Source of the DNA: a virus
Virus record (IMG/VR): IMGVR_UViG_3300042914_004234
Location: 1-35,920 of that record
Length of the DNA: 35,920 bases
Strand: one strand, 5' to 3'
The translations under genes were made by a program, and so were the position numbers. The stretch's first letter is position 1. Every line of letters starts with the position of its first letter. A model generated the notes under the pieces. The model saw nothing but the letters and a program-made list of their open reading frames with translations, was not told where the DNA came from and searched no databases. Positions 1 to 35,920 of the stretch are shown one piece after another.

Positions 1-1
1 C

Positions 2-385
2 TGGTCCCGGTGGGAGGTGTTCGTGTGGTGCACGATGGGGCTGCACGGGGTACCCATCGATCTGTCAGTCATGCAGGTGCCCACCGCCTCTCAGGCGGTG
101 ATGGCCGTGCGCATCGCCCGTGCGTTGCGGGAAGACATCGAGTGGGAGAACGAGGTCAAACTGTACCTGCAGGCCTTGTTCGTCCACGAGCATGTGCACT
201 ACCTGCCGAAGCTACTGTCGTTCGTGCCTATGCAGCCAGAGTTGTACGGGCTACCGAGCGAGCTCCCGGCCTCCACGTCCCCAGACAACCCGGCAACTGA
301 GCAACGCCGTAGACGTGATGCGCTCGAGCAGCTACTACGCGACGACGAAACCCTCCTGCGCAACCAACTCAAGGCCATCGGATAG
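2..385 (+). CDS. Unknown protein, 5' end outside the window
   Basis: The reading frame is open from base 2 and continues without a stop from the window edge. The visible part is 127 codons, with Trp, Ser, Arg and Trp codons before the first possible GTG start at 17, so I treat it as 5'-truncated. The visible protein has a hydrophobic, Trp-containing first third, a His/aromatic patch (HEHVHYLP near the middle) and a basic-acidic helical tail that starts with an RRRR run. I do not recognise the family. It lies 7 bases upstream of the next gene and shares its direction with the portal gene, so a structural or connector-related role is a guess from position only. The overlapping frame starting at 120 belongs to the next gene's frame and is not its true N terminus. 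Confidence 0.6.
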   Translation, partial: WSRWEVFVWCTMGLHGVPIDLSVMQVPTASQAVMAVRIARALREDIEWENEVKLYLQALFVHEHVHYLPKLLSFVPMQPELYGLPSELPASTSPDNPATEQRRRRDALEQLLRDDETLLRNQLKAIG

Positions 386-392
386 GTGGAAT

Positions 393-1313
393 ATGTATCC
401 AGTCCTCACGCCCACCTCGATGCACTACTTTCATGACGAGCTTCGCAAGCTTGCCGCCGCTCCCCACATCCTACCGGCTGCCGCATCCAAGGCGTTGATG
501 TCCGCGGGTGCGCTTGGCGGGGTTGGTGCAGGTGTAGGCGCTGGGATTGGTGCGCTTGCTGGCGGCGTTCGTGGGTATCGGGCTGCCCGACAAGAGGGCG
601 CTGGGGTGCTGGATTCGGTTCGGGCGGGTGGTGGTCAGGCACTCCAAGGGGGCCTGTTAGGCGCAGGGGTAGGCGCTGGCGTGGGCGGCTTGGCCGGCGC
701 TGTTGGCTCGCGCATGTCCCCCGACAAGATGGAGGCCATTCGGAGTCGGTTGACCGAGAGTTCCGGTCTTGCGCGATTCGGGCAGCGTCAAGTTCACGGG
801 CTCACCGGCGCGACGAACGTGGACGGCCTGAAGGGTTTGGGGATGGATTCCGAGCACCGCAAGGCCACGTTGGACCAGCTCAAGGGATCGGCACCTACCG
901 CCAACCGATGGGAGCAGTTCCGTGGGAAAACGCCGGAGCAGGTTGCGGCTCGCCACCGGGACGACATCTCAAGGGCCTCGGAGGGATTGGCGGCTGCGCG
1001 CCGGGCGGAGGCGATGGGGTTGACCAGTCTGCCAGGGATTGCGCGGTCAGCCGTGAACGCTCCGCTGGATACGGCGCGTGCGGCTCTCGACCACCAGCTG
1101 AAGGGCACGGACGCCGGGACGCAGGGTCTGACGCTCGGCCTTTCCGGGCTGGGTGTTGGGATGGCCGCACGGTCACAGGAAGGGGACCAGCAGGGTGACC
1201 GCCTGAAGCGAGTGGGCCGAGCTGCGCTACACTCGGGGGCAGGGATCCTCACCGGCGGGTTGCCCATCCTCCCGAACATGCTGGCCAGCTCGATGCTGAC
1301 GGGTAACTCATGA
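393..1313 (+). CDS. Glycine-zipper membrane-active protein, unknown function
   Basis: 306 residues. I chose the ATG at 393 because AGGTGGA lies just upstream and the preceding gene ends at 385; the open frame runs further upstream but only overlaps that gene. Residues about 30-60 and 85-110 are Gly/Ala-rich segments with small residues every fourth position (GVGAGVGAGIGALAGG, GAGVGAGVGGLAGAVG). These are typical of glycine-zipper membrane insertion. A third hydrophobic Gly-rich stretch ends the protein. The middle is soluble and charged. A RKLAAA motif near residue 18 matches the K-x-A-[S/A/G] motif recurring in other virion genes here. The stop overlaps the portal start (ATGA at 1310-1313), so the two are probably translationally coupled. 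A virion protein acting in DNA ejection would fit, but this is inference. Confidence 0.75.
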   Translation: MYPVLTPTSMHYFHDELRKLAAAPHILPAAASKALMSAGALGGVGAGVGAGIGALAGGVRGYRAARQEGAGVLDSVRAGGGQALQGGLLGAGVGAGVGGLAGAVGSRMSPDKMEAIRSRLTESSGLARFGQRQVHGLTGATNVDGLKGLGMDSEHRKATLDQLKGSAPTANRWEQFRGKTPEQVAARHRDDISRASEGLAAARRAEAMGLTSLPGIARSAVNAPLDTARAALDHQLKGTDAGTQGLTLGLSGLGVGMAARSQEGDQQGDRLKRVGRAALHSGAGILTGGLPILPNMLASSMLTGNS

Positions 1314-3277
1314 GCTTCTTTGGTCCGACTGCCTCGACGGTGAACCTGACCCCCCAGCGGTACGGGGGGATGACACAGGGGCGCATCTCCGGTGGCCTGC
1401 AGCCCGGCATGATGTACCCGTCGCCGTTCTTCGACGTGGCGCACACGTATCTGCCCACCACCGTGAAGCAGCTCTTTCGGTGGTCGAGGTACTACTACCT
1501 CACGAACGCCATCGTGGGGACGACCGCTTACCGGCTCTCGGAGTACCCCGTCACCGACATCTGGGTGAAGCACGAGGACACCAAGACGCGCGACAAGTGG
1601 CGCACGTTCCTGTTCAAGATCTTGCAGATCCGTACGTTCCAGATCGAGCTCGGCCTGGACTACAACGTGTACGGGAATGGGATCGTGACGATCGCTTTCC
1701 CCTTCGTGAAGCACCTCATCTGCATGAAGTGCAAGGCGCAGGGTACGGCCCGATCCCTTCGTCCGCATTGGACGATGTCGGAGTACACGTTCAAGCTCAA
1801 GTGCCCAAAGTGTGGTCATCATGGAAAGGCCGCTGCACGGGACATGTACGTGCGCAACTGGCGCCTCATCCGCCTCCTCCGCCACAACCCGGAGAACATC
1901 GATACGACGTACAACGAGATGACGGGACGGCAGACGTACTACTACAACCTCCCGACGTCGGTGAAGAACGACATCGTGCTTGGTCGGCAGGAGATCATCG
2001 AAGAGACGCCTCAGCTCTACCTGCAAGCGATCGCCGAGAACAAAGCGGTGGTGTTCAACCCGGACCTCGTCTTCCACATGAAGCGGCCGGGGTTGGCCGA
2101 TTCTGACAGGGCGTGGGGTGTACCCTGTACGCTTCCCGTGCTGAAGGACCTGTTTCTCCTCCAGGTGATGAAGAAGGCGCAGGAAGCCGTCGCGCTCGAG
2201 CATGTCCTTCCGTTGCGCGTGCTGTTCCCGCAAGCGGGAAGCGGGTCGTCTGACCCCTACTCCTCCATCGACCTGTCCGACTGGAAGAACAAGGTGGCCA
2301 CGGAGATTCAGCGGTGGAAACTCGATCGGAACTACATCCCGATCATGCCGCTGCCCATCGGAAATCAGACCATCGGCGGAGACGGCCGCACGATGTTCCT
2401 GACGCAAGAGATCACCCAGCAGATGGAGACCATCCTGGCTGGCATGGGCGTCATGCGCGAATTCGTGTACGGCGGGATGAGCTGGAGCGGATCGAACGCC
2501 TCTTTGCGGATGCTCGAGAACTCTCTCCTGCGGTACATGGAGCGGCAGCAAGACTTCCGAGACTGGGTCGTCAAGAGCTGCGCGGACTACCTGGGGTGGC
2601 CGGAGGTGGAGACGGGTGCGCAGCCTTTCAAGATGGCGGACGACCTTCAGCGGAAGTCGCTCGAGCTCCAGCTGAACGCGTCTGGTTTGCTCAGCAGCAC
2701 CACCTTCCTCAGCGGCATGGACTACGACTTCGAGAAGGAGGCGGTGCTTACCGAGAAAGAGACGGACCTCTCCATGCGAGCTCAACGTGCCAAGCAAGTG
2801 GCACAGGCAAAGCTGCAGGGGGAGCTGCAGGTCATCCAGGCAAAGTACACCCAACAGGCCCAAGGGATGATGCAGCCGCCTCAACCGGAGGGTCAGCCCC
2901 CTCAGGCTGCCGCACCTCCGCCGGAGGGCGAGCAGCCCGCACAACCTCCGCCTTCTCCGGAGGAGCAAGCGTCTACAGAGGCCCCCGCGGGCGGGTCCCC
3001 TGCGGAGCAGGCGTCCGCAAGCCCGCTCGGCGCTCAGCCTCCTGGTGTGGACATCCGAGTGATCGCGGACATGACCGCGAGGGCGATCGAGGCGTTGCCC
3101 CTACCTGACCGGGCGGCGCGGATGGCTGCCGTGCAGGCCATGTCGGAGCCGTTGGCCGAGCTCGTGGGCCGCATTCTTGCGCAGCGTGGAGTACAGCTGG
3201 CGCCCGACCCGGTAGGAGTAGACAGCCGTCCCTTGCCTGAGGCAGGCCCCCCGCAACGCCTGTCCGCGTCGGTGTAG
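1310..3277 (+). CDS. Portal protein with inserted zinc ribbon
   Basis: 655 residues. Tailed-phage portals form the dodecameric ring through which DNA enters and leaves the head. Support here is a typical portal length, the aromatic N-terminal region, the alpha-helical core with a Met/Gln-rich stretch (QQMETILAGMGVMREF) and SGSNASLRMLEN-type sequence typical of the portal stem/wing region, plus proximity to packaging and head genes. Residues 138/141 and 165/168 are two CxxC pairs (CMKC, CPKC) forming a zinc ribbon inside the N-terminal half. The C-terminal about 130 residues contain a helical Gln-rich segment and a Pro/Gln/Glu-rich low-complexity tail, common in portals. The start is the ATG at 1310, overlapping the upstream stop. 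A convergent terminator follows at 3284. The family call rests on pattern recognition, without an alignment. Confidence 0.8.
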   Translation: MSFFGPTASTVNLTPQRYGGMTQGRISGGLQPGMMYPSPFFDVAHTYLPTTVKQLFRWSRYYYLTNAIVGTTAYRLSEYPVTDIWVKHEDTKTRDKWRTFLFKILQIRTFQIELGLDYNVYGNGIVTIAFPFVKHLICMKCKAQGTARSLRPHWTMSEYTFKLKCPKCGHHGKAAARDMYVRNWRLIRLLRHNPENIDTTYNEMTGRQTYYYNLPTSVKNDIVLGRQEIIEETPQLYLQAIAENKAVVFNPDLVFHMKRPGLADSDRAWGVPCTLPVLKDLFLLQVMKKAQEAVALEHVLPLRVLFPQAGSGSSDPYSSIDLSDWKNKVATEIQRWKLDRNYIPIMPLPIGNQTIGGDGRTMFLTQEITQQMETILAGMGVMREFVYGGMSWSGSNASLRMLENSLLRYMERQQDFRDWVVKSCADYLGWPEVETGAQPFKMADDLQRKSLELQLNASGLLSSTTFLSGMDYDFEKEAVLTEKETDLSMRAQRAKQVAQAKLQGELQVIQAKYTQQAQGMMQPPQPEGQPPQAAAPPPEGEQPAQPPPSPEEQASTEAPAGGSPAEQASASPLGAQPPGVDIRVIADMTARAIEALPLPDRAARMAAVQAMSEPLAELVGRILAQRGVQLAPDPVGVDSRPLPEAGPPQRLSASV

Positions 3278-3283
3278 CTAAAA

Positions 3284-3307
3284 ACAGGAGGGCAATCGCC
3301 CTCCTGT
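3284..3307. terminator. Convergent (bidirectional) intrinsic terminator
   Basis: Ten base pairs (ACAGGAGGGC with GCCCTCCTGT) close a 4-base AATC loop. On the minus strand the stem is followed by five T residues (AAAAA at 3280-3284 on the plus strand), so it is a good intrinsic terminator for the minus-strand operon. It sits between the portal stop (3277) and the VWA gene stop (3311) and could also stop plus-strand transcription, though the plus-strand T tract is weak. Confidence 0.8.
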
Positions 3308-3310
3308 GGG

Positions 3311-4708
3311 TTACGCGTCTCCCACTGCGGGAGGCGCGCTCACCTCATCGTCCCCATCGTCCCCGCCCTCATCGCCCCCATCGTCATACTCCAGGGAGGC
3401 CACTCCGATGATGGGGCGAGATGGGAACACGACGGGCCCCAACTCACGTACCTGATGGTACATGTTCTGCAGGGATTTTTCCCTCGTCTCTTCCGACCCC
3501 ACGGTGCAGACCACCACGCAGGGCGTGGTTGGCCTGTGGCTCGCCCCAATTCCGCCGTCCGTGAGGATGACGTTCAAGTTGGAGCGCATGTCGATTTGGT
3601 CCACGAGCTTCAACGCGTCGGTCAAGTCCGATCCCCCGCCGCCGTGCACGACGTCGGGGAATTCGTGCGTGGAGTACGTGCGGATTGCACGTACGCCCGT
3701 GTCCACCTCGATGAGCCGGTACTGTTGGATGCCGAGTCCGGACATCATGTCGAGCACCGTCTGTGCTGCGATCTGGTAGTCGGTCTCACCCATCGACCCG
3801 GAGGTGTCCAGGATGACGTTGATGACCGGGTCTTGTCCGCACAGTCGCGGGTTGATGACACCACCGTACGCGTGGGAGATCCGAGGAGGAAGCGCGTAGC
3901 TGTAGTCGGTTGTGCCGGACGCAGCGCTGCTGACCGCAAGGGCCAGAAACTCGCGTACGACCTCCTCCCACGGCACCCTGTGCGGAACGGGGGCGAGCTT
4001 CAGTTGGACTTGATTCCAAAAGTCGGAATCGTCCCCTGCGTGTATCCTCACCTTACCTCGAGCGGCTTGCGCAGTTTGTCGGACTGCTTCCCGCACTTCC
4101 TTGGGCTTGCGGCGCGTTCGTGGGTGGTACATGAACGCCTTCTCGAGCTTGTCCTCCATCTCCTTTGACTTCGGCGCGCACTTGGCCATCTGCTTGGCCA
4201 ACTCCTCCATTACTCGGCGCAACTCCTCCGAAGCTTCGAGCTCCGCCTTGTGGGCGATGACCCATTCCCGAATGAGGTGGCTGTACTCCCCGGATGTTTG
4301 GTGCTTCATCCACCCCAGCATCTCGGGGAGTATCGCGCCCCCGCTGTCCCACCCGGTCTGCTCGAGGTGGGTGTCGACCGCCATGCACGCGCCAAGCCGT
4401 GTACAGTTCAGCCCGTGGGTATCCTCCCCGTTGTCTTCCAAGTCGAACGTATGCCGACGGATGACGTGGTGGAGGTCGTGGAGGAGCCGGTATGCCACCT
4501 GCTCCCCCGTGGTCGCGGGGTTGTCCAGCCAGTCCGTGGACACCAAGCACTGCATGTGCTCGTTGGTGTACGTCGTGAACGCACCCCTCTCCGGCAGCAC
4601 GCTCAGCTTGTGCAGGAGAGATGAGTAGTAGTTGAACTTCCGTGTGATGAGCAGGCGTCCCTCGACCATCTTCCTGGACTGGGCCGCCGTGAAGTCTTCG
4701 ACGCTCAC
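3311..4708 (-). CDS. VWA-domain / metallopeptidase-like protein (MoxR partner)
   Basis: 465 residues from a GTG start at 4708, whose GTGA overlaps the stop of the AAA+ gene. The open frame continues upstream, but there it is only a shadow of that gene. Residues 77-81 are HDLHH, in the place and helical context of the HExxH of the putative metallopeptidase domain that accompanies VWA-like proteins (DUF2201 type), with Asp replacing Glu. The middle is a charged helical linker. From about residue 297 there is a von Willebrand A fold with a complete MIDAS: DTSGS at 301-305, a downstream GGGGSDLTD and a VILTDGG strand. The C terminus is an Asp/Gly-rich acidic tail. MoxR AAA+ ATPases commonly act with VWA partners as chaperones or metal-insertion machines. 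The substrate in this phage is unknown. Confidence 0.85.
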   Translation of the reverse strand: MSVEDFTAAQSRKMVEGRLLITRKFNYYSSLLHKLSVLPERGAFTTYTNEHMQCLVSTDWLDNPATTGEQVAYRLLHDLHHVIRRHTFDLEDNGEDTHGLNCTRLGACMAVDTHLEQTGWDSGGAILPEMLGWMKHQTSGEYSHLIREWVIAHKAELEASEELRRVMEELAKQMAKCAPKSKEMEDKLEKAFMYHPRTRRKPKEVREAVRQTAQAARGKVRIHAGDDSDFWNQVQLKLAPVPHRVPWEEVVREFLALAVSSAASGTTDYSYALPPRISHAYGGVINPRLCGQDPVINVILDTSGSMGETDYQIAAQTVLDMMSGLGIQQYRLIEVDTGVRAIRTYSTHEFPDVVHGGGGSDLTDALKLVDQIDMRSNLNVILTDGGIGASHRPTTPCVVVCTVGSEETREKSLQNMYHQVRELGPVVFPSRPIIGVASLEYDDGGDEGGDDGDDEVSAPPAVGDA

Positions 4709-5946
4709 GCAGCCCTCACGGTCAGCCGAGAGCGCTGGGCCGAGATTCGGTCTGCGACCGGGCGGAGGTTCGGGGTGACCACCTTCAGGTGGTGCACGAG
4801 CTCGTCGACCACGATCAGCGCCACGTCGAGGACGCCCGCCTGGTCCGCCTGGTCCATGAGCGTCCAGATGGTGTTGATCTCCTCCGCCGGTGCCGGAGTG
4901 CTCTTGGCCCTGTACTGGTACACCCGCTGACGCATCGCCGCGTACACCAGGTAGGCCACGTCGAGTTGCAGCTGGCTGGGCTTCCATTTCCCCGCCAGCA
5001 CTTCGTCCATCGTGGGCAGGTTGAGCTCCTGGATGTACGTGCGAAGCTCCGAGATCGGCCCGAGGCCCACGGCGCCGGCCATGGCCAGGTCGATCACCTC
5101 CTCGGTTTCGTTGATGCAGACGCCGGTCGCCATGATGCGGGCAGCGGTCGACCACGAACGAGAGGACGGCCACGCGCGCGAGGCCAGCGCCGGGTCGGAG
5201 GGCCGGAGGTGGAGCTGCGTCTCGTTGCGTTTCAGGTACTCGGAGATGACGCGCACCGCCGAGCGGTAGTGGACTTCCCAGCCCGCTGCCACCTGCCCCT
5301 CCAGCTCCTGGAGCGTTTCGAGGCTCGAGTACGGGGGGAGCTCACCGAGCTCGTACTTGCTCCAGGTCGACACGTCCGTGCGGGCGATCTCGAAGTGCAG
5401 GAGCCGGTTGGCGAACGGCGCACCAAGCCGGAACATGCCGCCCTGGTGCACGCCGTTCGCCGCAGCGACGGTGCGCACCCCCTTCGGCAGCGGCAGGCTC
5501 CCGAACCGACGGGTCAGGATGGCGCCTTGGATGGCCTTCTGTACGGAGGGCGGCGCATCGCCGATCTCGTCGAGGAACAGGATGGACTCCTTGGCGTTGA
5601 CCGCATCCTGCACCTGCGGGAGAGCGGGCACACGCCGCACCTCGGGTTCGCGCTTTCCGGACGGGTCGAGGATGGAGACCAGCGCGCCGCCGACGTCCGG
5701 CGGCTCCATGGAGGACCCGAACACCTCGAACGTCGGCAGGAGGAGCTCGGAGGCCACGCCCGTGATGCGGTCGGTCTTTCCGATGCCGGCCTCCCCCCAC
5801 AGGATGACGGGCGCACCCCACGCACACGCGGGGTCGGCCGGGCCGCGGCGCTTGTTTGGGGTGACGAAGGCCAGGCGAAGGATGCGCTCGAGGTAACGCG
5901 TGTTGTCCATCGCGTTGCCGTGGATGTCGAGATTCTTGATGTCCAT
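4705..5946 (-). CDS. MoxR-type AAA+ ATPase
   Basis: 413 residues. Walker A is GEAGIGKT at 51-58, Walker B is ILFLDEIGD at 122-130, and sensor 1 is the Asn of VAAANG near 164, followed by an FANRLLHFEI segment of the type seen in MoxR and CobS-like ATPases. The C-terminal third is the helical lid plus a family-specific tail. The ATG at 5946 is chosen because AGGAG lies five to six bases upstream on the minus strand. It overlaps the VWA gene by GTGA, the classic genetic pairing of MoxR ATPase with VWA partner. Such pairs (MoxR/CoxD/CobS families) remodel or metallate protein complexes using ATP. Family assignment is firm; the target is not known. Confidence 0.9.
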   Translation of the reverse strand: MDIKNLDIHGNAMDNTRYLERILRLAFVTPNKRRGPADPACAWGAPVILWGEAGIGKTDRITGVASELLLPTFEVFGSSMEPPDVGGALVSILDPSGKREPEVRRVPALPQVQDAVNAKESILFLDEIGDAPPSVQKAIQGAILTRRFGSLPLPKGVRTVAAANGVHQGGMFRLGAPFANRLLHFEIARTDVSTWSKYELGELPPYSSLETLQELEGQVAAGWEVHYRSAVRVISEYLKRNETQLHLRPSDPALASRAWPSSRSWSTAARIMATGVCINETEEVIDLAMAGAVGLGPISELRTYIQELNLPTMDEVLAGKWKPSQLQLDVAYLVYAAMRQRVYQYRAKSTPAPAEEINTIWTLMDQADQAGVLDVALIVVDELVHHLKVVTPNLRPVADRISAQRSRLTVRAA

Positions 5947-5950
5947 GTTT

Positions 5951-5955
5951 CTCCT
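5951..5955 (-). promoter_or_regulatory. Ribosome binding site of the AAA+ gene
   Basis: AGGAG on the minus strand, five bases from the ATG at 5946. It fixes the start of the ATPase gene and rules out the in-frame internal ATG 12 codons later. Confidence 0.75.
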
Positions 5956-5969
5956 CTTTCTCTTTCTGT

Positions 5970-6446
5970 TCAGGTGCCCATTTCGAAGAGCTCTTCGACC
6001 CAGTCGGTGTACGAGTCAGCGGCGGGGGCGAAGCATTCCGTGCAGTACATGTCGGGTTTCGCGTTGCGTACGAAGGTGTAGTCCTTTCGAGTCTTCGAGA
6101 CGTTGACCTCGCCCTCCGTCACGCGGACGACTCGGGTGTCATCGTCGAAGATGCGGAGGCATGACGCGCAGTGCGGGAGAGCGGGTTTGTCTCTCGCCAG
6201 CGGTGGGCTGTCGGCGTTGCTGCGGCGAATCGCCTCGAGCCCCTCGCTCTCCCAGCACGTCTTGTGCGCGATGTACGGTTCGAAGTAGTACCCGTCCGCG
6301 ACGTTCAGCACGATCTCAGACGTGCGGTGACGGTATGCGTCTACGACCTCGAGCACCACCGTGTCCGACTCCGTTTGGAGCGGGTCAGTGCAGTGGGGGC
6401 ACTCGATGTCCTCGATGTCTCTGTCAGGACGGCTGACATGTCTCAT
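5970..6446 (-). CDS. Small protein with two cysteine-rich zinc modules
   Basis: 158 residues. The ATG at 6446 overlaps the upstream stop as ATGA, so I prefer it over the in-frame ATG further upstream. Two similar modules are visible. Module 1 is CPHC at 16-19 closing with HKTC at 61-64. Module 2 is CASC at 93-96 closing with YCTEC at 134-138. Each has a CxxC, then a short acidic segment and a Val-rich strand, then a second metal pair, suggesting an internal duplication of a zinc-ribbon or treble-clef unit. It ends 23 bases before the AAA+ gene in the same operon. It may be an adaptor or substrate of the AAA+/VWA pair, by position only. I do not recognise a named family. Confidence 0.75.
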   Translation of the reverse strand: MRHVSRPDRDIEDIECPHCTDPLQTESDTVVLEVVDAYRHRTSEIVLNVADGYYFEPYIAHKTCWESEGLEAIRRSNADSPPLARDKPALPHCASCLRIFDDDTRVVRVTEGEVNVSKTRKDYTFVRNAKPDMYCTECFAPAADSYTDWVEELFEMGT

Positions 6447-7012
6447 GCTCGCCTGCTCCGCTCTACCCGCTTCCAACGGGCGTCGATGTTCTGGATGCCG
6501 AGAGAGTTCGGGCCACGGTTTGCGGGCCCGTTCACCAACGTCAGGATCTCGTGGAACACCGCGCCGGGCTCGGACTGGTAGGTGCGCTCGATCGTAGACC
6601 CTTCGGGCAAGGGGTCCGGAAGGTCGCGGTGGATGAGCTCCCTGTCGTAGAGGTCGTCCTCCAGGTCGTCGTCGTCACACACCAGTGCGTGAAACGACGC
6701 GGAGCCCGGTACGGGGTACGCGGACTGGGACCAAAGGCAGTACGAGCCGGGCTCGGCGATTGAGAGCGCCACCTCGAGGTAGATCTGCTCGACGAACGTC
6801 ACCGCCTGGGTCACTGGGTTCGTGACTTTGACGCGGATGCCCTGGGGCTTCCGGCCGGCGATCGGTGCGTACACACCGGAGATGAGCCACTTTCCGCCGG
6901 GAGTCTGCCGGTCGACGATCTCGTGGCCGATGAGGTTGAACGTTTCCTTGAGGATGCGGCTGCCCGGAATGATCCCCATGAGGTGGCGGTCACGCGTGGG
7001 GTGTACGATCAT
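6443..7012 (-). CDS. Unknown protein of the MoxR operon
   Basis: 189 residues. I use the ATG at 7012, preceded by GGGAGG and overlapping the stop of the micropeptide gene as ATGA; the longer open frame up to 7240 has no such support and would cross into the polymerase gene. The sequence is rich in beta-strand-like segments in the first half and has an acidic cluster (CDDDDLEDDLYD) near residue 115. No signal peptide, membrane segment or known motif is visible. It is coupled to the zinc-module gene downstream by a 4-base overlap (ATGA), so it is likely part of the same functional unit as the AAA+ and VWA proteins. Confidence 0.7.
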   Translation of the reverse strand: MIVHPTRDRHLMGIIPGSRILKETFNLIGHEIVDRQTPGGKWLISGVYAPIAGRKPQGIRVKVTNPVTQAVTFVEQIYLEVALSIAEPGSYCLWSQSAYPVPGSASFHALVCDDDDLEDDLYDRELIHRDLPDPLPEGSTIERTYQSEPGAVFHEILTLVNGPANRGPNSLGIQNIDARWKRVERSRRA

Positions 7013-7086
7013 GTGCCTCCCTTGTTGCGCGTGAGCCACGAGTGGAGTCCGAGCAGGACACCAAACAACACGGCGTACTTGAACAT
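7009..7086 (-). CDS. 25-residue hydrophobic micropeptide
   Basis: A very short gene: ATG at 7086, 25 codons, TGA at 7009-7011. The peptide begins MFKYAVLFGVLLGLHSWL and ends TRNKGGT. It has one hydrophobic segment of about 15 residues with a basic C terminus, so it could be a single-pass membrane peptide. AGGAG lies ten bases upstream of the ATG on the minus strand, and the stop overlaps the next start (ATGA), the same coupling as used throughout this operon. These two signals make it more than a chance frame, but it could also be a leader peptide whose translation opens the next start. Confidence 0.5.
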   Translation of the reverse strand: MFKYAVLFGVLLGLHSWLTRNKGGT

Positions 7087-7168
7087 CTACTGAGTGCTCC
7101 TGCGTCATTCTTATCGAGGAATTTGCACGTCTATTGCGTGCGCGCCCCAGGCCGCCTAGTCTTGGCCC
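7087..7168. promoter_or_regulatory. Divergent intergenic region between MoxR operon and polymerase gene
   Basis: This 82-base gap is the only space between two divergent transcription units, so at least the minus-strand operon promoter probably lies here. It is locally AT-richer (around 7103-7135) and contains TTCTTATC on the plus strand, read as GATAAGAA on the minus strand, which could serve as a -10 element. I see no convincing -35/-10 pair for a host sigma factor. The polymerase GTG at 7169 has no good Shine-Dalgarno sequence. Confidence 0.35.
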
Positions 7169-10100
7169 GTGGCATACTCCGACCCCAACTCCGCCTTCGA
7201 TCACCTGCACACGGAGACCTCGGAGGCCCTCGCCTCCCACTTCCCCATCGTCGGGAAGAAGTACACGGTGAAGCTCGCCGGGACGACGCTGGGTCAGCGC
7301 CTCGACCCCAACGACATTCGTTCGCAGTACCAGAAGCGGGTGGACGGTGGGTCGTACTCAGTGCCACTGTACGGGAACCTCCAGCTCGTGGAGAACGAGA
7401 CGGGGAAAGTCGTGGAGGAGCGCAAGCTGCATCTCCTCGACCTCCCGCAAATGACGAACCGGTTTTCGTACATCGTTGGCGGTAAGGAGTACCAGGTAGC
7501 CAACCAGTGGCAGTCACGCGCAGGTGCGTACACGAAACGCGGGCAGAACGGCGAGCTGTCCACGCGGTTCAACGTGCTGAATCGGAACCAATTCGACCTG
7601 ACCTTCCACCCGGAAACCAGCAACGTGGAGATGGAGGTCAAGTCAGCGCGTATCCCCGTGTACCCGCTCCTCAAAGCGTTGGGTGCGTCGGATTCGGAGA
7701 TCGAAAAGCGCGTGGGTAAGGTGGCGTTCGAGTCCATGCGGGACGCGCGCGGTGTCGGGTCAGCTTTGCGCCAGTTCTACAAGACGACCACGCGGAAGGA
7801 CGCGGAGTCCGACGAGGCGGCACATGCGCACTTCGTAGACCAGATGAAGGAGTCCGTCATGGACCCGCAGGTCACGAAGCACACGCTCGGCGCGGAGATG
7901 TCTCATGTCACCGCGGACACGCTCCTTCGTAGCATCGAGAAGCTGCAGAAGGTACACGGGGGAGCTCCCGAGGACGACAAGGACTCTCTCGTGTTCAAGG
8001 GCCTGCGTTCCATCGGGGACTTCGCTGGTGACAAGATCCGAGCACACGGTAAGGCCGTGCGGGAGCGCGTCGGTCGGCAACTCACTTCGGGGACTACACT
8101 TCGCCGCATCATCCCGCCCGGTCTGTTCAACGCGCCGCTGCGTGAGACATTCACGGACAACGCGGCGTCGGAGCTCGCAGCACAGATCAACCCGGTCGAG
8201 ATGATCGGGAAGAACTTCCAGACAACGGTGCTCGGCCCAGGTGGCATCACCAGTGAGGACAAGATCCTCGACTCGGTGAAGCTCATCAACCGGTCACACT
8301 TGGGCTTCCAAGACACGGTCGTTACCCCGGAATCCGGGCGTACAGGGGTGAACCTCCGTCTCCCTCTGGGGCTTCAGAAGGTGGGCAAGGACGCCAAAAT
8401 CTCGGTGTACAACCTGCGCACGGGTGCGCCCGAGATGGTGGACACGGGTACGTTCTTGACGTCCCACGTGGTCCTGCCCGATCAGGTGTCGTGGAAGAAC
8501 GGCACACCGGTCCCGGTCGCTGCGGACGTCAAGGTGGCGGGCAAGGACAACGAGATCGAGGTGATGCCCTTCCACAAGGCGCACTACGTGATGCGCCACC
8601 CGAGCCAGGTGTTCTCCACCACCACGAACTTGATCCCATTCCTGGCCAACGTGTCGGGTAACCGGGCCTCGATGGCGACGCGTCACATCGAGCAGGCGAT
8701 CTCACTTACGGACCGTGAGCCCCCGCTCGTACAAGCGGCTTCGGGTCACTCAAATCCACACCTTCGGACGTTTCACGACGTCATTGGGCGGCAGAGCGCG
8801 CACATCTCGCCGTTCAACGGGAAAGTCGTGGCGGTGAAGCCGGACGGCATCCACATCCAGACGGAGGCGGGGCTGAAGGAGGTGCAGATCTACAACCACT
8901 TCCCACTCAACGACGCGAAGTCGACCCTGCACTCCACCCCGGTGGTGAAGGTCGGGGACGAGGTGACGAAGGGCCAGCTTCTAGCGGACACGAACTACAC
9001 GAAGAACGGCACGCTGGCGCTTGGAAAGAACCTGCGTGTTGCGTACCTCCCTTTCCGTGGCCTGAACTTCGAAGATGGGGTGGTCGTGTCCGAGACGGCA
9101 GCGAAGAAGCTGACCTCGAACCACATGTACAAGGACCAGCTCACGGTCACTCCGGAGACGATTCTCGACAAGAAGAAGTTCCTGTACCACGTCGGCGGAG
9201 GGTACCGAAAAGACCAGGTCGAGAACATCGGCGATGACGGTGTTGTGCGTGTGGGCAGCAAGCTGCGTCCCGGGGACCCTATGGTCCTCGCGATGTCCCC
9301 GTACGACCTCAAGTCCCGAATGGATGCGAGGTCGATCAATCGTGCGCTCACGGGGGCGCACAACGACAAGTCCCTGCGGTGGCATGGGGACGTCGAGGGT
9401 GAGGTCGTAAGCGTGCACCGGTCGAAGGACGGTGTGCACGTGCATGTGAAGACCACGGAAGCGGCGAGGGTCGGAGACAAGTTGTCGTCCGCGAACGCAA
9501 ACAAGGGCGTCATCTCGATGATCGTCCCTGACCACATGATGCCTCACACTCCAGACGGATCGCCCATCGAAGTAGCACTCAACCCTTGCTATGACGACAA
9601 GACCGAGTTTTTGACCAGGCGCGGTTGGGTCCGAGGTCCGGAGCTGGTCGACGAGGACATCTTCGCCACGATCAACCCGACGACGCTCCGGCTCGAGTAC
9701 CAGCGTCCGGTGCAGGGCGTGTACCGCTGGAGGTACACGGGAAAGATGTACCGGCTGAAGAACGCGCAGCTCGATTTGTGTGTGACCCCCAACCACAAGA
9801 ACTTCGTCGCGAAGCGAGTACCTGGGGCACTGGGCCCTATCGACTTGGGCTCCGTGCCGCCGGGCACTTTCCAGTTGGAGGAGGCGCAGGCAGGCTTTGG
9901 TCAGCCGCGCCGGCACCTGAAGGCTGCCTCGTGGGAAGGCACCCCCGTACACACGGTGCACGTGCCCGCCGGGTCTCAGTGCGTCACAGGACCGAAGAAC
10001 CAGCCACTGAACTTGTCGGAGAGTGACTACGCCGAGCTCATGGGGTGGTACCTGTCGGAGGGGTACTGCCAAAAGACCAAGTCGGGTGGGTACGTCGTGG

Positions 10101-13100
10101 CCATCTCTCAGTCGCGTACGGCCAACTCGGAGAAGTACGAGCGCATCGTAGCCCTCCTGACACGCATCGGGCTTTCCCCCGTCTTGGGCGACGAAGACAT
10201 CCGAGTTCACCACAAGGGCCTCTTCGAGCTTTTGAAGCCGCTTGGGTATCAGCACGAGCGATTCATCCCGGAGAGTGTGCAATCCCTCCCTGCGGCTTCC
10301 CTGCGCGTGTTCCTCGACGCTTACCTCATGGGGGATGGGAGCCGACGGGATCGACCGTCGGACGGGCACCACGGCACGATGCGGTTTAGCACGACGAGTC
10401 GAGCCCTGGCGGACGGGATCCAGCTCGTTGCATTCAAGCTTGGCATGGTCGTCAACGTTCATCCGCCAAAGGTGCGCATGCGCAGCCAGATGGAGCGCCC
10501 GTGCTACGAGCTCTCGATTGGGGCGCGTCACCGTGCCCCTTGGGCGAACTGGTCGGAAGAGACAAAGAAGAACCAGACGGAAGAGTGGGTGGACTACGAC
10601 GGCACGGTGTACTGCACGGAGGTGCCGAACGGCGTCCTCGTGGTACGACGCAACGGCAAGGTAGTGATTTCGGGCAACAGCGGCGTGCCCGGTAGGATGA
10701 ACCCCTCCCAGTTGTTGGAGACAGCGGCGTCAAAGATCGCTCTCAAAACTGGCAAGACGTTCATCGTTCCAAACTTCAAGCACGGGTACGATGCTGTGGC
10801 GCACGTACAGTCGGAGCTCGAGAAGCACGGGCTGACGGACACGGAGGAGCTCATCGACCCGGTCAGCAAGCAGAGTCTCGGGAAGGTCATGGTCGGACAC
10901 CAGCACATCCTCAAGCTGGTTCACCAGTCGGACAAGAAAATCGGAGTGGCTTCCGGCATGACGCTGCCTGGGGTGCCCTCGGACGAGAAGTACGACGCGA
11001 ACCTGCAGCCGAAGGGGGGATCTCGCCTCGGGTCCCTCGGTACGTACGCGCTTTTGGCGCATGGTGCCGTGCACAACCTCCGTGAGTTTCAGACTTTCAA
11101 GGGAGAAGGTGAGGACCGTGAGGCCGACGGTTCCAAGCGCTGGCCATCGCAGCACGTCGATGTGTGGAACGCCATTCAGACGGGGGCTCCGCTTCCTCTT
11201 CCCAAGAGCTCGTTTGCTTTCCACAAGTTCACGGAGATGCTCAAGGGGTCAGGCATCAACGTCGAGAAGAAGGGGCACGAGATCATCGCCAGCCCGCTGA
11301 CCGACGCGCATGTCCTCGAGCTAGCTGGGAACCGAGTGCTCCCCAAGCCTGGTGACATCGTCAACGCCAAGATCGACAAGGCGACCGGAGAGCTCCAGCC
11401 TCGCCCGGGCGGGCTGTTCGACGTCAAGCTGACGGGGGGTCACAACGGAAAGAAGTGGTCTCGCATCGAGCTTCACGAGCCGATGCCGAACCCCATCTTC
11501 GAAGGGCCGATTCGCGCGTTGACCGGACTGAGCGCGGAGCACTTCCACGGCATCATCTCCGGCACCCACGGGGTGTCTGCCTCCGGCAAAGTGACCCCGG
11601 TCAAAGATGCGGTTCACCACGGGGGGCACGCCATCGCTCACCTTCTGAAGGGGATCGACGTCAAGAAGGAGCTGGAGGCTACCACCCAGGCGCTGAACAA
11701 CGCCCCGCCCTCGAAGGTCGATGGCATCCTCAAGAAGGCCAAGTACCTCCGCGCACTCGATGGTCTTGGGCTCAACCCCCACGACGCGTACATCATGAAG
11801 AACGTGGCGGTCATCCCGCCCGCGTTCCGGCCCGTGTCCGTGCTGGGGGACGGCAAGAACATCAACGTGGGTGACGTGAACCGCATCTACCGAGATGTCG
11901 GCATCCTGAACGAGCGCATGGGGCACTCCGCGCTGGACCAAGCGCCGGAGGTGAAGGCTGCCGTACGAAAGGACTTGTACGAGAGCATCCGGCAGATCAG
12001 TGGCGACGGCATCCCTTACGCCGATGCAAAGCACAAGGGGTTGCTGCATTTGCTGGCGGGGCCCGCGCCGAAGCAGGGATTCATCCAAAAGCGCCTGACC
12101 CAGAAACGACAAGACTTGTCGCTCACCGCTGTCATCACACCGGAGCCCGCACTCCATCTCGACCAAGTCGGGCTCCCGAGGGACAAGGCGCTCGAGCTCT
12201 TCCGACCGTTCGTGGTGCAGAAGCTTCAAGAGATGGGCTACGCCAAGCACCCTCTCGAGGCACGAGCTGTACTGGCAAAGGCGGGGCCGGAGTCGTTCGC
12301 GGCACTGGAGAAGGTCGTTGCCGACCGCCCCGTACTCATCAAGCGTGACCCCGCACTCCACAAGTACTCCGTGCAGGGATTCGATGTGAAGCTCGTCGAG
12401 GGCAACACTATGAAGCTTCACCCGCTAGTTTGCGGGGGATTCACCGCTGACTTCGACGGTGACACAATGCGCGCTTACGTGCCGATCTCCAAGGAGGCGG
12501 TGCAGGAAGCACACCGCATGAAGCCGTCTCAGAACCTGTTCGCAGAGAGCACGGGTCAGATCATGTACGTGCCCTCGCTCGACTCAGCGCTCGGGCTCTA
12601 CAAGATGTCTCTGCCTGGGATGAAGACCGACCACAAGTTCACTTCCACCCAAGACATCCTGACAGCCGCCAAGTCCGGGAAGATGGGTCCGCGTGACATC
12701 GTACAGTTGAACGGGAAGCCCACCACTGCAGCCCGTGTGTTGCTCGCTGACGCGTTGCCGGAAGCGATGCGGCCCAAGATGCTGCATGGGGTGGACGATC
12801 ACATCAATGGGAGCCGGCTCCGCGATTTGTACACGGAGATCGGAAAGTCGCATAAGGCCGAGTTCGCCAAATCCGCCGACGCCTTGAAGGACATCGGTAA
12901 CCACGCCGCGTTCGGCACTGTCCCCATCCCCAACTCCAAGGACTACCTGACCATCGGCGCTCACTCCCTTTCCCTGGCGGACATGAAGACGCTGGCGGAG
13001 GTGCGTGACCCCGTGGTCAACGCTGCGCATCACGACGTTGCCGAGATCCGGAAGAAGTTCGGGAAGACCCCGGATGCGGACGCGAAAGTCGTGGCGAGGT

Positions 13101-14599
13101 ACAAGGAGGCGGAGAAGCAACTTCGCGCCCACATCGCTGCTATCCCCCACGAGAAGGGCAACAACCTCCACACGATGTACCTGGCGGGGGTCAAGCCGGG
13201 GTGGGACCAGTACAAGCAGCTGATCTTTGGCCCGATGCTGCTCGAGGACTCCACGGGAAAGACCATCACCACGCCGGTGACGCGCAGCTACTCGGAAGGA
13301 CTCGATGTCGCGGGGTACTGGACCCAGATGCACGGCGCACGTAAGGGTTCCGTGCAGAAGGTGCAGGAGGTCAGCGAGCCCGGCGCACTCACCAAGCTCA
13401 TCATGCAGTCCACCCTCAATACGGTGGTGGCTGCGCCCGACTGCGGCACCTCCAGGGGCGTGTTGCTACCGGTGAGTGGCGCGGCTTCGGACGTGCACGA
13501 CCGTGTGCTTGCACGTGACTTCTCTCACGGAGGGCTGCATGTCCCGGCGGGGACTATCCTCGACCCCAGGGTCGTCGACAAGATCCGTGCGGCCAGCCCT
13601 ACGGCACAGGTGCTCGTGCGCTCCCCGTTGAGGTGCGAGCACGGCAACGGGGTCTGCCAGAAGTGCGCTGGTCTGTCGCCCAACGGGCACCATCACCCGT
13701 TGGGGACAAACATCGGGGTCATCGCGTCCCAGACGGTGGGCGAGCGTGCGGTGCAGTTGATGCTCAAGAGCTTCCACTCCGGAGGCACCGCCTCCATCGG
13801 TGGAGGCCCCACGCTCATCGGCGGGTTCAAGCGGCTCGAGCAGCTCACCACCCTGCCGGAGAAGGTACCCAACCAGGCCACGCTGGCGATGCGCTCGGGG
13901 ACGATCAGCAAGATCGAGCACAAGCCTACGGGTGTGGACGTGTACGTCGACGGGCACAAGCACTTCGTGGGCAAGGACCCTGCGGGGCAGGAGCTCCACA
14001 AGCCTCACGCTGGCTCCCAGTGGGCGGGACTGTCCGTGGGTCAGACCGTGAAAGCGGGAGACCACCTGTCGGATCCGACTCGTAGCATCGTGAACCCCCG
14101 GGACCTTTACAAGGCCACGGGCAGTATCGAGGTCGTACAGAACCACCTGGCGGACGAGATGCACAAGCTGTACGCCAGTGAGAACGTGAAGCGTCGACAC
14201 TTGGAAACCGTGGTGCGTGGCCTCACCAGCGTCACGAAGGTGGTGGACCCTGGCGGTGCCAGCGGGATCCTACGCGGGGAGTTCAAGCCGTTGGCGTCCG
14301 TGCACAGCCTCAACAAGGAGCTGCAGAAGGCAGGACGCCCCCTCATCGAGCACACCCCGACCCTCCGTGGAGTAGAGACCGTCCCTCACGACATGCAGGA
14401 CGACTGGATCGCCAAGCTTCAGCACCGACGCATCATCGACACCCTCACGGGCGCGGCTGCGCTAGGATCGAAGGCGAACATCCATGGCACCCACCCGATC
14501 ACGGGGTTGGCGTACGGTGCACGCTTCGGATTGACGAAGCGGCACTCGGCGCAGCCCGGGCTTCACGACCACAAGGACGTACCGGAGCACTACTACTGA
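7169..14599 (+). CDS. rpoBC: Fused beta-beta' DNA-directed RNA polymerase, intein-containing
   Basis: 2476 codons from a GTG start; about 2112 residues after removal of the intein (807-1170). The beta part comes first, with LPQM..RFSYIVGGKE near 90, a GPGGITSE segment near 356 and GDKLSS..NKGVIS near 770. The conserved LNP-SGVPGRMN motif is split by the intein, and HQHILKLVHQ and LGTYALLAHGAVHNLRE close the beta C-terminal clamp part. The beta' part follows without a linker: GGLFDV; IPPAFRP; GLPRDKALELFRPF; RDPALHK; and the catalytic TADFDGD with Mg-binding Asp 1761, 1763 and 1765. It continues with HGARKG at 2055, Cys 2092, 2156, 2163 and 2166 (second beta' zinc site, bacterial spacing) and IGVIASQTVGE. 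The first beta' zinc ribbon is missing. The stop overlaps the next start (TGATG). It transcribes DNA, presumably phage promoters. No alpha, omega or sigma homologue is visible here. Confidence 0.95.
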   Translation: MAYSDPNSAFDHLHTETSEALASHFPIVGKKYTVKLAGTTLGQRLDPNDIRSQYQKRVDGGSYSVPLYGNLQLVENETGKVVEERKLHLLDLPQMTNRFSYIVGGKEYQVANQWQSRAGAYTKRGQNGELSTRFNVLNRNQFDLTFHPETSNVEMEVKSARIPVYPLLKALGASDSEIEKRVGKVAFESMRDARGVGSALRQFYKTTTRKDAESDEAAHAHFVDQMKESVMDPQVTKHTLGAEMSHVTADTLLRSIEKLQKVHGGAPEDDKDSLVFKGLRSIGDFAGDKIRAHGKAVRERVGRQLTSGTTLRRIIPPGLFNAPLRETFTDNAASELAAQINPVEMIGKNFQTTVLGPGGITSEDKILDSVKLINRSHLGFQDTVVTPESGRTGVNLRLPLGLQKVGKDAKISVYNLRTGAPEMVDTGTFLTSHVVLPDQVSWKNGTPVPVAADVKVAGKDNEIEVMPFHKAHYVMRHPSQVFSTTTNLIPFLANVSGNRASMATRHIEQAISLTDREPPLVQAASGHSNPHLRTFHDVIGRQSAHISPFNGKVVAVKPDGIHIQTEAGLKEVQIYNHFPLNDAKSTLHSTPVVKVGDEVTKGQLLADTNYTKNGTLALGKNLRVAYLPFRGLNFEDGVVVSETAAKKLTSNHMYKDQLTVTPETILDKKKFLYHVGGGYRKDQVENIGDDGVVRVGSKLRPGDPMVLAMSPYDLKSRMDARSINRALTGAHNDKSLRWHGDVEGEVVSVHRSKDGVHVHVKTTEAARVGDKLSSANANKGVISMIVPDHMMPHTPDGSPIEVALNPCYDDKTEFLTRRGWVRGPELVDEDIFATINPTTLRLEYQRPVQGVYRWRYTGKMYRLKNAQLDLCVTPNHKNFVAKRVPGALGPIDLGSVPPGTFQLEEAQAGFGQPRRHLKAASWEGTPVHTVHVPAGSQCVTGPKNQPLNLSESDYAELMGWYLSEGYCQKTKSGGYVVAISQSRTANSEKYERIVALLTRIGLSPVLGDEDIRVHHKGLFELLKPLGYQHERFIPESVQSLPAASLRVFLDAYLMGDGSRRDRPSDGHHGTMRFSTTSRALADGIQLVAFKLGMVVNVHPPKVRMRSQMERPCYELSIGARHRAPWANWSEETKKNQTEEWVDYDGTVYCTEVPNGVLVVRRNGKVVISGNSGVPGRMNPSQLLETAASKIALKTGKTFIVPNFKHGYDAVAHVQSELEKHGLTDTEELIDPVSKQSLGKVMVGHQHILKLVHQSDKKIGVASGMTLPGVPSDEKYDANLQPKGGSRLGSLGTYALLAHGAVHNLREFQTFKGEGEDREADGSKRWPSQHVDVWNAIQTGAPLPLPKSSFAFHKFTEMLKGSGINVEKKGHEIIASPLTDAHVLELAGNRVLPKPGDIVNAKIDKATGELQPRPGGLFDVKLTGGHNGKKWSRIELHEPMPNPIFEGPIRALTGLSAEHFHGIISGTHGVSASGKVTPVKDAVHHGGHAIAHLLKGIDVKKELEATTQALNNAPPSKVDGILKKAKYLRALDGLGLNPHDAYIMKNVAVIPPAFRPVSVLGDGKNINVGDVNRIYRDVGILNERMGHSALDQAPEVKAAVRKDLYESIRQISGDGIPYADAKHKGLLHLLAGPAPKQGFIQKRLTQKRQDLSLTAVITPEPALHLDQVGLPRDKALELFRPFVVQKLQEMGYAKHPLEARAVLAKAGPESFAALEKVVADRPVLIKRDPALHKYSVQGFDVKLVEGNTMKLHPLVCGGFTADFDGDTMRAYVPISKEAVQEAHRMKPSQNLFAESTGQIMYVPSLDSALGLYKMSLPGMKTDHKFTSTQDILTAAKSGKMGPRDIVQLNGKPTTAARVLLADALPEAMRPKMLHGVDDHINGSRLRDLYTEIGKSHKAEFAKSADALKDIGNHAAFGTVPIPNSKDYLTIGAHSLSLADMKTLAEVRDPVVNAAHHDVAEIRKKFGKTPDADAKVVARYKEAEKQLRAHIAAIPHEKGNNLHTMYLAGVKPGWDQYKQLIFGPMLLEDSTGKTITTPVTRSYSEGLDVAGYWTQMHGARKGSVQKVQEVSEPGALTKLIMQSTLNTVVAAPDCGTSRGVLLPVSGAASDVHDRVLARDFSHGGLHVPAGTILDPRVVDKIRAASPTAQVLVRSPLRCEHGNGVCQKCAGLSPNGHHHPLGTNIGVIASQTVGERAVQLMLKSFHSGGTASIGGGPTLIGGFKRLEQLTTLPEKVPNQATLAMRSGTISKIEHKPTGVDVYVDGHKHFVGKDPAGQELHKPHAGSQWAGLSVGQTVKAGDHLSDPTRSIVNPRDLYKATGSIEVVQNHLADEMHKLYASENVKRRHLETVVRGLTSVTKVVDPGGASGILRGEFKPLASVHSLNKELQKAGRPLIEHTPTLRGVETVPHDMQDDWIAKLQHRRIIDTLTGAAALGSKANIHGTHPITGLAYGARFGLTKRHSAQPGLHDHKDVPEHYY
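9587..10678 (+). other. Intein with LAGLIDADG homing endonuclease inside the beta part of the polymerase
   Basis: 364 codons in frame, polymerase residues 807-1170. It begins with Cys (CYDDKTEFLTRRGW), has a block-B-like VTPNH, two LAGLIDADG motifs (LMGWYLSEG at 957-965 and FLDAYLMGDG at 1048-1057, acidic residues E964 and D1056), and ends VVRRNGKVVISGN followed by Ser as the +1 residue. Excision joins LNP to SGVPGRMN, restoring the beta motif that reads LNPLGVPSRMN in bacteria, so both borders are fixed by the extein sequence. The penultimate residue is Gly, not the usual His; the VRRNGK-x-GN ending is a known variant form. All splicing residues I can check are present, so it looks active. 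The endonuclease would spread the element among related phages. Confidence 0.93.
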
Positions 14600-15777
14600 T
14601 GCCTCTGAAGCCATCTCCCCCGCCCCTACCGTCCCGGTTTCGCTCGTCCTACACGCACAAGGAGGGGGCGAACCCGGGTCAGGTGGAGATGCTGGAGTGC
14701 CGTGTCGTGAACGTCGACATGGTCAACTGGACGGTCGACGTGTACGCCGTCTTCGACCAACGTCGTTTCTTCCACGTGCAGGTGGGCGCCCCCTATCTGC
14801 ACCACTCCAACGGGGAAGGCATCTACGTCATGCCGGAGCTCCATGCGAAGTGCATGCTGTGCCTGCCGGCAGACAGCTCACCTCCGCATGTCGCGTACTT
14901 TCTGATGGCGTTCGAGAACGTGGACACTGCATCGGAGGAGGCTCCGGAGGGTACTGTGTCCCGTGGGGTTACCGGCATGAAGCCATCCGGCGCATCGTTC
15001 GCCGGGGGGCGTCCGCGGCACAATCCCGGAGACATCGTGCTGCGAGGCAGGGACGGTAATTTCGTTGTCCTCCGGCGTGGCGGCGTGTTGGAGATCGGCT
15101 CAACAGAGCTCTGCCAGCGCATGTGCATCCCTCTGTCGAACACCATGGTGGACGTGTCCGAGAACTACTACCACCACACCCCTGGGGGCACTGAGTACTG
15201 GGGCATCCTACCCGGCCGTAACGAGGGGAAGTCGGCCACGGAGCACTTCCAGAGTTTCCGTGTGTGGGCCGAGGACAAGTTCGCCGACGTCCGCGTCAAG
15301 ATCGGAAAGGTCGGCGACCCTGCGAAAGGCCTCACCGGGAATGGGGTAGTCGGCGATGTGGTCTACGAGGTGTCCGTAGCCCCACAAGGCATCGATCCGG
15401 AGAGCGGCGCGTACCACGACGTGAACAAGCTCGTGTACCGGATGACCGTGGACCGAGAGGGCAACACCGTGTTGGGGGCGAAGCAAGACCTGACGGTGTA
15501 CGCAGCTCGGCGGCTGCGGCTCGAGTCGGGCGGGTCGATGACCATCCAGGCAAAGGCGGACATCGACATGAAGGCCAGTAGCGGGGTCACCATCGATGGT
15601 GGTGCGTTCACGACGATTCGAGGCAGTGTTGTGAAATTGGGGCCGGGTGCTAAGCCCGTGGCGACTCAGGGCAGCATGGTCAGGCTTACGTTCCCGTTCA
15701 CCCCGATGGTGGCTGCCCCCGTCCCCATGATCCTCAACGGGATCATCATCACTGGCTCACCCACGGTTCTGGCGTAA
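14599..15777 (+). CDS. Baseplate/tail spike protein (gpV/gp5-like)
   Basis: 392 residues; the start overlaps the polymerase stop (TGATG). Residues about 30-110 look like the OB-fold of phage baseplate spike proteins (CRVVNVDMVNWTVDVYAVFD, then a GIYVMPELHAKCMLCLP strand pair). The region around 140-180 has PGDIVLRGRDGNFVVLRRGG, as in spike and VgrG-like proteins. Residues about 290-350 are short repeated strands ending in polar turns (LTVYAARRLRLESGGSMTIQ and following), typical of a trimeric beta-helix needle. The last 40 residues are hydrophobic and Pro-rich. It would pierce the cell envelope at infection. A central-hub or needle role is well supported by the fold pattern; which named family it belongs to needs profile comparison. 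Confidence 0.75.
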   Translation: MPLKPSPPPLPSRFRSSYTHKEGANPGQVEMLECRVVNVDMVNWTVDVYAVFDQRRFFHVQVGAPYLHHSNGEGIYVMPELHAKCMLCLPADSSPPHVAYFLMAFENVDTASEEAPEGTVSRGVTGMKPSGASFAGGRPRHNPGDIVLRGRDGNFVVLRRGGVLEIGSTELCQRMCIPLSNTMVDVSENYYHHTPGGTEYWGILPGRNEGKSATEHFQSFRVWAEDKFADVRVKIGKVGDPAKGLTGNGVVGDVVYEVSVAPQGIDPESGAYHDVNKLVYRMTVDREGNTVLGAKQDLTVYAARRLRLESGGSMTIQAKADIDMKASSGVTIDGGAFTTIRGSVVKLGPGAKPVATQGSMVRLTFPFTPMVAAPVPMILNGIIITGSPTVLA

Positions 15778-15779
15778 CG

Positions 15780-16415
15780 ATGTACAACGGCGCAGTTTTC
15801 GGGGGAGACATCGGGTCGGTCAACGTCGGGCTGTTCGCCGCGGTTGGCCTACTCGGCCCACTCCTGGCGCAGATCGACTTGATGCTGTACGGCTCGATCG
15901 GCATCGGTGCGTTACACGCTGACTTCTCCCTGCAGCTGAGTGCCGCGCTTCAGGCATCTCTCGACATCGGGCTGAACTTGTCGAACCCGTTCATCGGGTT
16001 CTCGCTGGCCCTCAGTGCGATTGCTACGTTGCAGGCGCAGATCGCACTGGCACTGTCTGGGCAGATTTCGTTCTCGTTGGACGTGTCCCTCCAGTTGAGT
16101 GCCAACGCTTCGTTCTCTGCCGCTTTGAGTGCGCGGCTCGGCGGACTGGAGCTCGTAATCCAGGCGGCGATCGCCCTCAAGATTCCTGCGATCGAGTTCC
16201 TCGCCAGGCTGAACCTGTCTGCGGGGCCACTACTGGTTGCGAGCTGGGAGGACATGCGCCTGGACCAAGCTGCTGCACAGTTCCAGTTCGACGCTGCCAA
16301 CGGTATGAGCTATGGCCCCACCACGATCAACGCGTTCGACATGACGTACGGTGTGGTCATCTTCACGAAAAGCCCGGTTGCCTGGGCTAGTCTGCGTGCT
16401 GTGCTTGTGACGTGA
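15780..16415 (+). CDS. Hydrophobic repeat protein, unknown function
   Basis: 211 residues, starting two bases after the spike stop. Residues about 10-170 are almost free of positive charge and consist of repeating Leu/Ala/Ser/Gln units (LQLSAALQASLDIGLNLS, SLALSAIATLQAQIALALSG, SLDVSLQLSANASFSAAL) with a spacing of about 20-25 residues. The last 45 residues are ordinary soluble sequence. I do not recognise the family. The alternating pattern may form an elongated trimeric shaft or a membrane-inserting bundle. Its position directly behind the spike gene suggests a tail-tip or baseplate component, but this is inference. Confidence 0.7.
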   Translation: MYNGAVFGGDIGSVNVGLFAAVGLLGPLLAQIDLMLYGSIGIGALHADFSLQLSAALQASLDIGLNLSNPFIGFSLALSAIATLQAQIALALSGQISFSLDVSLQLSANASFSAALSARLGGLELVIQAAIALKIPAIEFLARLNLSAGPLLVASWEDMRLDQAAAQFQFDAANGMSYGPTTINAFDMTYGVVIFTKSPVAWASLRAVLVT

Positions 16416-16452
16416 CCTTTTCCACAAATCGCATCTATACTCGGTGAGTCCC

Positions 16453-18474
16453 ATGCGAAACCTCTACCTCCCGAAGCCCGTGTACAACATCCCCTCCTTC
16501 GTGAAGGAGGCGGCGGCGCTGGTGCCCTTGTCGGAGCACACGGAGAGCTGGCCGGAAGAGATTCTCCGGGAGGTGCACAAGCAGCTCCCTTACGTCGCGG
16601 ACTACAACCTCGACGTCGAGATGAGCCGCATGGACGCCGAGCTCGGGTACGCCTTCGGGCACGTGACCGTCAGCGGGCGGTCCGAGGTCACCCCCCGACC
16701 TGGGGCCGAGTCCTTCTCCGGAGTTCAGAAGGTCCGGATCCCGCTCATCGTGAAAGAGCGGAAGCTGTACCCGCTCGACACGCTGGTCACTTCCGATGCG
16801 GTGATGCTGCCCCTGACCGAGTCCCGTCTCCGTCAGGCGCTGTTCCGCCCCCAGATGTTCGACGTGACGGCGACTCCCCCTGCCGACCGCAGCTTGATGT
16901 CGCAGCTCTATCCGCCGTACCGCCAGAACCTGGGCGCGATCTCCGCGGGTAGCGCCGGCGGCGACATGCACCTCGTGGGCAAGATGGCGTCGGAGAGCTC
17001 GGCAAAGCTGCGGGAGCAGATCGAGGCGGCCCTCGAAGCCAAGAAGAACGCCGGCATCCCCAACTCGTCGAATCCCAAGGCTCCCGCCGGTCCGTCCATC
17101 AAGCAGCAGCTGCAGAAGTCCGCGTCCCTCCTCGAGGCGATCCAGTCCCAGGTTCCGCCCGAGCTCGTCATCGAGGTGGCCCCCCTGCTCGTGGGACTGA
17201 CCGAAAAGAACGCGGCAGCTGCCCAAGCCGTGGCGGCCATCACCCGGTTCGAGTTCGCGCCGGACCCGGAGAAGACCGCGGGTGACCGTCCGGAGATCGA
17301 CGTCTGGCAGGTGCGCCAACTGGACGATGGTGACGGCTACGTGCTGAAAGTCGCGGACGTCACTGGAGGTGTCTCCGAGTCCGTGATCGACCGGCGACAG
17401 CTGGTGAGCCTCCTCGGCGCCAAGATCGCGATGGAGGTCGACACTGCGGGGGCTGTCACTGGGGCCACGTCGGAGTCCGAGGCTCCTGCCGACGAGCCCG
17501 AGGCCTCGGTCATCACCGAGGCGGGCACGTACAAGGTCATGGACCTCCAGGGGAAAGAGGTGACGGGCCTCGTGTTCCCGAACCTCCTCGATCCGACGAG
17601 TGGCAAGGCGGTGCCGAGCGCCTTGTTCCTGAACGGATCGATCACCGCGTACCAGCCTGACATCGTCGGAGTGCGGGCGGGGGACGTCACCGAGCCCCCT
17701 ACTGGGGAGCCCGGCGGCATGGGTGCGTGGTACATCCCGGACGGCCCGGACGGCCCCACCATGACGATCCCGCTCAAGGTGCTGGGGCACCTACCCGGCG
17801 GTTTCCTCGTGGAGAAGGCGGATGGGGAGCAGGCCACAGTGGAGCTCCCGCCGAGTGCGAAGTTCGTGCCCTTCGGGCAATCCGACACGACGAGCCTGCT
17901 CAGTTCGGAGGAGTCTGCAGCCCTCGCGAAGAGTGCACAGCTCGGAGTCGAAATTCGGGCGAGCTCGTCCACCAACATTGAGTTGGCCCCGGTAGTCGGC
18001 ACGAAAGAGGCGGGGGCGCGGGAGCGGTACGACTACGACGGAGCGCTGTTCGAGCTTGCTCGAGCGGGCGTCCGGCTCGAAGAGGCTTCCACCAAGATCG
18101 CCTCGTCCCTGGCGGGAAACCAGACGACCTTCGTGGCAGCCCACCCCCGCCCGCGACAAGTGATGGCGGCGGAGAAGACTGCGGCGCCGGTGGCATCCGA
18201 GCTCCGACGCATCCTGGTCAAAGAAGCGGAGGACATCCCCGACCCCCAAGCGGTGGACACCGTCCTCTCCCTCGGGTTCATCACCCCGGACAACGAGGCC
18301 ACGTACATGTCGTACCTGCCGCAACTGGAAAGCGTACAGAGCAAGCTGTGCGAGCTCCTGATTGCGGCACGTGTGGGGCTTCGCCAGGTGTCGCCCACCC
18401 CGGTGGAGAAGTGCGTGCGTGCCCTCGAGGAAGTGATCGATGGCTTGAAGGTCATCGCATTTCGGAATAACTAA
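16453..18474 (+). CDS. Large unknown protein, probably virion-associated
   Basis: 673 residues from the ATG at 16453; a GTG three codons earlier (16444) is possible, but the GGTGAG it belongs to could instead be the ribosome site for the ATG. No named domain is recognised. N-terminal 200 residues are soluble mixed alpha/beta, then a Lys/Ala helical stretch, then beta-rich segments with Asp/Gly turns (GGMGAWYIPDGPDGPTMTIP), then an acidic-basic helical C terminus. Several copies of the K-x-A-[S/A/G] motif occur (KEAA near 15, KMAS, KSAS, KTAG, KEAG, KIAS, KTAA), as in the capsid-side genes. Position between spike and terminase and this motif suggest a virion protein. Confidence 0.75.
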   Translation: MRNLYLPKPVYNIPSFVKEAAALVPLSEHTESWPEEILREVHKQLPYVADYNLDVEMSRMDAELGYAFGHVTVSGRSEVTPRPGAESFSGVQKVRIPLIVKERKLYPLDTLVTSDAVMLPLTESRLRQALFRPQMFDVTATPPADRSLMSQLYPPYRQNLGAISAGSAGGDMHLVGKMASESSAKLREQIEAALEAKKNAGIPNSSNPKAPAGPSIKQQLQKSASLLEAIQSQVPPELVIEVAPLLVGLTEKNAAAAQAVAAITRFEFAPDPEKTAGDRPEIDVWQVRQLDDGDGYVLKVADVTGGVSESVIDRRQLVSLLGAKIAMEVDTAGAVTGATSESEAPADEPEASVITEAGTYKVMDLQGKEVTGLVFPNLLDPTSGKAVPSALFLNGSITAYQPDIVGVRAGDVTEPPTGEPGGMGAWYIPDGPDGPTMTIPLKVLGHLPGGFLVEKADGEQATVELPPSAKFVPFGQSDTTSLLSSEESAALAKSAQLGVEIRASSSTNIELAPVVGTKEAGARERYDYDGALFELARAGVRLEEASTKIASSLAGNQTTFVAAHPRPRQVMAAEKTAAPVASELRRILVKEAEDIPDPQAVDTVLSLGFITPDNEATYMSYLPQLESVQSKLCELLIAARVGLRQVSPTPVEKCVRALEEVIDGLKVIAFRNN

Positions 18475-18479
18475 AAGGG

Positions 18480-19469
18480 GTGATCCGTCGCAGCCCGGCA
18501 GAGCGGTACCTCAAGTACCTGCTCTGCCTCCCCAGTACTCAGAGCATCCAGTACGTCCTCGAGCTGTGTGAGCTGAAGCAGATCGACTCGGTCGGGGAGG
18601 ACTACCTGCGGCGGTTGTCCCTGAGCCTCGAGCTGCCCATGAGCTTTGCGCCTCAGGACCCCCGGCATTGGGAGTCGCAGGCGACGTTGATGCGGCTTGG
18701 GATCTACGAGCTCTTCCAGCAAAGCTTGGACACCAAAGCGATGTGGGAAGTCCTGGAGTCCCCTCGCGCCAAGGAGTTTGTCGAGTCCATGGCGCTGCTT
18801 GGGGCTCCGACGGGTGTGGTGGCAGACCAGGTCACCTCGAAGTACGGGATTCAGTGCACGGAGGAATCCCTTCGGCTGTACCTGAAGTTCTTCTGGGACT
18901 TGACCCTGGTCGACTCTACCGAGACTCGCGCGCTGCTATCCCTGCGGTGGAAGACGACGAGCATGAAGCCGGTGGTGACCGGACGGGCACCGGACGGGTC
19001 CCCTATCACCCGGGATCATGACGCGGTTACTCACCTCGAGGCGCTTGGGAAGGCGATGCACGGGGATCCTCGGCACATTGCCTCGTCCCTGCCGTCCTCC
19101 CCGTACACTGCACTGGTGGCGCAAATGCGCATGGGGATGCTGCCGAACAAGCTCGATACCCGGAAGGCGTTGGAGACGGCCGAGAAGATGCTGGCGCTAC
19201 GTTTGCTCGAATCCGCGTCGGGGACCGGACCGTTCGATGCGGAGCGAGTAGGTCAGTGGTCGTCGAGCATCAAGAACGTGCGGGAAGTCATCTCCAACAT
19301 GTCGCCGCCGGAAGAGGCTCTCGCACGTCAGATCAACGCGTTCGCCATCGAGGTATCGAGTGACCCCGTGCCTGGTATTCACTCGTTGACGGGTGGGGAC
19401 CACACGACGCAGCTGCTCCCCGACAGTCTCTTGCAGGGCCATGGTGAGGACGATGGTGAAGTACCTTAA
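18480..19469 (+). CDS. Unknown helical protein
   Basis: 329 residues from a GTG at 18480 with AAAGGGG immediately before it and five bases after the preceding stop. The sequence is dominated by amphipathic helices without membrane segments or cysteine clusters. A central VVADQVTSKYGIQCTEESLRLYLKFFWDL stretch resembles a helix-turn-helix followed by a basic helix, but this is too weak to call DNA binding. The last 30 residues are Gly/His/Asp-rich and flexible. The following gene starts inside its 3' end. It probably belongs to the same transcript as the preceding large gene. Confidence 0.7.
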   Translation: MIRRSPAERYLKYLLCLPSTQSIQYVLELCELKQIDSVGEDYLRRLSLSLELPMSFAPQDPRHWESQATLMRLGIYELFQQSLDTKAMWEVLESPRAKEFVESMALLGAPTGVVADQVTSKYGIQCTEESLRLYLKFFWDLTLVDSTETRALLSLRWKTTSMKPVVTGRAPDGSPITRDHDAVTHLEALGKAMHGDPRHIASSLPSSPYTALVAQMRMGMLPNKLDTRKALETAEKMLALRLLESASGTGPFDAERVGQWSSSIKNVREVISNMSPPEEALARQINAFAIEVSSDPVPGIHSLTGGDHTTQLLPDSLLQGHGEDDGEVP

Positions 19470-19893
19470 TGAGCGCGTCGCCTCGGCGGAGGACTTGGCC
19501 CAGCTCGCCGCAGATGGCGCTCACGGGATCGACAACGTCACGGCTCCCCAGTTCAAGTGGGACAACCGGTACACGACGTTCGAGGCGGAGTACCACATCT
19601 GTGAGTACACGGGTGACGTGACCATCCACTTCTTCCCAAGCTCAGAGGACAGCACGTACTTGAGGGTCTGGGCCCAAGAATTCGGGCCCATGCTCGAGAC
19701 GTGTGTTCTACGAGAATGGCACCCCGACCCGTCCAGGTTCCGTGCGGCGTGGACCGAGGAGCTCAGCTCTTGGTGGCTTCGGGCGTACGGGTTTGGGCGG
19801 GGTCTTGGGGTGGAGGCTCTTCGCGAGAGGTTTTTTGATGCGTTGGACGCGGCCATGGACCTACGGTTAGCCCCACCTGCCAGGCGTGGTTGA
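19453..19893 (+). CDS. Unknown small protein
   Basis: 146 residues. I chose the ATG at 19453, preceded by GGTGAGGA and overlapping the previous gene by 17 bases; an in-frame ATG at 19441 is the alternative. The protein has a helical N terminus, a beta-rich centre with aromatic residues (FKWDNRYTTFEAEYHICEY) and a Trp-rich segment (EELSSWWLRAYGFGRG). No family recognised. Its last 131 bases overlap a minus-strand gene, so its C terminus shares coding DNA with that gene. Confidence 0.65.
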   Translation: MVKYLNERVASAEDLAQLAADGAHGIDNVTAPQFKWDNRYTTFEAEYHICEYTGDVTIHFFPSSEDSTYLRVWAQEFGPMLETCVLREWHPDPSRFRAAWTEELSSWWLRAYGFGRGLGVEALRERFFDALDAAMDLRLAPPARRG

Positions 19894-20116
19894 CCAGCCG
19901 GATGTCCCACGTGCGCAGCTTGACCCCAACTTCCCGGAGATGGTCACGCAGTACCGCGCGAAGCGTGTTGGTGTTGCACGTCCGTCGTACGACGAACCCG
20001 TACTCCCCTCCCCCGTCTTCCCCCTGCCTGGCGTACCGTCCAGCGGGGAGGAACTCCGCCCCAGCACGCTCTGCGGAGAGTAGTGCGGCTTCCACCTCAT
20101 TCTGGAACGGGACCAT
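19763..20116 (-). CDS. Unknown protein encoded antisense, upstream of the terminase
   Basis: 117 residues on the minus strand. About 85 N-terminal codons lie in the 241-base gap that would otherwise be empty between 19893 and the terminase. There, third codon positions are mostly G or C, as in other genes, and the protein looks globular: an N-terminal helix, then strands and a basic segment (VVRRTCNTNTLRAVLRDHLREVG). The C-terminal third overlaps the convergent neighbour and is Pro/Thr-rich, less gene-like. Its ATG is 18 bases from the divergent terminase start. No family recognised. A plus-strand frame in the same gap looks less protein-like. Confidence 0.55.
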   Translation of the reverse strand: MVPFQNEVEAALLSAERAGAEFLPAGRYARQGEDGGGEYGFVVRRTCNTNTLRAVLRDHLREVGVKLRTWDIRLVNHAWQVGLTVGPWPRPTHQKTSREEPPPQDPAQTRTPEATKS

Positions 20117-20134
20117 CTCCGGAGTATACCTCGG

Positions 20135-21964
20135 ATGAGCCAGCCTTTCTCAGCTTCTGACACGTTGGACGACGCAGACGAGGAGGTCCAGCTTCTCTCG
20201 GACGACGAGATGCGCCGCATCCACGAGGGCGAGGTATGGTTCCCCGAGCCCGAGCCCATCGAGTGGCTTTACGACGGTTCGGAGGAGGAAGACGCCGGAT
20301 TCCGCAGCACGGTTCCTCTCAAGCTGTCCGACTTCACCAAGTTCGCGTTCCGTCTGCCCTCGGGTGACACCGGAGAGTTCGCGCCGTTCTCCTTCGAGGG
20401 TCGGCGGCACATGCTTCGGATCTACGACACGTCCGCCAAGAAGATCCTCCTCATCTGCGCCCGCCAGACGGAGAAGAGCACGTCCCTTGGGAACAAGTCG
20501 ATCGGGCGGAGCTGCCTGATTCCTGGGCACAAGACGCTATACGTGTCGCCGTCCGCTCTGCAGTCCAAGACGTTCTCGATGGACCGTATCAAGGACCCCA
20601 TCGAGACGAGCGAGATTCTGAGGGGCTACACCACCAGGCACCTCAGCCAGAACGTATTCCAGAAGCAGTTCGTGAATCGCAGCCAGATCATGCTGCGTTA
20701 CGCGTTCCTCAACGCGGACCGGGTACGCGGTACGACGCCCTGGTCGATCATCCTCGACGAGTTCCAGGACTTCCTCGCGGACACCATCCCCGTCATCGAG
20801 CAAGCGTCCTCCCACGCTCCGGCGAACCACCGCACGTTCATGTACGCCGGGACACCTAAAGGGGCGGACAACCCCATCGAGTACCACTGGTCGGGGGTCA
20901 CCCGGCTAGGTAAGCCGATGTCCACGATGTGCGAGTGGGTGGTGCCTTGCGAGGGGTGCCGGCACTGGAACATCCTCGGCGAGAAAAACATCGGGAAGAA
21001 GTTCCTCATCTGTGAGCGGTGCGGGAAGCAGATCCACCCGCAACACGAGCGGGCCCAGTGGGCGGCAGGAAATGCGAACGCGGAGTACGAGGGGTACCGT
21101 ATCAACCAGCTGATGGTCCCGTGGCGAAAGTGGGACGACATCCTGGCGGACTACGGCAAGTACACCCGGGACAGGTTCTACAACGAGGTACTCGGAATCT
21201 CGTTCGACTCCGGTATCCGGCCCCTTACGCTCGCGGAGCTCAAAGCGAACTGCAACAGCAGCGTCAGTATGGCCGAGCTACGGCTCGAGGCGTTCCGCAA
21301 GCAGCTCATCTCCGACAATGCGCCCGTGTTCGCCGGAGTGGACTGGGGGCAGGACGGCTCGAGCTACACGGTTTTGACCTTGGCGACCTACGTCAACAAC
21401 CGGTTCCGCGTGTTCTTCATCCACCGGTTCGAAGGAGCGGACTTGGAGCCGGATGTCCAAGTGGCGAAGATCATCCGCATATGTAGGGCGTACCGCGTCA
21501 AGGTCATCGGCGTGGACTACGGCGCGGGGTACGTGCAGAACAAGCAACTCATCCATGCCTTTGGGGCGACGGTGGTGCAGCAGTACCAGTACGCGGTGCG
21601 TCTTCGAGCCAAGCTCGCTCGTGAAAAGAACAATCGACGCTGGATCGTGAACCGGTCGGAAATCATGAGCGACATGTTCTCCGCGCTCAAGAGGAAGAAC
21701 GTGTTCGAGCTGCCCCGGTGGGAAGAATTCGGGACACCCTACGGCCAAGACATCCGAAACATCTACACGGAGTACAACGACAAGCTGCGAATCATCGTGT
21801 ACCAGCACCGGCCGGACCGGCCGGACGACAGCTTCCACTCCATCACGTTCTGCTTCCTGGCATCGATGCTGGTTCGTCCACGCCCGGACATCATCACTCC
21901 GCGTCGTGAGCTTTTCCCCGAGCCGATCCTTTGGAGCTACGACGATGGTGCTTCTCAAGGTTGA
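20135..21964 (+). CDS. terL: Terminase large subunit
   Basis: 609 residues; the DNA-packaging ATPase and headful/end nuclease that docks on the portal. The N-terminal ATPase has a Walker A-like CARQTEKST at 108-116, with the terminase Arg and Lys-Ser but no glycine in the loop, and Walker B IILDE at 205-209. A zinc-binding insert follows with CxxC pairs at 272/275 and 293/296. The C-terminal RNase-H-like nuclease has Asp 403 (AGVDWGQDG), Asp 461 (VIGVDYGAG) and Asp 564/565 (RPDDSFHS). Length fits the family. The ATG at 20135 has GGAG ten bases upstream. Its 3' end overlaps a minus-strand gene by 71 bases. The assignment is secure from motif order and spacing. Confidence 0.93.
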   Translation: MSQPFSASDTLDDADEEVQLLSDDEMRRIHEGEVWFPEPEPIEWLYDGSEEEDAGFRSTVPLKLSDFTKFAFRLPSGDTGEFAPFSFEGRRHMLRIYDTSAKKILLICARQTEKSTSLGNKSIGRSCLIPGHKTLYVSPSALQSKTFSMDRIKDPIETSEILRGYTTRHLSQNVFQKQFVNRSQIMLRYAFLNADRVRGTTPWSIILDEFQDFLADTIPVIEQASSHAPANHRTFMYAGTPKGADNPIEYHWSGVTRLGKPMSTMCEWVVPCEGCRHWNILGEKNIGKKFLICERCGKQIHPQHERAQWAAGNANAEYEGYRINQLMVPWRKWDDILADYGKYTRDRFYNEVLGISFDSGIRPLTLAELKANCNSSVSMAELRLEAFRKQLISDNAPVFAGVDWGQDGSSYTVLTLATYVNNRFRVFFIHRFEGADLEPDVQVAKIIRICRAYRVKVIGVDYGAGYVQNKQLIHAFGATVVQQYQYAVRLRAKLAREKNNRRWIVNRSEIMSDMFSALKRKNVFELPRWEEFGTPYGQDIRNIYTEYNDKLRIIVYQHRPDRPDDSFHSITFCFLASMLVRPRPDIITPRRELFPEPILWSYDDGASQG

Positions 21965-22457
21965 GGTAGTACATGCCCCTCACCTTATCGACCACCGCCT
22001 CCGCGTCCGTAGTCTGGTGGTCCAGTTGCACCTGACCACCAGCCGCGAGAAAGGCCGTTTGCCGGCACACGTTTGCTGTGTGTTGCAGACGAGCGCGGAG
22101 GACGGGGTCTTCCGTTGCGATGTACATGCGACGAAACAGCTCGATGAACACGCCCCAGGGGCGGGATTCCCCCGTCAGCAGGGCGGAGAGTCTCCAGTAC
22201 GCATCCGTCACCCCCGCGAACGACTTGATGAGCATCTCAGCCACGTCATCCGGGAGGTGACCGCCCTTGCAGCCGTCGGTAGCCAGCTTCCGAAGGCGAC
22301 GGATCTCGTCCTCCTCCGTACTGAGTGGGGTGACGTCCAGGGCAAGGATGCGGAGGAGCCCATCGAGCATTGCGGCGTTCTGCCTGGACAGGTGAAGCGC
22401 GGTGGACACGTCGAGGAGGAGTTTTTTCGACTTTCTTCCGCTGGGCTGTTCTCGCAT
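21894..22457 (-). CDS. Unknown helical protein antisense to the terminase 3' end
   Basis: 187 residues on the minus strand, ATG at 22457 with AGGAA five bases upstream. It is the only good coding frame across 21965-22457. The sequence is mainly helical and charged (EEDEIRRLRKLATDG, DDVAEMLIKSF, AYWRLSALLTG, FIELFRRMYIATED) and ends in a basic tail (HHRRSSKGSARGK) that overlaps the last 71 bases of terL. It starts 20 bases from the divergent gene at 22478. The size and helical, basic-tailed character would be compatible with a small terminase subunit, but I see no helix-turn-helix that proves it. Confidence 0.72.
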   Translation of the reverse strand: MREQPSGRKSKKLLLDVSTALHLSRQNAAMLDGLLRILALDVTPLSTEEDEIRRLRKLATDGCKGGHLPDDVAEMLIKSFAGVTDAYWRLSALLTGESRPWGVFIELFRRMYIATEDPVLRARLQHTANVCRQTAFLAAGGQVQLDHQTTDAEAVVDKVRGMYYLNLEKHHRRSSKGSARGKAHDAE

Positions 22458-22477
22458 GGTATTCCTGGGGTACAGAG

Positions 22478-23692
22478 ATGAGCAGCAGATTCACGGACTT
22501 TTTGGACCGTCAGCAACGTCACTCCAAGCCGGTCAGCGGCTCGGAGTTGGAGTGCTTCGGGAAGTCTGCTGCTGCGGATTGGGTAGCGGGTAGGTTCCCC
22601 ACTGTCCACGACGCCGTAGTCTCGTCCGTAAAAGAGGCGCGCCTCTCTCCGGAGCAAGTGCGGCGTGTGGTGGAGTTCGCGAACATCAACTCGTACCTAA
22701 ACCTCTTCCGAAAAGAGGGTGGGGTCAACAAGTACATCGACTTCGGTGAAGCCGGGCCGGCGGACCCGTCGGATGTACTTCGGGACCTGAACGACGGTGG
22801 CAACACGGTGTCCGACATGGGAGGCAGCGAGAAGATGGGACAGATCACCCCGGAAGGGCATCACGTAGGTCAGGTCTCGGAGGCGCAGCTGTTTGCCGCC
22901 CTGTTCCCCGGTGCAGGTGCGGAGAAGACCGCGAGCGTGGAGGCACGCCTGGCGTCATCCACTGCCGAGCTCTGGGACGTTCACACGAAGCTTTCCCACG
23001 CCATCTCCGAGGCGCAGGGGCAGTTGGGGCTCCTGCAGCACTACGCGGCTCCTGCGGTGGAGGAGTTCACCTCGAACATCAAGGAAGCGACCCGCGCCGG
23101 GCACTCCTTGGGAGAGATCGTCTCCGTTCTGCAGCAGTTCGGGCAAGACGGCCACGTCAAGTCTGCGATGCTCGCCGTCATGCCCCGCTTGTCCTCGGAG
23201 GTGTTCCACACCTCGGAGGAGGTGGCCGAGAGCTTCCGAAAGGAGGCGTCGAGCGTGGGACGGCCGGACCCGGATCACCCGCTGGTCCAGTCGTTCCATG
23301 GCCTCGTGGCTTCCCTCGAGAAGCTGGCGAGCGCTCGGGAAGAGCTCGATGAGCTGACCGGGGCACAGGCTCGAGTCCGGGCACAGCTCAAGGTGGCGTC
23401 CGGTGGTCTCGTGGGGAAAGGGTGGCATGCTCTCAAGAGCACCGCGGACTGGGCCGGCAAGGGCGGAGAGGCCGCAGGGCGTGCGCTCTTCGGCGGAGAC
23501 GGAAAGGCGGTCGGGCACGCGGCTCGAGCTCTGACCTACGCTGCCCCCGTGGTGGCGGGTCACGAGGTGTACCGACGTGTCCTCAAGAACTCCCCCGTGA
23601 TGTCCGCTGCGAGGTCGGTCGTCCCTGGGACGAACGAGTACTACGCGGCTGAGATGGACGGCAACCCCTACGCCATGATGGGTGGATACTGA
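22478..23692 (+). CDS. Unknown virion-associated protein with repeated K-x-A motifs
   Basis: 404 residues from the ATG at 22478; the open frame extends upstream to 22370 but that part is antisense to the neighbouring minus-strand gene. The N-terminal 150 residues include a helix resembling those of capsid-associated proteins and a Gly/Asp-rich linker. The centre is a long helical region with KTAS, KEAT, KEAS, KLAS and KVAS motifs. A Gly/Ala-rich segment around 320-365 (AALTYAAPVV-type) may insert in a membrane. It ends in a Tyr/Met-rich tail (YAMMGGY). The stop overlaps the next start (TGATG). Function not recognised. Confidence 0.72.
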   Translation: MSSRFTDFLDRQQRHSKPVSGSELECFGKSAAADWVAGRFPTVHDAVVSSVKEARLSPEQVRRVVEFANINSYLNLFRKEGGVNKYIDFGEAGPADPSDVLRDLNDGGNTVSDMGGSEKMGQITPEGHHVGQVSEAQLFAALFPGAGAEKTASVEARLASSTAELWDVHTKLSHAISEAQGQLGLLQHYAAPAVEEFTSNIKEATRAGHSLGEIVSVLQQFGQDGHVKSAMLAVMPRLSSEVFHTSEEVAESFRKEASSVGRPDPDHPLVQSFHGLVASLEKLASAREELDELTGAQARVRAQLKVASGGLVGKGWHALKSTADWAGKGGEAAGRALFGGDGKAVGHAARALTYAAPVVAGHEVYRRVLKNSPVMSAARSVVPGTNEYYAAEMDGNPYAMMGGY

Positions 23693-24411
23693 TGAGCACC
23701 AAGTACCGTGACCTGCTGACACAGTACAACGAGTCCGCAACCGGCGCCGTGCACGAGTTCCTTGCTGCACGCAAGGAAGCCTCGGCCCGCAAGGTCCTGC
23801 AGAACTTCGCTACGGGCGTGGGGAACGCGACCATGGCCGGAGTTGGCGGGGCCATCGCGTCTGCCGCTGTCACTGGGGTGGCGATGGGTGCGCAAAAGGC
23901 GTATCAGGCGCTGACCCGGGAACGCGACATGCGGAACATGCTCGAGGCCAACGCGGAGTTGGCGGAGCACCACCAGAGCAACCCCAAGGGGTTCAACCTG
24001 GCGTACAACTCGCTCCGATCCATGAACCCCGAGTTCGCGTCCGACCCCGTCATCGCTGGCGCCTACATGCGGAAAGCCATGGAGAACCCTGGCGTCGCGG
24101 GCGGCATCTTCGGCGAGCTCGGGCTGCAGTCGAAGCGCACCCCCAACCGGTTCATGGACTCGATCCAGTCCAACGCAGCGTCCGCATTCCGGATGCCCCG
24201 GGAAGAGGGGCCCATGGAAGGTCGCCGCGGCCCGATCCCAATCGACTCGAACGCCGAGTTGACCCCCACGACCGTCACCGGTGAGGGCTACTCCCACGGG
24301 AAGGGGCGCATGCACGAGGGGCGCATGAAGGTGAAGGTCCACAAGGACCCGATGGGCCCCGGCGTGGGCGGTGGCGAGCGGTGGAACACCCACAAGCCGC
24401 GAGACTGGTGA
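23692..24411 (+). CDS. Unknown protein with one Gly/Ala membrane segment
   Basis: 239 residues; start overlaps the previous stop. After an N-terminal helix containing KEAS near residue 27 there is a glycine-zipper-like hydrophobic segment at about 42-68 (GVGNATMAGVGGAIASAAVTGVAMG), then a helical domain (about 80-150), then a basic Gly/Pro/His-rich C-terminal tail. No named family. The arrangement (K-x-A motif, one zipper helix, soluble tail) resembles the other membrane-active proteins of this window, which may act together at genome ejection. That functional link is inference. Confidence 0.7.
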   Translation: MSTKYRDLLTQYNESATGAVHEFLAARKEASARKVLQNFATGVGNATMAGVGGAIASAAVTGVAMGAQKAYQALTRERDMRNMLEANAELAEHHQSNPKGFNLAYNSLRSMNPEFASDPVIAGAYMRKAMENPGVAGGIFGELGLQSKRTPNRFMDSIQSNAASAFRMPREEGPMEGRRGPIPIDSNAELTPTTVTGEGYSHGKGRMHEGRMKVKVHKDPMGPGVGGGERWNTHKPRDW

Positions 24412-24426
24412 GAGGCTCGGGCCGCG

Positions 24427-26034
24427 ATGATCGTCAAAGAGTGCCTGTTCTCCGGTTCCACGGAGCTCGGTCCCGCGGTCCTTCCTCTATTTCAACGAGG
24501 TACGGACGCCTTCTTCGAGAAGACGGCGTCCTTCATCGTACCCGAGGTCGTGAACTTCATCGCAGGTGTGCGCCCGGAGAACGGGACGATCTACACCCTG
24601 GTGAATGCGCTCGGTGCGGGGGAGTACTTCGGCAGCAACGCCAACGCCGACTATTTCGATGAGTCCGGCCTCATCCACCGGCCCGACCAGTGGGCGGGTG
24701 ATCCCGCGCTGGATGCCGAGGTTGGCCGAAAGTGGGGGTACGGGTTCCCCACGTTCTATGGCGCCCACGTGTTCCCTCACCACCGGAATCAGGACCCCGC
24801 CAAGTCCATTGGGGACGTGGTGTTTGCCGCTTGGAACCCTCGGATGCGGCGGGTGGAGCTCGTCACGAAGACCCACGAGGCGCGTTGCCGCGCCCAGGGT
24901 GTCACCTCGATCTGGGACAAGCTCAAGGCCCTCGAGTACGCGGACGTGTCGATGGGCGCTCGTGTCCCCGGTGACCTGTGCTCATGCCACGCCGATTGGG
25001 CTGCGTTCGAGGCTGCCAAGAAGACGTACAACCCGCGGGTGCACGCCAACGAGGGTGTGGCCGTCGCCGAGTACCATAAGCGAAGTCCTATCCGCGGGTG
25101 GGCCAAGACGCGCAAAGAGTACTGCGAGAACATGCTCCGGAAGCCGAACACCATTCTGCCCGACGGCAAGAAGGTGTTCGTGCACAACCACTACCCGAAG
25201 TTCTTCGACATCTCGTACGTGTTCGTGGGCGCAGACCGTACGGCTAAGGCGATGATCCACATCCGCACGGTGGCGACAATCTCCACGCCCTCCGAGAGCT
25301 ACAAGCTCGGGTGGGACTCCACGTTTGGCGGGGAGGAGAAGACTGCAGCCCGCAAGCACGGAGAGATCCAGAAGTCGGACATCCCGAGCCACTTCGTTCC
25401 CTCGGCGGTACGGCACACCTTCCGTGGGGAGTCGGATCTGCCGCGAGAGGTGCTGCACGAGATTGCGCGCCATCCCGAGCGCCCCGCACTTGCCACCGTG
25501 TCCGGTTTGGGTATCGTGCTCCGTCCTCGTGAATTCCAACGCATCGTCCTCCACCGTGAGGGCAACGGGCGCCTGGCGGATGCCCTCGACGCCAATGGTC
25601 TTGTGTTCCCGAGGGGGGACGCCGAGTCTCCGTGGGGGACCACTCCGGAGTTCATCCCCGAGCTACTCCGGGTGCTTGCGCCATTCTTGGCCAGGCGGTC
25701 CGCGCTGCACGAGCCACTCACTTCCCGCATCCTCATCGCCTACTCTGGCGGTGACTCCACTCCTTACAAATCGGGTGTGGCCTCTTCCTATCTTTTCGAG
25801 CCACTCAGTAAGATGGGCTCCAGGTACTCGGAGTACCGACAGTCCATCATGCAACAACTCCCGCACGCCCCCCACCTGCTCTCCGAAGTCGATGGCGGGC
25901 CTGTTGCGCAAAAGTTGGGGTCTGCCCCTCTCCACGAGCTGTTCTCTCCGCTGACTGTCGAGTATCTTCAGTCAGCATTCTGGGAAGAGGCACCCCTCGA
26001 CCCTACCACCACTCGGGCGAAAGCCGGCGCGTAG
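24427..26034 (+). CDS. Prohead maturation protease (HK97-type serine protease fold)
   Basis: 535 residues. The N-terminal about 190 residues have the order expected for phage head-maturation proteases: a GSNANADYF strand near 69-77, a TFYGAHVFPHHRNQDPAKSIG segment with candidate catalytic His 119 followed by IGDVVFAAWNPRMRRVELV strands, and candidate nucleophile Ser 175 in YADVSMGARV. A CSC-H cluster follows at 185-188. Such enzymes cleave scaffold and capsid precursors inside the prohead. The long C-terminal region (about 340 residues) has no recognised domain; it contains a KTAA motif and could serve as an internal scaffold or substrate. A KTAS motif also occurs at 32-35. Position directly before the scaffold-like and capsid genes supports the call. 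Confidence 0.75.
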   Translation: MIVKECLFSGSTELGPAVLPLFQRGTDAFFEKTASFIVPEVVNFIAGVRPENGTIYTLVNALGAGEYFGSNANADYFDESGLIHRPDQWAGDPALDAEVGRKWGYGFPTFYGAHVFPHHRNQDPAKSIGDVVFAAWNPRMRRVELVTKTHEARCRAQGVTSIWDKLKALEYADVSMGARVPGDLCSCHADWAAFEAAKKTYNPRVHANEGVAVAEYHKRSPIRGWAKTRKEYCENMLRKPNTILPDGKKVFVHNHYPKFFDISYVFVGADRTAKAMIHIRTVATISTPSESYKLGWDSTFGGEEKTAARKHGEIQKSDIPSHFVPSAVRHTFRGESDLPREVLHEIARHPERPALATVSGLGIVLRPREFQRIVLHREGNGRLADALDANGLVFPRGDAESPWGTTPEFIPELLRVLAPFLARRSALHEPLTSRILIAYSGGDSTPYKSGVASSYLFEPLSKMGSRYSEYRQSIMQQLPHAPHLLSEVDGGPVAQKLGSAPLHELFSPLTVEYLQSAFWEEAPLDPTTTRAKAGA

Positions 26035-26084
26035 GAGAGGGACACCTCGCCGAAGACCGCGCGGAAACTTGAAAGAAGAAAACC

Positions 26085-26750
26085 ATGTCCCTCTCCGATC
26101 TCTTCGCTGCGTATGCCACCGAAACCCAGAACGAGGCCGAGCTCGAGAAGCAGGCCCAAGAGGAGCTCTACGTGAAGATCGCGTCGGAGTACTGCGCCGC
26201 CAACGGCGTCGACTTCGACAACCTCTCGCAGGAGCAGCACGGCATGCTCTGGGACGCCATCTTCACCTCCGAGAAGTCCGCCGAGGACGAGGAGAAGAAG
26301 GACGACGACAAGAAGGACGAGCCGAAGTCCGAGAAGAAGGACGACGACGAGGAGAAGGCGAAGGAGGAGTTCGCCAAGGAGAAGCAGGCGGCCGACTCGT
26401 ACGCCATGTCGGAAGCCCTCGGCCGTTCGATGGCCCGCGCCTTCGACGAGGAGCTCCAGAAGATCGCTTCGGAGCGTGCGCAGGAGGAGGCCAAGAAGGA
26501 GGCTTCGACCCGGCAGTCGACGCTTCGCCGCGTCGAGACCCCGATCTCGGCGATCGACAAGGTCGCGGCCCAGGCGGCGGTCAAGATCGCGTACGACCAG
26601 GGCGGGTACGACCCGGAGGACACCGAGCGTCGCCTCGTCGCGCTCCTGACCCTCGGCGCGCCGGAGACGGCGAAGCTCGCCTCGGGCACCTACGAGGAGC
26701 GCGTCCAGGCGCGCGCGCTCGAGCTCCTCGTGGCGGCCGGCTACCGCTGA
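26085..26750 (+). CDS. Charged scaffold-like protein
   Basis: 221 residues. The centre (about 62-100) is an almost pure Glu/Lys/Asp run, flanked by helices, with a helical C-terminal domain. Such charged, helical, low-complexity proteins lying between the protease and the major capsid gene are commonly phage scaffold or capsid-assembly proteins. Motifs KIAS (twice), KQAA, KEAS, KVAA and KLAS occur through the sequence, more densely than in almost any other gene here. Codons are strongly biased to GC-ending forms (GAG, AAG, CTC), as expected for a highly expressed product. A UUCG-loop terminator follows within ten bases. Scaffold identity is inferred from composition and position, not from a recognised family. 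Confidence 0.65.
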   Translation: MSLSDLFAAYATETQNEAELEKQAQEELYVKIASEYCAANGVDFDNLSQEQHGMLWDAIFTSEKSAEDEEKKDDDKKDEPKSEKKDDDEEKAKEEFAKEKQAADSYAMSEALGRSMARAFDEELQKIASERAQEEAKKEASTRQSTLRRVETPISAIDKVAAQAAVKIAYDQGGYDPEDTERRLVALLTLGAPETAKLASGTYEERVQARALELLVAAGYR

Positions 26751-26759
26751 CCCACCCGG

Positions 26760-26779
26760 AGGGGGCCTTCGGGCCCCCT
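26760..26779 (+). terminator. Intrinsic terminator with UUCG tetraloop
   Basis: An eight-pair stem (AGGGGGCC with GGCCCCCT) closes a TTCG loop right after the scaffold-like gene stop at 26750. The following tract is pyrimidine-rich (TCCCCTCCCTCTCC, then TTTCTTT) rather than a pure T run, so it may be only a partial terminator or an RNA 3'-end stabiliser. Confidence 0.65.
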
Positions 26780-26838
26780 TCCCCTCCCTCTCCATCCCAG
26801 TTTCTTTCGGCGGGGTTCCGCCACCATCCTCCGAGGCC

Positions 26839-28323
26839 ATGATGAACTACCAAGCCCGCCGTTTGACCCAGGACCTCGTCGCCGCGGCCCTCGAGTCGTC
26901 CGCTCACCACGAGAAGCTCGCCGCGGAGTCCCGACGTCTGGCGGGGACCGAGAAAATGGCGTCGGAGTCGCAGCCGATGGACGACTCGTACTCGACCGAG
27001 CTCGTCGAGAAGCTCGCCTCCGCCGTGGAAGAGATCCTCCCCGAGGTCGAGCTCAAAGAAGCCGGAGCCCTCGAGAGCATCGGTGACACGGTGGCCCGCG
27101 GCGCGACGCGCGCGGCCGACTTCGCCTCGAAGCACAACACCGGTGCGGGTGCGGCCATCGCGCGGAACCTTCAGAAGGTGCAGGGCGTCGACAACCGTAC
27201 CCTCGGCAAAGCGGCGCTCGGCGTTGCTGGTGTCGGAGCTGCGGGCGTGGGTGCCGGTATGGCCGCCCACAAGGCGATGGGCAGCAACGAGAAGAAGGCC
27301 GCGGAAGACGACGCCAAGGTGGCTGGCCTGGCGGACAAGCTCAAGGGCGTGGCCGACAAGGTGCGTGGCGCAGCTGGCAAGGCTGGCGACAAGGCGAAGG
27401 AAGTCGCCGGAAAAGCCGGAGACAAAGCGCGTGACGCTGCGGGCAAAGCTGGTGACAAAGCCAAAGAGGTCGCCGGCAAGGTCAAAGACAAGGCCGTGAA
27501 GGCGAAGGATAGTGCGAAGGACGTCGGAAACACCGTGTTGGATGGGCCGGATGCTTTCTTCCTCCGTCACCAGGGGCGCCACGGGCGAGCGGATGATTCC
27601 GCGGCTGGTCATCGGCACGGCCTCACTGCGGGCGGGATGGTCGGCGGTCTGCTCGGTGCGGGTGCGGCGAAGTCGGTGTACGAACCCAAGAAGCGCAAGA
27701 AGGAAGCCAGCGTCGATCCCGAGAAGCTCGCGGGCGCGGTCGAGAAGATCAAGTCTGGCCTCAAGCGCGGCAAGGAGCTCCTCTCCGGGTCGAAGCTCGA
27801 CGCGCTGAAGGACAAGGCGTCCAAGATCCAGGACCCGGTGCGAAAGATCGAACACGAGGTGACTCGCCTTTCGCCGGAGCACAAGAAGGTCGTCGGTGCC
27901 CGCGCGGCAGCCGGCATCGGTGCGGCGGCTACGACGGCGGGTGCGGGGCTCGCGGCTCACAAGGCCATGAGCAACGAGAAGAAGGCAGGCCTCGCCACCT
28001 TCCTCTCCAACAAACGTGCGTCGCTCGTGGAGATGGCGGAGGGCAAGTCCTTCCAGCAGTCGCCTCCGAGCAGCAACCCGCAGCCCACGGTCACGGATGT
28101 CGACCAGAAGCCGACGAACGCTTCGGGCAACCACCTCCCGACCAACGAGAGTGCGGTGCAGTTCTCGAACCGCAAGACTCTTCCCGAACGACGTGAGTCG
28201 ATGCGAAACTACTTCTCGCAGCCGATGAACGACCAACACGACGTCCCCGAGTTCTCGCACAAGACGGCGTCCGCGTCGGACGAGGCTCGCGCGCTTCTCA
28301 GCCAACTCGCGGAAGGTAAGTGA
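26839..28323 (+). CDS. Membrane/LEA-repeat protein, unknown function
   Basis: 494 residues (or 493 from the second ATG). N-terminal helices carry KLAA, KMAS and KLAS. A glycine-zipper segment at about 123-145 runs into AAHKAM-GSNEKKA. Residues 179-222 are four tandem 11-residue units of the form AGKAGDKAKEV, like the repeats of LEA group 3 proteins, which fold into amphipathic helices. A His-rich Gly patch and another zipper follow. At about 353-384 there is a second GAGLAAHKAM-SNEKKA copy, so a zipper module is duplicated. The C-terminal 110 residues are Asn/Ser/Pro-rich and disordered, ending with KTAS. It lies between scaffold-like and capsid genes; an internal virion or ejection protein is plausible. 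Confidence 0.75.
   Translation: MMNYQARRLTQDLVAAALESSAHHEKLAAESRRLAGTEKMASESQPMDDSYSTELVEKLASAVEEILPEVELKEAGALESIGDTVARGATRAADFASKHNTGAGAAIARNLQKVQGVDNRTLGKAALGVAGVGAAGVGAGMAAHKAMGSNEKKAAEDDAKVAGLADKLKGVADKVRGAAGKAGDKAKEVAGKAGDKARDAAGKAGDKAKEVAGKVKDKAVKAKDSAKDVGNTVLDGPDAFFLRHQGRHGRADDSAAGHRHGLTAGGMVGGLLGAGAAKSVYEPKKRKKEASVDPEKLAGAVEKIKSGLKRGKELLSGSKLDALKDKASKIQDPVRKIEHEVTRLSPEHKKVVGARAAAGIGAAATTAGAGLAAHKAMSNEKKAGLATFLSNKRASLVEMAEGKSFQQSPPSSNPQPTVTDVDQKPTNASGNHLPTNESAVQFSNRKTLPERRESMRNYFSQPMNDQHDVPEFSHKTASASDEARALLSQLAEGK
27373..27504 (+). repeat. Four tandem 33-base coding repeats (11-residue LEA-like units)
   Basis: Four consecutive 33-base units encode AGKAGDKAKEV, AGKAGDKARDA, AGKAGDKAKEV and AGKVKDKAVKA. 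Units one and three are identical in protein but differ at several third codon positions, so the repeat is old or kept at protein level. A degenerate fifth unit (KDSAKDVGNTV) follows. Confidence 0.85.
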
Positions 28324-28325
28324 TC

Positions 28326-28685
28326 ATGCCCACGAAAATCAGCCAGGCTGCCGTCCAGGCCACGCTGCGGGAAGTCCCCGTGGCCCTTCGCAAGGTCGCG
28401 TCCGAACGCGACTTCTGGAAGGAGAAGGCGCTGGCCATGATGGCGGAAGACGAGGTCCAGAAGGTGGCCTCGGAGATCCGTGACCGCGGGCTCGATAGCG
28501 GGCGTGACCCGGACGAGCTCTTGGAGGACCTCCGCAAGGCGGCCTCCCAGAACAAGCTCGCGACGATCCGAGAGGGTCTGTCGTGGGTGGGCCCGAACAT
28601 GGGCGAGAAGATCGCGTCCCTGGGCGACCGCCCGGGGAAGGGAACGACCACGATGGAGCGACTCGAAGCGGCCATCTTGGAGTGA
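28326..28685 (+). CDS. Small helical protein with four K-x-A-S motifs
   Basis: 119 residues from the ATG at 28326, with AAGGTAAG upstream in the previous gene's end; a GTG at 28320 is an alternative start. The protein is nearly all helix and charged. It contains KVAS at about 24 and 47, KAAS near 75 and KIAS near 96, spaced 20-28 residues apart, in a 119-residue protein. No family recognised. It sits just upstream of the possible decoration protein and major capsid genes, so a minor capsid or assembly role is likely, by position. Confidence 0.7.
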   Translation: MPTKISQAAVQATLREVPVALRKVASERDFWKEKALAMMAEDEVQKVASEIRDRGLDSGRDPDELLEDLRKAASQNKLATIREGLSWVGPNMGEKIASLGDRPGKGTTTMERLEAAILE

Positions 28686-28731
28686 TGCAGCACCTGTAGG
28701 CGTAGCGTCGCTCCGCCGATTCAAAATCTCG

Positions 28732-28737
28732 AAGGAG
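28732..28737 (+). promoter_or_regulatory. Strong ribosome binding site of the decoration-like gene
   Basis: AAGGAG, seven bases before the ATG at 28745. Together with the site before the capsid gene it is the clearest plus-strand Shine-Dalgarno sequence in the window, consistent with high expression of capsid shell proteins. Confidence 0.75.
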
Positions 28738-28744
28738 TTTCTCA

Positions 28745-29254
28745 ATGTCCACCACCGCTCAGCGCCCGAACTTCGACATCAAGTCGGACCTCTTCATGGT
28801 TCAGACCCGCGACTACCCCCTCGCGGACGCCACCCTTCTCGACCCGCGCCTTTCGACGTGCCTCGTCGACGGGGAGTGGGTGCGGCTCACCGACGCGCGA
28901 CTTCTCGTCCGCGCCACCAACGTCGCGTCGGCGGGTGACCCGGCGACGGTGAAGTCGTTCCCGCTCTGGAACGAGCCCGGACGTTCGGACACGCAGGCGA
29001 TTCGCAAGATGACGGGCATCCGCTTCGGCTCGTGGGAGGCGGACACCCGCATCTTCGACGCGGCGGCGGTCGTCGGTGGTGGTGCGGCCATCACGGCGAT
29101 GGACCAGCCCCTCAAGGTCGCGACCATCACCCTCGGTGGACGCAACTACTCGGGCCTCGTCGGCGCTGGCGCGTCGGACATCATCGTCGCCCGCGTCAGC
29201 AAGCTCCCGGCGAACAACGGGGGCCGTCTCGGAATCGTGGCCGTCGCACCCTGA
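28745..29254 (+). CDS. Possible capsid decoration (cement) protein
   Basis: 169 residues, beta-rich with little helix: DIKSDLFMVQTRDYPLADATLLDP, CLVDGEWVRLTD, then strands ending in GGRNYSGLVGAG and ARVSKLPANNGGRLGIVAVAP. Small beta-rich proteins directly before the major capsid gene, with a strong ribosome site and highly biased codons, are often head decoration proteins. I do not recognise the specific family; a minor capsid protein is the alternative. No K-x-A-S motif of the kind in its neighbours is present, except KVAT. Confidence 0.55.
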   Translation: MSTTAQRPNFDIKSDLFMVQTRDYPLADATLLDPRLSTCLVDGEWVRLTDARLLVRATNVASAGDPATVKSFPLWNEPGRSDTQAIRKMTGIRFGSWEADTRIFDAAAVVGGGAAITAMDQPLKVATITLGGRNYSGLVGAGASDIIVARVSKLPANNGGRLGIVAVAP

Positions 29255-29286
29255 TCGGTTCGCGGCGTCGTAGCAAATCGATCAGC

Positions 29287-29292
29287 AAGGAG
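29287..29292 (+). promoter_or_regulatory. Strong ribosome binding site of the major capsid gene
   Basis: AAGGAG, nine bases before the ATG at 29302. It selects this ATG over the longer open frame that begins in the preceding gene. Confidence 0.8.
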
Positions 29293-29301
29293 AATCCAAT
29301 C

Positions 29302-30432
29302 ATGACTGCCATCCCCGTCACTTCCCTCAACCAGGCCTTCATCCAGAAGGTCGCGACCCAAGAGGGACGCGAGAAGATCGCCGCCACGACGGACGACTTC
29401 ATCCGCGACCGTCTCCGCGAAAGCGCGTTCGTCCGTCAGATCCTCGACGTCGAGGACGTCAAGCCGGGCGATCCCGGGGTGCAGGTCAGCCTCACCCAGG
29501 ACACGATCTACAAGGTCGTGGAAGTCGAGCCCCGGACCCGCGCGCTCGCGATGAGCTTCCGTGGTCAGCCGGAGATCAACTACATCTCGGCGCCCCGTCT
29601 CGCCGTCGGCTTCTTCAAGATCTCTTCGGAGAACATCCAGAAGAGCGAGGAGGAGCTCATGGCCTACCGGTACCCGATCACCAAGATCTTCGAGGACCAG
29701 AGCCTCAAGGATCTCCAGGACATCGAGGACCGTGAGTTCTGCATCCACCAGGAAGCGGCCGTCCAGGCCTACCAGGCGGAAGCGAACGGCGGGTCGGTCG
29801 TCGCGCTCACCTCCACCGCGGTCCGCGCGAACTCGGTCGTCCAGTACTCCGTCTTCAAGTCGGACATGGCGCTCGCCCAGACGGTCGACAACGCGGTCGC
29901 GATGCCCATCCAGCGCCAGGACATCCCGAAGCTGAAGCGCGCGATCCTCAGCCGCCGCCTCTCGTACGAGTGCATGCTCATCACGGAGTCGGACCTCACG
30001 TCGACCGACACCTGGACCATCCAGGACCTCGGCCTCCAGCTCACCTCGGACACCGCGGTCGAGGGCTGGAAGCAGAACAAGCTCCTCGGCGTCCGCCTCG
30101 TCCGCACCATCAAGACGGACATCCTGCGCAACGGCAACGTGTACCTCTACACGGCGCCGAAGTTCTTCGGGAAGATGTTCATCCTGAACCAGCCCAAGTT
30201 CTGGATCGACAAGAAGTACAACATCATCTCGTTCCAGGTCTGGGAGAACATCGGCATGGTGCTCGCGAACATCGCCAGCATCGTGAAGCTCGAGTCGTAC
30301 TCGGGCGATGCCACGACGGTGAACACCAACGGCATCCTCGCCAGCGTCACGCCGGTGCCCGAGGCGTCCATCGGCGCGCTCAACAACCGGGTCGCGCAGG
30401 GGCTCAACTTCCCCTCGATCCAGCTGTACTGA
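29302..30432 (+). CDS. Major capsid protein (HK97 fold)
   Basis: 376 residues. The N-terminal arm (about 1-45) is helical and contains KVAT and KIAA motifs. The segment near 90-150 (PEINYISAPRLAVGFFKISSENIQKSEEELMAYRYPITKIFEDQSLKDLQDIEDREF) reads as the E-loop/spine-helix region of jumbo-phage-type HK97 capsid proteins. The C terminus has the A-domain-like GKMFILNQPKFWIDKKYN and a WENIGMVLANIASIVKLE segment. Length, strong ribosome site, strongly biased codons, a following terminator and position behind protease and scaffold all agree. It may be trimmed at the N terminus by the protease, but no cleavage site is proven. Confidence 0.85.
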   Translation: MTAIPVTSLNQAFIQKVATQEGREKIAATTDDFIRDRLRESAFVRQILDVEDVKPGDPGVQVSLTQDTIYKVVEVEPRTRALAMSFRGQPEINYISAPRLAVGFFKISSENIQKSEEELMAYRYPITKIFEDQSLKDLQDIEDREFCIHQEAAVQAYQAEANGGSVVALTSTAVRANSVVQYSVFKSDMALAQTVDNAVAMPIQRQDIPKLKRAILSRRLSYECMLITESDLTSTDTWTIQDLGLQLTSDTAVEGWKQNKLLGVRLVRTIKTDILRNGNVYLYTAPKFFGKMFILNQPKFWIDKKYNIISFQVWENIGMVLANIASIVKLESYSGDATTVNTNGILASVTPVPEASIGALNNRVAQGLNFPSIQLY

Positions 30433-30458
30433 CCCGCCCTTCGGGTCCAACGCACGGC

Positions 30459-30484
30459 GGGCGAGCTACTTCGGTAGTTCGCCC
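30459..30484 (+). terminator. Intrinsic terminator after the major capsid gene
   Basis: An 11-pair stem (GGGCGAGCTAC with GTAGTTCGCCC, one G-T pair) with a TTCG tetraloop, followed by GTTCGTTTTCT. It lies 27 bases after the capsid stop and is the best plus-strand terminator in the window. It would separate capsid-level expression from the downstream genes. Confidence 0.85.
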
Positions 30485-30523
30485 GTTCGTTTTCTCCCAC
30501 CCATTTCCTGGTAGAGTACCCAC

Positions 30524-31177
30524 ATGACCGACGAGCTCACGACCCAAGAGTCCCCCGCAGTTCAACCCGACCCGCTCGACCAAGCGACGGTGACCGTCGA
30601 GAACGTGTCCCACCTCCCCTACGGAGGCCGCACGCGGGAGACCAACTTCCACTTCCCGCCGACGCAGGTGCGCTGCGTCCCGGGGCGATCGGTCGCCGTC
30701 CCGTTCTCGGCGTTCCGCACCCATCATGCCCTCTTCGCCAACTTGGTGCGGGAGGGCTACGTGCGCCTCTCGGGGAGCTCGGACGTCCTGACTGCGGTCC
30801 AAGGGCTGCTCGAGCAGGACAACGTCGAGGCGGCGGCTCCCGTGGTGGTGGACCCGCCCGAGCCCAACTTCCCGATGGATTCCGCTGCACGGGACATGAC
30901 CCCCACCTGGGACAAGGTGACGCTGCAGGACCCCGCGCAGCCCGAGCCTCCTGCGGACTTCACCATGCCCGTGGCGCCGCCCCCGGCTTCGCATGACGCG
31001 GGAGACACCGCGGCGGAGGATGCCTCGCCCGAGCCTCCTCCTCCTCCTGCGCCTCCGGCAACGGAAGGTGACGACGAGTCGTTGGTCGGGATGTTCCCGG
31101 ACAAGGGCGTGGACGCCGCCCCGGCGGAGGACACTGCGCCCGAGACGCCCCTGGCGAAGAAGAAGGGCAAGAAATGA
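30524..31177 (+). CDS. Unknown protein with Pro/Glu/Ala-rich tail
   Basis: 217 residues. Residues about 20-95 form a small beta-rich domain (ATVTVENVSHLPYGGRTRETNFHFPP, CVPGRSVAVPF). The rest is a long Pro/Glu/Ala/Asp-rich disordered tail with a PEPPPPPAPP stretch and a basic KKKGKK end. The gene begins 40 bases after the terminator, so its promoter probably lies in that gap (TAGAGT at 30512 could be a -10 box, weak). The stop overlaps the next ATG. A structural or connector-side role is likely from position only. Confidence 0.68.
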   Translation: MTDELTTQESPAVQPDPLDQATVTVENVSHLPYGGRTRETNFHFPPTQVRCVPGRSVAVPFSAFRTHHALFANLVREGYVRLSGSSDVLTAVQGLLEQDNVEAAAPVVVDPPEPNFPMDSAARDMTPTWDKVTLQDPAQPEPPADFTMPVAPPPASHDAGDTAAEDASPEPPPPPAPPATEGDDESLVGMFPDKGVDAAPAEDTAPETPLAKKKGKK

Positions 31178-31422
31178 GCAAGCAGATCCGACTTTTCTGC
31201 CTCACGGACGTGGCAAGCCCCACGTCGACGGAGCGCGGGTTTGTCGGGATTCCCGTGACGGTCGGGCGCTACATCCTGGCGCCCGGCCAAGAGCTGGTGG
31301 TCCCGGACGACGAGCTCCTTCAGCGGCAACTACCTGACCTCGTGGCGGCGGATGCCGTGGCGGTCGGGAGCCAGCCGGCCTGGTATCGTGTGGCGAAGGA
31401 ACGCAAGAAGGCGAAGGGCTGA
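31174..31422 (+). CDS. Small unknown protein
   Basis: 82 residues; ATG overlaps the previous stop as ATGA. Sequence is a compact beta-rich domain: KQIRLFCLTDVASP, GFVGIPVTVGRYILAPGQELVVPDDEL, then a basic tail (RVAKERKKAKG). It resembles the small domain of the gene before it (both have a V-rich strand after a Pro/Gly turn and a basic end), and they may be partners. No family recognised. Confidence 0.68.
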   Translation: MSKQIRLFCLTDVASPTSTERGFVGIPVTVGRYILAPGQELVVPDDELLQRQLPDLVAADAVAVGSQPAWYRVAKERKKAKG

Positions 31423-31424
31423 CC

Positions 31425-31934
31425 ATGGCGGACGGGCTCGAGGGTATTCCCGGCATCACCCCCACCACACGGGCGTTCGTTGCATTGGTACGGGAGTTCA
31501 CTCGGGACTACCCCGAGCTCAACCGCCTGGTCGCCGGCACGGAGTCCAGCAACCGACAGATTCTGTGGGCGATCTTGGACGCCCTGTCCGACTTCAACGG
31601 GACCCCTCCCCTCATCCGGAAGGTGTCCCTCGAGGACCTGCTGGCACAGGGGCACCAGTACCTTCTGCTGCGAATGGTCACGTGTTCGCTGATCGAAAGT
31701 GTCGGGCTACTCCAGACCCGAAACCACATCGACTACAGCAACGGCGGATTCTCCGTGGGGGTCAACAACAAGACGCCCATGCTCCAGAGCTGGCTGCAGC
31801 TCTTTCGTCAGATCACCGAGCAGCGAAAGGTCGCTGTGAAAGTGTCCATGAACATCAGCCAGCTTCTCGACGCCTCGCACGCAGGCGTGTACACCGAGCT
31901 CTGGGCTGTGAACCAAAGCTACTTCCTCTTCTGA
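31425..31934 (+). CDS. Unknown protein, possible connector/neck component
   Basis: 169 residues, two bases after the previous stop. An N-terminal helical half (TRAFVALVREFTRDYPELNRLV) is followed by a beta segment typical of phage neck or tail-completion proteins (HIDYSNGGFSVGVNNKTPMLQSW) and a helix. The SNGGFSVGVNN turn is the most distinctive feature. I infer a head-tail connection role from position after the capsid gene; the family is not recognised with certainty. Confidence 0.65.
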   Translation: MADGLEGIPGITPTTRAFVALVREFTRDYPELNRLVAGTESSNRQILWAILDALSDFNGTPPLIRKVSLEDLLAQGHQYLLLRMVTCSLIESVGLLQTRNHIDYSNGGFSVGVNNKTPMLQSWLQLFRQITEQRKVAVKVSMNISQLLDASHAGVYTELWAVNQSYFLF

Positions 31935-31944
31935 GGGCCACACC

Positions 31945-32415
31945 ATGCCGAAGATCTCCATCAAGAAGTTTGCCGCCCAAGAGGACGCCGAGACGTTCCT
32001 GAACGGTGGCGTGGTCATCGCGTGCCCCTCGCTGGGCGCGCTCGTGTACGGGCTCGTCGGGAAGACGCTCATCTTCACGCAACCCTCGAGTGTGACCGTG
32101 ACCTTCACCAGCTCCGAGCCCAACGGCGCGATGACCATGAAGCAGATCTTGGAGCAGATCGCGGCAGCCATCCCGGCACTGGCGCTGTCCATGCGGGGGG
32201 CCAACATCCATCTCGTCGAGAAGAACCCGACCAACGGGGTCACCGTGTCCCACACGTCGACCGCTGCGGCGTTCTTCGGGCTCAGCACCGCTACGGCTGC
32301 GGACGGTACGATCTTTCCGCCGGCGACTGCCACCCCCTCCGCCCCGTGCCTGCTCCAAATCCTGGGCGACGGTAGCGGTGCGGTTCAATGCGTGATCTAC
32401 GAGGTGACCCCGTGA
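31945..32415 (+). CDS. Unknown small beta-rich protein
   Basis: 156 residues with a GAGGG site eight bases upstream. It is made of Val/Thr-rich strands (VTVTFTSSEPNGAMT, GVTVSHTSTAAAFFGLST) around one helix (KQILEQIAAAIPALALSMRG). The stop overlaps the next GTG as GTGA. No signal peptide. Possibly a tail or neck protein; no named family recognised. Confidence 0.68.
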   Translation: MPKISIKKFAAQEDAETFLNGGVVIACPSLGALVYGLVGKTLIFTQPSSVTVTFTSSEPNGAMTMKQILEQIAAAIPALALSMRGANIHLVEKNPTNGVTVSHTSTAAAFFGLSTATAADGTIFPPATATPSAPCLLQILGDGSGAVQCVIYEVTP

Positions 32416-35306
32416 GCTCGAACATCCCTTTCATCGACATGGCCGAGTACTTCCGTGGGCTCAAGACGGCGGAGGATGCGAAAGCACCTGCGCCCGCTGC
32501 AGCTCCGCCTCCCGAGCAGGTCCTGCCGATGTACGCCCAGCTCGCAAACCTCAAGACCTCGCTGGCGATGGCCTACCGCGTCTACTCCGAGTCGCTCCGC
32601 GGGGAAGCCAACACGGCTCTCGGCGAGCACTTCAAAGAGCACTCCGAGCACCACCTCGAGGACGCCGACTGGTTCATCCGCCGGTGCTCGGTCCTCGGAG
32701 GCCCGACCGACTTCGGCGAGATCCAGCTCCCGCCGCCCGCCACGGACACCCAAACCATCGTGCGAACGCTGGCCTCGTTGGAGGAGCAGAGCATCGCCGC
32801 GCTCAACGAGCTCCGCCCCCTGGTGGAGGGCAGCCCCTCGCAGTACGAGCTCGAGGGTATGCTGTCGCGGGACCAGCACCACCTCGACGACATGTGGCAG
32901 CACATCCCGGACACCCCGGCGACGAGCGCGGTGCAACCCGCTGGCCCCCCTCCGCCCCCCGCCCCTGCGGAGTCCGTACCGAAGCAGGCCAATACCGTGG
33001 GCGCAGTTGCCGCCACCGGGAAGCATGCCCCCGTGCAGGCCCCTCCGGCGCTGCAGGGTGCGGCTGCGGGTCAGCATCCGGTGAAGATGGCGTGGATCAA
33101 GACCGCTGCGCGTACGTACGACCTCGGGGAAGGTACGGCGCGCGACGGCAACGCCTTCGCTGTGAAGTCGGAGCCGTCCCAGCTCGAGCTCGCCATGGCT
33201 CTCCAGGGCAAGATGGACGGGGACTTCCATGCCGCCAAGGGGCACGGCAAGCACCTCACGATGTTCTCCCCCGCTGCGCTTGGCGGCGGTGGGGCGATCG
33301 AGCTCGGTGCGCACAACCACGGCACGCTCATCCCCGCGGGGGGCGCCACTCGGGGGCACCTCCTCAAGCAGTACGGGAAGGGCCCAAGCATCTCCCCCGC
33401 GATGATGGACAGCATCGAGCGGAACGACGGGGATGTGCGGGAGCAGCTCGCCATGAACGGTGTGAAGGTCGGACGGAACCTCCGACTCGAAGCCGCTTTG
33501 GGGCACATCAAGAAGGCTGCGTTCCGTACCGACGAAGAGAACGTCGAGACGGGGCGTCAGCGCGCCATCGCGAACCTCTCCTCGGGGTTCACCTCGGACA
33601 GGTACACCTCCGGTGAACGCCACGGTCAACTCCTCGGCAAGCTCACCGGTGCGGGTGCGGGTGCACTGGCGGGAGCCATGGCAGCTCGCAAGGAGTCGAT
33701 CCCCGTCCGCCTGGCCGCGGGGCTTGGGGCAGGGGCGCTCGGTGGGTCGCTCGGTGGAGCTCTCGGGAAGGTCGTGGGGCAGGACCGTGACGCCACGAAC
33801 TTCTACCGGGAGCACTCGAAAGAGGCGGCATGCCTCGGTGACGTGGCGGAAGAGATGCGCCCGGCGGGCCGCATCCTGGCCGACGCACAGAAGCTCACCC
33901 AGGGTCTGGGGGAGTCGTTCGAGCTCGGTGGCCGAAACCCCAAGGATGCCAAGAGCTCTTGGAATCATCCGAAGCGACACCCCAGCGTGAAGGAGGCATC
34001 GCTCAAGGAGAAGGCAGTCGAATTCGGGAAGAAAGTGATCGGCGGAAAGAGTCGGGAAGCGCTACTCGAAGCTTCGGGCCGAGCTGCTGCCAAATCGGAT
34101 AGGCATTTCGACAAGGCTGGGCTCCTGAGGCGTGGAATGGCCCGGTCCAACGACACCTCCAGCAAACGATACGTGATTGCCCGAGAAGGGCACGCGGACC
34201 ACTTTCAGAAAGGTAGAATCGAAGGTCTGGAGGCCAGGGCACTAAAGGGGGACGCGGACCGCCTGGTCGGCGACAGAATTGAAGGGGGTGCAAAGGTGCT
34301 CGGTGTCCTTGGCTCCACGGCTGGCGCTGCAGGCCTACTAGTGCACCAGACAAAAAATGGGGGCCAAGGGGGGGCCAAGGAAGCCTCCGACCCGTTCACC
34401 CGGATGATGCAGGGGTGGGCCAAGACGGCGAACGCCCTCGTGCACGAGCCTGACCCTGCCGTCGCGGAGTACATCGCCCGGGAAGAGCAAGCGCGGATGC
34501 AGCAAGAGGCCCAGGAGTCCGAGTACCTTCGAAGCCAGCTGCAGGCGGCGCACGCGGAGCTCGAGTCGAAGGACCAGGAAGTCCAGCAGCTGCAGCAGAG
34601 CGTGGGCCAGCTCCAGGAGCAGACCCAGATGCAGCAGGACACGATCGCCACCGCCCAAGCCACCACGGAGGGGGCGATGGGGTCGGTCGTGCAGAAGTCG
34701 AATGAGCTCATGAAGCAGATGCAGCTCACGTCGAACCTGTCCCAGGCGCACCAGATGATGAAGGAGCAGCTGCAGTCCCTGGCTCAGATGCCGTCGCCCC
34801 CGCTGACGGGGGGAGAGTCCGCCGCGACCGACCAGGCCGCGTCGGACGAGCTCGCCATGCAAGACCAGGCCGCGGCCGAGCAGGAAGCCGCGGCGGCGGG
34901 TCAACAGCCCGGCGTCCCGGCAGAAGGCGGCTCACCTCCGCCTGGCGGGCAGGGCGAGGCAGGTCCTCCGAAGGTGGCGGGTCTCCCCCACGGCCTCTTG
35001 GGCGGTGGCATCGGAGCCCTGGCCGGGGCGGGGTCGGTGTTGTTGGCCAGCAAGGAGCGGGCGAAGATCGACGAGCTCATCGGCAAGATGGAGCAGTCGG
35101 ACAGCAAGGGCTTCTCCCACGCCATGGCCCTGGCCCACCTCAAGCATCAGTCGAACCTCGCACAAATCGCCGCAGACCACCCCGGTAGGTCCGCGTTGGT
35201 GGCTGGCGTTCTCGGCGGACAAGCCGGCATGGGCGTCGAGTCCAACATCCGGCACCTGCTGAAGGGCGAACCCTACCATCCGCTGCACAACGCGGAGCTC
35301 AAGTGA
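32412..35306 (+). CDS. Large multi-domain protein: ferritin-like bundle, glycine zippers, coiled coil
   Basis: 964 residues from a GTG at 32412 overlapping the previous stop as GTGA; the open frame begins eight codons earlier but inside the neighbour. Residues about 38-165 look like a four-helix ferritin-like domain, with helix 2 matching bacterioferritin in HLEDADWFIRRCSVLGGP, helix 3 LASLEEQSIAAL and helix 4 RDQHHLDDMW. The middle has a KTAA motif and an alpha/beta region, then zipper segments near 415-455. A module with different codon use spans about 526-655. A Gln/Glu-rich coiled coil lies at about 690-800, with another zipper at about 858-877. The length and mix suggest an internal virion or ejection protein. 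Iron binding is uncertain because only some ligands fit. Confidence 0.7.
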   Translation: MSSNIPFIDMAEYFRGLKTAEDAKAPAPAAAPPPEQVLPMYAQLANLKTSLAMAYRVYSESLRGEANTALGEHFKEHSEHHLEDADWFIRRCSVLGGPTDFGEIQLPPPATDTQTIVRTLASLEEQSIAALNELRPLVEGSPSQYELEGMLSRDQHHLDDMWQHIPDTPATSAVQPAGPPPPPAPAESVPKQANTVGAVAATGKHAPVQAPPALQGAAAGQHPVKMAWIKTAARTYDLGEGTARDGNAFAVKSEPSQLELAMALQGKMDGDFHAAKGHGKHLTMFSPAALGGGGAIELGAHNHGTLIPAGGATRGHLLKQYGKGPSISPAMMDSIERNDGDVREQLAMNGVKVGRNLRLEAALGHIKKAAFRTDEENVETGRQRAIANLSSGFTSDRYTSGERHGQLLGKLTGAGAGALAGAMAARKESIPVRLAAGLGAGALGGSLGGALGKVVGQDRDATNFYREHSKEAACLGDVAEEMRPAGRILADAQKLTQGLGESFELGGRNPKDAKSSWNHPKRHPSVKEASLKEKAVEFGKKVIGGKSREALLEASGRAAAKSDRHFDKAGLLRRGMARSNDTSSKRYVIAREGHADHFQKGRIEGLEARALKGDADRLVGDRIEGGAKVLGVLGSTAGAAGLLVHQTKNGGQGGAKEASDPFTRMMQGWAKTANALVHEPDPAVAEYIAREEQARMQQEAQESEYLRSQLQAAHAELESKDQEVQQLQQSVGQLQEQTQMQQDTIATAQATTEGAMGSVVQKSNELMKQMQLTSNLSQAHQMMKEQLQSLAQMPSPPLTGGESAATDQAASDELAMQDQAAAEQEAAAAGQQPGVPAEGGSPPPGGQGEAGPPKVAGLPHGLLGGGIGALAGAGSVLLASKERAKIDELIGKMEQSDSKGFSHAMALAHLKHQSNLAQIAADHPGRSALVAGVLGGQAGMGVESNIRHLLKGEPYHPLHNAELK

Positions 35307-35920
35307 TTCAGGTCCAGCGACTCCGAGTTCGCTCGCTCGACGTGAGGACGTACACCTTGGCCTGGGAGATCCAGGACACCACCGAGGATGTGTACGACTA
35401 CACGTTCGTGATCGAGCGCTCGGAGTCGCAGGCCGGCCCCTGGGACGAGCTCAGCCATCCGTTCCGCGACCGGTACCGATTTCGGGACACCACGCTTCCG
35501 TTGGCGTCGCCAACCCGCACGATGTTCTACCGTATCCGCGTGACCCACACCCCAAGTGGGGAGGTCACGTACTCCGATGTGGTGGACGCCCAGCCGGAAG
35601 CGGACCTCATCACGAAGGAAGTCCGTCGGCACATGGGGCTCCTCATCCGGGAGTTCACAGGCCGTCGTGCTTGGCTGCTACCCACCCGGACTTTCGGGCA
35701 GAAGTGCACGAACTGCCGCAACACCGTGCTGGCTTCGAAGCGCACGGGTCGGTGTCTCGACTGCTACGACACGGGGTTCTTGCGCGGGTTTCTCGCCCCC
35801 ATCGAGCTCTGGATTCAAGTCGATCCGACGAGCCCGCTCACGAAGCAGGCGTCGGGGTTCGGCGACATGTCCGCTGCCGTGACTACGGCACGGTGCGTGG
35901 ATGTAGACGGGATCAAGCCG
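35303..35920 (+). CDS. FN3-like domain plus zinc ribbon protein, 3' end outside the window
   Basis: The frame is open from the GTG at 35303 (GTGA overlap with the previous stop) to the window end, 206 codons. Residues about 1-100 look like a fibronectin type III domain: RSLDVRTYTLAWEIQD, YDYTFVIERSESQAGPWDEL, TMFYRIRVTHTPSGEVTYSD with the expected Trp and Tyr positions. Residues 135/138 and 151/154 are CxxC pairs (CTNC, CLDC) forming a zinc ribbon followed by DTGFLRGFLAPIELW. It is probably a connector- or tail-associated structural protein, since FN3 folds are common in tail proteins; the full length is not visible. Confidence 0.7.
   Translation, partial: MIQVQRLRVRSLDVRTYTLAWEIQDTTEDVYDYTFVIERSESQAGPWDELSHPFRDRYRFRDTTLPLASPTRTMFYRIRVTHTPSGEVTYSDVVDAQPEADLITKEVRRHMGLLIREFTGRRAWLLPTRTFGQKCTNCRNTVLASKRTGRCLDCYDTGFLRGFLAPIELWIQVDPTSPLTKQASGFGDMSAAVTTARCVDVDGIKP

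What the first reader, a model, noticed from the sequence alone, without database searches (positions are those of the whole stretch)
7169..14599. Phage gene encoding a single-chain beta-beta' RNA polymerase close to the cellular form
A phage polymerase carrying both large subunits in one 2112-residue chain (after splicing), with beta motifs before beta' motifs and no linker, is unusual. It retains recognisable bacterial landmarks (SGVPGRMN, RDPALHK, TADFDGD, HGARKG, IGVIASQTVGE, four-Cys zinc site 2). Known phage multisubunit polymerases are often split (phiKZ group) or single-chain and very divergent (YonO type). The shortening by about 640 residues relative to E. coli beta plus beta' suggests a minimised enzyme.
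Basis: partly seen in the sequence, partly recalled or inferred. Interest (0 to 1): 0.9.

Follow-up and report, generated by a model that had tools for sequence, protein, structure and literature searches.

The report
Single-chain cell-like phage RNA polymerase
This tailed-phage gene really does encode a complete, bacterial-type RNA polymerase core as one long protein (interrupted by a self-splicing intein), but it is one of a large, widespread phage family rather than an isolated oddity, and what seems not to have been described is that this family keeps the two big polymerase subunits joined in one chain.

Summary
Window 7169-14599 (+) is one open frame of 2476 codons; removing a 364-aa LAGLIDADG intein (9587-10678) leaves 2112 residues with beta followed directly by beta'. 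All catalytic landmarks align with E. coli. AlphaFold models of a close relative's catalytic region and of the window's own beta' half are confident (pTM 0.79, 0.82) and match bacterial RNAP (TM up to 0.81). It is not rare: 31 of 80 and 77 of 79 relatives in two IMG/VR scans carry the same full fusion. Beta, beta' and combined trees put the window inside one phage clade separate from bacterial RNAPs. This clade is very probably the published mReC lineage (Weinheimer & Aylward 2020), described there as having beta and beta' subunits; I found no statement that they are fused. Two- and three-chain forms (e.g. Salmonella phage Arash) are nested within it and are split inside beta', never at the beta/beta' junction. 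'Minimised' is overstated: the lost residues are mostly E. coli inserts SI1-SI3, plus the beta' zinc-binding domain. No alpha subunit was found in 13 related phages. The gene lies in a conserved portal-RNAP-tail-spike-terminase cassette. Verdict: real, probably active, new variant of a known kind.

The parts
7169..14599 (+). single-chain beta-beta' RNA polymerase gene with in-frame intein (2476 codons; 2112 aa after splicing)
7169..11278 (+). beta half (spliced residues 1 to about 1006; interrupted by the intein)
   Evidence: HMM and alignment to E. coli RpoB
9065..9079 (+). NFEDG = E. coli beta 811-815 (E813, D814)
9473..9508 (+). GDKLSSANANKG, active-site lysines = E. coli beta K1065, K1073
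9587..10678 (+). LAGLIDADG intein, 364 aa, inserted at NP|SGVPGRMN (E. coli beta 1100/1101)
   Evidence: homologous intein in L053 near the same site
11279..14596 (+). beta' half (spliced residues about 1007-2112), no linker, no beta' zinc-binding domain
   Evidence: AF2 model; Foldseek
12344..12364 (+). RDPALHK = E. coli beta' 425-431
12443..12463 (+). TADFDGD, catalytic Mg-binding Asp triad; the sister phage (L004) carries a second, 522-aa intein-like insert here (DFDGD|T)
13307..13369 (+). bridge helix (HGARKG at 13331-13348)
13442..13666 (+). four-cysteine zinc site 2 (spliced C1728, C1792, C1799, C1802)
13712..13786 (+). IGVIASQTVGE and trigger loop MLKSFHSGG (His = beta' H936)
1310..3277 (+). 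portal-like protein; homologues found in 131 loci, upstream on the same strand in 130
   Evidence: PHROG portal 7.6e-4; synteny
14599..15777 (+). gp5-like baseplate central spike protein; its ATG overlaps the RNAP stop (tgATG)
16444..18474 (+). conserved cassette protein of unknown function (91 loci)
20135..21964 (+). terminase large subunit

Best explanation
The gene encodes a complete catalytic RNA polymerase core as one polypeptide. After the intein in the beta active-site region excises itself, the 2112-residue chain folds into the bacterial crab-claw: the beta half supplies one double-psi barrel with the two active-site lysines, the beta' half supplies the other barrel with the Mg-binding DFDGD, the bridge helix and the trigger loop. 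Joining the beta C-terminus directly to the beta' N-terminus keeps the two pincers together, so a phage-encoded alpha is not needed for assembly. The enzyme belongs to a widespread tailed-phage clade (very probably mReC) in which fusion happened once and later lineages split the chain inside beta'. It most likely transcribes phage genes; because the gene sits between portal, tail-spike and terminase genes, it is probably made with, and possibly packaged into, the virion. Shown: reading frame, intein, motifs, predicted fold, clade, architecture survey, synteny. Inferred: splicing, activity, assembly without alpha, timing and any packaging.
For: Intact frame and correctly placed catalytic residues. 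Purifying selection: the sister phage differs by about 5% in DNA but by only 9 of 2112 residues. AF2 models: L009 segment with both catalytic regions pLDDT 84.9, pTM 0.79; window 10997-14596 pLDDT 85.3, pTM 0.82, Foldseek TM 0.78-0.81 to S. aureus and C. thermocellum beta'. Clade: fused-type phages are one side of a branch in the combined, beta-only and beta'-only trees (99-100 support). Architecture: full fusion in 31 of 80 and 77 of 79 loci; no locus is split at the beta/beta' junction. No RpoA-type domain in 13 phage records against 13 of 14 control genomes. Synteny: portal upstream on the same strand 130 of 131, spike downstream 78 of 79, TerL downstream 55 of 55.
Against: No biochemical, proteomic or expression data. 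The intein was not shown to splice. The window model covers only spliced residues 913-2112; both catalytic regions in one chain were modelled for a 54%-identical relative (L009), and the listed PDB hits for that model were bacterial beta' chains, so the beta barrel rests on motifs, HMMs and model confidence. Host alpha or sigma could still be recruited. The closest relative's contig with no sigma hit (126.7 kb) may be incomplete.
Confidence: 0.85

Rival explanations
1. Virion RNA polymerase: the single chain is packaged and ejected with the genome to transcribe early genes, like phiKZ vRNAP or crAss gp66 (a rival on role only; the enzyme itself is the same).
For: Conserved position inside the structural cassette between portal and tail spike, with stop/start overlap with the spike gene. 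No second Rpb2_6-type RNAP gene was found in four long phage contigs.
Against: A late position also fits a late non-virion enzyme; no proteomics available; the Arash and D69 annotation does not name the RNAP as a virion protein.
Confidence: 0.45
2. Late non-virion RNAP made after host RNAP has transcribed early genes, guided by a phage sigma-like factor or by host sigma (a rival on role only).
For: Sigma70 region-4 proteins above the Pfam cut-off in 3 of 13 related phage records; Cobetia phage Carin-5 carries another cell-like RNAP next to an annotated sigma gene.
Against: Most records lack a recognisable sigma, and the closest relative (G001) has none.
Confidence: 0.45
3. Recent capture of a naturally fused bacterial rpoBC (Helicobacter/Wolbachia type).
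For: The best NCBIfam match is the fused PRK09603 model (450 bits).
Against: That score is far below its cut-off of 5372; the phage clade is separate from all bacterial RNAPs tested with 99-100 support; SI inserts and the beta' ZBD are absent. Fused Helicobacter/Wolbachia sequences themselves were not in my tree.
Confidence: 0.03
4. Assembly artefact, pseudogene or cellular contamination.
For: Short environmental contig (35.9 kb).
Against: About 100 single-chain loci from many metagenomes, conserved phage synteny, near-identical protein in a second contig.
Confidence: 0.01

Closest known systems
mReC: multimeric-RNAP-encoding Caudovirales (Weinheimer & Aylward 2020, PMC7481178)
   Same: Phage RNAP alignable to cellular beta and beta', forming a clade apart from Bacteria; gene among structural genes; found in IMG/VR metagenomes, including metagenome 3300017989, from which two mReC exemplars and my single-chain loci L062 and L184 come.
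   Different: The paper speaks of beta and beta' subunits and uses 'fused' only for crAssphage; here both are one chain. The window has TADFDGD, not the NADxDGD required by their filter (83 of 103 single chains do have it).
Two-chain RNAP of Salmonella phage Arash and Vibrio phages D69/D148/D181
   Same: Same clade, portal upstream, beta joined directly to the beta' N-part.
   Different: Beta' C-part (about 606-610 aa) is a separate gene; split after the beta' catalytic barrel. D181 has a further break in beta.
phiKZ/AR9-type split RNAPs (PMC7598289)
   Same: Phage two-barrel RNAP without alpha or omega; beta' is also broken after the DPBB, as in the two-chain relatives of the window.
   Different: phiKZ-type enzymes are four to five polypeptides and very divergent; the window is one chain and scores much better to bacterial models (NCBIfam 1e-134) than to the PHROG families annotated as RNA polymerase (3e-21 at best).
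crAss gp66 / YonO / P23-45 single-chain RNAPs (PMC10770324, PMC7481178)
   Same: One polypeptide with both barrels.
   Different: Those have almost no sequence similarity to cellular RNAP beyond the region around DxDxD; the window is alignable over about 1900 columns.
Fused rpoBC of Helicobacteraceae and Wolbachia (stated in PMC7483510)
   Same: Beta-beta' in one chain, same order.
   Different: Main RNAP of a bacterium, about 2840-2890 aa by NCBIfam model length; the window is 2112 aa and from a separate phage clade.

Membership tests
mReC lineage | RNAP beta and beta' alignable to cellular homologues, in a tailed phage | tested here: met
mReC lineage | RNAP clade distinct from Bacteria | tested here: met
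   99-100 support in combined, beta and beta' trees
mReC lineage | Groups with the published mReC sequences themselves and apart from archaea, eukaryotes and NCLDV | not testable with these tools
mReC lineage | NADxDGD motif used as entry filter in that study | tested here: not met
   Window has TADFDGD; 83 of 103 single chains in the clade have NADxDGD. A search filter, not a biological definition
phiKZ/AR9-type multisubunit phage RNAP | beta and beta' each split into two or more polypeptides | tested here: not met
   One 2476-codon frame
YonO/crAss-type single-chain RNAP | No detectable similarity to cellular beta/beta' sequence profiles | tested here: not met
   TIGR02386 6.7e-129, TIGR02013 1.1e-72
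Fused bacterial rpoBC (PRK09603/PRK14844) | Score over the equivalog cut-off | tested here: not met
   450 of 5372 and 388 of 4632 bits
Two-barrel DNA-directed RNAP (fold and catalytic site) | Asp triad, two lysines, bridge helix, trigger loop, cell-like beta' fold | tested here: met
Two-barrel DNA-directed RNAP (fold and catalytic site) | beta double-psi barrel formed in the model | tested here: inconclusive
   Confident model of the relative's segment and Rpb2-type hits in BFVD, but coordinates could not be inspected and the window's beta half was not modelled
Two-barrel DNA-directed RNAP (fold and catalytic site) | RNA synthesis activity | not testable with these tools
   needs biochemistry
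Intein | Cys1 start, terminal Asn, Ser+1, LAGLIDADG domain, empty site in relatives | tested here: met
   L009, L008, L021 and L040 lack it at the same site

The most novel reading that the evidence does not exclude
The whole 'multimeric-RNAP' phage lineage is ancestrally a single-polypeptide, alpha-free beta-beta' polymerase: fusion occurred once at its base, and the split phage enzymes within it arose by later fission inside beta'. That would be a counter-example to the idea that split phage RNAPs are primitive remnants, since one independent split falls after the same barrel as in phiKZ-type enzymes.
Probability: 0.6. Interest if true: 0.72.

Novelty: new variant of a known kind. Interest (0 to 1): 0.55.

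Why it matters
Cellular RNAP normally needs alpha to assemble beta and beta'. A natural, cell-like, single-chain core from phages would be a simple model for RNAP assembly and a one-gene transcription tool, and the same clade holds one-, two- and three-chain versions, so the order of fusion and fission can be read from a tree instead of guessed. It also means that the lineage used to argue for ancient viral RNAP (mReC) probably should not be described as multi-subunit.

Tried and rejected
A single-sequence scan of viral contigs found only the sister contig; alignment-based scans were needed. The scan for Carin-5/YerA41-type relatives gave none, so how that group joins is open; it is a long branch (2.86). 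PHROG families 25354 and 24349 look like ordinary bacterial-length RpoC/RpoB, not close phage kin (inference from profile length and alignment positions). Several 'phage' records matching the query (Staphylococcus, Enterococcus, Listeria, Acinetobacter MD-2021a, Salmonella contigs) look like bacterial rpoBC contamination. The idea of a generally minimised enzyme was rejected. The cassette protein at 16444-18474 found no PDB or PHROG match. Paper searches for a fused phage RNAP beyond the crAss/YonO/P23-45 types found none; PMC10159854 describes a viral RNAP annotated 'beta and beta prime' at the base of mReC but does not say that it is one chain.

Full report
OBSERVATION. The frame 7169..14599 (+) is open for 2476 codons from a GTG that follows a stop codon by three codons. 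Pfam finds Rpb2_6, LAGLIDADG_3, Rpb1_2 and Rpb1_5 in that order. The intein is residues 807-1170 (DNA 9587-10678), starting with Cys, ending with Asn, followed by Ser, at E. coli beta 1100/1101; its removal gives NPSGVPGRMN and a 2112-residue chain. Relatives at 50-54% identity have the site empty.

ACTIVE SITE. Aligned with E. coli, the window keeps beta E813/D814 (NFEDG), K1065 and K1073, beta' R425, D460/D462/D464 (TADFDGD), the bridge-helix HGARKG, H936 in the trigger loop and the four zinc cysteines 814/888/895/898. Only five cysteines exist in the spliced chain and four are this site. The sister phage on a 126.7-kb contig is about 95% identical in DNA, yet the spliced proteins differ at only 9 of 2112 residues, which indicates strong purifying selection.

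A SECOND INTEIN. In that sister phage a further 522-aa intein-like insert sits exactly in the catalytic motif, DFDGD|TMRAYVP, absent from the window. Another insert with intein-like ends lies in L188 at the TPE|SG motif, and L053 has a homologue of the window's intein near the same place. Inteins therefore recur at the most conserved sites of this polymerase.

WHAT IS MISSING. The 637-residue shortfall against E. coli falls mainly in beta 225-352 (SI1 region), beta 936-1047 (SI2), beta' 944-1133 (SI3), beta 1125-1178 and beta' 64-95 (zinc-binding domain). SI1, SI2 and SI3 are lineage-specific insertions (established knowledge), so 'minimised' mostly means 'without E. coli inserts'. The zinc-binding domain loss is real: none of 53 clade members has three cysteines there.

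STRUCTURE. A 1200-residue segment of the 54%-identical, intein-free relative L009 covering both catalytic regions and the bridge helix was modelled at pLDDT 84.9, pTM 0.79. Foldseek's best PDB matches are bacterial beta', and BFVD matches include both largest and second-largest RNAP subunits of large eukaryotic viruses. The window's own residues 913-2112 (spliced numbering) gave pLDDT 85.3, pTM 0.82 with bridge helix and trigger-loop helices, and TM 0.78-0.81 to S. aureus and C. thermocellum beta'. I could not inspect coordinates, so the beta barrel is supported by motifs, HMM hits and model confidence, not by a direct superposition.

HOW COMMON. Scanning IMG/VR with a three-sequence alignment returned 80 loci: 31 single-chain, 27 two-chain (beta+beta'N, plus beta'C of about 600 aa where the locus reaches far enough), 17 of the three-chain type with beta + short beta'N (12 with the middle gene in the locus), 5 cut by contig ends. 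In no locus is the chain broken at the beta/beta' junction.

TREES. With 8-11 bacterial RNAPs as outgroup, the fused-type phages form one clade in the combined, beta-only and beta'-only trees and under a site-mixture model. The window's nearest relative is L009. Two- plus three-chain forms make one clade (100) lying among single-chain lineages; by parsimony beta-beta' joining changed once, splitting after the beta' barrel once within the clade (and once in YerA41), and the further split once. Caveats: quick searches, SH-aLRT support only, no archaea, root assumed on Bacteria, and the Carin-5/YerA41 group is a long branch. That single-chain lineages are paraphyletic rests on weaker forks (92), but an intact beta' in the outgroups already makes the split the derived state.

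KNOWN OR NEW. Weinheimer & Aylward (PMC7481178) described mReC as a deep phage clade encoding beta and beta' subunits; 'fused' occurs there only for crAssphage. Their filters (both COG hits, 800 aa or more, NADxDGD) would accept most single chains (83 of 103 have the motif) and reject Arash-type enzymes (AADYDGD). Two of their exemplars come from metagenome 3300017989, the source of my single-chain loci L062 and L184. I therefore think that mReC is this clade, but I could not read their supplement, so this is an inference. The published phage single-chain RNAPs (YonO, crAss gp66, P23-45) are too divergent to align to cellular profiles; fused rpoBC in Helicobacteraceae and Wolbachia (PMC7483510) is the bacterial parallel.

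CONTEXT AND FUNCTION. The cassette portal - RNAP - gp5-like spike - unknown - unknown - terminase is conserved. The spike identity rests on profile matches to T4 gp5-type spikes (E about 0.008) and PHROG baseplate families, so it is moderate. The RNAP stop overlaps the spike's start. No alpha-type domain was found in 13 phage records although the same search rings in 13 of 14 controls; sigma region 4 passes the cut-off in 3 of 13. In the window, classical rifampicin-contact residues are changed. I favour an active phage transcription core made with late genes; whether it is packaged is undecided (about even).

Noticed in passing
L098-L101, L103-L106 (e.g. L100:9095-12223, L104:2420-5494): MAGs of Armatimonadota, Poribacteria, Hydrogenedentota and a Hainich bin carry a roughly 1,020-1,135-aa single-chain 'mini' RNAP (L098 is cut by the locus end) with beta motifs (TPEGPN, GDKxSNRHGTKG) and beta' NADFDGD/NGDFDGD. 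All eight loci share a homologous ORF near it, identified as an ECF-like sigma factor in the four scanned (directly upstream in L100, L104, L106; opposite strand nearby in L103). Ordinary rpoC is present in the genomes checked. The mini proteins form their own clade. Possibly an alternative sigma-plus-RNAP pair; deserves its own study.
   Followed up: partly
L004:9001-17997 (residues 1766-2287 of the unspliced protein): The sister phage has a 522-aa intein-like insert inside the catalytic DFDGD|T motif that the window lacks: a presence/absence polymorphism at the active site.
   Followed up: partly
window 3311-5173 (-) and 4705-5946 (-): VWA/DUF2201 metallopeptidase-like protein and an ATPase (PHROG 1297) on the opposite strand between portal and RNAP; also in about ten relatives.
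   Followed up: no
window 32388-35306: 972-aa protein with an N-terminal ferritin-like domain (PF00210, 1.4e-7).
   Followed up: no
G010:C8 (L102, Herbinix MAG contig, 213 kb): Separate RNAP pieces (747, 661, 377 and 529 aa frames), probably an AR9/phiKZ-like phage contig binned with a Firmicute.
   Followed up: no
L091:4541-11366 and L092:5128-11192: Cobetia phage Carin-5 and Yersinia phage YerA41 carry an RNAP in beta'-then-beta order, Carin-5 with an annotated sigma gene next to it: a second, very divergent cell-like phage RNAP type.
   Followed up: partly
L095 (Deltaproteobacteria/Myxococcota MAG contig, 31.7 kb): Single-chain relative (49% identity) binned with a bacterium that has its own rpoBC; a hint at the host group or a binning artefact.
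   Followed up: partly
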